The notes under the pieces are model-generated. The model saw only the letters and a list, made by a program, of their open reading frames with translations, was not told the origin of the DNA and made no database searches. This document shows positions 1 through 64,000 of a stretch of DNA of 64,000 nt, one piece after another; within the stretch, counting starts at the first letter, position 1; every line of letters starts with the position of its first letter. The position numbers and the translations under genes are program-made. Location: contig OV299793.1 of the NCBI GenBank assembly GCA_923184405.1, positions 96,264 through 160,263 on the forward strand, written 5' to 3'. The stretch comes from Neisseria meningitidis (GTDB taxonomy: Bacteria; Pseudomonadota; Gammaproteobacteria; Burkholderiales; Neisseriaceae).

Positions 1-752
1 GATACGTATTGCCGCTCTGTTTGATGCTGGCGGAACTGCGATATTTTGGTGTGATTACTGCGCCTGAAGACAACGCCTTCTTTCAAACGCCTGCTTACGA
101 CGGCAGCGATTTGGCATTTCCATCAGCGGCGCCGTGCAACCTAGTCCGGACGGTTTGGCACAGCATTTATCATCGGCGAAGAATTTATCGGCAACGACAA
201 TGTTTGCTTGTTTTGGGCGACATTATTTTTACGGTCAGTCGTTTATGCAAACATTGAAATATGGCAGCGCAACGCACGGCGCAACCGTGTTTGCTTATCA
301 GGTCAAAAACCCCGAACGTTTCGGCGTGGCTGAATTTAACGAAAACTTCCGCGCCGTTTCCATCGAAGAAAACCGCAACGCCCAAATCCGATTGGGCGGT
401 AACGGCCGGTACTTCTACGACAACCGTGCTGTCGAGTCGCCAACAAATCAAACCGTCTGCACGCGGCGAATTGAAATTACCGACCAAACTGACAAAGATT
501 TGAAGACGGCTCGCCTCCGTTCAAATATTGGGACGCGGCTCGCGTGGCTGACACCTATATTTAATGAAAAGCCTGCACGAGGGCTTGCTCCGTCCAAACT
601 CGTGCAAACATCCAAAACCTGCACATCGCCTGCCTGGAAGAAATCAATGGCGCAACGGTTGGCTTTCCGATGAAAAACTGAAGACTGGCGCGCCTGATGG
701 CGAAAACCAATACGGCCAAATATTTGCTGCGCCTGTTGAAAAATACGTTTGA
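1..752 (+). pseudogene. rfbA: glucose-1-phosphate thymidylyltransferase RfbA/RmlA, 5'-truncated by window edge and frameshifted
   Basis: RmlA makes dTDP-glucose from glucose-1-phosphate and dTTP, the first step of dTDP-rhamnose synthesis. Fragments in several frames line up end to end with the family: VITAPEDNA near 52, FYGQSF near 232, then THGATVFAYQVKNPERFGV (270-330), YFYDNRAVE (410-435), and a C-terminal segment RNGWLSDEKL followed by a QYG...LLRLLK-like end. The first roughly 40 residues lie outside the window. At least six frame changes are needed, more than in the housekeeping genes, so this looks like a decayed copy. Meningococci carry duplicated rfb genes beside the capsule locus (regions D and D'); this with the next rfbC fits the spare set. 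Family identification is firm; functional loss is likely but partly confounded by poor sequence quality. Confidence 0.8.
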
Positions 753-781
753 GGCCGCCTGAAACTTTTCAGACGGCCTTT
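753..781 (+). terminator. inverted uptake-word terminator after rfbA
   Basis: GGCCGCCTGAAA and TTTCAGACGGCC form a hairpin directly after the rfbA stop, followed by TTT. The left arm has one change from the canonical uptake word (GCCGCCTGAA). Such inverted pairs commonly end neisserial transcripts. Confidence 0.6.
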
Positions 782-798
782 AGATGAAAGATAAAAAG

Positions 799-1333
799 AT
801 GAACACACGATATACCGCCATCTCTGACGTAAAACTGCTTGAGCCCCAAGTCTTCGGCGACGCGCTGGCTTTTTATGGAAACCTCTGCGACGGCGGTTTA
901 AACCAGTTCGCGAACGCACCTCTCTGTGCAGGAAAACCACCCAAATCCGCAAAGGCGTATTGCGCGCTCCGCACTACCAAACCGAAAAACACACAAGGCA
1001 AAACTCGTACGCGAAGTTGTTATAAGTATTCGACGTGGCCGCCGATAGCGCGCAAGACTCCTACTTTCGGCAAATGGGTAGGCGATTCTATCCGCAGAAA
1101 CAAACGCCAACTGTGGTACCCGAAGTGTTTCTGCACACGGCTTCTGGCGTACTGAGCGGTGAAGCCGAGTTCGTCTATAAATGCACAGACTATTACAACC
1201 TGAAGCAGTAACACGCACTAATAACGAACGATCCGACAAAACGCAATAGACTGGCTGCCTACAAACCCGACCCGAACCTGTCTGCCTAAAGACTTGGCCG
1301 AAAAAGTATTGGCTGAAGCAGACAGCGTTTTAA
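799..1333 (+). pseudogene. rfbC: dTDP-4-dehydrorhamnose 3,5-epimerase RfbC/RmlC, decayed
   Basis: RmlC epimerises dTDP-4-keto-6-deoxyglucose at C3 and C5 in dTDP-rhamnose synthesis. The start reads VKLLEPQVFGDA, the usual RmlC N terminus. Later pieces in other frames match DSPTFGKWVG (about 1050-1085), NKRQLW.P (1100-1120), EAEFVYKCTDYY (1160-1195) and PNLS.KDLAEKV..EAD (1275-1325). The active-site region around the GLHYQ-type motif is disrupted. Several frameshifts and substitutions make it non-functional as read. It sits directly after rfbA, as in an rfb operon, but no rfbB is seen on this side, supporting a remnant duplicate. Confidence 0.78.
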
Positions 1334-1341
1334 GATTATTC

Positions 1342-1379
1342 AGGCCGTCTGAAAGAATGTTCCTCTTTCAGACGGCCTA
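1342..1379 (+). terminator. inverted uptake-word terminator after rfbC
   Basis: AGGCCGTCTGAAAG pairs with CTTTCAGACGGCCT across a short loop. It closes the rfb remnant before the capsule genes. Confidence 0.7.
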
Positions 1380-1412
1380 CAATCCATTAATAAATAATCG
1401 ACGAAACGCATC

Positions 1413-3420
1413 GTGAAAACGCCTCATCCTCTCGTGGCATACGCAAAATCCCCATCTCTTCACCCTATTGCCTGAGTTTCATATCTGCAAGGATGAGAAA
1501 GGAGCAGAGGCTGTTATCGGCTGGGGTTTGCGCCCGACGACACACAAAGAGCGTGCTTTTGCCGCTGAACACCAGCTTCCCGTCATTGCTTTGGAAGACG
1601 GCCTTTACGCTCGCTTGGCCTAGGCGATGATGGCTATCCTCCCTATTCCATCGTCTAAGACGACATCGGCATCTACTGCGACACTACACGCCCTTCGTTT
1701 GGAACAACTGATTCTTGCCGCCGATACCATGCCGTCAGAAACCTAGCTCAGGCGCACAGACGATGGATTAAATCCAGCAACACCACCTGTCCAAACACAA
1801 CCACGCGCCCGAACTTTCAGACGATCATCCTTTACGCTCCCCATCCAAGCCTGAAACTGTCCTCATTATCGACCAAACGCTTCTGGCGATATGGCCATCC
1901 AATATGGCGGCGCAGATGCCTCTACGTTTGAACTGATGTTTCAGACGGCCCTGAATGAAAACCCGCAAGCCGATATCTCGGTAAAAACCCATCCCGATGT
2001 TTTGTGCGGCAAAAACAAGGCTATCTGACCCAACTGGCGCAGCAACACCGCGTCCATCTTCTGGCAGAAGACATCAACCCGATTTCTTTGTTGCAAAACG
2101 TCGATAAAGTTTATTGCGTTACCTCGCAAATGGGTTTTGAGGCGCGTTTGTGCTGCAAGCCGCTGACCACCTTCGGCCTGCCGTGGCATGCCGGATGGGG
2201 TGTGAGCGACGACCGCCATCCTGAAATCAACCGCCTTGTTCAAACCCAACGCCGCGCCACCCGCAACTTGCTGCAGCTCTTCGCCGCAGCCTATCCGCAA
2301 TACAGCCGCTACCTCAACCCCAATACCAGCGAAGCAGGCAGCCTCTTTGATGTCATCGACTATTTGGCGACGGTCAAACGTAAAAACGACAAATTGCGTG
2401 GCGAGTTATATTGCGTCGGTATGTCTTTGTGGAAACGCGCGGTTGCCAAACCGTTCTTTAACGTGCCCTCTTGCCGTCACAAATTTATCTCTTCCACCCA
2501 AAACTGGCAGGGGTCAAACTGTCCGACGATGCACGCATCCTGGCCTATTGCAACGGCAAAGAGGCCATCGTCCGCTTTGCCGAACAACACCACATCCCCC
2601 TGCTGCGCATGGAAGACGGCTTTATCCGCCCGGTCGGACTCGGCTCCAAATCAGTACCGCCGCTGTCACTCGTTACCGACGATATGAGCATTTATTTCAA
2701 TGCCGAAACCCCGTCCCGTCTTGAATACATCCTACAAAACCAAAACTTCGACGATCAAGACTTTCAGACGGCCTTGAAGCTGCAAAAATGCTGACTGAAA
2801 ACCACATCAGCAAATACAACGTCAGCAACTCAGACTTCAGCGCCCCATCAACCGACAAAACCGTGATCCTCGTTCCCAGCCAGGTTGAAGATGATGCGTC
2901 TATCCGCTACGGTTCGCCCCAAATCTACCGCAATCTGGATTTGCTCCGTACCGTACGCGAACGACACCCCAATGCCTATATCATCTACAAACCGCATCCC
3001 GATGTAGTCAGCGGTAACCGCATCGACCATATTTCCCCTGAAGATGCTGCACGATATGCCGACCAAACCGCCGAACAAGCCGACATCCTGACCTGTCTCC
3101 AATACGCAGACGAAATACATACCATGACTTCGCTGACCGGCTTTGAAGCCTTGTTGCGCGGCAAAAAGTCAGCTGCTACGGCTCTGCCTTTTAACGCAGG
3201 CTGGGGGCTTACACAAGATCTGCTCCCCATCCCGCGCCGTAGCCGCAGACTTGAGCTTTGGCAGCTGATTGCAAACACGCTCATCCACTATCCCGACTAC
3301 ATCCACCCCGAAACCCATCAGGCCATAAATGCAGAAACCGCAGCCCAAATCCTGATACGACAAAAAATATGCAAAAAAACAACAACGGATTACATCGCGG
3401 GTACTTTGCCAAAAAATTAG
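1413..3420 (+). pseudogene. lipA: capsule polysaccharide modification protein LipA (CtrE, KpsC family), frameshifted
   Basis: KpsC-type proteins act at the inner membrane with KpsS-type partners to build the poly-Kdo linker on the phospholipid anchor of exported group 2 capsules. The family has two tandem glycosyltransferase halves and both are visible. The first half (to about 2470) shows an NVDKVYCVTSQMGFEA-like motif and the ending TFGLPWHAGWGVSDDR. The second (2480-3420) shows FHPKLAGVKLSDDARI, LLRMEDGFIRPVGLGS, YKPHPDVVSG and a matching MTSLTGFEALLRGK...NAGWGLT motif. The first 600 bases are badly damaged; the rest needs about three frame changes. The start is uncertain; GTG at 1413 is the best candidate. 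lipB follows. Identity is firm; whether the gene is broken in the living strain is unclear. Confidence 0.83.
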
Positions 3421-3591
3421 GTAAAATCAAACAACTATATCGATCTTTCAAATAAATACCATCAAAGTTAACGATGCGTCATAAACTTGCCTCTATTGCG
3501 GCATCATACCGCTGCATCGTTAATTCATATTAGCGTATGCTTGAAAGTTCAACCTAAAACTATTACATAAAAAACAAAACCACATTGCAAC

Positions 3592-4848
3592 ATGAAACAG
3601 ACCATCCTCAAAAATAACCTGCAAAACCTGCTTGAAAGCGCAGAAAATATCCTGCTGCTTCAAGGCCCAGTCAACGAATTTTTTCTGCGCCTTGCCGACT
3701 GGCTGACTGCAAACAGCAAAACCGTACATAAATTCAACTTTAATGCAGGAGACGACTATTTTTATCCGCCCACTCAGCGCATACCGTTGCTTTTAACGAC
3801 AACTACGATGCCTTTACTGAAGTTTTGCAAGAATACATCACCCAACATCACATCCAAGCCGTTGTCTGAATTGGCGACACACGCCCTTATCACGTCATTG
3901 CAAAACGCAGTGCAAACGAAAACCAAGCCAGTTTCTGGGCGTTTCAAGAACGCTATTTCCGTATCTACTACATCACATTAGAAAAAGACGGCGTCAACGC
4001 ATTTTCCCCGTTGCCGCGCCGTGCCGACTTTTTTCTTGAACAATTACTCAGCGCCCAGCAAGAATATAGCGCCAACGCTGGTACGCAGCAGTTTTACGCC
4101 CATGGCAAAAAACGCCATCCGTTACTATATCGAGTTGTTCCGCAATCTACGCAAATACCCCGACTACATCCACCACCGCGCACCCAATGCCAGCAATTAC
4201 CTCAAACCGTGGTCGCTCTCCATCCTCAACCGTTTGAACAACTATATTGAAGACATCCAAATCGCCAAACGTGTGGAAGCAGGCAAATACGCCAAGTTTT
4301 TTATAGTTACCTGACAGGTATTCAACGACAGCCAAGACCATATCCATTGCGACATTACCAGCGTCCGCAGCTTCCTGCTCCATGTTTTGAGTTCATTTGC
4401 CGAGCACGCGCCTGCAGATAGCAACATCATACATCAAGCATCATCCTATGGACAGAGGCTTTATCGACTACTGGAGCGACATTAACGCTTTATCAAAGAA
4501 CACCTCGAACTCAAAGGCCATGTGATTTATATCCATGATGTCCCCCTGGCCGTTTTCCTGCGCCAAGGTCTCTGGCATATTGCCATCATCAGCACCAGCG
4601 GCCTGTCCGGACTGATTCACAATATGCCAGTTAAGTTTATCGGCCATCCCTATTACGATATTCCCGGCATTAGTGACCAAAATAGCTTGGCAGAATTTTG
4701 GAATCATCCGACACTGCCTGACAAAGAGCTGTTCCATGACTACCAAATGTACAACCTCAACGTGACCCAAATTAACGGCAACCTCTACAGTCAGGTCTTT
4801 TTCCTAACAAAACACATCCGACTCTTCCACAACAGTAATCTAACTTAG
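3592..4848 (+). pseudogene. lipB: capsule polysaccharide modification protein LipB (CtrF, KpsS family), frameshifted
   Basis: KpsS-family protein, the partner of LipA/KpsC in making the lipid-linked poly-Kdo anchor of the meningococcal capsule. The start MKQTILKNNLQNLLESAENILLL is clean; later in-frame blocks include ADWLTANSKTVHKFNFNAGD, an aromatic-rich RNLRKYPDYIHHRAPN block near 4140-4190, VIYIHDVPLAV (4522-4555) and a C-terminal stretch with FIGHPYYDIPG (4633-4668). Frame changes occur near 3775, 3970, 4080, 4300 and 4480. It lies 171 bases after lipA and is followed by an uptake-word hairpin. The full span of about 419 codons matches the family, so the breaks may be partly sequence error. 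Confidence 0.82.
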
Positions 4849-4860
4849 CGAAGGAAGCTC

Positions 4861-4890
4861 AGGCCGTCTGAAAACATTTCAGACGGACTG
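4861..4890 (+). terminator. uptake-word hairpin after lipB
   Basis: GGCCGTCTGAAA and TTTCAGACGG form a short hairpin just after the lipB stop, so it probably ends the capsule transcript. Confidence 0.65.
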
Positions 4891-5208
4891 AAACAATCAA
4901 TACCTTAGCTACTGACATGTAAATTAAACACAAAAATCTGCATTTATCATTAACAATAAATTACAAAAACAGTATAATGACTGAGCTGCCATGAGCGCAT
5001 ACCGACTCAACCTGAGGCCTTAGTAACACACAAAATATGGATATATCCCAGGCAAAACAATATAACAAGCCAAACATCCTAAAGATAAGCAAGCAAGGCA
5101 ATACACTCTATAAAACTGTGCCGAGCAAAATTTTTACAAAGCCCTCAACCAGTATCGCCGCCCATATGCCGCAGCATCCGTCTTCCACTTTATATCCGCC
5201 CGCAAACC
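4891..5208. other. gene-poor spacer between lipB and the Sel1-repeat gene
   Basis: AT-rich spacer. A 62-codon reading frame begins at 5037 but overlaps the next gene's start and has no recognisable features, so it is not called. The spacer probably holds the promoter of the Sel1-repeat gene. Confidence 0.4.
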
Positions 5209-6614
5209 ATGACCGCCGCTCCTGATATCCTCTACCGGCAAGCCGCCGCCCTTTTGGAACAATCCAATACCGCCCAAGCCCTGCCCCTGTTGCAACAGGC
5301 GGCAGAGCAAGGTTATGCGGAAGCTGCTTTCGTATTGGGCAACCATCTGCTGCAAAACGGCCAACCGGAGCAGGCACTTTCATGGTTGGAAGCCGCCGCG
5401 GCCCAACGCCATCCCAAAGCACTCTTCTCCCTGCTGCAACAACGCGAACACAACGGCACCCCGACCGGACAGCTTCTCAACGACTATGCCTGGCTGGGTG
5501 AGCAGGGGCACTCAGAAGCCCAATTAATCCTCATGCGTTACCACGCGCAACGCAACGATCCACAATCGCTCTACTGGGCGGAACTTGCTGCCGCCCGATA
5601 TGCCGCACCTGCGTATTACCATCGGCACGCCATCATCAACGCCAAGGCGACGTTGAAACAGCCATCGAACAATACGAAAAAGCGGCAGCACTCGGCGTAA
5701 CTGCCGCCTGCTGGCAACTTGGTCAAATCTACTTCTACGGTACAGGTGTCAGCCCCAACCACGCACAAGCCGAACACTATCTCGAACCAGCCGCACAAGT
5801 TAACCACATCGCCGCACAAACGCTGCTGGCTGACCTTCTTGCCGCCCAACGCAAACCTGAAGCCTTGGAATGGTATCGTCGTGCCGCCGATAAGGAACAA
5901 GCGGAAGCACAGTCCAAGCTGGCCCAATACGCCCTGACCAACGAACTTTCCGAACGCGATCCGTTCCAAGCGGCACGATATGCCAAAGCCGCTGCCGAGA
6001 AAAACCATCCTGAAGCCCTGAAAATCATGGGCGACCTCTACCGCTACGGTCTCGGCATCAAAGCCGACAACCATATCGCGCAAGATTACTACCACCGTGC
6101 CGCCGCGCTGGGTTCTGCCGCCGCAGCACAAAAACTCATCAGCGACGCCGCGCTGTACCATCCGCAACAATACGAACAAATCAAAACTGCCGCCCTGCAA
6201 CAACAACAAACCGAAACCATCTACCGTTTGGCGGAAGCACAAGCCTGCGCCATCGGCCGTCCCGCCGACTACAATGCCGCGCGAAAAAATTACATGGAAG
6301 CTGCCGGGTTCCACCATAAAAACGCAGCGGCAGCCTTAGGCCGCATCTACCATTACGGCCTCGGTACGGCGCAAGATCCTCGGGCGGCTGCACACTGGTA
6401 CGCCATTGCTGCCGAACAAAACCACCCTTCCGCCCAATACCACCTCGCCTGTTTTTACTATCACGGACAAGGTATCGGCTGTCATGTTCCGACCGCCTGC
6501 TACTGGCTGCAGGCCGCCATCAGCAACGGCCACACTTCGGCCGAATCATTAATATCCCTATTAGAACAATGGCGACGCGAAGCACACCATGCCATCGGAC
6601 AAAAGGCCGTCTGA
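5209..6614 (+). CDS. Sel1-repeat (tetratricopeptide-like) protein, frameshifted near 5640
   Basis: Encodes about 468 residues built from Sel1-like repeats: units of about 36 residues with the pattern A...LG..Y..G.G...D...A..WY..AA..G...A. Clear units include LPLLQQAAEQGYAEAAFVLG, IYFYGTGVSPNHAQAEHYL, GDLYRYGLGIKADNHIAQDY, IYHYGLGTAQDPRAAAHWY and FYYHGQGIG. Such solenoids mediate protein-protein contacts; no enzymatic domain or signal peptide is seen, so the partner and role are unknown. One frame change near 5630-5650 splits it. ATG at 5209 precedes the first repeat. It sits between the capsule locus and gltS in the same direction, with an uptake word just before the stop. Confidence 0.78.
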
Positions 6615-6831
6615 AAAGATTTACACTCGCATTTTTTGACAATCTTTAACTATTCCCCTAATATTTGCCAGTTATTTTTCACGGACACGCCATTGTTTTC
6701 ATTTCTTTCTGAAAACACCTTGTCCGCGCATCAATACCATGACACTCGGCGGATAACGCCAAGCGTTGAAACACACTACATCCGGAACAAAAACGGATGC
6801 TCGGAAAAATATTTCTAGGAGGTGAAACAAC

Positions 6832-8041
6832 ATGGAATGGGAATTCAACAGTTATTACACACTGATTGCCGCCACGCTCGTGTTGCTGGTTGGTAAATTT
6901 CTGGTTCAAAAATCAAATTCTTACGAGACTTCAATATTCCTGAGCCGGTCGCTGGCGGTTTGGTTGCCGCGATTATCCTGTTTGCGCTGCACGAGGCGTA
7001 CGGCGTGAGCTTCAATTTGAGAAACCGCTGCAAAATGCGTTTATGCTGATTTTTTCACGTCCATCGGCTTGAGCGCAGATTTTTCCCGTTTGAAGGCGGG
7101 CGGTTTGCCGCTGGTGGTTTTTACCGCGATTGTGGGCGGATTTATCTTGGTGCAAAACTTTGTCGGGGTCGGACTGGCTACGGCTTTGGGTTTGGATCCG
7201 CTCATCGGTCTGATTATCGGTTCGGTGTCGCTGACGGGCGGACATGGTACGTCAGGTGCGTGGGGACCTAATTTTGAAACGCAATACGGCTTGGTCGGCG
7301 CAACCGGTTTGGGTATTGCATCGGCTACTTTCGGGCTGGTGTTCGGCGGCCTGATCGGCGGGCCGGTTGCGCGCCGCCTGATCAACAAAATGGGCCGCAA
7401 ACCGGTTGAAAACAAAAACAGGATCAGGACGACAACGCGGACGACGTGTTCGAGCAGGCAAAACGCACCCGCCTGATTACGGCGGAATCTGCCGTTGAAA
7501 CGCTTGCCATGTTTGCCGCGTGTTTGGCGTTTGCCGAGATTATGGACGGCTTCGACAAAGAATATCTGTTCGACCTGCCCAAATTCGTGTGGTGTCTGTT
7601 TGGCGGCGTGGTCATCCGCAACATCCTCACTGCCGCATTCAAGGTCAATATGTTCGACCGCGCCATCGATGTGTTCGGCAATGCTTCGCTTTCGCTTTTC
7701 TTGGCAATGGCGTTGCTGAATTTGAAACTGTGGGAGCTGACCAATTTGGCGGGGCCTGTAACCGTCATCCTTGCCGTACAAACCGTGGTGATGGTTTTGT
7801 ACGCGACTTTGTTACCTATATCTTTATGGGGCGCGACTATGATGCGGCAGTATTGGCTATAAGCCATTGCGGTTTCGGCTTGGGTGCAACGCCGACGGCG
7901 GTGGCAAATATGCAGTCCGTCACGCATACTTTCGGCGCGTCGCATAAGGCGTTTTTGATTGTGCCTATGGTCGGCGCGTTCTTCGTCGATTTGATTAATG
8001 CCGCGATTCTCACCGGTTTTGTGAATTTCTTTAAAGGCTGA
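6832..8041 (+). CDS. gltS: sodium/glutamate symporter GltS, frameshifted
   Basis: Inner-membrane Na+-coupled glutamate importer (ESS family). The start ATG at 6832 has a strong ribosome site (AGGAGG, 9 bases upstream). Visible blocks are YYTLIAATLVLLVGKFLV, PEPVAGGLVAAIILFAL, the glycine-rich re-entrant motif LTGGHGTSGAWGPNF (near 7235), the pseudo-symmetric C-terminal motif GFGLGATPTAVANMQ (near 7875) and GASHKAFLIVPMVGAFFVDLIN. Frame changes fall near 6910, 7050, 7420 and 7810, two beside homopolymers. The full length, about 404 residues, is normal. A stand-alone gene with its own terminator. Confidence 0.9.
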
Positions 8042-8060
8042 TTTTCCGCCTTTCCGACAA

Positions 8061-8095
8061 AGCACCTGCAAGGTTTACCGCCTGCAGGTGCTTTT
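8061..8095 (+). terminator. Rho-independent terminator of gltS
   Basis: AGCACCTGCA and TGCAGGTGCT form a perfect 10-bp stem around a 12-base loop, followed by TTT, 20 bases after the gltS stop. Confidence 0.85.
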
Positions 8096-8139
8096 GCTAT
8101 GATAGCCGCTATCGGTCTGCACCGTTTGGAAGGAACATC

Positions 8140-9160
8140 ATGTATCGGAAACTCATTGCGCTGCCGTTTGCCCTGCTGCTTGCCGCTTGCGGCAGGGAAG
8201 AACCGCCCAAGGCATTGGAATGCGCCAACCCCGCCGTGTTGCAAGGCATACGCGGCAATATTCAGGAAACGCTCACGCAGGAAGCGCGTTCTTTCGCGCG
8301 CGAAGACGGCAGAGCAGTTTGTCGATGCCGACAAAATTATCGCCGCCGCCTACGGTTTGGCGTTTTCTTTGGAACACGCTTCGAAACGCAGGAAGCGCGG
8401 GCGCACGTTCTGTATCGTCGATTTGAACATTACCGTGCCGTCTGAAACGCTCGCTGATGCCAAGGCAAACAGCCCCTGCTGTACGGGGAAACCGCTTTGT
8501 CGGATATTGTGCGGCAGAAGACGGGCGGCAATGTCGAGTTTAAAGACAAGCGTATTGACGGCAGCCGTCCGCTTCCTGCCCGTCAAAGACGGTCAGATGG
8601 CATTTGTCGACAACACGGTCGGTATGGCGGCGCAAAAGCTATCGGTAGAATTACTAGCCTAACAGCTCCGAAGAGACACCTAAGAAGATAGACAACAAGG
8701 CACTAAAAAAGAAGACGAGGCCACAATTTAGAGCGGAAAAGCCCGTGAAGAAGAACCGTCCAAACCCACGCCCGAAGACATTTTGGAATACAATGCCGCC
8801 GGAGGGGATGGTGACGTACCCCAGCCGCAGAAAGCGCGCCTGAACCGGAAATCCTGCATCCTGACGACGGGCGAGCGTGCCGATACCGTTACCGTATCAC
8901 GGGGAGAAGTGGAAGAGGCGCGCGTACAAAACCAGCGTGCGGAATCCGAAATTACCAAACTTTGGGGAGGACTCGATACCGACGTGAAAAAAGAGTTGGT
9001 CGGCGAACAACGCAAGTGGGCGCAGGAAAAATCAGCAACTGCCGACAAGCCGCCGCGCAGGCAGACCGGCGAGGAATACGCCGAATACCTCAAATTGCAG
9101 TGCGACACGCGGATGACGCGCGAACGGATACAGTATCTTCGCGGCTATTCCATCGATTAG
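8140..9160 (+). CDS. LprI-like lipoprotein (DUF1311-type), frameshifted
   Basis: Starts MYRKLIALPFALLLAACG, a lipoprotein signal with lipobox LLAAC, so the mature protein is lipidated and envelope-anchored. A middle region (ADLNITVPSETLADAKAN-like) is followed by a charged, acidic linker. The C-terminal domain has the Cys-containing pattern WAQEKISNCRQAAAQAD...YLKLQCDTRMTRERIQYL typical of DUF1311/LprI proteins, some of which inhibit lysozyme. Frame changes occur near 8310, 8470, 8560, 8640-8760 and 9010; the 8640-8760 stretch is poor. Lysozyme inhibition here is family inference only. Confidence 0.65.
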
Positions 9161-9169
9161 GGCAAACCG

Positions 9170-9366
9170 ATGAATACCGTCCCAAAAGCAGGATTCCGTC
9201 AAACCGCTGCCCGAAAAAACCACAGACGAAGCCAAAGTCGAAAAATGGCGGCAGCTCGGTGCGGAAACACAGTTTGTCGGGCGAATGGGCAGTTGCCGTC
9301 AGATTGGGCGAAAACGGTTTTACCGAAGAACAGATGGAAAATATCGCCAACCTGTTCGGCAGATAA
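9170..9366 (+). CDS. short hypothetical protein, frameshifted
   Basis: ATG at 9170, nine bases after the preceding lipoprotein stop. After correcting two small frame errors it reads a hydrophilic protein of about 65 residues that includes KTTDEAKVEKWRQLGAETQF and ends in RLGENGFTEEQMENIANLFG. I do not recognise a family. It is probably cotranscribed with the lipoprotein gene, or was once its C-terminal extension. Confidence 0.45.
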
Positions 9367-9560
9367 AGGGAAAATTGACGGAAATGCCGCCAGAAACCCT
9401 GTTATCAGGTTTCAGACGGCACTTTAACTAATACAGTACGCAGGCGCAAAACAGCAGGCTTTCCCTGTGTTGCCTATGCTGATGTTTCAACACGCAGGAC
9501 GATACAACAAGCGTAGCCCCATGTGCCGTCCTGATTCGAAAGGGTTACGATCCTCCCAAA

Positions 9561-9715
9561 TATAGTGGATTAACAAAAACCAGCACAACGTTGACTCGCC
9601 TTAGCTCAAAGAGAACGATTCTTTTAGGTGCTGAAGCACCAAGTGAATCGGTTCCGTACTATTTGTACTGTCTGCGGCTTCGTCGCCTTGTCCTGATTTT
9701 TGCTAATCCACTATA
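9561..9715. repeat. Correia repeat enclosed element, long type (155 bp)
   Basis: TATAGTGGATTAAC at the left and its inverted copy TAATCCACTATA at the right bound a 155-bp element flanked by TA. The length matches the longer class of Correia elements that keeps the internal block with an integration host factor site. The right terminus reads GCTAATCCACTATA, one change from perfect. It lies beyond the 3' end of the fadL-like gene and may be folded and cleaved by RNase III in read-through transcripts. Confidence 0.93.
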
Positions 9716-9730
9716 AATCAAGCCTAAAAC

Positions 9731-9768
9731 AATGCCGTCTGAAACGGAAATCTGTTTCAGACGGCATT
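9731..9768. terminator. inverted uptake-word terminator (fadL-like gene)
   Basis: AATGCCGTCTGAAAC and GTTTCAGACGGCATT form a perfect 15-bp stem with an 8-base loop, located just past the stop of the leftward outer membrane protein gene. Confidence 0.85.
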
Positions 9769-9791
9769 GCTACAATCAAACGGCGGGCCGT

Positions 9792-11194
9792 TTATTTGAA
9801 TTTGTAGGTGTATTGCAGGCCGATGATGTCGGCGTGGTTTTTGAAACGTGCGGAAGACGCGCCCTTGCTGTCCACATCGTTGCCGCTTGCCTTCGACATA
9901 GCGGTAGCTGAAGTCGTTGATGTGGATGTGGGTGTAGGCGGCATCGACGACGTGGTTGTTACCGATATGGCATTTCATACCGGCGGAGAACCAGATGCGG
10001 TTGCCGTCAGGTAGGCTGTTCATGCGGTAGTCGGCGTTGCAGACGGGCGATTTGTCAAAAGCGATGCCGGCGCGCAGTTGCAGCGGTTCGCTCATTTGAT
10101 AAGAACCGCCGAAGCCGACTTTGTAGGTGTTGCACCAGTTCGGCGTGATATTGCTGCGGTCACATTCCCCTTTAACGTCGCTTGTTACTTATTCAAAAAC
10201 CAGTTCCGCTTTAACGAAACCACTATTTAACGTCCCCGTTACGTCACCGAACAGAACCGATTCATCTGACTCTTTGTACATACCATGTACGGACAAACAC
10301 TCAGGCGTAACCATTTTAACGCCAGCCTTCACATCCACCATGAAGCCGTATTGCTGCAAGCATCGTACTCCACATGGCTTTCGCCGCCACACCGTCTGCC
10401 GCCCATTCGGCATCACAGTTGAGCGTGTGCGAGACAATGGAAAGGTAGTTCTTGCACGCGCGCGCAAGGTCGTTCATCTCTGACATCCACGCCAGTTGGT
10501 AGCCGAAGCCCCAATCGCTGCCTTTGACATCATCGTGTCCGTCGGCCTAAATTTTTGCAGCTTCGGCTACACCGTTACGTTTGGGCGGTTTTGCAGACAA
10601 TATGTCTGCTTTACTCTTAATCCCCCAGTCGGCATATTTGCGCAGCTCGGCGGAAGTATGTTGGCCGATGATACCTGCGCCGAAGGAATGGCGGTCGTTG
10701 AGTTTCCATGCGGCGACAGGTTCGACGGCGATGCTAGTCAGACCGAGTTTGTTGATGTTGTGGCGCAACACGGAATCGTTATCGTATTCGGTGGCAGAGC
10801 CGAAGGGGACGTACACGCCCAAGCCCACGGTCAGATTGTCGTTGACTTTGTATGCGCCGTAGATGTGGGGCGCGACCGTGGTTTTGGTGATTTTGCCGCT
10901 TTTCGAACCTTGGACGGGAAGCCCGGTAAAGTCGGTGGCGGAATCCGCCTCATAATGAATGCTGGGCAGCACGATGTTGGCGTTGACGGAAATTTGGCTG
11001 CTGTCGATTTTGCTCAAACCGGCAGGATTGTAGAAAATGGTTGAGGCATCGGCGGCTTCGGCGGCGGCGGCATTTGCCGTACTTTGCGCGTTGACCGACT
11101 GTGTGCCGAAGTGGTAGCCGGATACGTGGACGGATGCGGCGGCAAAGGCAGTGCCGAGCAGCAGGACGGTTTTTTTCAGTGCGGAAGGGGTCAT
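9792..11194 (-). CDS. FadL/OmpP1-family outer membrane protein, frameshifted in C-terminal half
   Basis: FadL-type 14-stranded barrels import hydrophobic compounds across the outer membrane. The N terminus has a signal peptide (KKTVLLLGTAFAAASVHVSGYHF) and then the family hallmark STIFYNPAGLSKI. Barrel-like segments continue to about 10550 (VAPHIYGAYKVNDNLTVGLGVYVPFGS; SIAVEPVAAWKLNDRHSFGAG). Past 10550 the frame changes repeatedly, but the ending recovers as a barrel C terminus QYTYKFK. The start is the ATG at 11194, 35 bases from a Correia element that probably supplies or alters its promoter. A uptake-word terminator and a second Correia element lie downstream. Confidence 0.82.
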
Positions 11195-11228
11195 TTCGGT
11201 TTCCGTAAAAAGGCGGACGGTGGATAAA

Positions 11229-11334
11229 TATAGTGGATTAACAAAAATCAGGACAAGGCGACGAAGCCGCAGACAGTACAGATAGTACGGCAAGGCGAGG
11301 CAACGCTATACTGGTTTAAATTTAATCCACTATA
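11229..11334. repeat. Correia repeat enclosed element, short type (106 bp)
   Basis: TATAGTGGATTAAC and TTAATCCACTATA termini enclose 106 bp, the size of the short class lacking the internal block present in the two 155-bp copies here. It sits in the promoter region of the leftward fadL-like gene. Confidence 0.93.
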
Positions 11335-11442
11335 AAAAAGGCAGTCGGAAATGCCTTGTTTCGCTTTAGTATAGGTACTCAATTTTATCTGATGTTGCCG
11401 GATTTGCACAATTTTTTCGGTTTTACCTGACGGAATGCAAAT

Positions 11443-11487
11443 AAAATGCCGTCTGAAGCCTCGGGCATCGACTTCAGACGGCATTTT
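11443..11487 (-). terminator. inverted uptake-word terminator of pyk
   Basis: AAAATGCCGTCTGAAG and CTTCAGACGGCATTTT form a 16-bp stem 15 bases past the pyk stop; the symmetric A/T flanks would allow termination from either side. Confidence 0.85.
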
Positions 11488-11501
11488 CCACTCAGGGCGG
11501 A

Positions 11502-12973
11502 TTATTTGACGCGCAGCACTTCCAGTGTGTTGGTCGAACCGGATTCGCGCATTTGCGAGCCGCTGGTAATGATGTATTGGTCGCCGGAATGCAGGATGTT
11601 GTGTTCCACCAGCATGGTTTCGACTTCGTTTAACGCCGTGTCGTGGTCGGTGCTGGTTGCCAAAATCAGCGGGCGCACGCCCCGGTACATCGCCATACGG
11701 CGTTGGGCGGAAACGCTCGGGGTCAGCGCGAAAATCGGCAGGGTGATGTTGTGGCGGCTGATTTCAAAGGCGGTCGAACCGCTTTCGGTCAGGGCGACGA
11801 TGGCTTTGGCGTGAACCGCGCGCGCCACGCTGACCGCACCGCCAGCAACCGCCAGGTTGGTGCTGACCGCTTCGGGATACTCGACCTGTTCGGCAACGCC
11901 GTTGAGCGAATCCTGCTCTTTTTCCGCAGCCGCGCAGATAATCGCCATTTGGCTGACGGTTTCAAACGGATACGCGCCGACGGCGGTTTCGGCGGAACAC
12001 ATCACCGCATCGGTACCGTCCAATACCGCGTTTGCCACATCGCTGACTTCCGCGCGGGTCGGTACGGGGTTGGTAATCATCGATTCCATCATTTGCGTCG
12101 CCGTAATGCTGAAGCGGCGCAACTCGCGGGCGCGGCGGATCATCCGTTTTTGCAGGGCGGGGACGGCGGCGTGTCCGACTTCGACCGCCAAGTCGCCGCG
12201 CGCAACCATAATGCCGTCGCCGACGAGGATGATTTCGTCAAAGTTTTCAATCGCTTCTACGCGTTCGATTTTGGAAACCAAACCAGGGCGCACGGCCGTG
12301 CTGCCTTTCATTTCTTCTTCGACTTTGGCGCGCGCGATATGCAAATCTTCGGCGGATTTCACAAAGCTGATGGCGAGGTAGTCGCAACCGATGGCAATCG
12401 CGGTTTTCAGGTCGCGGAAGTCTTTTCGGTCAACGCGCCTGCGGACAGACCGCCGCCGCGTTTGTTGATGCCCTTGTTGCTTTTCAGGACGTGGCTGTTT
12501 TCCACCCTTGTGATAATCCTGCTGCCTTCGACGGATTCCACGGTCAGGGTCAGCAGGCCGTCGTCCAGCCACAAGACATCGCCTGCGGCAACGTCATCGG
12601 GCAGGTCGCGGTAGTCCAAACCGACCGCCTCGCGCGTGCCTTCGCCTTCAAGCGCGGCATCCAGTAGCAGCGTTTCGCCTTTGTTCAATTCGATGCCGCC
12701 GCCGGCGATTTTGCCCACGCGGATTTTCGGCCCTTGCAGGTCGGCAATGATGGCGATTTCCTGTCCGGCGCGTTTTGCCGCTTCGCGCACGATGCGGGCG
12801 TTTTCCTGATGGAATTCGGGCGTGCCGTGGCTGAAGTTGAAGCGGACGACGTTCAGGCCGCCGACGCGGATCATATCTTCCAACAGTTCGACGTTGTTGC
12901 TGCCCGGCCCAAGGGTGGCGACGATTTTGGTGTTGTGGCTGATGCGGGTCAGATCGCGGCTTATCCAGTTCAT
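11502..12973 (-). CDS. pyk: pyruvate kinase, one frameshift near 12420
   Basis: Cytoplasmic enzyme converting phosphoenolpyruvate and ADP to pyruvate and ATP. The N-terminal block TKIVATLGPGSNNVE, the substrate motif VVRFNFSHGT, IADLQGPKIRVG, and the barrel motifs SFVKSAEDL, KIERVEAIENFDEI, DGIMVARGDLAVEV and MMESMITNPVPTRAEVSDVANAVLDG are all present, followed by the C-terminal allosteric domain. The one frame error lies where LTEKDFRD should read through, and fits loss of one A from a run. Full length about 490 residues, normal. The gene is monocistronic. Confidence 0.95.
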
Positions 12974-13181
12974 ATGAAAGTCCTTTTGGTCTCAATCGGG
13001 TGTTTTGCGGTATTTTGTTACAAAATTACAGAAATTTGGAACAGGTTTGATGTCCATTTGATGAACGCGGCGGAATATTCTGTAAAAATATGATTTAAAT
13101 TAATAGTTTGATATTTTACCTGCAAACCGCCTTTTTTGGTGCAAAATTACACGGTTTTATGACTTAGGCTAAATTTATTTT

Positions 13182-13926
13182 GGGACTGTCCTAGATAACT
13201 AGGGAAATTCAAATTAAGTTAGAATTATCCCTATGAGAAAAAGTCGTCTAAGCCAGTATAAACAAAATAAACTCATTGAACTGTTTGTCACAGGTGTAAC
13301 TGCAAGAACAGCAGCAGAGTTAGTAGACGTTAATAAAAATACCGCAGCCTATTAGTTTCATCGTTTACGATGACTTAATTTATCAAAACAGTCCGCATTT
13401 AGAACTGTTTGACAACGAAGTAGAAGCACATGAAAGTTATTTTGGCGGACAACGCAAACGCAAACGCAGTCGCGGTGCTGCAAGTAAAGTCGCCGTATTC
13501 GGTCTTTTGAAGCGAAATGGTAAGGTTTATACCGTTACAGTACCGAATACTCAAACCGCTAAATCATTGCCTATTATCCCTCAACAAGTCAAACCTACAT
13601 AATTTGTTTTACGAACTGTTATCGTAGCTATGATGTATTAAATATGCGCGAACTTTGCCTTATTTAACTTCGCATGAAACTTCGTTTTGGTATAAAACAC
13701 AGCACACATTTAACCGAACGACAAAACCATATGAATGGACTTGAGAACTTTTGGAACACAGGCAAAACGACATTGATGCAAGGCTAACGGCATTCCCAAA
13801 GCGCATTTCAAGCTGTATTTAAAGGAGTGCGAGACGACGTTTTAACATCAGTCGAGATAAAACTTCTTGCTACCATTTTAAATCAATTAGTAAAATCAAG
13901 TAGATCTTAGTAATACTAGGACAGAA
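13182..13926 (+). mobile_element. IS1016 copy A (IS1595 group), decayed
   Basis: About 745 bp bounded by imperfect inverted ends GGGACTGTCCTAGATAACTAG and, at the right, CTTAGTAATACTAGGACAG. It encloses a damaged transposase and marks the left edge of the accessory island. Its right terminus is degraded compared with copy B at 19831. Confidence 0.85.
13233..13845 (+). pseudogene. IS1016 transposase remnant, copy A
   Basis: Begins MRKSRLSQYKQNKLIELFV, identical in layout to copy B, then reaches an in-frame stop at NTAAY, where copy B reads NTAAYYFHRL. Later recognisable pieces are VEAHESYFGGQRK (copy B has VEADESYF, an acidic catalytic residue) and AHFKLYLKECE. The D-to-H change at the DDE-type position, nonsense codons and small indels make it inactive. 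Confidence 0.85.
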
Positions 13927-14426
13927 AAGTCTCTGAAGGGATATCATTCAGAATAGCAAACCCATTTTAGAAAGCAAAATTACGAAATTGTTACAGCTGA
14001 CTAAACCCTCATGGAAAACAAAATAATGACACTAATTAATTACAAACAAAGAATTCAAAAGCACAGAATAATATCAGCAACTCCTGTAGTAAACGAAATA
14101 AGGTACATGTAAGATACGATCAGAACAATTGAACAATGGTTCAAAACAACCTGCCAACATCAGAACGCCCGTTCGCTGGTTTGTACGTCCTGAAAAAGCT
14201 CTTGCATTAAGTTAATCATAATGGGAAAGTTAAATTCTATTAATGTTTACATAAACAAAAGACGAACTAAACCATTACGAGTTTCTTATTACAGTATACA
14301 AGTAAATATTTTTAAAATATTGATTTAATTTAAAATAAAATAGTTGCAAAAAAAGTATTAAATTAAACTTAAGAAAGGTTAATTCTGATTTACATTTCCA
14401 ACCATACTTCTTTACAGGAGAAAATC
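13927..14426. other. AT-rich spacer after IS1016, no supportable gene
   Basis: About 500 bases, very AT-rich. A short frame around 14150-14215 reads NIRTPVRWFVRPEKALALS before a stop and may be the tail of a lost gene, but nothing upstream supports it. The last 100 bases should carry the promoter for the precursor gene at 14427, whose ribosome site ACAGGAG lies 8 bases before its ATG. Confidence 0.4.
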
Positions 14427-14661
14427 ATGAAAGAGTTACACACCTCTGAATTAGTTGAAGTGTCAGGTGGCAAATTCCATATCTCTGCACAGGGTGGCGG
14501 CAACCTAGGTAAAAAGATATGGTTGCTGTTGGTAAAATTGGTGCTTCCTATTCCCTAACAATAGTGGAGTAGAGTTTTCTGTTAGCAAGCAATTTGGATA
14601 TGTACAAGGTTTTGGTGTACAGTTTTCGAAACCTACTTTTGGTTTTAGTAAAAAATGGTAA
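14427..14661 (+). pseudogene. double-glycine-leader bacteriocin-like precursor, frameshifted
   Basis: Starts MKELHTSELVEVSGG, a classic double-glycine leader (hydrophilic, L..EL..VSGG) of the kind cut by C39 peptidases during export. The mature part begins KFHISAQGGGNLGK. It is then interrupted: as read it stops at 14558, but two frame changes recover NNSGVEFSVSKQFG, a Gln/Gly/Phe-rich core, and the end KPTFGFSKKW. Total about 78 residues. It is the first gene of the cluster that also carries the export pair at 15890-19430. Function as bacteriocin or signalling peptide is inferred from leader and context. Confidence 0.68.
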
Positions 14662-14881
14662 GATTTTTTGTTTTATCCTTTCTGACATTAATAAATCTAT
14701 GCTCATTAAGCGCATGCAATAGCCACTTTACAGGAATATCAATCCATTAGGTACTCACAATAAAGTTGCTAATCGCAATTGTGCTAATAGTGCCAATAGT
14801 GTATATCAGACAACCCAGTGGTAAAACTATGATCCAACTGAATATAGTGCTTAGTTACAGCATATGCATGATTGCAAATAA
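14655..14881 (+). pseudogene. small lipoprotein overlapping the precursor stop, damaged
   Basis: ATG at 14655 overlaps the precursor's last codons (ATGGTAA), suggesting translational coupling. It reads MVRFFVLSFLTLINLCSLSAC, a lipoprotein signal with lipobox LSAC, then NSHFTGISI. After a frame change at 14750 a Cys-containing tail follows (NRNCANSANSVYQTTQW, then YDPTEYSA), with two nonsense codons, ending HMHDCK. About 75 residues. Small lipoproteins coupled to bacteriocin genes often serve as immunity or export accessory factors; that is inference. A short signal-peptide frame alone could arise by chance, but overlap and Cys pattern favour a gene. Confidence 0.5.
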
Positions 14882-14937
14882 TGAGTAACGATGAAAATTT
14901 ACGTTTTTCTCAACCACACTTAACAAAGGTGAATATT

Positions 14938-15162
14938 ATGTAAGTTTTGACTTTGAATGAAATTTAACAAGTTTCTGGTGCTGCTTGTAACTGGCGTGAT
15001 TTCTCAAAAAATACCATTGGTAGTGCATTAGGTGGAACAGCTGGAGGGGCAATTGTTGGTTCATTTGCAGGTGGTATTGGTGCTATTCCAGGTGCGAAAT
15101 TCGGAGCTATTCGTGGTGCAATCACTGGTGCTGTACAATATGGAAGCACTTGTTGGTGGTAA
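14938..15162 (+). pseudogene. second double-glycine-type bacteriocin-like precursor with two nonsense codons
   Basis: One frame from ATG 14938 to TAA 15160-15162, broken only by TAA at codons 2 and 10. The leader reads LTLNEI.QVSGA, a Gly-Ala variant of the double-glycine site. The mature part holds the glycine-zipper-rich stretch TIGSALGGTAGGAIVGSFAG then GIGAIPGAKFGAIRGAITGA and ends YGSTCWW. Repeated GxxxG spacing is typical of two-peptide class II bacteriocins and of Neisseria/Gram-negative microcin-like peptides. Both stops would be CAA (Gln) with one C-to-T change. It is followed by a strong terminator hairpin. Confidence 0.72.
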
Positions 15163-15173
15163 TATTGCTTAAT

Positions 15174-15219
15174 AAAACTAGGGTATTTTGATATTTTCTA
15201 TTCAAAATACCCTGGTTTT
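15174..15219 (+). terminator. hairpin after second precursor
   Basis: AAAACTAGGGTATTTTGA pairs with TCAAAATACCCTGGTTTT around a 9-base loop. The T-rich 3' side suggests a Rho-independent terminator 12 bases past the precursor stop. Confidence 0.75.
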
Positions 15220-15250
15220 CATAGAACTTAAATACAAAAAGGAACAAATA

Positions 15251-15424
15251 ATGAAAAAATATAGTGATTATTTTAAATATTTAATCACTTTTTTGATTTT
15301 ACTCCCAACAAATTATCTCATATCTCATTATGTGGAACAAACCTCAAATAAGTATGTTAAGCATTTTAAGTTCTTCTATAATAACAACTTGCCTTTTTTT
15401 TGTTTTACAAATTTATCACAGTAA
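15251..15424 (+). CDS. small membrane protein, candidate immunity gene
   Basis: 57 codons from ATG 15251 with a ribosome site (AAGGAAC) 7 bases upstream. It has one clear membrane segment (YLITFLILLPTNYLISHYV) flanked by positive residues, then a hydrophilic loop. A frame change near 15400 would give a slightly different C terminus. No family recognised. Small membrane proteins next to bacteriocin precursors commonly protect the producer, which is the only reason to suggest immunity. Confidence 0.5.
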   Translation: MKKYSDYFKYLITFLILLPTNYLISHYVEQTSNKYVKHFKFFYNNNLPFFCFTNLSQ

Positions 15425-15442
15425 AAACATAAATAAGTACAC

Positions 15443-15630
15443 ATGTCTAACAATCACTCATTTTTCCAGACCAGAAGTCTTTGCTAACTAATACTGGAAC
15501 AAGTGGACAGGACCAGTAGGCTGGGTTCACGCAATTGGAGCTGGTATTTTCTCTAAGGCTAGCGGATACAAGATCTGATCGAGCGCATGATGAAGCCATG
15601 CAAAATAATTACACCATTAAGGAAAGGTAA
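15443..15630 (+). pseudogene. hybrid remnant: exporter-adaptor start joined to bacteriocin-like tail
   Basis: The opening (MSNNHSFF, then PEVFAN in another frame, then NKWTGP) resembles the start of the HlyD-type gene at 15890 (FRKEVFVAQQNKWTG), with about 45 similar bases. Instead of the adaptor's membrane segment it continues GPVGWVHAIGAGIFSKASGYKI, a bacteriocin-like Gly/Ala-rich tail. Two frame errors and stops make it non-coding as read. It looks like a recombination product. A 20-codon frame at 15703 (MNTETIYDYCLLHF) lies in the spacer before the adaptor gene and is not called. Confidence 0.4.
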
Positions 15631-15889
15631 TCTCAGTTACAGCAATATGCATTGAAGTTACCTTTTTCTATTTAGGATTGAACAATTTTGAAAGAGAAAA
15701 ATTATGAATACAGAAACCATTTACGACTACTGTCTTTTGCATTTTAAGCTGCAAAGCCATTTCTAGATTAGTGGTTAAATTTAATGTAATTAAAATAGAA
15801 ACATTAATCAATAGCAAATTTATGTGATTAGGCATAAGTATTTAATTATTGGTGTTTTTCTATCCATATTGTTTAAGAAATAATAATAA

Positions 15890-17345
15890 ATGTCCCACTT
15901 ATTCCGAAAAGAAGTCTTTGTAGCCCAACAAAATAAGTGGACAGGTCAGGTTATCTTGACCCGTCCATTCTCTTTTTATTTCTGACTTTTTGCGCTTTTC
16001 TCATTGCTCTGTGTATCATTATCATTTTGATTTTAGGTAGCTATACCAATAAAACAATCGTTGAAGGTCAATTACTTCCAACTATAGGGGTGGTTCGTGT
16101 TTACTATTCCGATATCGGCACGATTACGCATAAATTTGTTGAAGATAGTAACTTTGTCAAAGATTGCGAAACATAGATCAACTGTCCACATCGCGTTTTG
16201 GCGAAACAGGTTACGTTCAAGTTAAATTGGCAGCAGAAGCCAACATTAAAAACACTATAGCATTACAAGAATTGGAACGAATAAAGCGCATTCATGAAGA
16301 TGATCAAATAATTGATCATAACAAGATTCAGCGTTTACACTACCTATTAGACAATATTAAACAGCAAATTACTGTTGAAGATGGTCAAATTCGTAAAGCT
16401 GAACAAACCATTAACCAGAACATCTCCACAGCGAGTCATGGCGCAGAATCCCAACAAGACAAGATGACCGCCGAAAGCCATTCAATAAAACAACGCTTCA
16501 AGTTTGCAGAGCCTAAAGCGCCAACAAAAAAATGCAAGCAAAAAACTTGATGAACAGAAAATCACGTTTAAACAGCCTACCTGAAAGCCATAAAACCAAA
16601 TTGAGCCAACTCAACAATGCGATTACGGAAATGAACCAAGAAATTTTGGATTTTGATGTGAAATCCTAACAAGACCATACGAGCGCAGTAAATCAAGTTG
16701 ATACCTTTGCAAAAGTAATATGTTAACAAAACTTGAAGCATAATAACGCGTCACGAAATTATTCAATTGCCTAAAACCTACCTGAGATTCAGCAAAAAGT
16801 AGGCAAAAACACCAAAGCTTTGCAATTTGAACATGAAATTGAGCATAATATGTAAATAACCAAACTTATTGCAAATAAATCAGGTTATATTTCAACAATT
16901 AATGTTGATATAGGGCAACAAGTTGAACCGTCTAAATTGCTGTCAAGCATTGTCCCTGAACAAACTGAACAGGTCGCCAATCTTTACATACCCAGTAAAG
17001 CTGTTGGCTTTATTAAACCGAAAGATAAAGTTATTTTACGTTACCAAGCGTACCCTAACCAAAAATTCTGGACATGCCACAGGAGAAATTATTTCAGTTG
17101 CCAGAACTGCTCTCGGTAAACAAAAGCTATCAGGTTTAGGTATCATTTTCACTAACCCAACCTTATTAAATGAACCTGCCTATCTTGTGAAAGTCAAATT
17201 GGAAAAACAAACGATTAAAGCATACGGAGAAAACAAGCCGCCTCAAATTGGCATGATTTTAAAAGCAGATATTCTCCATGAACGAAAAAAATTGTACGAA
17301 TGGGTACTTGACCCACTTTACAGCATTTCAGGAAAAATCAATTAA
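15890..17345 (+). pseudogene. HlyD/CvaA-family export adaptor (membrane fusion protein), heavily frameshifted
   Basis: Periplasmic adaptor that links an inner-membrane peptide exporter to an outer-membrane channel. MSHLFRKEVFVAQQNKWTGQ precedes a membrane segment (LFLFLTFCAFLIALCIIIILIL) and then the HlyD lipoyl-like half GQLLPTIGVVRVYYSDIGTI. A long coiled coil follows (16200-16650; IALQELERIKRIHEDDQII, LDNIKQQITVEDGQI). The second half-motif ANKSGYISTINVDIGQQVEPS and the C-terminal barrel-adaptor region GLGIIFTNPTLLNEPAYLVKV end at 17345. Full span about 485 codons; more than six breaks including nonsense codons. It sits three bases before the ABC exporter gene, the normal pair order. Confidence 0.78.
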
Positions 17346-17347
17346 AA

Positions 17348-19430
17348 ATGGATTATTTATCAAGACTGTCCTTTGGATTTAACAAAAAGCTACCTGTCAT
17401 TCTGCAAACAGAAGTTGCTGAATGTGGTTTAGCATGCCTGACATCCATCTTGTCCTATTATGGCTTTCACACTGATTTAAGAACGTTACGCCAAAAATAC
17501 ATCCTGTCATTAAAGGGCGCAAATCTTGCAGACATCATGAGATTTGGCAATGAAATGAATTTAACGCCACGAGCTTTGCGTTTAGAGTTAGATGAGCTGT
17601 CAAATTTACAACTACCCTGCATTCTCCATTGGAACTTAAACCATTTTGTTGTACTTTGTTCCATTTCCAAAGACAGTATCGTCATTATGGACCCTGCTGT
17701 CGGTATGAGTAAAATCAAAATGGACGAAGTTTCACAAAAATTCACAGGGATTGCCCTAGAATTATTCCCCATTACCCATTTTGAAGAGAAAAAAGAAACA
17801 AAGAAAATCAAAATATTATCTCTATTAAGGGGATTTCAGGCTTAAAACGCTCTTTAATTCAAATGCTTATATTAGCTATTTCTTTGGAAGTCTTTGCATT
17901 GGTTAGTCCATTCTTTATGCAATGGGTAATAGACCATGTCATTGTAACTGCTGATAAAAATTTATTACTGACCCTTACTTTGGGATTTGGTTTACTGGCT
18001 ATCCTGCAACAGTTAATTAGCCTGTTACAAGCATGGGTAGGTATGCACCTATCTACAACTCTTAATTTACAATGGAAAGCCAATATATTTAAAAGGTTAC
18101 TTGACTTACCTAATGACTATTTCAGTAAACGACATTTAGGAGATGTGATTTCAAGATTTGGTTCAATAGATCATATCCAAGAAACACTAACTTCTACTTT
18201 TTTGTTTTAGTTTTAAATAGCTTAATGGCTATTTTTACTTTCGTGTTAATGACAATTTACAGCACTCAATTATCGCTGATTGTTCTTTTAACACTTGTTT
18301 TGTACATACTAATTCGTTGGCTTGCATATTACCCATTAAGAAATGCAACAGAAGAAAATATTGTTCATGAAGCCAAACAAAACTCATATTTCATGGAAAC
18401 CATTCGTGGTATCCAATCAGTTAAATTATTTGATAAACATTATCAAAGACATGGCACTTGGATGAGCCTATTTGTGAATACAGTCAATACCAAGCTGACA
18501 ACAGATAAACTCTCTGCTTTATTTGAATTTTCAAATAAACTGTTGTTTAGCATGGAAAATATTATCATAATTTATCTTGGTGCAAGCGCAATTTTAGATG
18601 GTTCATTTACAGTCGGTGTTCTGATGGCTTTTTTGGCTTATAAAGGGCAATTTGAAAGCAGAACAGCTTCTCTCGTTGACCAATACATCCAAATCAAAAT
18701 GTTAGGGCTTCATGCTGAACGTTGACTGACATTACTTTAAATGAAACAGAAACTGAAATTATTAAGTACAATCATATACCTAAATTAGATAATGAACAAC
18801 TGGTTCTTAAAGTTGAAAACGTCTCATTCAGATATGCTGATAACGAGCCATATCTTTTTGAAAACATTAATTTAGAATTTAAAGATAATGAAGCAGTTGT
18901 TTTAACAGGACAACTGATCGGGGGAAGTCCACTTTGTTAAACATTTTAACAGGTAGCCTAAAACCTGAAACTGGTACAGTTAGTATTAATGGGCATGATA
19001 TATATCAAGTTTCTCCATCCTTTATTAGGGGATTGAGCAGGATTGTTCGCCAAGATGATGTCCTTTTGCAGGTTCTATTGGGGAAAATATTTCATTTTTT
19101 GATGAAAGCCCAAATATGGAGCTCATTGAACAATGTGCAAAAATGGCACAAATACATGACGATATACTTAAAATGCCAATGGGCTATGAGACCTTGATTG
19201 GCGATATGGGAAATATCTTATCAGGTGGACAAAAGCAGAGAGTTATCTTGGCTCGTGCATTGTATAAACGACCCAAAATTCTATTACTAGACGAAGCAAG
19301 TAGCCATTTAGATGTAGAAAATGAACAAAAAATTAACCATAACCTAAAAAGTCTTGGTATTATGAAAATAATGGTTGCACACCGCCAAGAAACAATTCAA
19401 TCAGCAGATAAAATTCTGAATTTAGGTTGA
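17348..19430 (+). pseudogene. C39-peptidase ABC exporter (CvaB/LagD type), frameshifted
   Basis: Bifunctional transporter that removes double-glycine leaders and exports the peptide. The N-terminal C39 domain has QTEVAECGLACL (catalytic Cys), HWNLNHFVVL (catalytic His) and MDPAVG. Six membrane segments follow (17860-18660). The nucleotide-binding domain shows VSFRYADNEPYLFENINLE, a Walker A disrupted by indels near 18915, the Q-loop region IVRQDDVLL, signature LSGGQKQRVILARAL, Walker B ILLLDEASSHLD and H-loop MVAHRQETI. Frame changes near 17845, 18210, 18720, 18915 and 19070. All catalytic elements except an intact Walker A are present, so the gene could be whole in reality. Confidence 0.85.
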
Positions 19431-19437
19431 ACAGAAC

Positions 19438-19476
19438 AAGACTTCATTTTTCTTTAACAAAAAGTGAAGTCTTTTT
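19438..19476 (+). terminator. Rho-independent terminator of the export operon
   Basis: AAGACTTCA and TGAAGTCTT form a 9-bp stem followed by TTT, 8 bases after the exporter stop. Confidence 0.8.
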
Positions 19477-19499
19477 CAAATAATTTAATAGAATACATG

Positions 19500-19827
19500 A
19501 AAATAGCGGTTTAATGCTCCATTTACCAATCATCACGACTGGCTTAGTGTTTCCGCGATTTTTCAGTTTCCTATCTCTGTTGAATTTGTTGCTTTTTCTG
19601 CCCTCGTTCCCATTTCTGAGCTAATTTCACGGTCTAACTTTCAGCACATTCCATAATGTCAAAACGATGTAGCTTCAGAAGGATATCGCGAGTAAAACTA
19701 GCTCCACGAACTGCACCACAAATTCTTGAAAATTCGTGATCACACTCAATGTCTCGAGCATTTAGTTCAAAGGATTTCTGGCACTGATCACACACTACAT
19801 CAAACTCAATCAAAGGGATATTTTTTA
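19500..19827 (-). pseudogene. hypothetical protein remnant with CxxC motif
   Basis: On the minus strand a frame cut off by IS1016 reads IPLIEFDVVCDQCQKSFELN, then ARDIECDHEFSRICGAVRGA, and stops at CAES. After frame changes a basic tail follows (RKLKNRGNTKP...GKWSIKPLF). The CDQC pair and later cysteines suggest a small metal-binding protein. Its 5' end lies at the left inverted repeat of IS1016 copy B, so the insertion probably removed its start. Family not recognised. Confidence 0.35.
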
Positions 19828-19830
19828 AGC

Positions 19831-20570
19831 GCCTATCCTAGATAACTCAGGGAAATTCAGAATTAAGCTAGAATTATCCCTATGAGAAAAAGTCGTCTAA
19901 GCCAGTATAAACAAAATAAACTCATTCAACTGTTTGTCACAAGTGTAACTGCAAGAACGGCAGCAGAGTTAGTAGGCGTTAATAAAAATACCGCAGCCTA
20001 TTATTTTCATCGTTTACGATTACTTATTTATCAAAACAGTCCGCATTTGGAAATGTTTGACGGCGAAGTAGAAGCAGATGAAAGTTATTTTGGCGGACAA
20101 CGCAAAGGCAAACGCGGTCGCAGTGCTGCCGGTAAAGTCGCCGTATTCGGTCATTTGAAGCGAAATGGTAAGGTTTATACGGTTACAGTACCGAATACTC
20201 AAACCGCTACTTTATTTCCTAATATCCGTGAACAAGTGAAACCTGACAGTATTTTTGATACGGATTGTTATCGTAGCTATGATGTATTAGATGTGCGCGA
20301 ATTTAGCCATTTTAGCTTCGCTGAAACTTCGTTTTCGTATCAATCACAGCACACATTTTGCTGAACGACAAAACCATATTAATGGAATTGAGAACTTTTG
20401 GAACCAGGCAGAACGTCATTTACGCAAGTTTCACGGCATTCCCAAAGCGCATTTTGAGCTGTATTTAAAGGAGTGCGAATGACGTTTTAACAACAGTGAG
20501 ATAAAAGTTCTTGTTCCATTTTAAAACAATTAGTAAAATCAAGTTTGTCCTAGTTATCTAGGACAGACCC
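19831..20570 (+). mobile_element. IS1016 copy B (IS1595 group)
   Basis: About 740 bp. The left end reads CTATCCTAGATAACT and the right end TAGTTATCTAGGACAG, forming inverted repeats. It carries a nearly intact transposase and lies at the right border of the export operon, in the same orientation as copy A at 13182. Confidence 0.9.
19882..20482 (+). CDS. IS1016 transposase, one frameshift near 20325
   Basis: IS1595-group DDE-type transposase. It has an N-terminal helix-turn-helix-like region (LIQLFVTSVTARTAAELVGV), VEADESYFGGQRKGKRGRSA with the first acidic residue, FDTDCYRSYDVLDV with the second, and ENFWNQAERHLRKFHG near the C terminus with the third acidic region. A frame change between FSHF and HFAERQNHINGIENFW splits it. 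Length about 200 residues, normal for this element, and only this copy could be active. Confidence 0.88.
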
Positions 20571-20606
20571 TTGTATTTTGTTCGGCGGCTTGCGTGGTCG
20601 GGTAAA

Positions 20607-21158
20607 ATGAAAGTTTTGAACGGTTGGTCGGACAGGAAGATGTGGCGGGTTTTGAGTGCTTTGCCGATAGGCGTGGTGTTTTTTGATTTGATCTACGGTT
20701 TTGTGTTGAATGTGTTGCAGGGTTTGGATTTGCAGCGTGCCGTGCCGGATTTGGAAGGCGTGTTGGCGGTTACGCCCGATATTGCATCCAACAGTTTGCA
20801 GATTGTCGCCAACGGCGGTATGGCGGCGGTGGTCTGTTTCGGGTTGGCGGTTGTGTTTTTGATCAACCGTTCGGTGCGGCGGCGGCAGGTGTTGGAAATC
20901 GGGGTGTTCCGGATGTTGGGGCTGGTGGCGGTATTGGCGTTCAGCGCGCCGTCGGTGTGGGAGTGGGCGAACGCGCTACCGCTGCTGCTGAAGGGCGCGG
21001 ACGTGGTCAATACGGGGAATGCGCGTTATGTGCTGACGGCTTTGTGTATGCCCTTTCCGGCGGTGTCGTGCGTCATCGGGCTGGTGGGGCGGTTCAGGCT
21101 TCAGACGGCATCGGGCAGGGCGGCAAAGTCAGGGGGTGCGGGCAAGGCGGACGGATAG
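20607..21158 (+). CDS. four-helix membrane protein of unknown function
   Basis: Intact frame of 183 residues from ATG 20607 (a TTG at 20571 upstream lies inside the IS end). Four hydrophobic segments are visible: ALPIGVVFFDLIYGFVLNVL, AAVVCFGLAVVFLI, MLGLVAVLAFSAPSVWEWA and LTALCMPFPAVSCVIGLVG. The C terminus is basic and glycine-rich and includes an uptake word. GC content is normal for the genome, so it marks the end of the AT-rich part of the island. Resembles small inner-membrane DUF2231-like proteins, but I cannot assign a family. Confidence 0.6.
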   Translation: MKVLNGWSDRKMWRVLSALPIGVVFFDLIYGFVLNVLQGLDLQRAVPDLEGVLAVTPDIASNSLQIVANGGMAAVVCFGLAVVFLINRSVRRRQVLEIGVFRMLGLVAVLAFSAPSVWEWANALPLLLKGADVVNTGNARYVLTALCMPFPAVSCVIGLVGRFRLQTASGRAAKSGGAGKADG

Positions 21159-21250
21159 GACGCATTTTTCAGCGGGTGCGTCGAGAAGCAGCCGATGTGT
21201 TTGGCAGCCGCAGCTTGGGGGTGTAGTGCTAATGGCGGTTTCTTTGCTTT

Positions 21251-21405
21251 TATAGTGGATTAACAAAAACCAGTACGGCGTTGCCTCGCCTTAGCTCAAA
21301 GAGAACGATTCTCTAAGGTGCTGAAGCACCAAGCGAATCGGTTCCGTACTATTGGTACTGTCTGCGGCTTCGTCGCCTTGTCCTGATTTTTGTTAATCCA
21401 CTATA
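21251..21405. repeat. Correia repeat enclosed element, long type (155 bp)
   Basis: TATAGTGGATTAAC and GTTAATCCACTATA bound 155 bp nearly identical to the copy at 9561, including the internal block with the AAAGAGAACGATT segment. It lies between the converging membrane protein and the C39 peptidase gene, past both 3' ends. Confidence 0.93.
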
Positions 21406-21461
21406 TAAAATAAATGGGCAAAAATCGGTTTATTATCGTTTTTGCCGCATTTGGATTTGTT

Positions 21462-22090
21462 CTACTGTAAAACGTGTTTGACGAACGGGATTCTTATTAA
21501 AAACATCTGATTTCTAACAAAATCAGTATTTTTTGGCACGATGGCTAAAATTTTTCCTCCCATTTCGCCATCACGTGTTTTCCATGCGCTCAAGAATTGT
21601 GATTTGCTCATTGAGACGTGCCCCAGCGATGGATCAGCCAGCAAAACAGTTTCTCCGTTAATACCGTTCAATACCGAAAAATGGTTGTTTTTACGGTATT
21701 TTAAATACACAATTACAGGAATTTTTAGTTGTACCAACTGTTCAAATGGCAAAGCATAACCTTGTGCTTCAAAACCCAGTTCGGGCATTATGCGTTGCAT
21801 ATCATCAAAAGAAGCACGCATTTGGGTTTTATCCATTTTGTCCAAGATTTCCGCTTCAGAATAATGTCTGCCATAAAAATTATTCAGTAACGTGGCAATC
21901 GAAGCCGCGCCGCAAGAAAAATCCAAATCTTGTTTTACTATGCCGGAATCTCGCCGTGCTTTCCAACTCCGTACATGGATGTTTTGGTAAGAAGCGGGGT
22001 TTCAGCAAATATAGGGTAAGCAAAAACAATATTTGGGATAAAGCCAATTAAAACCGCATAGTTTATTAATTTAGAAAGATTTTTTATCAT
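21462..22090 (-). CDS. stand-alone secreted C39-type peptidase, one frameshift near 21940
   Basis: About 209 residues. ATG 22090 opens a signal peptide (MIKNLSKLINYAVLIGFIPN then IVFAYPIFA). The C39-like core follows: LDFSCGAASIATLLNNFYG (catalytic Cys), PVIVYLKYRKNNHFSVLNGI (catalytic His in NHF) and LLADPSLGHVSMSKSQFL (Asp). Unlike the ABC exporter it has no transporter domain and should act in the periplasm or at the cell surface. It is divergent from the export operon, with a bacteriocin-like precursor gene upstream in the same direction, so it may mature that peptide. Frame change near 21935. Confidence 0.8.
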
Positions 22091-22310
22091 AATATATATG
22101 CGTAGAATAAACGCATGAAACATAAAAAAATAAAATCATATGCAATTTTATTGCATGAATAAATATGAATAAAATAGATAATGATGGGAGTAAATACGCC
22201 ATGTATTTTGGAAGTTTAAATTTATTAATAATAAAATAATTTATCGTAGCGCAAATAAATCCCAAAATTGGAACGATTAGAAAAAAATTAATACACCCAT
22301 CATCATGCAA
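22071..22310 (-). CDS. small two-helix membrane protein
   Basis: 79 codons overlapping the start of the C39 peptidase gene by 20 bases. Three hydrophobic stretches: FFLIVPILGFICATINYFII, YLLPSLSILFIFIHAI and LHMILFFYVSCVY. AT-rich like the precursor cluster. Position between a bacteriocin-like precursor and its candidate protease suggests an immunity role, which is inference only. No family recognised. Confidence 0.5.
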   Translation of the reverse strand: MHDDGCINFFLIVPILGFICATINYFIINKFKLPKYMAYLLPSLSILFIFIHAIKLHMILFFYVSCVYSTHIYYDKKSF

Positions 22311-22326
22311 ACTCTATATTAATAAA

Positions 22327-22362
22327 TAGCTAACTAATTCTATTGTGGAAATTAGTTAGCTA
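22327..22362 (-). terminator. terminator hairpin after the fused precursor gene
   Basis: TAGCTAACTAATT and AATTAGTTAGCTA form a perfect 13-bp stem. On the minus strand it lies 18 bases past the precursor stop and runs into ATTTATT. Confidence 0.75.
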
Positions 22363-22380
22363 ACTAAAAGTTATTAATGA

Positions 22381-22985
22381 TTATTTCCGAGAATTGACTG
22401 CATTGTTGGCAGCATTGGCCCCAAAACCTAGTGCATGAATACCCGGTCTCCATGCCAAATTTCCAGCCAATCCGCCTCCGGCAGCAGCAGCCAGCCCTGT
22501 TTTGCCGCTACTCCTGTTGCCGCACCGATTCCTGCCGCAGTAGCCGCGCCTTGCGCAGTTCCTAATTTACCATGATTATACAAATTAGCACCATGATACT
22601 CCCATGCACCTAATGCACCGCCAAAAGCAGCGGCTGCAATAATGGGAACAAATTCACCTTGTGTTTCTTTCATTTCAGCCTGTGATAATTGAATTGCTTT
22701 CACATTTTGGCTGTCAAAAACTTGGCTGTCTAAATTTTGCGCCATTACAGGTGTAATCATCATAGCCATTACAGTTGCAATTTTCGTTGCGCTGGTTTGC
22801 ACATAAATAGGATTAGCAAATTCGCTTTGATTGCGTTCAGTGTTGATGTAGCTAATACTGCTTTCTAGTTTGAATTTACCCTTGTCAGTCAATAATTCTT
22901 CCAAACTTAAAGGTAAGTCAGCATAAGCAATTTGGCTGGCAACAGTCAAAATAAAATCTATTAGACATTTGTGTTTTTGCATCAT
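22381..22985 (-). CDS. bacteriocin-like precursor fused to the N terminus of an outer membrane protein
   Basis: One frame joins two unlike parts. Residues 1-68 resemble the start of an outer membrane protein (ADLPLSLEELLTDKGKFKLE, then SSISYINTERN...PIYVQT). From KIATVMAMMITPVMAQ onward it looks like another gene's signal peptide, then a leader IQLSQAEMKETQGEF and a Gly/Ala-rich tail (IIAAAAFGGALGAWEY, GTAQGAATAAGIGAATG) typical of class II bacteriocin-like peptides. A frame change near 22490 hides the true end, which reads RPGIHALGFGANAANNAVNS and stops at 22381. The lost OMP remainder and the lost start of the second gene suggest an internal deletion. The C39 peptidase gene follows. Confidence 0.6.
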
Positions 22986-23025
22986 TTCGTTTGATTTTCT
23001 AGTTTTGAGAATGATACAAAGTTTT

Positions 23026-23377
23026 TTACAAAGTAAAAGTCACTCTGAAAAAACTTTTTTCATTATAAATCAAAATATTGATAGAATAAATAGCGAGCAT
23101 CGATTCACGGTGTACTTTAGTGCAAAGCGTACAACGCGAGCCTGAACCACCAGCCGCAACAGGAAAGAAAGCCGATAGAGTGCAATGCTTGCCAACGTGC
23201 AAGCGAGCTTGCAGAACGCTTGGCTCAACGAGAGCAGGCAAGACAGAAAGCAGAAAGCAGGATAGGAGCGGTAACGCAAAGGTCTCAGGCTTTGATTTCG
23301 CCGTAAACCCTGGTGCCGCCTTGTACGGAAAGGGTGCAGGCGGCGAGTGCCGACAGGGTGCAGATGGGGAGGGGGTT
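23026..23377. other. spacer of uncertain coding content
   Basis: No convincing gene. A plus-strand frame near 23150-23260 reads ECNACQRASELAERLAQREQ, which looks like a coiled coil, but it has no start, end or neighbour to support it. The stretch separates the AT-rich precursor gene from the GC-rich housekeeping block and may be a remnant from the island edge. Confidence 0.35.
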
Positions 23378-24214
23378 TCATTTGGGGTCGCAACGGAAGT
23401 GGTATGCGCAGATTTCAAACCGTTTTGAAATACAGGCGGTGCGCGTCAGCACGGTCGTGGTTGACGTGGACGTTGAGGTGGATTTTGGTTACCCTGTTTC
23501 CGCGCCGATTTTGCGGACTTCTTCCAAAAGGCGCGAGGCGTAGCCTTGCGGCGGCTTTGCGGCAGGGTAACGATGTCATCGATGTGGATGTGGCGGCCGC
23601 TGGCGAGGTGCAGGCTTCGCGGAAGCCGCAGACGGCGACGGCATTGTGTTTGCGCTTCTTCAAAAATACCCAGCAGGCGGTAGCCTTAGGGGCGTTGGAC
23701 TTTGTTGATCTGTTCGGTAAAGCGGTTGATGTCGGTCAGGGCGGAACGCAAAACGCTCAAGGCTGCAAAGGCGGTGGCGGTGTCGTCCGCGCCGATTTCG
23801 CGCAAAACGTAGGATGCGCCCGAGGCGGTCTGTTCCTGTGCTTTCTCGGCGGCGTGTTTTTCTTCGATTGCCTGTGCCAGCATGACGTGTTCGTCGGCAG
23901 GGTTGTTTTGTCCGCCCTGTTCGCGTTCTTCGAGCAGGGCTTTGCAGTCGATGACGCGCAGGTCGTTGTCGGCGGCAAAGTCCATCAGGAAGCGGAACAT
24001 TTGGGGGTTGTCGGTTTCCAGTTTTTATCGACGGCGACGCAGCGGATGTTGTCCACCAGCATAGGGCGCACCCATTTCGAATAGGAAAGCCTGTGGTCTT
24101 TGGTGAACGAGGACAGAATGCCGCACAGGCGTTCCGCCCAATCGCTGGGACGGAAAATCTTGCCGGAACTCGTTGTGCCGTGGATGACGACTTCGTAGGG
24201 TTGCAGACTAACAT
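23378..24214 (-). CDS. DUF3579 domain plus GNAT acetyltransferase domain protein, frameshifted
   Basis: The N-terminal part (from about 24214) reads VSLQPYEVVIHGTTSSGKIF, then RPSDWAERLCGILSSF and PQMFRFLMDFAADNDLRVID, typical of DUF3579, a short beta-proteobacterial domain of unknown function. After an acidic linker a GNAT domain follows: ASGASYVLREIGADDTATAF, AVCGFREACNLASG-like, IDDIVTLPQSRRKGYASRLL (acetyl-CoA binding R..G.A motif) and HLNVHVNHDRADAHRLYF. Frame changes near 24205, 24020, 23690 and 23520. One fused gene or two adjoining genes are both possible. pyrB starts divergently upstream. Substrate of the acetyltransferase unknown. Confidence 0.7.
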
Positions 24215-24450
24215 GGCGGCTTCCTGAAAAGAAATGTCCGGCGCGATTATACCTTATGCTTATGCGGGCGTGTTTGGATATGCCGTCTGAAAAGTACGGG
24301 ATTCGTGCGGTAAAACTTTGCGGCGGCAAATGTGCGATAATACGCGCCGTATTGCCGCTTTTGCGAAGCTGTTCCGCAAACATACGGGCGGCGTGGACGA
24401 CGTATAACCGGATACCCGCCTGACGCGGGTTTTTACGGAAGGGGGGCAAA

Positions 24451-25368
24451 ATGCCTAATCCGCTTTACAGACAGCATATCATCTCCATTTCGGATTTGTC
24501 GCGCGAACAGTTGGAATGCCTGCTTCAGACGGCATTGAAGCTGAAGCGCATCCGCGCGGCGATTTGTTGGAAGGCAAACTTATCGGTTCGTGCTTCTTTG
24601 AACCGTCCACGCGCACGAGGCTGTCGTTTGAAACGGCGGTGCAGCGGCTGGGCGGCAAGGTCATCGGCTTTTCGGACGGCGCGAATACCAGTGCCAAAAA
24701 GGCGAGACGCTTGCCGATACCGCCCGCATCATTTCCGGCTACACCGACGCAATCATCAACGCCACCCCAAAGACGGCGCGGCGCGCGTGGCAGCGGAGTT
24801 TTCGCGCGTCCCCGTCATCAACGCAAGCGACGGCACCAACCAGCACCCCAGCCAGACCTTGCTGGACCCGGTTACCATTTATGAAACGCAGGGACGTTTG
24901 GACAAGCTCAAAATCGCCATGGCGGGCGACTTGAAATACGGACGTACCGTGCATTCGCTTTGTCAGGCGTTGAAACGCTGGGGCGGCGAATTTGCCTTTG
25001 TTTCGCCGCCCAGCCTCGCGATGCCCGACTACATTACCGAAGAGTTGGACGAAGCTAACTGCCGATACCGTATCCTCGGTAGTTTGGAAGAAGCGGCGGA
25101 ATGGGCGGACATCCTGTATATGACCCGTGTTCAACGCGAACGTTTCGACGAACAAGAATTTGCCAAAATCCAAGGCAAATTCAATCTCGACGCATCCATG
25201 CTTGCCCGCGCCAAACCGAACCTGCGCGTGCTGCACCCTTTGCCGCGCGTGGACGAAATCCATCCCGATGTCGATGCTACGCCGCATGCCTATTATTTCG
25301 AGCAGGCGACCAACGGCGTTTATGCGCGTATGGCGATATTGTCGCTGGTGTTGAACGAAGAAGTGTGA
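24451..25368 (+). CDS. pyrB: aspartate carbamoyltransferase catalytic subunit, frameshifted near 24545 and 24700
   Basis: Condenses carbamoyl phosphate and aspartate, the committed step of pyrimidine synthesis. Carbamoyl-phosphate motif [17 protein letters not shown] is clear (in the second frame), followed by [59 protein letters not shown] and [16 protein letters not shown]. The breaks fit loss of an A at KLKAHPRG, a G at SAKKGETL and a compensating change near 24770. Start ATG 24451 with GGAAGGGGGG upstream. pyrI follows after 9 bases, so the two subunits are cotranscribed to form the regulated enzyme. Confidence 0.95.
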
Positions 25369-25377
25369 GGAACCGAT

Positions 25378-25836
25378 ATGGAAATCACGAAACTCAGTGT
25401 CGAAGCCATTGAAAAAGGTACGGTTATCGACCATATTCCCGCCGGCAGGGGGCTGACCATCCTGCGCCAGTTCAAACTTTTGCACTACGGCAACGCGGTA
25501 ACCGTGGGCTTCAACCTGCCCAGCAAAACCCAAGGCAGCAAAGACATCATCAAAATCAAAGGCGTGTGCTTGGACGACAAAGCCGCCGACCGCCTCGCCC
25601 TGTTCGCCCCCGAAGCGGTGGTCAATACCATCGACAATTTCAAGGTCGTGCAGAAGCGGCATTTGAACATGCCCGATGAAATTGCCGAAGTGTTCCGTTG
25701 CCCGAACACAAATTGCGTCGGCTACGGCGAGCTAATCAAAAGCCAGTTTTATGTTAAAAAACACAACGGGCAGACGCGGCTGAAATGCCATTACTGCGAA
25801 AAAACCTACAGCCGGGATTCAGTGGCGGAAGCCTGA
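25378..25836 (+). CDS. pyrI: aspartate carbamoyltransferase regulatory subunit
   Basis: Intact 152-residue protein. The N-terminal allosteric domain includes [20 protein letters not shown], nucleotide-binding for CTP and ATP feedback. The C-terminal zinc domain has four cysteines in the expected pattern: CPNTNC and CHYCEK. It binds PyrB to form the PyrB6-PyrI6 holoenzyme. The 9-base spacing from pyrB and shared direction show one operon. One of few uninterrupted genes in this stretch. Confidence 0.97.
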
Positions 25837-25906
25837 CGGATTCCCTTAAACCGAGCGGGCGGCATTTCGTCTGCCGCTTGTTTTGCCAATCTGAAATGGA
25901 ATGATG

Positions 25907-26566
25907 ATGCACGCTTCTATCCAAAGCCGTTTCGCACCGATACTTTATGTTTTGATTTTCTTTGCAAGTTTTTTGACCGCGCAAATCTAGTTCAATCAGA
26001 AAGCCTATACTGAAGAGCTGCCTCCGCTTCTGTCCGCATTGTCCGCCGTCGCGCTGGTGTGGCTGGCGTGGGCGTTCGTGTCGGCGCGTTCAAAGGCTAA
26101 GGCGGAAAAGTTCTACCGCGAAAAAATGATACAGAACGAAAGCATACACCCCGTCCTGCACGCTTCTTTGCAACACTTGGAACACAAGCCGCAAATGCTC
26201 GCCCTGCTGGTCAAAAACCACGGCAAAGGGATGGCGGAACAGGTCAGGTTCAAGGCGGAAGTGCTGCCCGACGACGAAGACGCGCGCACGATTGCCGCCG
26301 AGTTGGCAAAAATGGATATGTTTGCAATGGGGACAGACGCGGTCGCCTCAGGCGAAACCTATGGACGCGTGTTCGCCGATATTTTCGAGTTGTCAGCGGC
26401 TTTGGAAATGCGCGCGTTCAAAGGAATGTTGAAACTGACGGCGGAATATAAAAACATCTTCGGCGATGCCTGCCGTTCGGAAACGGAATTGGAGTTGGGC
26501 GCACTCAATCAGGCGTTGCAGGAGATTTCAAAAACATCGGAAAAGTCCAAACGGATATTTTATTGA
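25907..26566 (+). CDS. membrane-anchored hypothetical protein, one frameshift near 25985
   Basis: About 219 residues. It has an N-terminal membrane segment (PILYVLIFFASFLTA), a second at ALSAVALVWLAWAFVSA, then a soluble region: YREKMIQNESIHPVLHASLQ, HKPQMLALLVKNHGKGMAEQ, which resembles the usual 'non-covalent binding' beta domain of phage or membrane hypothetical proteins. I cannot assign a family. The start could be any of three ATGs at 25901-25907; the last is used because it leaves the shortest leader. The uptake-word hairpin follows. Confidence 0.6.
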
Positions 26567-26578
26567 AGATGGAAAAAT

Positions 26579-26614
26579 GCAGTCTGAAACGGAAGGTGTT
26601 TCAGACGGCATTTT
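26579..26614. terminator. bidirectional uptake-word hairpin between convergent genes
   Basis: CAGTCTGAAAC and GTTTCAGACGGC with a short loop lie between the rightward hypothetical gene (end 26566) and the leftward LysM gene (end 26629). The left arm deviates by one base from the uptake word. Confidence 0.65.
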
Positions 26615-26628
26615 TGTCGGATGATTAA

Positions 26629-27846
26629 TTATTCGGAGCGGTCGAAGCCAAACTTCACGCGGCTGCAGCCCTGATCCGGTATATTGTCCAAATCGCGTCC
26701 CGGATTGGCGGCGGTGTCGCCTACGGAAATATCGGAGATGTTTTCCAAAATGATGGCGGACGACAGGTGTTCGGAGGTGCGGTAAACCATTGCCGAGCCC
26801 ACTTCTTCGGCAGGAGTGGAAATCAGCTCGACGGTATCCCTGCTTTTGAAATTGTTGGAGAGGTCGAACTGCATCAATTTCTTGCGTTTGTAGAGGCTCA
26901 AAACCGTGCCTTTGTCCAAACCGTCCGCCTCGCCTTTGTCGATGGTGATGGTTTGAAACTGGCCAGCAATACTAGTGCCTTCAAACACGGAAATGATTTT
27001 AGCCTGAACCAGGCGGGACGGTTCGTGCGGCATCATGTTGAAGCGGTCGGTGTCTTCCGGCATTTTCATCAGGTAGTCGCCCTGCTGTATTTCGGAAATG
27101 GCGGTTTCGACCACCAGCGGCTGTATCGAAGTGGTGCGCAGCGGGGTAATCAAAGGATGGGTGCGGGTATGGTATTCGTTGTCTTTCGGCCGTTCTCCAG
27201 CCTGTTTCGAGCGTTGTTCGAGGACAGAGTCGGTATAGTCGAGGGAGAGCACGATGCCGCTGAATGCGACTTCCTGACAGAGGAAGTTACCCGTATACGG
27301 ATCGGTGATGTTCTATCGATTCGGTAGGTCAGGTAGCGGCCCGGCTCTATCAGGCCTTTGGTGAAAACCCTGGTGCCTTTGGTGTACAGCAGCCTGCCTT
27401 CCCGGCCCGAGAGCAGGCGCGGCGCGGCAGCGGTTTCTTTGCGGGAAACGATTTGCGGGTGCCACATAAAGATGCGGTAGAAGTTGACATCGATGGCGGG
27501 AATACCGTATCCGGACACTTCCTTATCCGGACTCATTCTGACGACGGGGATGCCGTCTGTCTGTTCTAAGCCGAGGCGCGATTCGCCGTCAACGCGGCGC
27601 AACATCAATACCTGGTCCGGATAAATCAGGTCGGGATTGTGGATTTGATACCGGTAAGCGTCCCTCAGGCAGCCCCATTGCCACGGGCTGTACAGGTATT
27701 TGCCCGAAATGCCCCACAGGGTGTCGACCTGTTTGACCGTTTAGCGTTCCGGCGCGTTCAGGCGCACCTCCAAATTTGCCGCCAAAGTTTGTGTTGAGAA
27801 TGCCATACCTGCCGCGCAGAGCAGGGTTATAATACGACGTTGCATA
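26629..27846 (-). CDS. LysM-domain envelope protein, frameshifted and with one nonsense codon
   Basis: About 405 residues. The signal peptide MQRRIITLLCAAGMAFS targets it to the periplasm. A LysM-like peptidoglycan-binding region follows: TVKQVDTLWGISGKYLYSPW and RYQIHNPDLIYPDQVLMLRR. The C-terminal domain has two beta-rich repeats (IQQGDYLMKMPED; GTVLSLYKRKK) typical of neisserial LysM proteins of the 'peptidoglycan-binding' type. A TAA at 27741-27743 replaces the Tyr expected before TVKQV, and a frame change near 27320 splits the middle. It is divergent from def. Role in wall organisation is inferred from LysM. Confidence 0.78.
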
Positions 27847-28030
27847 ACCGTTCCCCTTATCTGATAAATTTCGGTTTGTCTTGCTTGATTGGGATGGAAA
27901 AAGCGGCGGCAGCCCCTCGGGATAGTGCCGCGTGATAAAAATGTTCCAGCATTTTAACATCGAATTATCCGCACCATCACGGTAATTATGAAAAACAGGC
28001 GGCGTATCCGCCGAAGCGAAAGAGAAAATT

Positions 28031-28533
28031 ACGGCTCTATTGAATATCTTGCAATATCCCGACGAGCGTCTGCACACGGAGGCAAAGCCTGTCGAACAAG
28101 TCGACGAGCGCATCCGGAAGCTGATTGCCGATATGTTTGAAACGATGTACGAATCGCGCGGCATCGGGCTGGCGGCGACGCAGGTCGATGTGCACGAGCG
28201 CGTGGTCGTGATGGATTTGACCGAAGACCGCAGCGAACCGCGCGTAATCATCAACCCCGTCATCGTTGAAAAGACGGCGAAACCACTTACGAAGAGGGCT
28301 GCCTGTCTGTGCCAGGCATTTACGACACCGTAACCCGCGCCGAACGCGTCAAGGTCGAGGCTTTGAACGAAAAAGGCGAAAAGTTCACGCTGGAGGCGGA
28401 CGGCTTGCTGGCGATTTGCGTGCAGCACGAGTTGGACCACCTGATGGGCATCGTGTTTGTCGAACGCCTGTCGCAGCTCAAGCAGGGACGCATCAAAACC
28501 AAGCTGAAAAAACGTCAGAAACATACGATTTGA
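28031..28533 (+). CDS. def: peptide deformylase, start codon altered and one frameshift
   Basis: Removes formyl groups from new N-terminal methionines, using an iron or zinc centre. The three family motifs are visible: [10 protein letters not shown] (near 28166), EEGCLSVP (near 28290, metal-binding Cys) and HELDHLMG (near 28430, metal-binding His pair with catalytic Glu). The expected ATG reads ACG at 28031; a TTG at 28040 could serve but would trim three residues. The frame error at 28270 fits loss of one A from EKDGE. Length 167 residues, normal. It is followed by fmt, the enzyme that adds the formyl group, as in most bacteria. Confidence 0.93.
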
Positions 28534-28541
28534 CCCTTTTG

Positions 28542-28581
28542 CCGTGCCGTCTGAACGCTGCAAAGTTTTCAGACGGCACGG
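28542..28581 (+). terminator. uptake-word hairpin between def and fmt
   Basis: CCGTGCCGTCTGAA and TTCAGACGGCACGG form a 14-bp stem, so fmt may be partly uncoupled from def. Confidence 0.7.
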
Positions 28582-28621
28582 TCTTGTCCGACAACCTTAC
28601 GCATACGCAGGAATATGCTAA

Positions 28622-29549
28622 GTGAAAGTCATCTTCGCCGGCACGCCTGATTTTGCCGCCGCCGCCTTAAAAGCCGTTGCCGCCGCCGGCTTTGAAATCC
28701 CGCTGGTGCTGACCCAGCCCGACCGTCCGAAAGCGGCGCGGTATGCAACTGACCGCCCCGCCCGTCAAACAAGCCGCGCTGGAACTCGGTTTGCGCGTGG
28801 CACAGCCCGAAAAACTGCGTAACAACGCCGAAGCTCTGCAAATGCTCAAAGAGGTCGAGGCAGACATAATGGTGGTTGCCGCCTACGGTTTGATTCTGCC
28901 GCAGGAAGTGTTGGATACGCCGAAACACGGCTGCCTCAACATCCACGCTTCGCTGTTACCCCGTTGGCGTGGCGCGGCGCCGATTCAACGCGCGATTGAA
29001 GTAAACGATGCCGAGACAGGCGTGTGTATTATGCAGATGGACATCGGTTTGGACACCGGCGATGTGGTCAGCGAACACCGTTACGCCATCCAACCGACCG
29101 ATACCGCCAACGAAGTCCACGACGCGCTGATGGAAATCGGTGCGGCGGCGGTTGTTGCCGATTTGCAACAGCTTCAAAGCAAAGGCCGTCTGAACGCGGT
29201 CAAACAGCCCGAAGAAGGTGTTACTTACGCCCAAAAACTAAGCAAAGAAGAGGCGCGTATCGATTGGAGCGAAAGCGCGGCGGTTATCGAACGCAAAATC
29301 CGCGCCTTCAACCCCGTGCCTGCCGCGTGGGTTGAGTATCAGGGCAAGCCGATGAAAATCCGGCGTGCCGAAGTGGTGGAGCAACAAGGCGCGGCAGGCG
29401 AAGTGTTGTCCTGTTCGGCGGACGGTTTGGTCGTTGCCTGCGGCGAAAACGCGCTGAAGATTACCGAATTGCAGCCTGCCGGCGGCAGGCGTATGAATAT
29501 CGCGGCGTTTGCAGCAGGACGGCATATCGAAGCAGGGACGAAGCTGTAA
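28622..29549 (+). CDS. fmt: methionyl-tRNA formyltransferase, one frameshift near 28735
   Basis: Formylates Met-tRNA(fMet) from 10-formyltetrahydrofolate for initiation. GTG start at 28622 opens [20 protein letters not shown]. The folate-binding and catalytic motif [20 protein letters not shown] (His and Asn) is intact, with [12 protein letters not shown] (catalytic Asp) after it. The C-terminal OB-fold domain has [15 protein letters not shown] and the end RHIEAGTKL. The frame break lies between QPDRP and [11 protein letters not shown]. Full length 308 residues, normal. Confidence 0.95.
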
Positions 29550-29554
29550 ATCCC

Positions 29555-29595
29555 TTCAGACGGCATTCCGATCCGCAAACGGAATGCCGCCTGAA
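29555..29595 (+). terminator. uptake-word hairpin after fmt
   Basis: TTCAGACGGCATTCCG and CGGAATGCCGCCTGAA form a 16-bp stem; the right arm has one uptake-word mismatch that breaks one pair. Confidence 0.75.
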
Positions 29596-29626
29596 ACCAT
29601 CAGTTGAAGAAAGCGAATCACATAAT

Positions 29627-30881
29627 ATGAGTATGGCACTTGCCCAAAAACTTGCCGCCGACAGCATTGCGGCGGTTGCCGAAGGACGCAACCTTCAGGA
29701 CGTGTTGGCGCAAATCCGCACCGCGCATCCCGACCACACGGCACAGGAAAACGGCGCGTTGCAGGACATCGCCTACGGCTGCCAGCGTTATTTGGGCAGT
29801 TTGAAACATATGCTCGCGCAGATGCTGAAAAGCCGATTGACAACCCGCAGCTCGAAAGCCTGCTTTTGGCGGCGTTGTACCAACTGCATTACACGCGCAA
29901 CGCGCCGCACGCCGTGGTCAACGAAGCGGTGGAAAGCATAGCCAAAATCGGACGCGGGCAGTACCGTTCGTTTGCCAACGCGATTTTGCGCCGCTTTTGC
30001 GCGAACGCGACAAGTTTGCGGCTTCCTGAAAAAAGACGATGTGGCGAAACACAACCTGCCGCTGTGGTGGGTGGCTTACCTGAAAAACCATTATCCGAAA
30101 CACTGGCACAACATCACCGCCGCGCTACAATCCCATCCGCCGATGACGTTGCGCGTCAACCGCCGACACGGCAATGCCGAAAGCTATTTGGAAAAACTGG
30201 CTGCGGAAGGTATTCCCGCCAGGGCGTTGGACGAATATGCGGTTACGTTGGAAGAAGCCGTGCCAGTAAACCGTCTGCCCGGTTTTTCAGACGGCATTGT
30301 TTCGGTACAGGACTTCGGTGCGCAGCAGGCGGCGTATCTTCTTAACCCGAAAGACGGCGAACGGATTTTGGACGCGTGCGCCGCGCCGGGCGGCAAGACA
30401 GGGCATATCTTGGAACTGGCGGATTGCCGCGTTACCGCTTTGGACATCGATGCAGGCCGTCTGAAGCGTGTGGAGGACAATATCGCCCGTTTGGGCTTTC
30501 AGACGGCATCGGCGGCGTGTGCCGATGCGCGGGATTTGGCGGCGTGGTATGATGGAAAGCCTTTCGACGCAATCCTTGCCGACGTGCCATGCACCGCTTC
30601 CGGCGTGGCGCGGCGCAATCCCGACGTGAAATGGCTGCGCCGTCCGACCGACGCGCTCAAAACCGCCCGCCAGCAGGAAGCCCTGCTGGACGCACTTTGG
30701 CAAACGCTGAAACAGGGCGGCAGAATGCTGCTTGCCACCTGTTCCGTGTTCGTCGAAGAAAACGACGGGCAATTGCAAAATTCTCAACCGCCATGCCGAT
30801 GCCGAACCGATCGAATCGCGGGTGCTTTTACCGAACAAACACCAAGATGGCTTTTATTACGCGCTTATTCAAAAGCATTAA
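29627..30881 (+). CDS. rsmB: 16S rRNA (cytosine-967-C5) methyltransferase RsmB, frameshifted
   Basis: Methylates C967 of 16S rRNA using S-adenosylmethionine. N-terminal NusB-like RNA-binding domain (residues 1-140; LAQKLAADSIAAVAEGRNLQ, ALYQLHYTRNAPHAVVNEAV). Catalytic core: ILDACAAPGGKTGHILELA (SAM motif I), VTALDIDAGRLKRV, ILADVPCTASGVARRNPDVK with the PC motif, and GGRMLLATCSVF with the second catalytic Cys. Frame errors near 29828 (an A lost from LKKP), 30010 and 30780. The stop overlaps the start of the next gene by 35 bases, so the two are coupled. Confidence 0.93.
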
Positions 30882-31444
30882 ACAATGGCTTGTGCTGCTG
30901 CCGATGCTTTCCGTTTTGCCGGACGCGGCGGCGGAGGGGATAGATGTGAGCCGCGCCGAAGCGAGGATAACCGACGGCGGGCAGCTTTCCATCAGCAGCC
31001 GCTTCCAAACCGAGCTGCCCGACCAGCTCCAACAGGCGTTGCGCCGGGGCGTGCCGCTCAACTTTACCTTAGCTGGCAGCTTTCCGCCCCGATAATCGCT
31101 TCTTATCGGTTTAAATTGGGGCAACTGATTGGCGATGACGACAATATTGACTACAAACTGAGTTTCCATCCGCTGACCAACCGCTACCGCGTTACCGTCG
31201 GCGCGTTTTCGACAGACTACGACACCTTGGATGCGGCATTGCGCGCGACCAACGCGGTTGCCAACTGGAAAGTCCTGAACAAAGGCGCGCTGTCCGGTGC
31301 GGAAGCAGGGAAACCAAGGCGGAAATCCGCCTGACGCTGTCCACTTCAAAACTGCCCAAGCCATTTCAAATCAATGCATTGACTTCTCAAAACTGGCATT
31401 TGGATTCGGGTTGGAAACCTCTAAACATCATCGGGAACAAATAA
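30847..31444 (+). CDS. DUF4390 secreted protein, frameshifted
   Basis: About 198 residues. A signal peptide (MAFITRLFKSIKQWLVLLPM then LSVLPDAAAEG) is followed by ISSRFQTELPDQLQQALRRG, YLSWQLSAPIIASYRFKLGQ and DYKLSFHPLTNRYRVTVGAF, the usual pattern of DUF4390, which accompanies ntrY/ntrX genes in beta-proteobacteria. Frame changes near 31065 and 31305. It overlaps the end of rsmB, and its TAA overlaps the ATG of ntrY (TAATG), so it is translationally coupled to the sensor kinase. Function not known; a periplasmic partner of NtrY is plausible. Confidence 0.8.
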
Positions 31445-33561
31445 TGCGCCGTTTTCTACCGATCGCAGCCATATGCGCCGTCGTCCTGTTGTACGGACTG
31501 ACGGCGGCAACCAGCAGCACCAGTTCGCTGGCGGATTATTTACGGTGGATAGTTGCGTTCAGCGCAATGCTGCTGCTGGTGTTGTCCGCCGTTTTGGCAC
31601 GTTATGTCATATTGCTGTTGAAAGACAGGCGCGACGGCGTATTCGGTTCGCAGATTGCCAAACGCCTTTACGGGATGTTTACGCTGGTTGCCGTACTGCC
31701 CGGCGTGTTTCTGTTCGGCGTTTCCGCACAGTTCATCAACGGTACGATTAATTCGTGGTTCGGCAACGATACCCACGAGGCGCTTGAACGCAGCCTCAAT
31801 TTGAGCAAGTCCGCATTGAATCTGGCGGCAGACAACGCCCTTGGCAACGCCATCCCCGTGCAGATAGACCTCATCAGCACCGCCTCCCTATCCGGCAATA
31901 TGGGCAGGGTGCTGGAACATTATGCCAACAACGGTTTTACACAGTTGCCCTTTACAATGCCGCAAGCGGCAAAATCGAAAAAGCATCAACCCGCACAAGC
32001 TCGATCAGCCGTTTCCGGATAAGGCGCGTTGGGAAAAAATCCAACAGGCGGGTTCGGTCAGGGATTTGGAAAGCATAGGCGGCGTATTGTACGCGCAGGG
32101 CTGGCTGTCGGCGGGTACGCACAGCGGGCGCGATTACGCCTTGTTTTTCCGTCAGCCGATTCCCAAAGGCGTGGCAGAGGATGCCGTCTTAATCGAAAAG
32201 GCAAGGGCGAAATATGCTGAGTTGAGTTACAGCAAAAAAGGTTTGCAGACCTTTTCCTGGCAACCCTGCTGATTGCCTCGCTGCTGTCGATTTTTCTTGC
32301 ACTGGTCATGGCACTGTATTTCGCCCGCCGTTTCGTCGAACCCGTCCTATCGCTTGCCGAGGGGGCAAAGGCGGTGGCGCAAGGCGATTTCAGCCAGACG
32401 CGCCCCGTGTTGCGCAACGACGAGTTCGGACGCTTGACCAAGTTGTTCAACCACATGACCGAGCAACTTTCCATCGCCAAAGAAGCAGACGAGCGCAACC
32501 GCCAGCGCGAAGAAGCCGCCAGACATTATCTTGAATGCGTGTTGGAGGGGCTGACCACGGGCGTGGTGGTGTTTGACGAACAAGGCTGTCTGAAAACCTT
32601 CAACAAAGCGGCGGAACAGATTTTGGGGATGCCGCTTACCCCCCTGTGGGGCAGCAGTTGACACGGATGGCACGGCGTTTCGGCGCAGCAGTCCCTGCTT
32701 GCCGAAGTGTTTGCCGCCATCGGCGCGGCGGCAGGTACGGACAAACCTGTTCATGTGAAATATGCCGCGCCGGACGATGCCAAAATCCTGCTGGGCAAGG
32801 CAACCGTCCTGCCCGAAGACAACGGCAACGGCGTGGTAATGGTGATTGACGACATCACCGCTTTGATACACGCGCAAAAAGAAGCCGCGTGGGGCGAAGT
32901 GGCCAAACGGCTGGCACATGAAATCCGCAATCCGCTCACGCCCATCCAGCTTTCCGCCGAACGGCTGGCGTGGAAATTGGGCGGGAAGCTGGATGAGCAG
33001 GATGCGCAAATCCTGACGCGTTCGACCGACACCATCGTCAAACAGGTGGCGGCATTGAAGGAAATGGTCGAAGCATTCCGCAATTATGCGCGTTCCCCTT
33101 CGCTCAAATTGGAAAATCAGGATTTGAACGCCTTAATCGGCGATGTGTTGGCATTGTATGAAGCCGGTCCGTGTTGGATTGCGGCGGAGCTTGTAGGCGA
33201 ACCGCTGATGGTGGCGGCGGATACGACCGCCATGCGGCAGGTGCTGCACAATATTTTCAAAAATGCCGCCGAAGCGGCGGAAGAAGCCGATGTACCCGAA
33301 GTCAGGGTAAAATCGGAAGCAGGGCAGGACGGTCGGATTGTCCTGACGGTTTGCGACAACGGCAAAGGGTTCGGCAGGGAAATGCTGCACAACGCCTTCG
33401 AGCCGTATGTAACGGACAAACTGGCGGGAACGGGATTGGGTCTGCCTGTGGTGAAAAAAATCATTGAAGAACACGGCGGCCGCATCAGCCTGAGCAATCA
33501 GGATGCGGGTGGCGCGTGTGTCAGAATCATCTTGCCAAAAACGGTAAAAACTTATGCGTAG
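31444..33561 (+). CDS. ntrY: NtrY-type sensor histidine kinase, frameshifted
   Basis: Inner-membrane kinase of about 706 residues. Membrane segments near the start (RRFLPIAAICAVVLLYGLTA; VAFSAMLLLVLSAVLARYVI; FTLVAVLPGVFLFGVS) and one after a periplasmic loop (LLIASLLSIFLALVMALYFA) precede a HAMP domain (FVEPVLSLAEGAKAVAQGDF), a PAS-like segment (LTTGVVVFDEQGCLKTFNK), the H-box AKRLAHEIRNPLTPIQLSAE and the ATPase lobes (FKNAAEAAEEAD; VCDNGKGFG; GTGLGLPVVKKIIEEHGG). Frame errors near 31953, 32255 and 32650 fit losses in short homopolymers. It overlaps ntrX by 8 bases, forming a two-component pair (known to affect respiratory gene expression in gonococci). Confidence 0.92.
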
Positions 33562-34830
33562 CAGCGATAGTATAATTGTAGATGACGAAATCGGCATCCG
33601 CGACCTGCTGTCGGAAATCCTGCAGGACGAAGCGTTATCCGGTCGCATTGGCGGAAAACGCCGAAGAGGCGCGCAAGCTGCGCCATCAGGTACGACCGGC
33701 GATGGTGTTGCTCGATATTTGGATGCCCGATTGCGACGGCATCACCAATTCGAAGGAGTGGGCGAAAAATCGGCAGCTCAATATGCAGGTGGTGATGATG
33801 AGCCGGCATGCAAGCATCGATACCGCCGTAGACAGAGACCAAAATCGGCGCGCTCAACTTTTTGAAAAGACCGATTTACCTGCAAAAGCTGCTGTCTGCC
33901 GTCGAAAACGCGTTGAAGCACGGTGCGGCGAAAATCGAAACGGGGCCTGTATTCGACAAGCTGGGCAACAGTGCGGCGATTCAGGAAATGAACCGTGAAG
34001 TCGAAGCGGCGGTCAAAGCGCATCTCCCGTACTTTTGACGGGCGAAGCGGGTTCGCCGTTTGAAACCGTGGCGCGCTATTTCCATAAAAACGGTACGCCG
34101 TGGGTCAGTCCGGCAAGGGTCGAATATCTGATCGATATGCCGATGGAACTGTTGCAGAAGGCGGAGGGCGGCGTTTTGTACGTCGGCGACATCGCCCAAT
34201 ACAGCCGCAATATCCAATCCGGCATTGCCTTTATCATCGGCAAGGCAGAACGCTGCCGCGTCAGGGTGGTCGCATCGGGCAGCAGGGCGGCAGGTTCAGA
34301 CGGCATTGCCTGCGAGGAAAAGCTGGCGGAACTGCTGTCGGAATCGGTCGTCCGTATTCCGCCGCTGCGTATGCAGCATGAAGATATTCCCTTCCTGATA
34401 CAGGGGATTGCCTGCAATGTGGCGGAAAGTCCAAAGAGTGCGCCCGCCTCATTCAGTGAAGAGGCACTTGCCGCATTGACCCGTTACGACTGGCCGGGAA
34501 ATTTCGACCAACTGCAAAGCGTCGTTGCAACGCTGTTGTTGGAGGCGGACGGACAGGAAATCGGCGCGGCGGCGGTTTCTTCCCTTCGGGGCAGAATGTG
34601 CCTGCCGAGGGAGCGGAAGATATGGTGGGCGGGTTTAATTTCAACCTGCCCCTGCGCGAATTGAGGGAGGAGGTGGAGTGGCGTTATTTCGAGTACCACA
34701 TCGCCCAAGAAGGTCAGAATATGAGCAAAGTGGCGCAGAACGTCGGTTTGGAACGCACGCACCTTTACCGCAAACTCAAACAGCTCGGCATCGGCGTTTC
34801 GCGCCGGGCGGGAGAAAAACCGAAGAATAG
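33554..34830 (+). CDS. ntrX: NtrX-type response regulator with degenerate AAA+ domain, frameshifted
   Basis: The receiver domain has the acidic pair in SIIVDDEIGIRD, phosphorylation Asp in MVLLDIWMPDCDG, and a GALNFLEKPIYLQKLL-like end. The middle corresponds to the sigma-54 AAA+ domain but is eroded: where GESGTGKE would be, it reads TGEAGSPFE, and no GAFTGA loop is present. VGFNFNLPLRELREEVEWRY leads to a Fis-type helix-turn-helix (MSKVAQNVGLERTHLYRKLK). The stop at 34828-34830 is reached if one A is restored to a five-A run at 34815; as read the frame runs on. Frame changes near 33640, 33755, 33835, 34030 and 34590. DNA-binding without sigma-54 activation is inferred. Confidence 0.88.
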
Positions 34831-34866
34831 GCCCGGACGGCAGGTTTACCGGCTGCGGGCTTTTGT

Positions 34867-34902
34867 TTTCAGACGGCATTTGGTGCAAATGCCGTCTGAA
34901 AT
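34867..34902 (+). terminator. inverted uptake-word terminator of the ntrYX operon
   Basis: TTTCAGACGGCATTTG and CAAATGCCGTCTGAAA form a 16-bp stem; dprA starts 19 bases later. Confidence 0.8.
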
Positions 34903-34920
34903 CGTAAGAGGACGGATTTT

Positions 34921-36113
34921 ATGACAGAGGACGAACGTTTCGCGTGGCTGCAATTGGCGTTTACGCCCTATATCGGCGCGGAAAGCTTCCGCTGCTGCTG
35001 CGCCGTTTCGGCAGCGCGTCAAACGCCCTGTCCGCACAGGCGGAACAGGTCGCCCTGGCGGTGCGGCACAAGCAGGCGGCCGAGGCTTGGCGCAATGCGG
35101 AAAAACGCGCCTCGGCGCGGCAGGCGGCAGAAGCGGCGTTGGAATGGGAAATGCGGGACGGATGCCGTCTGATGCTGCTTCAGGATGAAGATTTCCCCGA
35201 AATGCTGACGCAGGGGCTGACCGCGCCGCCGGTTTTGTTTTTGCGCGGCAACGTGCGGCTGCTGCACAAGCTCTTCCGCCGCCATCGTCGGCAGCCGCCA
35301 TGCCACGCCGCAGGCGATGCGGATTGCCAAAGATTTCGGCAGGGCGTTGGGCGGGAAAGGCATCCCCGTCGTGTCGGGTATGGCTTCCGGCATCGACACC
35401 GCCGCCCATCAGGGCGCGTTGGAGGCAGAAGGCGGCACCATCGCCGTGTGGGGGACGGGCATAGACCGCATTTATCCGCCGTCCAATAAAAACCTTGCCT
35501 ATGAAATTGCCGAAAAGGATTGATTGTCAGCGAGTTTCCCTTGGACACGCGTCCGTTTGCAGGCAACTTTCCGCGCCGCAACCGCCTGATTGCCGCACTG
35601 TCGCAAGTAACGCTGGTGGTCGAGGCCGCCTTGGAATCCGGTTCGCTGATTACCGCTTGTTTGGCGGCAGAAATGGGGCGCGAAGTAATGGCGGTACCCG
35701 GTTCGATAGACAACCCGCACAGCAAAGGCTGCCACAAACTGATTAAAGACGGCGCGAAACTGACGGAATGCCTGGACGACATCCTGAACGAATGCCCGCG
35801 GCTCTTGCAAAATAAGGGTGCTTCGTCATATTCTATAAATAAGGAAATGCCTGAAAAGCGCATCACTGCCGTTCAGACGGCATCCGACCAGCTGTCTCTG
35901 CCTGAAGGCAAAATGCCGTCTGAAAAGACGGAAAGCGGCACCGACCGCGGCGGCATACTTGACAGGATGGGTTTCGACCCAGTTCATCCCGACGTGCTTG
36001 CCGGGCAGTTGGCTATGCCTGCCGCAGATTTGTATGCCGCACTGTTGGAATTGGAATTGGACGGCAGCGTTGCCGCAATGCCCGGCGGCAGATACCAGCG
36101 TATCCGAACTTGA
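34921..36113 (+). CDS. dprA: DNA processing protein DprA, frameshifted
   Basis: Loads RecA on incoming single-stranded DNA during natural transformation, fitting a highly competent genus. N-terminal SAM-like region (DERFAWLQLAFTPYIGAESF), then a Rossmann-fold core with GSRHATPQAMRIAKDFGRAL, VVSGMASGIDTAAHQGALEA, TGIDRIYPPSNKNLAYEIAE, EFPLDTRPFAGNFPRRNRLI and VVEAALESGSLITACLAAEM. C-terminal winged helix (GGILDRMGFDPVHPDVLAGQ). Frame errors near 34985, 35270 and 35515 (a G lost in EKGLIVS). Several uptake words lie inside the gene. Length about 397 residues, normal. Confidence 0.93.
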
Positions 36114-36138
36114 ACGCACTTTATATTAAGGAACACGA

Positions 36139-36598
36139 ATGACCGAAGTCATCGCCTACCTCATCGAACATTTCCAAGATTTCGATACCTGTCCGCCGCC
36201 CGAAGACTTGGGTATGCTGCTTGAAGAAGCGGGTTTCGATACGATGGAAATCGGCAACACCCTGATGATGATGGAAGTATTGCTCAACAGCTCCGAATTT
36301 TCCGCCGAACCCGCCGACAGCGGCGCATTGCGCGTGTACAGCAAAGAAGAAACCGACAACCTGCCGCAGGAAGTGATGGGGCTGATGCAGTATCTGATTG
36401 AAGAAAAGCCGTCAGCTGCGAACAGCGGGAAATCATCATCCACGCGCTCATGCACATTCCGGGCGACGAAATTACCGTAGATACCGCCAAAGTGCTGACC
36501 CTGCTGCTTTTATGGGCAAACAAGAGCGAGCTGCCCGTGTTGGTCGGCGACGAGCTGATGGCGCGCTTTTACTCGACAACAAACCCACGATGAACTGA
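36139..36598 (+). CDS. smg: Smg family protein (DUF494), frameshifted
   Basis: About 153 residues. [20 protein letters not shown] opens a small acidic, helical protein; [20 protein letters not shown] and [16 protein letters not shown] fit DUF494. After a frame change near 36410 (a G lost) it continues [20 protein letters not shown], and [20 protein letters not shown] leads to the end at 36598. smg is found beside dprA and topA in many proteobacteria, as here, but its molecular function is unclear. Confidence 0.9.
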
Positions 36599-36603
36599 AG
36601 CGG

Positions 36604-36634
36604 CTTCAGACGGCCCGCCCGAGGCCGTCTGAAA
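36604..36634 (+). terminator. inverted uptake-word hairpin after smg
   Basis: TTCAGACGGCC and GGCCGTCTGAA form an 11-bp stem 6 bases after the smg stop; topA starts 36 bases later. Confidence 0.75.
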
Positions 36635-36669
36635 CGTCGGCATCAAAACCACCATCCAGAGAACGACAA

Positions 36670-38968
36670 ATGGCGAAAAACCTATTAATCGTCGAATCCC
36701 CGTCCAAAGCCAAAACCCTGAAAAAATATTTGGGCGGCGATTTTGAAATCCTTGCATCCTACGGACACGTCCGCGACCTCGTCCCCAAAAGCGGCGCGGT
36801 CGATCCCGACAACGGCTTTGCGATGAAATACCAACTCATCAGCCGCAACGGCAAACACGTCGATGCCATCGTCGCAGGTGCCAAAGAAGCTGAAAACATC
36901 TACCTCGCCACCGACCCGGATAGGGAAGGCGAAGCCATTTCCTGGCATCTTTTGGAAATCCTCAAATCCAAACGCGGCTTGAAAACATCAAGCCGCAGCG
37001 TGTCGTGTTCCACGAAATCACCAAAAACGCCGTGCTCGATGCCGTTGCCCATCCGCGCGAAATCGAAATGGACTTGGTCGATGCGCAACAAGCCCGCCGT
37101 GCTTTGGACTATTTGGTCGGCTTTAACCTTTCGCCATTGTTATGGAAAAAATCCGCCGAGGTTTGAGCGCGGGGCGTGTGCAAAGCCCTGCTTTGCGCCT
37201 GATTTGTGAGCGCGAAAACGAGATCCGCGCGTTTGAAGCGCAGGAATATTGGACGGTACATCTTGACAGTCACAAAGGACGCAGCAAGTTCACCGCCAAA
37301 CTCGCCCAATACAACGGCGCGAAACTCGAACAATTCGACCTGCCGAACGAAGCCGCGCAAGCCGACGTGTTGAAAGAACTCGAAGGCAAAGAGGCCGTCG
37401 TTACCGCCATTGAAAGAAAAAGCGCAGCCGCAATCCTGCCGCGCCGTTCACCACTTCTACCATGCAGCAGGATGCCGTGCGCAAACTCGGCTTCACCACC
37501 GACCGCACCATGCGTACCGCCCAACAGCTTTATGAAGGTATAGACGTAGGGCAGGGCGCGATCGGTCTGATTACCTATATGCGTACTGACAGCGTGAATT
37601 TGGCGGATGAAGCGTTAACCGAAATCCGCCATTACATCGAAAACAAAATCGGCAAAGAATATCTGCCGAGTGCCGCCAAACAATACAAAACCAAATCCAA
37701 AACGCCCAAGAAGCGCACGAAGCCATCCGTCCGACTTCCGTGTACCGCACGCCCGAAAGCGTCAAACCCTTCCTGAGCGCAGACCAGTTCAAACTCTATC
37801 AAATGATTTGGCAGCGTACCGTCGCCTGTCAGATGACGCCTGCCAAATTCGACCAAACCACCGTCGATATTACCGTCGGCAAAGGCGTATTCCGCGTAAC
37901 CGGACAAGTGCAAACCTTCGCAGGCTTCTTGAGCGTTTATGAAGAAAGCAGCGACGATGAAGAAGGCGAAGACAGCAAAAACTGCCCGAAATGAGCGAAG
38001 GCGATAAATTGCCCGTGGACAAACTCTACGGCGAACAACACTTTACCACTCCGCCGCCACGCTACAACGAAGCCACGCTGGTTAAAGCCCTCGAAGAATA
38101 CGGCATCGGCCGCCCCTCGACCTACGCCAGCATCATCTCCACGCTCAAAGACCGCGAATACGTTACCCTTGAGCAAAACGCTTCATGCCCACCGACACAG
38201 GCGACATCGTCAACAAATTCCTGACCGAACACTTCGCCCAATACGTCGATTACCACTTTACCGCCAAACTCGAAGACCAGCTTGACGAAATCGCCGACGG
38301 CAAACGCCAATGGATTCCCTTGATGGACAAATTTCGAAACCGTTCATCAAACAAGTGGAAGAAAAAGAAGGCATCGAACGCGCCAAATTTACCACGCAGG
38401 AACTTGATGAAACCTGCCCGAAATGCGGCGAACACAAACTGCAAATCAAGTTCGGCAAAATGGGCCGTTTCGTTGCGTGTGCCAGCTATCCCGAGTGCAG
38501 CTACACGCGCAATGTCAATGAAACCGCCGAAGAAGCCGCAGAGCGCATCGCCAAAGCCGAAGCCGAACAGGCAGAACTCGACGGACGCGAATGTCCTAAA
38601 TGTGGTGGACGGCTGGTGTACAAATACAGCCGTACCGGCAGTAAATTCATCGGTTGCGCCAACCACCCCAAATGCAAACACGTCGAGCCGCTGGAAAACC
38701 GAAAGATACCGGCGTCCAGTGTCCGCAATGTAAAAAAGGCAACCTCGTCGAGCGTAAATCCCGCTACGGCAAACTGTTTTACAGTTGCAGCACCTATCCC
38801 GACTGTAACTACGCCACATGGAACCCACCCGTTGCAGAAAGCTGTCCAAAATGCGCATGGTAAGTTTTGACCATCAAAACCACCAAACGCTGGGGTGTAG
38901 AAAAAGTCTGCCCACAAAAAGAATGCGGCTGGAAAGAACAGATTGAACCGCCCGCGCCGAAAGAGTGA
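36670..38968 (+). CDS. topA: DNA topoisomerase I, many frameshifts
   Basis: Relaxes negative supercoils through a transient single-strand break. Toprim domain: [35 protein letters not shown] and [16 protein letters not shown] (acidic DxD motif). Gate domain: [19 protein letters not shown] and the catalytic tyrosine region [18 protein letters not shown]. Three or four C-terminal zinc ribbons follow ([14 protein letters not shown]...[49 protein letters not shown]). Eight frame changes (about 36985, 37130, 37430, 37700, 37975, 38185, 38335, 38700) in an essential gene are the best evidence here that frameshifts are artefacts. Full length about 766 residues, normal. Confidence 0.94.
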
Positions 38969-38990
38969 GATTAGGTTGGTTTAAAAGAGA

Positions 38991-39023
38991 AAAGGTCGTC
39001 TGCAAAATTTTCAGACGACCTTT
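38991..39023. terminator. bidirectional hairpin between topA and the convergent gene
   Basis: AAAGGTCGTCTG and CAGACGACCTTT form a perfect 12-bp stem between the topA stop and the leftward gene ending at 39041. It is an uptake-word variant (GTCGTCTG). Confidence 0.75.
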
Positions 39024-39040
39024 GCTTTTCTGTGATTCGT

Positions 39041-39736
39041 TTATTTGAATCCGCGTGTTGTTTTAAAGTCCGATAAAATCCGGTTCATTTCAGGCGCAAA
39101 CAAGGCGATGTAATCGTAAGATAGACCGCGACTGGCACTGGGATGGGGAAAGCAGACGACTTCGCAATCTTCAAACGATTGGAATTTGACATTGAAACGT
39201 GTATCGTCAAATTCTTTTTGCACCGTCTCCAGCGGTTTGGTCTGCTTACCGACCAACTGCTCGAAGCGTGGCAGTACATTTTGGTTGTTCAGAAAATCCG
39301 CCAACCTGCTGCCCACGAAGAGGATGACTTTCGGACGCAGTTTTTCGATGTGGTAGAGAAAATTATCGATGTGCTCGGGCCGTGTGAACTTGTCTGGATT
39401 GTCGATAGTGTTGCCCTGTGTAGCAGCCCAGCTGGTTTGAACCAGGGATTTTTCAAATGCACCGCCCAATCCATTTTCGTCTAAGGGGTGTCCCCACATT
39501 TCAAACCAATTTTTTATCGTATTATCGTAACGCCACTTCTTTGCCTGCTCTCCGAAATAGAGGGATTTGTTTGCAAATGTATGGTCGATTTTGTTTTCAG
39601 GGAGTTTGTATTCACCTGCTACATAAGCAGCCTCATCTGCTTTACTCCAACCCCATTCATAGCCACAAATCATTAAGCCATGTTTGTCGTTGTAGCCTTT
39701 GAACAGACTGTTGCTCAAATTCAAATCCTTCATCAT
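39041..39736 (-). CDS. hypothetical protein, possible uracil-DNA-glycosylase fold
   Basis: Intact 231 residues. LMICGYEWGWSKADEAAYVA near the start and CFPHPSASRGLSYDYIALFA near the end resemble the pattern of uracil-DNA glycosylase superfamily members (an early G.. loop and a late HPS motif); KVILFVGSRLADFL in the middle fits a core strand. No catalytic GQDPY-like motif is seen, so I cannot claim glycosylase activity. ATG 39736 or 39733 can be the start. It shares direction with the membrane protein gene upstream, 20 bases away. Confidence 0.6.
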   Translation of the reverse strand: MMKDLNLSNSLFKGYNDKHGLMICGYEWGWSKADEAAYVAGEYKLPENKIDHTFANKSLYFGEQAKKWRYDNTIKNWFEMWGHPLDENGLGGAFEKSLVQTSWAATQGNTIDNPDKFTRPEHIDNFLYHIEKLRPKVILFVGSRLADFLNNQNVLPRFEQLVGKQTKPLETVQKEFDDTRFNVKFQSFEDCEVVCFPHPSASRGLSYDYIALFAPEMNRILSDFKTTRGFK

Positions 39737-39755
39737 GAACTCTTCCGTTTAAAAT

Positions 39756-40308
39756 TTAAGAGCGATTGACTTCAATGTTTTTAGATCGGGTGGAAAAATC
39801 ATTGTGTAGCCAACATAAATTCAATAAATTTCCTGATAATTCGAAACCTACTAATAGCGCACCTATAAAAGCATTTTCATTACGTTCAGCATGACGGTCA
39901 CGTCGTTCATATTTTTTACGCTTGCTGTTCCCTGTTATTACAGCTAAGCCAAGTGATATGGCGAGAATTGCCCAAACAATAGTACTTAAATAACAATTTT
40001 CCCCATACTATCAATAACGAAAGAAAAAACCTTTTAGTATTAGATCGATAGATTATAATCCATGCCCATGAAAATGCAATAAGAGTTATACATAAGATAC
40101 AAGCTGACAGGATTTCTTTATTTCTAATTAAATAACTTAGAGCGATGAGGATGACAGGTGTCAAGAAAATAATAGTTACATCCCGATAGCTATAAAAGAA
40201 AACTGCCCTATTTTGAATGTGGAGATGTGCACAGAATCCAATATAGCTAAGGATAATAGTTAATATAATAAAAAAAGACCACCAAGGGTGAAGAGATAGG
40301 AATTCCAT
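39756..40308 (-). CDS. four-helix membrane protein, one frameshift near 39990
   Basis: About 184 residues. Hydrophobic segments WWSFFIILTIILSYIGFCAH, VTIIFLTPVILIALSYLI, EILSACILCITLIAFSWAWI and TIVWAILAISLGLAVITG (after the frame change), then a polar tail KKYERRDRHAERNENAFIGA and a last segment ending KNIEVNRS. AT-rich compared with topA, as is the next gene downstream, suggesting later acquisition. No recognised family. Confidence 0.55.
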
Positions 40309-40424
40309 GTTTTCCTTTTTTGTAAAAAGGAAAAAATCTTATCTAATAGTTAATTGCCTAACCAGCCAGAAGAAGTTTAAAATCTATCCCAATAATTCAA
40401 CCATCTATACAGAAAGTTCAGCTT

Positions 40425-40801
40425 ATGGAAACCCACGAAAAAATCCGCCTGATGCGCGAATTGAATAAATGGTCCCAGGAGGATATGGCGGAAAAGCTGG
40501 CGATGTCGGCAGGAGGGTATGCCAAATCGAACGGGGCGAAACGCAGTTGAATGTCCCGCGTTTGGAGCAGTTGGCTCAGATTTTCAAAATCGATATGTGG
40601 GACTTGCTCAAATCAGACGGTGGTGGGATGGTGTTTCAGATTAATGAAGGTGATAGTGGTGGCGATAATGCGTTGTATGCGTCGGGTGATGTTTCGATGA
40701 AAATAGAATTTTTAAAAATGGAGTTGAAACACTGCAAAGAAATGTTGGAACAAAAAGACAAAGAAATCGAGCTGCTCCGCAAGCTGACCGAAACCGTTTA
40801 A
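40425..40801 (+). CDS. XRE-family transcriptional regulator, one frameshift near 40510
   Basis: About 126 residues. N-terminal helix-turn-helix: KIRLMRELNKWSQEDMAEKL, AMSAGGYAKIERGETQLNVP (the frame break is one A lost within YAKIE) and RLEQLAQIFKIDMWDLLKS. The C-terminal part is a coiled coil: MKIEFLKMELKHCKEMLEQK then DKEIELLRKLTETV, likely for dimerisation. Target genes unknown. It is monocistronic with its own terminator, upstream of rsmD. Confidence 0.82.
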
Positions 40802-40805
40802 ACAG

Positions 40806-40840
40806 ATATGCCGTCTGAAAAAAGTTTTCAGACGGCATAT
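40806..40840 (+). terminator. inverted uptake-word terminator of the XRE regulator
   Basis: ATATGCCGTCTGAAAA and TTTTCAGACGGCATAT form a perfect 16-bp stem four bases after the stop. Confidence 0.85.
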
Positions 40841-40889
40841 TCGCTGACAGGTCTTGTATAATACCGTTTGAACTTACAGGTTTTTGATT

Positions 40890-41459
40890 ATGGCGGCAGG
40901 CAAACATACCAAACACAGCAACCGGGTACGCATTATCGGCAGGCAATGCCGGGGCAGGAAATTGAGTTTCACATCCGCCGACGGACTGCGTCCGACACCC
41001 GACAGCGTGCGTGAAAAGCTGTTTAACTGGCTGGGACAGGATTTGACGGGTAAAACGGTTTTGGATCTCTTCGGAGGCAGCGGCGCACTCGGTATAGAAG
41101 CCGCTTCGCGCAACGCCAAACGCGTGCTGATTTCGGATAACAACCGCCAAACCGTGCAGACCTTGCAGAAAAACAGTCGCGAACTGGGTTTGGGGCAGGT
41201 GCAAATCGTCTGTTCAGACGGCATCGCATATTTGAAGACCGTATCCGAACAGTTTGATGTTGTCTTTCTCGACCCGCCGTTTGCATGGCAGGACTGGCAA
41301 ATCCTGTTTGATGCCTTGAAGCCGTGCCTGAACCCCCGAGCATTCGTCTATCTCGAGGCGGGTACGCTGCCGGATATTCCCGATTGGCTGACGGAATATA
41401 GAGAAGGGAAATCGGGGCAGAGTACATTCGAATTAAGGGTTTTCCAAGTGGCTGAATAA
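40890..41459 (+). CDS. rsmD: 16S rRNA (guanine-966-N2) methyltransferase RsmD
   Basis: Intact 189 residues. RVRIIGRQCRGRKLSFTSAD, then GLRPTPDSVREKLFNWLGQD, the SAM motif VLDLFGGSGALGIEAASR and the catalytic DPPF motif in VVFLDPPFAWQDW are all present. It methylates G966 of 16S rRNA during ribosome assembly. ATG 40890 is preferred over the upstream TTG because motif spacing then equals the family norm. An uptake word lies inside the gene at 41214. Confidence 0.95.
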   Translation: MAAGKHTKHSNRVRIIGRQCRGRKLSFTSADGLRPTPDSVREKLFNWLGQDLTGKTVLDLFGGSGALGIEAASRNAKRVLISDNNRQTVQTLQKNSRELGLGQVQIVCSDGIAYLKTVSEQFDVVFLDPPFAWQDWQILFDALKPCLNPRAFVYLEAGTLPDIPDWLTEYREGKSGQSTFELRVFQVAE

Positions 41460-41559
41460 TATGCGCTTTGATAATCATTTCCGAGTTGTAAACATTCGTT
41501 TGCAACCGTCCGGTTCAAAAAACCTTGTGCTATAATCCGCGCCCGCCCGGTTTTGATAA

Positions 41560-41832
<273 letters not shown>

Positions 41833-41927
41833 ATTCTTTTTAAAACATCAAATTATGTCTGTTTTGAAATAAAATCAAAAAAAACTTGACGGAAAAGCAA
41901 GCCGCTAATAAACTAACGTTCTCTTTT

Positions 41928-42011
41928 GGAGGGATTCCTGAGCGGTCAAAGTGGGCAGACTGTAAATCTGTTGCGAAAGCTTCTAGGGTTCGAATCCTTC
42001 TCCCTCCACCA
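41928..42011 (+). tRNA. tRNA-Tyr (GTA)
   Basis: 84 bases with a class II variable arm. Acceptor stem GGAGGGA pairs with TCCCTCC; anticodon loop CTGTAAA has GTA; T-loop GGTTCGAATCC; encoded CCA end at 42009-42011. First of three tRNAs before tufA. Confidence 0.95.
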
Positions 42012-42041
42012 AAATTCTTACTTGGGGCAGTAGCGAGTAAT

Positions 42042-42115
42042 GCGGGTATAGCTCAATGGTAGAGCAGAAGCCTGGCAAGCTTACGGTGAGGGTTCGATGC
42101 CCTTCACCTGCTCCA
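42042..42115 (+). tRNA. tRNA-Gly body, anticodon altered to GGC as read
   Basis: Acceptor GCGGGTA, D-arm AGCTCAATGGTAGAGC, T-arm GGTTCGATGCC, CCA encoded. The position between Tyr and Thr tRNAs and the body match tRNA-Gly(TCC) in tuf clusters of related bacteria. The anticodon loop reads CTGGCAA rather than the expected CTTCCAA, so the anticodon is GGC (Ala). Two further mismatches in the T-loop and acceptor stem suggest local sequence error. Confidence 0.75.
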
Positions 42116-42124
42116 AACAATTAG

Positions 42125-42199
42125 GCCCATGTAGCTCAGGGGTAGAGCACTCCCTTGGTAAGGAAGAGGTCGGCAGTTCAAATCTGCCCATGGGCACCA
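42125..42199 (+). tRNA. tRNA-Thr (GGT)
   Basis: 75 bases. Acceptor GCCCATG pairs with CATGGGC; anticodon loop TTGGTAA gives GGT; T-loop AGTTCAAATCT; CCA encoded at 42197-42199. One mismatch (C-A) in the anticodon stem. Lies 48 bases before tufA and is probably cotranscribed with it. Confidence 0.93.
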
Positions 42200-42247
42200 T
42201 CTCTCGATTATTCATTTCTTTAAGGCTTAGATATATAGGATATTGCC

Positions 42248-43430
42248 ATGGCTAAGGAAAAATTCGAACGTAGCAAACCGCACGTAAACGTTGGCACCAT
42301 CGGTCACGTTGACCATGGTAAAACCACCCTGACTGCCGCTTTGACTACTATTTTGGCTAAAAAATTCGGCGGTGCTGCAAAAGCTTACGACCAAATCGAC
42401 AACGCACCCGAAGAAAAAGCACGCGGTATTACCATTAACACCTCGCACGTGGAATACGAAACCGAAACCCGCCACTACGCACACGTAGACTGCCCGGGGC
42501 ACGCCGACTACGTTAAAAACATGATTACCGGCGCCGCACAAATGGACGGTGCAATCCTGGTATGTTCCGCAGCCGACGGCCCTATGCCGCAAACCCGCGA
42601 ACACATCCTGCTGGCCCGCCAAGTAGGCGTACCTTACATCATCGTGTTCATGAACAAATGCGACATGGTCGACGATGCCGAGCTGTTGGAACTGGTTGAA
42701 ATGGAAATCCGCGACCTGCTGTCCAGCTACGACTTCCCCGGCGACGACTGCCCGATTGTACAAGGTTCCGCACTGAAAGCCTTGGAAGGCGATGCCGCTT
42801 ACGAAGAAAAATCTTCGAACTGGCTGCCGCATTGGACAGCTACATCCCGACTCCCGAGCGTGCCGTGGACAAACCGTTCCTGCTGCCTATCGAAGACGTG
42901 TTCTCCATTTCCGGCCGCGGTACAGTAGTAACCGGCCGTGTAGAGCGCGGTATCATCCACGTTGGTGACGAGATCGAAATCGTCGGTCTGAAAGAAACCC
43001 AAAAACCACCTGTACCGGCGTTGAAATGTTCCGCAAACTGCTGGACGAAGGTCAGGCGGGCGACAACGTAGGCGTATTGCTGCGCGGTACCAAACGTGAA
43101 GACGTAGAGCGTGGTCAGGTATTGGCCAAACCGGGTACTATCACTCCTCACACCAAGTTCAAAGCAGAAGTGTACGTACTGAGCAAAGAAGAGGGCGGCC
43201 GCCATACCCCGTTCTTCGCCAACTACCGTCCCCAATTCTACTTCCGTACCACCGACGTAACCAGCGCGGTTACTTTGGAAGAAGGTGTGGAAATGGTAAT
43301 GCCGGGTGAGAACGTAACCATTACCGTAGAACTGATTGCGCCTATCGCTATGGAAGAAGGCCTGCGCTTTGCGATTCGCGAAGGCGGCCGTACCGTGGGT
43401 GCAAACGTGGTTTCTTCTGTTATCGCTTAA
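42248..43430 (+). CDS. tufA: elongation factor Tu (copy A), two compensating frameshifts
   Basis: GTPase that brings aminoacyl-tRNA to the ribosome. G1 [10 protein letters not shown], switch [15 protein letters not shown]3 [13 protein letters not shown]4 NKCDMVDD and G5 GSALKALEG are perfect in frame one. The frame shifts near 42815 (missing base at EKIFELAAA) and near 43005 (at [11 protein letters not shown]), leaving domain 2 and 3 motifs ([44 protein letters not shown]) intact. Length 394 residues, normal. It follows the Tyr-Gly-Thr tRNA cluster and is almost the same as the damaged copy at 59571. Confidence 0.96.
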
Positions 43431-43436
43431 GTTTAG

Positions 43437-43512
43437 AGGCCAATAGCTCAATTGGTAGAGTATCGGTATCCAAAACCGAGGGTTGCGGGTTCGAGACCCT
43501 CTTGGCCTGCTA
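43437..43512 (+). tRNA. tRNA-Trp (CCA)
   Basis: Acceptor AGGCCAA pairs with TTGGCCT; anticodon loop ATCCAAA gives CCA; T-loop GGTTCGAGACC. The 3' end reads G-C-T-A instead of G-C-C-A, likely one base change. Six bases after the tufA stop, before secE: the usual tufA-trnW-secE order. Confidence 0.92.
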
Positions 43513-43626
43513 AATAAAAAATTAACCTACCTTGTGCCGGTTAATATTTTTGTATTTGTTATTTAGTAAACTCTCTTGCCATTTACATGGATTGAGAATA
43601 GACAGATGCTATGATGGATAAATAAT

Positions 43627-43905
43627 ATGACAGAACATACGCCTGAAAAAAAGAACGTTAAAGTGGATCAACTGGTTGTTCAAGATAAAGAATCTGCATC
43701 TAATTCCGGTAAGGAAGTGTTTTTTGCATATTTCTCAAATTCTTGGTCCGAATTCAAAAAGGTGGTTTGGCCTAAGCGTGAAGATGCTGTCAGAATGACT
43801 GTATTTGTTATAGTGTTTGTTGCTGTGCTTTCTATATTTATCTATGCGGCAGATACAGCAATTTCGTGGTTATTTTTTGATGTATTGCTGAGAAGGGAAG
43901 GTTGA
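43627..43905 (+). CDS. secE: preprotein translocase subunit SecE
   Basis: Intact 92 residues. A polar N-terminal region, the conserved amphipathic stretch [20 protein letters not shown] and one membrane segment ([18 protein letters not shown]) fit single-helix SecE, which clamps SecY in the translocon. nusG starts after one base, the classic secE-nusG pair. Confidence 0.95.
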
Positions 43906-43906
43906 G

Positions 43907-44443
43907 ATGTCGCAAAAATGGTATGTTGTACAGGCGTATTCAGGGTTTGAGAAGAATGTCCAACGAATATTGGAAGAGCGTATTGCCCGTGAGGAGATGG
44001 GAGATTATTTCGGACAAATTCTGGTGCCTGTAGAGAAAGTTGTTGATATCCGCAATGGTCGTAAGACTATTAGTGAAAGAAAGTCATATCCTGGTTATGT
44101 GCTAGTTGAGATGGAAATGACAGATGACTCTTGGCATCTTGTAAAAAGCACCCCCCGTGTTTCCGGTTTTATTGGAGGGAGGGCTAATAGACCTACGCCG
44201 ATTAGTCAGAGAGAGGCTGAAATTATTTTACAGCAGGTTCAGACCGGCATAGAGAAGCCGAAACCAAAAGTTGAATTTGAGGTCGGTCAACAGGTTCGTG
44301 TAAATGAAGGGCCGTTTGCGGATTTTAACGGGGTGGTTGAGGAGGTCAATTATGAACGGAATAAGTTACGCGTGTCTGTTCAGATATTTGGTAGAGAAAC
44401 ACCTGTTGAGCTGGAGTTCAGCCAGGTTGAAAAGATTAACTGA
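43907..44443 (+). CDS. nusG: transcription antitermination factor NusG
   Basis: Intact 178 residues. N-terminal NGN domain ([49 protein letters not shown]) binds RNA polymerase. C-terminal KOW domain ([20 protein letters not shown]) contacts Rho or S10. Placed between secE and rplK as in most proteobacteria. Confidence 0.97.
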
Positions 44444-44543
44444 TTTTTATACTTGAAAAAAAAGCAATAAGAGGATAGAATCAAAAATTAACTTGGGGAG
44501 CGGAAATGGTTCCGCGTCTTACCCGTTTTTAGGAGTCCGTTAA

Positions 44544-44978
44544 GTGGCAAAGAAAATTATCGGCTATATTAAACTGCAAATTCCTGCAGGTAAAGCCAAT
44601 CCATCTCCTCCGGTTGGTCCTGCTTTGGGTCAGCGCGGTTTGAATATTATGGAATTTTGTAAGGCATTTAATGCTGCAACCCAAGGTATGGAGCCTGGCT
44701 TACCGATTCCGGTTGTGATTACTGCATTTGCAGATAAATCATTCACATTTGTGATGAAAACCCCGCCAGCTTCTATCTTGTTGAAAAAGGCTGCCGGTTT
44801 GCAAAAAGGTAGTTCTAATCCTCTGACCAACAAAGTGGGTAAATTGACCCGTGCCCAGTTGGAAGAAATTGCTAAAACTAAAGAGCCTGATTTGACTGCT
44901 GCTGACTTGGATGCGGCTGTCCGTACTATAGCAGGTTCTGCTCGCTCAATGGGCTTGGATGTGGAGGGTGTTGTATAA
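44544..44978 (+). CDS. rplK: 50S ribosomal protein L11
   Basis: Intact 144 residues from a GTG start with TAGGAG upstream. [35 protein letters not shown] and the C-terminal rRNA-binding region [20 protein letters not shown] mark L11 of the GTPase centre. The stop overlaps the start of rplA (TAATG). Confidence 0.97.
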
Positions 44979-45673
44979 TGGCTAAAGTATCTAAACGCTT
45001 GAAAGCTCTTCGCTCTTCTGTGGAAGCCAATAAATTATATGCAATTGATGAAGCAATTGCTTTGGTAAAAAAAGCAGCGACTGCTAAATTTGACGAGTCT
45101 GTTGACGTATCTTTCAACTTGGGCGTTGATCCGCGTAAATCTGACCAAGTTATCCGTGGTTCGGTCGTTCTGCCTAAAGGCACCGGTAAGATAACCCGTG
45201 TGGCTGTATTTACTCAAGGTGCAAATGCAGAAGCTGCTAAAGAAGCTGGTGCAGATATCGTCGGTTTCGAAGATTTGGCTGCTGAAATCAAAGCAGGCAA
45301 TCTGAACTTTGACGTTGTTATTGCTTCTCCCGATGCAATGCGTATTGTTGGTCAATTGGGTACTATTTTGGGTCCTCGAGGCTTGATGCCAAACCCTAAA
45401 GTAGGTACTGTTACTCCTAACGTTGCTGAAGCAGTAAAAAATGCAAAAGCAGGTCAAGTGCAGTACCGTACCGACAAGGCAGGTATTGTTCATGCAACGA
45501 TTGGTCGTGCTTCATTCGCTGAAGCTGATTTGAAAGAGAACTTTGATGCGTTGCTGGATGCTATCGTTAAAGCCAAGCCTGCTGCCGCTAAAGGTCAGTA
45601 TCTGAAAAAAGTTGCTGTGTCTAGCACCATGGGTTTGGGTATTCGCGTTGATACATCAAGCGTAAATAACTAA
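44978..45673 (+). CDS. rplA: 50S ribosomal protein L1
   Basis: Intact 231 residues. It contains [39 protein letters not shown] and [19 protein letters not shown], the conserved L1 signature. L1 binds the 23S L1 stalk and represses its own L11-L1 operon by binding mRNA. Coupled to rplK by a one-base overlap. Confidence 0.97.
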
Positions 45674-45687
45674 TCTTAAGGAATTTT

Positions 45688-45715
45688 CAAGCAGTTTGGT
45701 TTTCTGGGCTGCTTG
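45688..45715 (+). terminator. hairpin between rplA and rplJ
   Basis: CAAGCAG and CTGCTTG form a 7-bp stem with AATTT after it. It could be a weak terminator or an attenuator separating the L11 and L10 operons. Confidence 0.45.
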
Positions 45716-45901
45716 AATTTGGGCTACTTAAAATTAAGTAGATGTCCAAGACCGTAGGGATCGTAAGATTTAATCGTAACTGCCCTACGCAGACGGTAGT
45801 CCTGAAACACATTGCAAGATTGCTTGTAAGATGTCTTTTAGGTTACCGCGCTGGTGGGATATCGTTTTGGTATCCTGTTTATAAACAGTGGGAGGTAGAC
45901 C
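45716..45901 (+). promoter_or_regulatory. leader of the rplJ-rplL-rpoBC operon (candidate L10 leader)
   Basis: 186 bases between rplA and rplJ with conserved-looking, GC-richer pairs (GGGATCGTAAG; TGCCCTACGCAGACGGTAG; GCTGGTGGGATATC) and a strong ribosome site TGGGAGG. In proteobacteria this mRNA leader binds the L10-L7/L12 complex for feedback control. The assignment is by position and length; folding was not computed. Confidence 0.5.
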
Positions 45902-46402
45902 TTGAGTCTCAATATTGAAACCAAGAAAGTGGCGGTCGAGGAAATTAGCGCGGCAATTGCTAATGCTCAAACCCTCGTAGTCGCTGAATATCGCGGTATC
46001 AGTGTTTCCAGTATGACTGAGCTTCGTGCGAATGCACGTAAAGAAGGCGTTTATTTGCGCGTTCTGAAAAATACTTTGGCTCGTCGTGCAGTGCAAGGTA
46101 CTTCATTTGCAGAATTGGCCGATCAAATGGTTGGTCCGTTGGTTTACGCTGCTTCTGAAGATGCTGTTGCTGCTGCTAAAGTGTTGCACCAATTCGCGAA
46201 AAAAGATGACAAAATTGTCGTTAAAGCCAGTTCTTACAATGGCGAAGTAATGAATGCTGCTCAGGTTGCTGAGTTGGCTTCTATTCCGAGCCGCGAAGAG
46301 CTGTTGTCCAAACTGTTGTTCGTTATGCAAGCTCCTGTATCGGGCTTTGCGCGCGGTTTGGCTGCTTTGGCAGAGAAAAAAGCCAGCGAAGAAGCCGCTT
46401 AA
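45902..46402 (+). CDS. rplJ: 50S ribosomal protein L10
   Basis: Intact 166 residues. The start codon reads TTG at 45902 ([20 protein letters not shown]), 6 bases after GGGAGGT; this could be a real TTG or a changed [23 protein letters not shown] and [20 protein letters not shown] are typical L10. It is the base of the L7/L12 stalk and autogenous regulator of the operon. Confidence 0.95.
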
Positions 46403-46459
46403 TCGATTTTGTTTCTGTTAATCAATTATTTTTTAATACAATATTTGGAGTAAAATAGC

Positions 46460-46830
46460 ATGGCTATTACTAAAGAAGACATTTTGGAAGCAGTTGGTTC
46501 TTTGACCGTAATGGAATTGAACGACTTGGTTAAAGCTTTGAAGAAAAATTCGGTGTTTCTGCTGCTGCTGTTGCAGTTGCAGGTCCTGCTGGTGCTTATG
46601 CTGCCGATGCTGAAGAAAAAACCGAATTTGATGTCGTTTTGGCTTCTGTTTACGATCAAAAAGTCGGCGTGATTAAAGTTGTCCGTGCAATTACAGGTTT
46701 GGGTCTGAAAGAAGCTAAAGACATCGTTGACGGTGCACCTAAAACCATTAAAGAGGGTGTTTCTAAAGCTGAAGCCGAAGACATCCAAAAACAACTGGAA
46801 GAAGCTGGCGCTAAAGTCGAAATCAAATAA
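46460..46830 (+). CDS. rplL: 50S ribosomal protein L7/L12, one frameshift near 46547
   Basis: 123 residues. N-terminal dimer domain [20 protein letters not shown], then the break where KALKKKFGV loses one A, an Ala/Val hinge, and the intact C-terminal factor-binding domain [20 protein letters not shown] then [20 protein letters not shown]. The segment ASVYDQKVG differs from the usual ASAGDQKVG at two positions, possibly a read error. Stalk protein that recruits translational GTPases. Confidence 0.95.
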
Positions 46831-46845
46831 TTTGATGTTCTTATG

Positions 46846-46871
46846 AAGGCTGGCAGTTTTCTGCCAGCCTT
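46846..46871 (+). terminator. terminator/attenuator between rplL and rpoB
   Basis: AAGGCTGGCAG and CTGCCAGCCTT form a perfect 11-bp stem around TTTT, followed by ATTTT. In related bacteria partial termination here sets ribosomal protein versus RNA polymerase output. Confidence 0.85.
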
Positions 46872-47019
46872 ATTTTGCTTCTTAAAATAAACATCAAGTA
46901 TTGTTTACATTTATTTGCATAGTTTTTATCAAATCATTGCAAATAAATGTAAACATCAGATTGATGCGTGCCGTTGCTTTCAAACGGCCTATTATTGAAA
47001 ATTACTTTTCGGAGTGTAT

Positions 47020-50000
47020 ATGAGCTATTCGTTTACCGAGAAAAAACGTATCCGTAAGAGTTTTGCAAAGCGGGAAAATGTTTTGGAAGTTCCTTTCTTG
47101 CTAGCAACCCAAATTGATTCTTATGCGAAGTTTTTGCAGCTGGAAAATGCTTTTGACAAACGTACCGATGACGGTCTGCAGGCAGCATTTAATTCTATTT
47201 TCCCGATTGTGAGCCATAACGGTTATGCGCGATTGGAGTTTGTGCATTACACATTGGGCGAGCCTTTGTTCGATATTCCCGAATGTCAGTTGCGCGGAAT
47301 CACTTATGCAGCCCCCTTGCGCGCGCGTATCCGTTTGGTGATTTTGGATAAGGAAGCATCTAAACCGACGGTAAAAGAAGTTCGTGAAAACGAAGTGTAT
47401 ATGGGCGAAATTCCGTTGATGACCCCGAGCGGTTCTTTTGTGATTAACGGCACAGAGCGTGTGATTGTCTCCCAGTTGCACCGTTCGCCCGGCGTATTCT
47501 TCGAGCATGACAAAGGTAAGACGCACTCTTCCGGCAAATTGTTATTCTCCGCCCGCATCATTCCCTACCGTGGTTCATGGTTGGATTTTGAATTTGATCC
47601 GAAAGATTTGCTGTATTTCCGTATCGACCGCCGCCGTAAAATGCAGGTAACGATTTTGTTGAAGGCTTTGGGCTACAACAATGAGCAAATCTTGGATATT
47701 TTCTACGACAAAGAAACGTTCTATTTGTCTTCAAACGGTGTTCAAACCGATTTGGTCGCAGGCCGTCTGAAAGGCGAAACTGCCAAGGTCGATATCTTGG
47801 ATAAAGAAGGCAATGTATTGGTTGCCAAAGGTAAGCGTATTACTGCGAAAAATATCCGTGATATTACCAATGCAGGCCTGACCCGTTTGGATGTAGAACC
47901 GGAAAGCCTGCTGGGCAAAGCATTGGCTGCCGATCTGATTGATTCGGAAACTGGCGAGGTATTGGCTTCTGCCAATGATGAAATTACAGAAGAGTTGTTG
48001 GCCAAATTTGATATCAACGGCGTAAAAGAAATTACGACCCTTTACATCAATGAGTTGGATCAGGGTGCTTATATCTCCAATACCTTGCGTACGGATGAGA
48101 CTGCCAGCTGGCAGGCGGCGCGTGTTGCGATTTACCGTATGATGCGTCCGGGCGAACCGCCCACTGAAGAGGCGGTCGAGCAATTGTTTAACCGCTTGTT
48201 CTTCAGTGAAGACAGCTACGATTTGTCCCGCGTAGGCCGTACGAAATTTAATACGCGCACATACGAACAAAAACTGTCCGAAGCCCAACAAAACTCTTGG
48301 TACGGCCGCCTGCTGAACGAAACGTTTGCCGGTGCTGCCGACAAAGGCGGTTATGTCCTGAGCGTCGAAGATATTGTCGCCTCGATTGCGACTTTGGTCG
48401 AGTTGCGTAACGGCCATGGCGAAGTGGACGATATCGATCACTTGGGCAACCGCCGAGTACGTTCGGTAGGCGAGCTGACTGAAAACCAATTCCGCAGCGG
48501 TTTGGCCCGTGTGGAACGTGCTGTCAAAGAACGTTTGAATCAGGCGGAATCAGAAAACTTGATGCCGCACGATTTGATTAATGCAAAACCTGTTTCTGCC
48601 GCTATTAAAGAATTCTTCGGCTCCAGCCAATTGAGTCAGTTTATGGATCAGACCAACCCCTTGTCTGAAGTAACCCATAAACGCCGCGTATCTGCATTGG
48701 GTCCGGGCGGTTTGACCCGCGAACGTGCCGGCTTCGAGGTACGGGACGTGCATCCGACCCACTACGGCCGCGTATGTCCGATTGAAACGCCTGAAGGTCC
48801 GAACATCGGTTTGATCAACTCATTGTCCGTTTATGCGCGCATCAATGATTACGGTTTCTTGGAAACGCCTTACCGCCGCGTTATCGACGGCAAAGTAACC
48901 GAGGAAATCGATTACTTGTCTGCCATCGAAGAAGGCCGCTATGTGATTGCACAGGCGAATGCCGATTTGGATTCAGATGGCAATCTGATTGGCGATTTGG
49001 TTACCTGTCGTGAAAAAGGCGAAACCATTATGGCAACGCCCGACCGCGTCCAATATATGGACGTGGCAACCTACCAGGTGGTATCCGTTGCGGCATCCCT
49101 GATTCCGTTCTTGGAACATGATGACGCGAACCGCGCATTGATGGGTGCCAGCATGCAACGTCAGGCAGTGCCTTGCTTGCGTCCTGAAAAACCGATGGTC
49201 GGTACAAGTATCGAGCGTTCCGTTGCCGTTGACTCTGCTACTGCAATCGTTGCCCGCCGAGGCGGCGTGGTCGAGTATGTCGATGCCAACCGTGTTGTGA
49301 TTCGTGTCCATGACGACGAAGCGACTGCAAGCGAAGTGGGTGTCGATATTTACAACTTGGTTAAATTTACCCGTTCCAACCAGTCTACCAATATCAATCA
49401 GCGTCCTGCCGTCAAAGCTGACGATGTTTTGCAACGCGGCGATTTGGTGGCCGATGGCGCGTCCACCGATTTGGGCGAATTGGCTTTGGGTCAAAATATG
49501 ACCATCGCCTTCATGCCGTGGAACGGTTACAACTACGAAGACTCGATTCTGATTTCCGGAAAAGTGGCTGCGGATGATCGTTACACTTCGATTCACATTG
49601 AGGAATTGAATGTCGTTGCCCGCGATACCAAGCTGGGTGCGGAAGACATTACCCGCGATATTCCGAACTTGTCCGAGCGTATGCAAAACCGCTTGGACGA
49701 ATCCGGTATCGTTTACATCGGTGCAGAAGTAGAAGCTTACGATGTGTTGGTAGGCAAAGTAACGCCTAAAGGCGAAACCCAACTGACGCCGGAAGAAAAC
49801 TGTTGCGCGCCATCTTCGGCGAAAAAGCGTCTGACGTAAAAGATACTTCACTGCGTATGCCTACTGGTATGAGCGGTACGGTTATCGACGTTCAAGTCTT
49901 CACTCGTGAAGGTATTCAACGCGACAAACGCGCCCAATCCATTATCGATTCCGAGTTGAAACGCTACCGTTTGGATTTGAACGACCAATTGCGTATTTTC

Positions 50001-51197
50001 GACAACGACGCATTCGACCGTATCGAACGTATGATTGTGGGTCAAAAAGCCAATGGTGGTCCGATGAAGCTGGCTAAAGGCAGCGAAATTACTACCGAAT
50101 ATTTGGCGGGTCTGCCGAGCAGGCACGATTGGTTCGATATCCGTCTGACCGATGAAGATTTGGCCAAGCAGTTGGAACTGATTAAAGTGAGCCTGCAACA
50201 AAAACGCGAAGAAGCGGACGAGTTATACGAAATCAAGAAGAAAAAACTGACCCAAGGCGACGAATTGCAACCCGGCGTACAAAAAATGGTGAAAGTTTTT
50301 ATCGCCATCAAACGCCGTCTGCAAGTCAGCGACAAAATGGCGGGCCGCCACGGTAACAAAGGCGTGGTATCGCGCATTCTGCCAGTGGAAGACATGCCTT
50401 ACATGGCGGACGGCCGTCCGGTAGACATCGTACTGAACCCATTGGGCGTACCTTCCCGTATGAACATCGGTCAGATTTTGGAAGTTCACTTGGGTTGGGC
50501 AGCAAAAGGTATCGGCGAGCGTATCGACCGTATGCTGAAAGAGCAACGCAAAGCAGGCGAGTTGCGCCAGTTCTTGAACAGACTCTACAACGGCAGCGGT
50601 AAGAAAGAAGATTTGGACAGCCTGACAGATGAAGAAATCATCGAATTGGCTTCCAACCTGCGTAAAGGTGCATCTTTCGCTTCTCCTGTATTCGACGGTG
50701 CGAAAGAGTCTGAAATCCGCGAAATGTTGAACTTGGCTTACCCAAGCGAAGATCCTGAGGTTGAGAAACTGGGCTTCAACGACAGTAAAACTCAAATCAC
50801 GCTGTATGACGGCCGTTCAGGCGAAGCATTTGATCGCAAGGTTACAGTCGGTGTGATGCACTATCTGAAACTGCACCACTTGGTTGACGAAAAAATGCAC
50901 GCCCGTTCTACCGGTCCATACAGTCTGGTTACCCAACAGCCTTTGGGCGGTAAAGCTCAGTTCGGTGGCCAACGTTTCGGTGAGATGGAGGTTTGGGCAT
51001 TGGAAGCATACGGTGCGGCATACACGCTGCAAGAGATGCTGACTGTGAAGTCTGATGACGTGAACGGCCGTACCAAAATGTACGAGAACATCGTCAAAGG
51101 CGAACACAAAATCGATGCTGGTATGCCCGAGTCCTTCAACGTATTGGTTAAAGAGATTCGTTCACTGGGCTTGGATATCGATTTGGAACGCTACTAA
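47020..51197 (+). CDS. rpoB: RNA polymerase beta subunit, one frameshift near 49798
   Basis: About 1392 residues. [20 protein letters not shown] opens at ATG 47020 (a GTG six bases upstream is less likely). Rifampicin region: [20 protein letters not shown] then [20 protein letters not shown] and [20 protein letters not shown], wild-type at usual resistance positions (D, H, S as read). After the break, [20 protein letters not shown] and [20 protein letters not shown] continue to ERY. The break is a lost A within [11 protein letters not shown]. Intact otherwise over 4.1 kb, it shows how sparse errors are in good parts of this sequence. Confidence 0.97.
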
Positions 51198-51204
51198 GCA
51201 GAAG

Positions 51205-51236
51205 TTTTCAGACGGCCTTTCAAGGTCGTCTGAAAA
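51205..51236 (+). terminator. uptake-word hairpin between rpoB and rpoC
   Basis: TTTTCAGACGGCCTT and AAGGTCGTCTGAAAA form a 15-bp stem with one mismatch inside the operon. It may act as an attenuator or RNA stability element; rpoC must be read through. Confidence 0.55.
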
Positions 51237-51352
51237 AGCGGTTTCAGAATAAGAATGAAGCAATCGGCATTTAGGCCGTCTGAAATCGAAAGTACCGTTT
51301 CCCAATATCGAAAATCCGCCACGCGGTAAAAATACTTCCTTCAAGGAGCAAA

Positions 51353-55525
<4,173 letters not shown>

Positions 55526-56406
55526 TCTTCGGCCCTATACATGCAATATCGTTGCGCAAACGCTACCGCCTGCCGTTTGGCAAAGTCCGATGAAAGGCAC
55601 AAACAAGCGCATCGTCAATCCCAGCTGACTCACTTATGCATACGCTATTTTCGGGCCAAAGACAAACTATATGGCAAACGCCGTCAAGTAAGTCACGGAG
55701 ACCAGAACAACATGGCCAGGAACCCTACCATCCGCGGTCAAAGAAACGCGCCTCTTAATGTATTCCAACGAAAGAAATATCGTCGGAAAATAGAACGACA
55801 GTACCCTTAACAAATAAATATGAAAAACTGTAATCGCTCATTTGCACGCTGACCTCCAGACTTTGCGGATGAAAGCTGAAGATCCCGGCTTATTTGTCGA
55901 AATGATGAATGTCAATAAGCGGATAGAGACTCCACCTGAAGCGTGAAAACCTCGACGTACCGCACCTGTTTCCAAAAAACGTACCGCAGGTTAGCGAAGC
56001 AATCCCGTCTGAAGAGCCTCACAGCGCGGCAGCCGGCCATGAGCGACCTGATTCGGAACAAAAGCCGACGGACAACAGACCAGCGAGGAGGCATGGCAAA
56101 GAAAACTGTCGTCGAGAGTATATACAGAAAAAATAGATCAACGTGACAACTTGCCCGACAGCAGTAACCCAGCAGTCGAGTCGAGCAGCGGGAGGAGAAC
56201 GCTTTGCCAGGATAGACGAAGCGTAGGGGCAGTAGGGTCTCCACTCAGCCCGACTGACTATCAGAAAAGTCGGTAGGTCTCCATCGGCAAGCAAAATAAG
56301 CAGCGTGATTCTTATCGTAATGCTTGACTCTATATTGGCAATAAAAATATAATTCCAATCTTGCAGACATGAAGACGGCAAGTATATAACTCAACAGGAC
56401 GAGAAA
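55526..56406. other. rpoC-rpsL spacer, low-quality sequence, no supportable gene
   Basis: About 880 bases in which stop codons occur in all frames at near-random density. Short frames such as 55541-55810 and 55943-56146 are rich in Arg, Lys and Thr without hydrophobic structure, as expected for scrambled or non-coding sequence. It lies in the same patch as the corrupted ends of rpoC and rpsL. A promoter for rpsL should lie here. Confidence 0.5.
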
Positions 56407-56797
56407 ATGTGCCAACTATCAACAATTGGTACGCAAAGGCAGTCAGGAGCGAATGTATGTAAACAAAGTGCCCACACTGCAAGCCTACCCGCAAAAAAGC
56501 GGCGTAAGCACCCGTCCATACACGACTACCCCTAAAAAAAGTAACTCTGCATTGCGTAAAGTATGTAAAGTCCGCCTGACCAACGGTATAGAAGTCATTG
56601 CAGACATCGGCGGCGAAGGCCAAAACCCGCAAGAGCACAGTGTCGTATTCATTCGCGGCGGACGTGCAAAAGACTTGCAAGGAGTGCGTTACCACACTGT
56701 ACGCGATCCTTTAGATACTGCAGGTGTCGAAGACCGTAACCAAGCCCGTTGCAAATACGGCGCTAAGCGACCTAAAAAATTCCCGGAACTTAAATAG
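56407..56797 (+). CDS. rpsL: 30S ribosomal protein S12, corrupted
   Basis: S12 lines the decoding centre. The frame from 56426 reads [20 protein letters not shown], then a [20 protein letters not shown] stretch, [14 protein letters not shown] and KYGAKRPK. Nearly invariant residues are changed (GEGHNLQEHS and HTVRGSLD in the family) and the first 20 codons carry an insertion after ATG (56407) and further errors. An extra tail KFPELK follows the usual PK end. The pattern cannot be a working S12, so it is attributed to poor sequence. It heads the str operon. Confidence 0.9.
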
Positions 56798-56895
56798 GCA
56801 CGTCGGCAGCCTAAACTGAACAACGGTCGAGTAAGTGAATACTCAATTGGCTACGCATGGGAATAGAACAACTGAGCAGATTAAAGCAAATTAAC

Positions 56896-57366
56896 TTGTC
56901 TTGTCGTGGAGAAGTCCCCAAGCAGCGACGTACTTCAAGATACTAAATTCGGCAGCGTCGAGATGACAACATTCTTGAACGTATAGATGATTGACGCTAA
57001 AAAATCAGTTGCCGAGCGTATCGTTTGCGGTGCGTTGGAACAGATTGAGAAAAAAACCGGCAAAGTAGCAATCGAAGTATTTAACGAATCCATTGCAAAC
57101 GAACAACCTATCGTGGAAGTGAAAAGCCTCCAAGTAGCTGGTGCAAACTACCAAGTTCCTGTTGAAGTTCGTCATTAATGACGTCAGGCTTTGGCAATGC
57201 GCTCCCATTAGCGATGCGGCCCGCAAACGTGCTGAGAAATCCATGGCCCTGCGAATGGCAGGCGTATTGTAGATACATCCGAAGACCATAACGGTGCGTT
57301 GAAAAAACGTAAGAATTACACCGTATGGCTGAAGTCAACAAAGCATTCTCTCACTTCCGTTTCTAA
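56896..57366 (+). CDS. rpsG: 30S ribosomal protein S7, corrupted
   Basis: S7 starts assembly of the 30S head and binds 16S rRNA. The expected ATG is TTG at 56896 (reading LSCRGEVPK against the usual MPRRREVPK). Middle: [60 protein letters not shown]. Frame changes near 56925, 56970, 57170, 57265 and 57330; the end recovers as NKAFSHFRF. The first 100 bases are worst, marking the right border of the bad patch. 18 bases before fusA. Confidence 0.9.
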
Positions 57367-57384
57367 TTTTGAAAGGCTAAGAAA

Positions 57385-59485
57385 ATGGCTCGTAAGACCC
57401 CGATCAGCCTGTACCGTAACATCAGTATTTCCGCCCATATCGATGCAGGTAAAACCACGACGACAGAACGTATTTTGTTCTATACTGGTTTGACCCACAA
57501 GCTGGGCGAAGTGCATGACGGTGCGGCTACTACCGACTACATGGAACAAGAGCAAGAGCGCGGTATTACCATTACCTCCGCTGCCGTTACTTCCTACTGG
57601 TCCGGTATGGCGAAACAATTCCCCGAGCACCGCTTCAACATCATCGACACCCCGGGACACGTTGACTTTACCGTAGAGATAGAGCGTTCTATGCGTGTAT
57701 TGGACGGCGCGGTAATGGTTTACTGCGCGGTGGGCGGTGTTCAACCCAATCTGAAACCGTATGGCGGCAAGCCAGCAAATACCAAGTGCCGCGCTTGGCG
57801 TTTGTCAATAAAATGGACCGTCAGGGTGCCAACTTCTTCCGCGTTGTCGAGCAAATGAAAACCCGTTTGCGCGCCAAACCTGTACCTATCGTCATTCCGG
57901 TTGGTGCGGAAGACAACTTCAGCGGTGTGGTTGATTTGTTGAAAATGAAATCCATCATTTGGAATGAAGCCGATAAAGGTACAACCTTTACCTATGGCGA
58001 TATTCCTGCCGAATTGGTCGAAACTGCCGAAGAATGGCGTCAAAATATGATTGAAGCCGCAGCCGAAGCCAGCGAAGAACTGATGGACAAATACTTAGGC
58101 GGCGACGAGCTGACCGAAGAAGAAATCGTAGGCGCGTTGCGTCAACGTACTTTGGCAGGCGAAATTCAGCCTATGCTGTGTGGTTCTGCATTTAAAAACA
58201 AAGGTGTTCAACGTATGTTGGACGCAGTTGTAGAATTGCTGCCAGCTCCTACCGATATTCCTCCGGTTCAAGGTGTCAACCCGAATACCGAGGAAGCCGA
58301 CAGCCGTCAAGCCAGCGATGAAGAGAAATTCTCTGCATTGGCGTTCAAAATGTTGAACGACAAATACGTCGGTCAGCTGACCTTTATCCGCGTTTACTCA
58401 GGCGTAGTAAAATCCGGCGATACCGTATTGAACTCCGTAAAAGGCACTCGCGAACGTATCGGTCGTTTGGTACAAATGACTGCCGCAGACCGTACTGAAA
58501 TCGAAGAAGTACGCGCCGACGACATCGCAGCCGCTATTGGTCTGAAAGACGTTACTACCGGTGAAACCTTGTGTGCGGAAAGCGCGCCGATTATCTTGGA
58601 ACGTATGGAATTCCCCGAGCCGGTAATCCATATTGCCGTTGAGCCGAAAACCAAAGCCGACCAAGAGAAAATGGGTATCGCCCTGAACCGCTTGGCTAAA
58701 GAAGACCCTTCTTTCCGTGTCCGTACAGACGAAGAATCCAGTCAAACCATTATTTCCGGTATGGGTGAGCTGCAATTGGAAATCATTGCTGACCGTATGA
58801 AACGCGAATTCGGTGTGGAAGCAAATATCGGTGCACCTCAGGAGGCTTACCGTGAAACTATCCGCAAAGCCGTTAAAGCTGAATACAAACACGCAAAACA
58901 ATCCGGTGGTAAAGGTCAATATGGTCACGTTGTGATTGAAATGGAACCTATGGAACCGGGGCGAAGGTTACGAGTTTATCGATGAAATTAAAGGTGGCGT
59001 GATTCCTCGCGAATTCATTCCGTCTGTCGATAAAGGTATCCGCGATACATTGCCTAACGGTATCGTTGCCGACTATCCTGTAGTTGATGTACGTATCCGT
59101 CGCGTATTCGGTTCTTACCATGATGTCGACTCTTCCCAATTGGCATTTGAATTGGCCGCTTCTCAAGCGTTTAAAGAAGGTATGCGTCAAGCATCTCCTG
59201 CCCTGCTTGAGCCGATTATGACAATTGAAGTGGAAACCCAGAAGAATACATGGGCGACGTAATGGGCGACTTGAACCGCCGTCGCGGTGTTGTATTGGGT
59301 ATGGATGATGACGGTATCGGCGGTAAAAAGTCCGTGCCGAAGTACCTCCGGCAGAAATGTTCGGTTATTCGACCGACCTGCGTTCTGAAACCCAAGGCCG
59401 CGCTACTTACTCTATGGAGTTCAAGAAATATTCTGCAGCTCCTGCCCACATAGCTGCTGCTGTAACTGAAGCCCGTAAAGGCTAA
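57385..59485 (+). CDS. fusA: elongation factor G, several frameshifts
   Basis: GTPase that drives translocation; about 701 residues. G1 [31 protein letters not shown]3 [17 protein letters not shown]4 [11 protein letters not shown] and G5 [11 protein letters not shown] are all present. Domain IV shows [18 protein letters not shown] and [20 protein letters not shown]. Frame changes near 57750, 58960, 59240, 59335 and 59435. Ends AAVTEARKG. Lies in the order rpsL-rpsG-fusA-tuf. Confidence 0.96.
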
Positions 59486-59492
59486 TCAGGCA

Positions 59493-59530
59493 AAAGGTCG
59501 TCTGAAACTGAAAATAAATTTTCAGACGGC
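59493..59530 (+). terminator. uptake-word hairpin between fusA and tufB
   Basis: GGTCGTCTGAAACTGAAAAT and ATTTTCAGACGGC give an imperfect stem; the left arm is a variant uptake word. Likely a partial terminator within the str operon. Confidence 0.55.
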
Positions 59531-59570
59531 ATTGTTCTTTAATCGATCTTTAATGTAAAGGAATTAGCTC

Positions 59571-60753
59571 ATGGCTAAGGAAAAAGCTGAACGTAGCAAA
59601 CCGCACGTAAACGTTGGCACCATCGGTCACGGTGACCATAGTAAAACCACCCTGACTGCCGCTTTGACTACTATTTTGGCTAAAAAATTCGGCGGTGCTG
59701 CAAAAGCTTACGACCAAATCGACACGCAACCGAAGAAAAAGCACGCGGTATTACCATTAACACCTCCCACGTGGAATACGAAACCGAAACCCGCCACTAC
59801 GCACACGTAAACTGCCCGGGGCACGCCGACTACGTTAAAAACATGACAACCGGCGCCGCACAAATGGACGGTGCAATCCTGGTATGTTCCGCAGCCGACG
59901 GCCCAATGCCGCAAACCCGCGAACACATCCTGCTGGCCCGCCAAGTAGGCGTACCTTACATCATCGTGTTCATGAACAAATGCGATATGGTCGACGATGC
60001 CGAGCTGTTGGAACTGGCTGAAATGGAAATCCGCGACCTGCTGTCCAGCCACGACTTCCGGCGACGACTGCCCGATTGTACAAGGTTCCGCACTGAAAGC
60101 CGTTGGAAGGCGATGCCGCTTACGAAGAAAAAATCTTCGAACCGGCTGCTGCATTGACAGCCCACATCCCGACTCCCGAGCGTGCCGTGGACAAACCGTT
60201 CCTGCAGCCTATCGAAGACGTATTCTCATTTCCGGCCGCGGTACAGAAGTCCAACCGATAATGTAGAACGCGGTATCATCCACGTCGGTGACGATCGAAA
60301 TCGTCGGTCTGAAAGAAACGCAAAAACCACCTGTACCAGTGTTGAAATGTTCCGCAAACCGCTGGACGAAGGTCAGGTAGGCGACAACGTAGGCGTATTG
60401 CTGCGCGGTACCAAACGTGAAGACGTAGAGCGTGGTCAGGTATTGGCCAAACCGGGTAACTATCACACCTCACACCAAGTTCAAAGCAGAAGTGTACGTA
60501 CTGAGCAAAGAAGAGGGCGGACGCAATACCCTGTTCTTCGCCAACTAACGTCCCCAACTCTACTTCAGGACCACCGACGTAACCGACGCGGTTACTTTGA
60601 AAGAAGGAGAGGAAATGGTAATGCCGGGCGAGAACGTAACCATCACCGCAGAACTGATTACGCCTATCGCTACGGAAGAAGGTCTGCGCTTTGCGATTCA
60701 CTAAGGCGGCCGTACCGTGGGTGCTTAACGTGGTTTCTTCTGTTATCGCTTAA
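59571..60753 (+). pseudogene. tufB: elongation factor Tu (copy B), damaged
   Basis: Nearly the same as tufA but with many differences. G1 reads [10 protein letters not shown] (tuf[11 protein letters not shown]), changing an invariant P-loop Gly to Ser. Frame changes occur near 59728, 60060, 60105, 60230, 60290 and 60460. In-frame stops replace FFANYRP (TAA near 60547) and the [12 protein letters not shown] region (60700-60728). The gene's context, after fusA and before rpsJ, is the normal tuf location in the str/S10 clusters. Recent gene conversion normally keeps tuf copies identical, so dense differences point to sequence error or collapsed repeat assembly rather than real decay. Confidence 0.9.
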
Positions 60754-60770
60754 TTGAAGGATATTGATAA

Positions 60771-61082
60771 ATGGCAAACCAAAAAATCCGTATCCGCCTG
60801 AAAGCTTATGATTACGCCCTGATTGACCGTTCTGCACAAGAAATCGTTGAAACTGCAAAACGTACCAATGCCGTTGTAAAAGGCCCGATTCCTTTGCCGA
60901 CCAAAATCGAGCGTTTCAACATTTTGCGTTCTCCGCACGTGAACAAAACTTCCCGTGAACAATTGGAAATCCGCACCCACTTGCGCCTGATGGACATCGT
61001 GGATTGGACCGATAAAACTACCGATGCGCTGACGAAGCTGGATTTGTCGGCCGGTGTTGATGTAGAAATCAAAGTCCAATAA
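60771..61082 (+). CDS. rpsJ: 30S ribosomal protein S10
   Basis: Intact 103 residues: [40 protein letters not shown] and [20 protein letters not shown]. Also known as NusE, a partner of NusB and NusG in antitermination. A strong terminator and an IS remnant follow, separating it from rplC. Confidence 0.98.
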
Positions 61083-61099
61083 TTCGGACTATCGAAGAG

Positions 61100-61129
61100 C
61101 CCCAAGCAATCAATGCTTGGGGATTTTTT
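61100..61129 (+). terminator. Rho-independent terminator after rpsJ
   Basis: CCCCAAGCA and TGCTTGGGG form a perfect 9-bp stem with a 5-base loop followed by ATTTTTTAT, a textbook terminator. Confidence 0.9.
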
Positions 61130-61139
61130 ATGTTATGCC

Positions 61140-61545
61140 GAGACCTTTGCAAAGTTCCCCAAAATCTCCTAAATTCGCACCAAGACATTTAGGATCACTC
61201 GTCTTCAAACAAACCGCCCAAGCCATGATTGCCAAACACATCGACCGGTTCCCGCTATTGAAGTTGGACAGAGTAATTGATTGGCAGCCGATCGAGCAGT
61301 ACCTGAACCGTCAAAGAACCAGTTAAAAGATAGACCACTGCGGAAGACAAGCGTATCATCTGAAGTACAGGTTCAAAGACGTGCTGATCGGAAAATAGCA
61401 AAGCCTCTCAGATCCCGAACTCGAGCACAGCCTAAGCAGGAGAAACGATTTCAACAAGTTTTGCAGCTTAGACGAACCGACCATCCAAGATATGCAGTCA
61501 TCAACCATATTCCGGTTTGTCGGAGAAAGATGCATACGCTGTGAT
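61140..61545 (+). mobile_element. IS1106-like (IS5 family) remnant between rpsJ and rplC
   Basis: Begins GAGACCTTTGCAAAGTTCCC, an IS1106-type terminus. It encodes the N-terminal part of the transposase: FKQTAQAMIAKHIDRFPLLK, DRVIDWQPIEQYLNRQRT, then after a frame change SLSDPELEHSLSRRNDFNKF. The catalytic DDE domain and the right terminus are missing. The fragment sits in the S10 ribosomal operon, where most bacteria have rplC directly after rpsJ. Confidence 0.8.
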
Positions 61546-61580
61546 GACCGGATACCGACCCGTTAAAAGAGTCCGACCCT

Positions 61581-61618
61581 ATGCCGTCTGAAAATTCAAA
61601 ATGCTTGAGACGGCATAT
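61581..61618. terminator. imperfect uptake-word hairpin before rplC
   Basis: ATGCCGTCTGAA and a right arm GAGACGGCAT (one base off) could pair. The leader from here to 61761 should hold the promoter that now serves rplC onward. Confidence 0.4.
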
Positions 61619-61761
61619 TGAAGATATTTCTGATATTTCGGTTGATATTTCTTTGACTTGTCAGATATAATGCCGAGCTTGGTACATTTGTGTTAAGTTT
61701 AACCATATCTGAAAGACAGGCCAATCGTAAACTGTCCCTTTACTTTAAAAGGAAAATAATC

Positions 61762-62406
61762 ATGACTTTAGGTCTGGTTGGACGCAAAGTTGGTATGACC
61801 CGCGTGTTCGACGAACAGGGTGTTTCTGTTCCGGTAACCGTTTTGGATATGTCTGCCAACCGCGTTACACAAGTAAAATCCAAAGATACTGACGGCTATA
61901 CTGCCGTTCAAGTTACCTCTGGTCAGAAAAAAGCCAATCGTGTCAATAAAGCCGAAGCCGGGCACTTTGCAAAAGCAGGTGTTGAAGCCGGTCGCGGTTT
62001 GATTGAGTTTGCTTTGACTGAAGAAAAACTGGCTGAATTGAAAGTTGGTGACGAAATCACCGTTTCTATGTTTGAAGTCGGCCAGCTGGTCGATGTAACC
62101 GGTACCTCTAAAGGTAAAGGTTTCTCCGGTACGATCAAACGTCATAACTTCGGTGCCCAACGTACTTCCCACGGTAACTCCCGCTCTCACCGCGTTCCAG
62201 GCTCTATCGGTATGGCGCAAGACCCGGGTCGCGTGTTCCCCGATAAACGCATGGTTAGCCAATACGGCAACACCAAAGCAACTGTTCAAAAATTGGAAGT
62301 TGTCCGTGTTGATGCAGAACGCCAACTGCTGTTGGTTAAGGGTGCTGTTCCAGGTGCGGTCAACAGCGATGTTGTAGTTCGTCCCAGCGTGAAAGTAGGT
62401 GCGTAA
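61762..62406 (+). CDS. rplC: 50S ribosomal protein L3
   Basis: Intact 214 residues from ATG 61762 (AAAGGAAA upstream). It begins [20 protein letters not shown]. It also has [20 protein letters not shown] and [20 protein letters not shown], the loop reaching the peptidyl transferase centre. The stop shares a base with rplD's start. Confidence 0.97.
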
Positions 62407-63025
62407 TGGAATTGAAAGTAATTGACGCTAAAGGACAAGTTTCAGGCAGTCTGTCTGTTTCTGATGCTTTGTTCGCCCGCGAATACAATGAAGCGTTGGT
62501 TCATCAGCTGGTAAATGCCTACTTGGCAAACGCCCGCTCCGGCAATCGCGCTCAAAAAACCCGTGCCGAAGTAAAACACTCAACCAAAAAACCATGGCGT
62601 CAAAAAGGTACTGACCGTGCCCGTTCCGGTATGACTTCTTCTCCGCTGTGGCGTAAAGGTGGTCGCGCGTTCCCGAACAAACCCGACGAAAACTTCACTC
62701 AAAAAGTAAACCGCAAAATGTACCGTGCAGGTATGGCGACTATTCTGTCCCAATTGACTCGTGACGAGCGTTTGTTTGCGATTGAGGCGTTGACTGCCGA
62801 AACTCCTAAAACCAAAGTTTTGCCGAACAAGTGAAAAATCAGAGTCTGGAGCAAGTGTTGTTTGTAACCAAACAGCTCGACGAGAATGTTTACTTGGCTT
62901 CACGCAACTTGCCAAACGTGTTGGTTTTGGAAGCTCAACAAGTTGATCCTTACAGCTTGCTGCGTTACAAAAAAGTAATCATCACTAAAGATGCAGTTGC
63001 ACAATTAGAGGAGCAATGGGTATGA
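62406..63025 (+). CDS. rplD: 50S ribosomal protein L4, one frameshift near 62818
   Basis: 206 residues. Contains [40 protein letters not shown] and [20 protein letters not shown], the tunnel-lining loop. The break is one T lost in KVFAEQV. In many bacteria L4 also regulates the S10 operon. Its TGA overlaps the rplW ATG. Confidence 0.96.
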
Positions 63026-63335
63026 ATCAACAACGTTTGACTCAAGTGATTTTGGCACCTATCGTTTCTGAAAAAGCAACGTATTGGCTGAAAAACGCAA
63101 CCAAATGACGTTTAAAGTTTTGGCAAATGCAGCCAAACCTGAAATCAAAGCGGCTGTCGAGCTGCTGTTCGGTGTTCAAGTTGCTTCTGTAACTACCGTT
63201 ACAACTAAAGGCAAAACTAAGCGTTTTGGTCGTACTTTGGGCCGCCGCAGCGATGTTAAAAAAGCTTATGTAAGCTTGGCTGCTAGTCAAGAGTTGGATT
63301 TGGAAGCCGCTGCTGCAGCTGCAGATAAGGAATAA
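63022..63335 (+). CDS. rplW: 50S ribosomal protein L23, one frameshift near 63080
   Basis: 104 residues: [18 protein letters not shown], then the break (an A lost in EKSNVLAEK), then [20 protein letters not shown] and [20 protein letters not shown]. It forms the docking site for trigger factor and SRP at the tunnel exit. Confidence 0.95.
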
Positions 63336-63340
63336 ACAAA

Positions 63341-64000
63341 ATGGCAATCGTTAAAATGAAGCCGACCTCTGCAGGCCGTCGCGGCATGGTTCGCGTGGTA
63401 ACAGAAGGTTTGCACAAAGGTGCACCTTATGCACACCTGCTGGAAAAGAAAAATTCTACTGCCGGCCGTAACAATAATGGTCTTATCACTACCCGTCATA
63501 AAGGCGATGGTCATAAACACCATTACCGTGTTGTAGACTTTAAACGTAACAAAGACGGCATTCCTGCTAAAGTAAAGCGTATCGAATACGATCCTAACCG
63601 TACTGCATTCATCGCACTGTTGTGCTATGCAGACGGCGAGCGTCGTTACATCATTGCTCCTCGCGGTATTCAAGCCGTTGCTGTATTAGTTTCCGGCGCT
63701 GAAGCTTCTATCAAAGTAGCCAACACGCTGCCGATACGCAACATTCCCGTTGGTACGACTATCCACTGTATCGAAATGAAACCCGGTAAAGGTGCTCAAA
63801 TCGCACGTTCTGCCGGTGATTCTGCGATATTGATGGCTAAAGAAGGCAAGTACGCTCAAGTCCGTCTGCGCTCTGGCGAAGTCCGTAAAATCAACGTAAA
63901 TTGCCGTGCGACCATCGATGAAGTCGGTAACGAAGAGCAAAGCCTGAAAAAAATCGGTAAAGCCAGTGACAACCGTTGGCGCGGTATTCGTCCGACCGTA
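63341..64000 (+). CDS. rplB: 50S ribosomal protein L2, cut by window end
   Basis: 220 codons are visible, open at the right edge; the family is about 277. [60 protein letters not shown] and [20 protein letters not shown] show L2, needed for peptidyl transferase centre assembly. No frame error in the visible part. Five bases after rplW. Confidence 0.97.

What the first reader, a model, noticed from the sequence alone, without database searches (positions are those of the whole stretch)
14427..19430. Bacteriocin-type island: several double-glycine precursors with their own C39 ABC exporter and HlyD adaptor
Two clear precursor genes (14427, 14938), a possible third tail (15443), a candidate lipoprotein and a candidate membrane immunity protein precede an adaptor-exporter pair. 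The exporter retains the catalytic Cys and His of C39 and the Walker B and signature motifs. All is AT-rich against GC-rich flanks and bordered by IS1016 copies, suggesting transfer as a unit. Peptide sequences look little studied for Neisseria.
Basis: partly seen in the sequence, partly recalled or inferred. Interest (0 to 1): 0.8.

Follow-up and report, generated by a model that had tools for sequence, protein, structure and literature searches.

The report
Known Neisseria bacteriocin export island
This is a Neisseria gene island for making and exporting small antibacterial-type peptides that has already been described in meningococci; the copy in this window is full of what look like sequencing errors, so it cannot be judged working or dead from these letters.

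Summary
The island is real. Beside a pykA-like gene, between two same-direction IS1016-type copies, lie two double-glycine precursor genes, a lipoprotein-like gene, two small membrane-type genes, an HlyD-type adaptor and a C39 ABC exporter, at 31-37% GC (upstream 49-60%). A gonococcal record carries the same locus at the same site with adaptor, exporter and both precursors open; a second differs from it by one base in 7.1 kb.

Decay is not the likelier reading: genes that look like rpoB, rpoC, fusA and tuf are broken too, so the sequence is error-rich.

The system is in print: C39 exporter, adaptor and double-glycine peptides in meningococcus 8013; NMB0097/NMB0098 needed for meningocin activity. 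Novelty is low.

Small additions: an island-free relative keeps one IS1016-type copy at the site; precursor 1 and the lipoprotein recur as neighbours in a distant Neisseria, pointing to the lipoprotein as immunity protein; the 'third tail' begins with a duplicated adaptor N-terminus.

The parts
13173..13924 (+). left IS1016-type copy (broken transposase frames)
   Evidence: blastn to the gonococcal right-hand copy and to the single copy in G001
14427..14661 (+). precursor 1, double-glycine leader; open for 43 aa only, with frame changes further on
   Evidence: open 78-aa gonococcal homologue L101:6274-6510; 2 frame-shifting gaps
14655..14881 (+). lipoprotein-like gene (lipobox LSAC), broken in the window (31 aa open); candidate immunity protein for precursor 1
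   Evidence: gonococcal 75-aa homologue L101:6504-6731; a homologue lies next to a precursor-1 homologue in L135
14938..15162 (+). precursor 2, glycine-zipper class II type; two in-frame stops in the leader
   Evidence: gonococcal relatives named 'Blp family class II bacteriocin'
15251..15424 (+). small hydrophobic membrane-type protein; candidate immunity protein for precursor 2
   Evidence: gonococcal 62-aa ORF; a 49-aa hydrophobic ORF follows the precursor-2 relative in L134 (similarity of the two not tested)
15443..15600 (+). 'third tail': duplicated adaptor N-terminus fused to a glycine-rich tail, broken in the window
   Evidence: gonococcal 50-aa ORF L101:7298-7450; residues 1-24 match adaptor starts, residues 22-48 match a separate precursor ORF in G026 at 4.2e-4; weak in pairwise BLAST
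15704..15841 (+). remnant of a small membrane-type protein
   Evidence: gonococcal 45-aa ORF L101:7551-7688
15890..17345 (+). HlyD/CvaA-type adaptor in up to five pieces, with about 170 extra bases at 16704-16875
   Evidence: open 421-aa gonococcal homologue
17348..19430 (+). C39 peptidase ABC exporter (CvaB type) in six pieces
   Evidence: open 695-aa gonococcal homologue
19833..20604 (+). right IS1016-type copy, same direction as the left one
   Evidence: PF12762

Best explanation
This is the published meningococcal-type double-glycine peptide (meningocin) secretion locus, or an allele of it, seen through an error-rich sequence of a Neisseria that is probably not the gonococcus. In the intact form, the C39 domain of the exporter cuts the precursors after the double glycine. 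The ABC exporter, the HlyD-type adaptor and an outer-membrane channel encoded elsewhere then export the cores, which most likely inhibit related Neisseria that lack the matching immunity proteins. The lipoprotein-like gene next to precursor 1 and the small membrane-type protein after precursor 2 are the likely immunity genes. The island enters or leaves this site by recombination between IS1016-type copies. Shown by sequence: gene content, synteny, leaders, domains, an island-free site with one IS copy. Inferred: cleavage, export, killing, immunity.
For: N. gonorrhoeae record L101 carries the locus at the same site with adaptor, exporter and both precursors open; L102 differs from it at 1 base in 7.1 kb and its two precursors were listed open. 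The window exporter differs from L101 at 15 of 2088 bases plus five frame-shifting gaps. C39, ABC membrane, ABC ATPase and HlyD domains of L101 pass curated Pfam cut-offs. Precursor 1 is 96% identical to a 157-member cluster whose named record is N. meningitidis, and a gonococcal hit is named 'putative bacteriocin/pheromone'; gonococcal precursor-2 relatives are named 'Blp family class II bacteriocin'. The exporter's cluster P0021 (100% identical, unnamed) stands for 896 sequences. Strict leader motif: 24 ORFs in 8 of 13 exporter loci, all on the exporter strand; 0 in 97,403 bases of neighbouring loci. G001 has one IS copy and no island. Published: C39 unit with double-glycine peptides in strain 8013 (PMC2784325, passages); NMB0097/NMB0098 deletions abolish inhibition (Allunans 2008 as told in PMC9263626, passage); island IHT-A2, with some lineages having non-functional secretion genes (PMC9072670, passage).
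Against: Meningococcal reference genomes were not met in the collections I searched, so identity with NMB0091-NMB0098 rests on anatomy, recalled gene order and the meningococcal precursor cluster, not on a direct alignment. Neither precursor reaches a curated family cut-off (PF10439 22.3 of 27.1 bits; TIGR03949 13.6 of 21.5). The Naps, other double-glycine peptides of the gonococcus, had no detectable antibacterial activity (PMC11798529, parts 1-2 of 8 read), so killing is not assured here. Gonococcal precursor alleles with shifted C-termini exist (P0007, P0012), so true decay does occur in the family.
Confidence: 0.85

Rival explanations
1. The copy in this strain is truly a dead remnant. Published work reports remnants of this secretion unit in some meningococci, so the frame breaks would be real mutations.
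Against: Frame-shifting gaps occur at similar rates in genes that must be intact: 13 in 4.2 kb of an rpoC-like gene, 4 in 2.1 kb of a fusA-like gene, 1 in 4.2 kb of an rpoB-like gene, against 5 in 2.1 kb of the exporter. G001 and the gonococcus, compared with each other, show only 1.07 and 0.22 one-base gaps per kb.
Confidence: 0.25
2. The peptides act on their own producers (autolysis or signalling) rather than as weapons, like the gonococcal Naps or as the pheromones proposed in NeMeSys.
For: Naps: no antimicrobial activity, autolysis role (PMC11798529, parts 1-2 of 8). Pheromone role proposed in PMC2784325 (passage).
Against: A different locus: the nap island has other flanks, a stand-alone C39 peptidase and an FapF-like channel; a term search of that paper's main text finds neither 'ABC transporter' nor 'meningocin'. 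Candidate immunity genes sit beside the precursors here, and loss of the exporter or adaptor was reported to abolish inhibition.
Confidence: 0.15
3. The frames are chance open frames around an exporter that serves an unrelated substrate.
For: Short ORFs; family cut-offs not reached.
Against: Leaders and cores are conserved in the gonococcus and, for precursor 1, in L135; 0 chance hits in 97,403 bases and in 300 random sequences.
Confidence: 0.02

Closest known systems
Meningococcal double-glycine peptide secretion unit, strain 8013 NMV_0104-0106 (NeMeSys); meningocin locus NMB0097/NMB0098, island IHT-A2
   Same: C39 ABC exporter, adaptor and several double-glycine peptides; the window's site beside a pykA-like gene fits (that NMB0089 is pykA is recalled)
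   Different: the window copy has broken frames, most likely sequencing errors; no direct alignment to the reference genomes was possible here
N. gonorrhoeae 2022NG-0032 and 2022NG-0076 locus (L101, L102)
   Same: same site, same gene order, exporter 99% identical in DNA outside gaps (L101)
   Different: open frames; left IS copy truncated; lacks about 170 bases of the window's adaptor region
Moraxella catarrhalis McbABCI (pLQ510)
   Same: adaptor and C39 exporter (43% and 55% identical to the gonococcal proteins), short double-glycine bacteriocin with immunity gene
   Different: precursor and immunity genes lie downstream of the exporter; one peptide; killing and immunity shown by experiment (PMC2761928, passages)
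E. coli colicin V (CvaA, CvaB, CvaC, Cvi)
   Same: overall plan of adaptor, C39 exporter and glycine-rich double-glycine peptide (recalled)
   Different: several unlike precursors, and a lipoprotein-like candidate immunity gene
Neisseria nap island (NapABC)
   Same: double-glycine peptides on an AT-rich island in pathogenic Neisseria
   Different: other site, stand-alone C39 peptidase and FapF-like channel, autolysis role

Membership tests
C39 peptidase ABC exporter (CvaB type) | N-terminal C39 peptidase domain | tested here: met
   PF03412 5.4e-36 in the window piece, 3.4e-36 in the gonococcal homologue
C39 peptidase ABC exporter (CvaB type) | ABC membrane and ATPase domains in one protein | tested here: met
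   Single 695-aa frame in L101 with PF00664 and PF00005; in the window only as separate pieces
C39 peptidase ABC exporter (CvaB type) | complete Walker A in the window copy | tested here: inconclusive
   A frame change near 18910-18922 falls at Walker A; cannot be told from a sequence error
Class II double-glycine bacteriocin or microcin | double-glycine leader on a short gene beside a C39 exporter | tested here: met
   Both gonococcal precursors; one of two in the window
Class II double-glycine bacteriocin or microcin | curated family score (PF10439, TIGR03949) | tested here: not met
   PF10439 22.3 of 27.1 bits for precursor 2; TIGR03949 13.6 of 21.5 bits for precursor 1; precursor 2 was given without its first three residues
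Class II double-glycine bacteriocin or microcin | kills other bacteria, with cognate immunity | not testable with these tools
   needs a bench assay
Meningocin locus (IHT-A2, NMB0091-NMB0098) | same genes at the same chromosomal place | tested here: inconclusive
   Precursor 1 of L101 is 96% identical to a cluster named N. meningitidis; reference genomes not available here; gene order and place recalled
nap island | stand-alone C39 peptidase and FapF-like channel between NEIS0794 and NEIS0808, no ABC exporter | tested here: not met
   C39 is part of an ABC exporter and the site is beside a pykA-like gene

The most novel reading that the evidence does not exclude
Precursor 1 and the lipoprotein are a portable toxin-immunity pair that travels without an exporter: the pair sits together in the gonococcal-type island and, about 570 kb from that genome's exporter, in a distant Neisseria. 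A lipoprotein immunity gene would mean that this peptide acts at the periplasmic side or outer membrane, not at the inner membrane as recalled for microcin V. New cassettes would be added to the island just upstream of the adaptor, as the duplicated adaptor start fused to another peptide's tail suggests.
Probability: 0.35. Interest if true: 0.45.

Novelty: already known. Interest (0 to 1): 0.2.

Why it matters
It settles that this is a known kind of Neisseria competition locus and not a new island, and warns that the window's sequence quality forbids any claim about whether the genes work. The useful extra is a testable guess at which small genes are the immunity genes: a review of 2022 (PMC9263626, passage) says the genes for the meningococcal bacteriocin itself had not been identified.

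Tried and rejected
Pseudogene reading: not the main explanation, because genes that look essential are broken in the same window; some true decay is not excluded. Phage origin: megablast of window 8000-26000 against 50,697 phage records found nothing. Nap island membership: rejected on site and gene content. Third precursor: the 50-aa gonococcal ORF has no double-glycine leader; 13 of 46 genus genomes matched it, nearly always at the adaptor-like start, and the tail matched one separate precursor in 1 genome (4.2e-4); pairwise BLAST of that tail gave only 6 aligned residues at E 0.08, and the small proteins that follow did not align. A tblastn of it against phages gave two records of one Delftia phage at E 0.7, taken as chance.

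Spread of the small genes in 46 genus genomes: precursor 1 in 1; precursor 2 in 10, four of them over the full query at E 1e-7 or better and the rest weak; the membrane-type protein after precursor 2 in 0, which without a positive control shows little. Order-wide: the precursor-1 alignment matched 1 of 399 genomes and the lipoprotein alignment 5 of 399, all at E 0.001-0.01 and chance-like; G025, which holds the known second copy, is not among the matches and so was presumably not drawn. The pair therefore rests on two loci.

Leader motif: 5 of 13 exporter loci had no strict hit: L103 is Moraxella, whose precursor lies downstream; L104, L105, L107 and L108 have looser leaders. The adaptor's extra 170 bases matched nothing convincing. 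Species of the window: not established. It shares 27% of sampled words with G001; in core DNA mismatches are 3.2 and 4.9% to G001 and 5.3 and 6.5% to the gonococcus, errors included, and it is collinear with G001 where the gonococcal match is in pieces. In one search the control ORFs include antisense frames over the same genes and two tuf copies; only the rpoB-, rpoC- and fusA-like ones are used for rates. Those gene names, and pykA and FadL, are my recognition, not a call. Slip: the precursor-2 queries used L101:6797-7012, which begins three codons after its ATG at 6788. PMC13375697 was looked at (passages) and not used.
Full report
What is there. Window 13173-20604 holds, in one direction: an IS1016-type copy, a double-glycine precursor (14427), a lipoprotein-like gene, a second precursor (14938), a small membrane-type protein, a chimeric short frame (15443), another small membrane-type protein, an HlyD-type adaptor (15890-17345), a C39 ABC exporter (17348-19430) and a second IS1016-type copy. 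GC is 0.31-0.37 over 14000-19499 and 0.49-0.60 over 8000-12999; downstream it is 0.51-0.53 over 20500-21499 and then low again (0.31-0.40) to 22999.

State of the genes in the window. Six tblastn pieces with five frame changes cover the exporter with 12 of 13 query exporters, and up to five pieces the adaptor. Precursor 1 is open for 43 aa only. The leader of precursor 2 has two in-frame stops.

Errors or decay. Against its nearest held relative G001 the window shows 3.65 and 3.71 one-base gaps per kb in two core stretches (about 39 kb aligned); G001 and the gonococcus show 1.07 and 0.22 per kb over 11.2 and 13.9 kb of those stretches. Genes that look like rpoB, rpoC and fusA carry 1 (4.2 kb), 13 (4.2 kb) and 4 (2.1 kb) frame-shifting gaps in the window, yet are open in G001 and, by tblastn, each in one piece without stops in the gonococcus. 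The exporter carries 5 in 2.1 kb with only 15 mismatches to the gonococcal copy. The lesions therefore say nothing reliable about function. Like for like, against the gonococcus, the island has 6.05 one-base gaps per kb, the core stretches 4.98 and 2.86, and the pykA side 5.46. So the island is only a little worse than its surroundings, and some real decay is not excluded.

Open copies. Two N. gonorrhoeae records of 2.17 Mb (filed as plasmids in PLSDB, chromosomes by their size; 2022NG-0032 from synovial fluid and 2022NG-0076 from blood) carry the locus at the same site. In L101 the adaptor (421 aa), exporter (695 aa), precursor 1 (78 aa from its ATG) and precursor 2 (74 aa) are open. L102 differs at 1 base in 7.1 kb; its precursors were listed open, its adaptor and exporter were not listed separately. 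The exporter's 90% cluster stands for 896 sequences, without a name. Exporter homologues at E 1e-50 or better occur in 15 of 46 genomes of the genus, three of them partial.

Leaders against chance. A strict leader motif with ATG start gives 0 hits in 97,403 bases of neighbouring loci from G001 and the gonococcus, on both strands (these loci overlap in gene content), 2 in the gonococcal island, 1 in the window island, 0 in the rest of L101 and of the window, and 0 in 300 Markov-generated sequences. In up to 7 kb upstream of 13 other exporters it gives 24 hits in 8 loci, all on the exporter strand.

Mobility. In G001 the segment matching window 9561-13924 and the segment matching 19833-23998 overlap in one single IS1016-type copy. 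The occupied site is IS, island, IS in the same direction; the empty site keeps one copy. This fits gain or loss by recombination between the copies, but does not tell which state is older. A precursor-2 relative in G033 (54% identical) also lies near a transposase that looks like the same family (by eye).

Likely immunity genes. In the gonococcus the two genes overlap by 7 bases. The G025 pair lies at 539 kb and that genome's exporter at 1,112 kb. Two loci are few, but adjacency of both partners suggests a toxin-immunity pair. After precursor 2 a small hydrophobic protein follows, as also in L134; similarity between these two was not tested.

The chimeric frame. The gonococcal 50-aa ORF at L101:7298 begins with 24 residues matching adaptor N-termini of other Neisseria and ends with a tail matching part of a separate double-glycine precursor in G026. 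The tail match is weak. It looks like a recombination scar at the adaptor start.

Verdict. Real, ordinary, already described; the window copy cannot be judged for function. Interest 0.2.

Noticed in passing
whole window, e.g. 42401-61140: Sequence is error-rich throughout: rpoB-, rpoC-, fusA- and tuf-like genes, a pykA-like gene (11502-12973) and a FadL-like gene (10547-11293) are broken, with about 3.7 one-base gaps per kb against G001 (gene names by recognition).
   Followed up: yes
21462-21926 (- strand), with 21938-22123: Stand-alone C39-like peptidase (PF03412) just beyond the right IS copy, preceded by a frame with a signal-peptide-like start. A weak C39 match at the corresponding place in island-free G001 suggests that it is not part of the island.
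   Followed up: partly
L101 and L102 (NZ_CP119142.1, NZ_CP119140.1): Two gonococcal records of 2.17 Mb, chromosomes by their size, are filed as plasmids in PLSDB.
   Followed up: no
16704-16875: About 170 extra bases in the adaptor region that are missing from the gonococcal copy and match nothing convincing in the loci compared.
   Followed up: partly
13925-14171 in the window; L101:5323-6018: The left end of the island does not match between the window and the gonococcus, and the gonococcal left IS copy is truncated.
   Followed up: no
9561-9715, 11229-11337, 21248-21405: Dispersed repeat of up to about 155 bases, Correia-type by recall, at several places in the window, G001 and the gonococcus.
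   Followed up: no
21500-22999: A second AT-rich stretch (GC 0.31-0.40) beyond the right IS copy.
   Followed up: no
L110, L112, L113: Other Neisseria exporter loci carry several different double-glycine precursors each (4, 6 and 4 by the strict motif).
   Followed up: no
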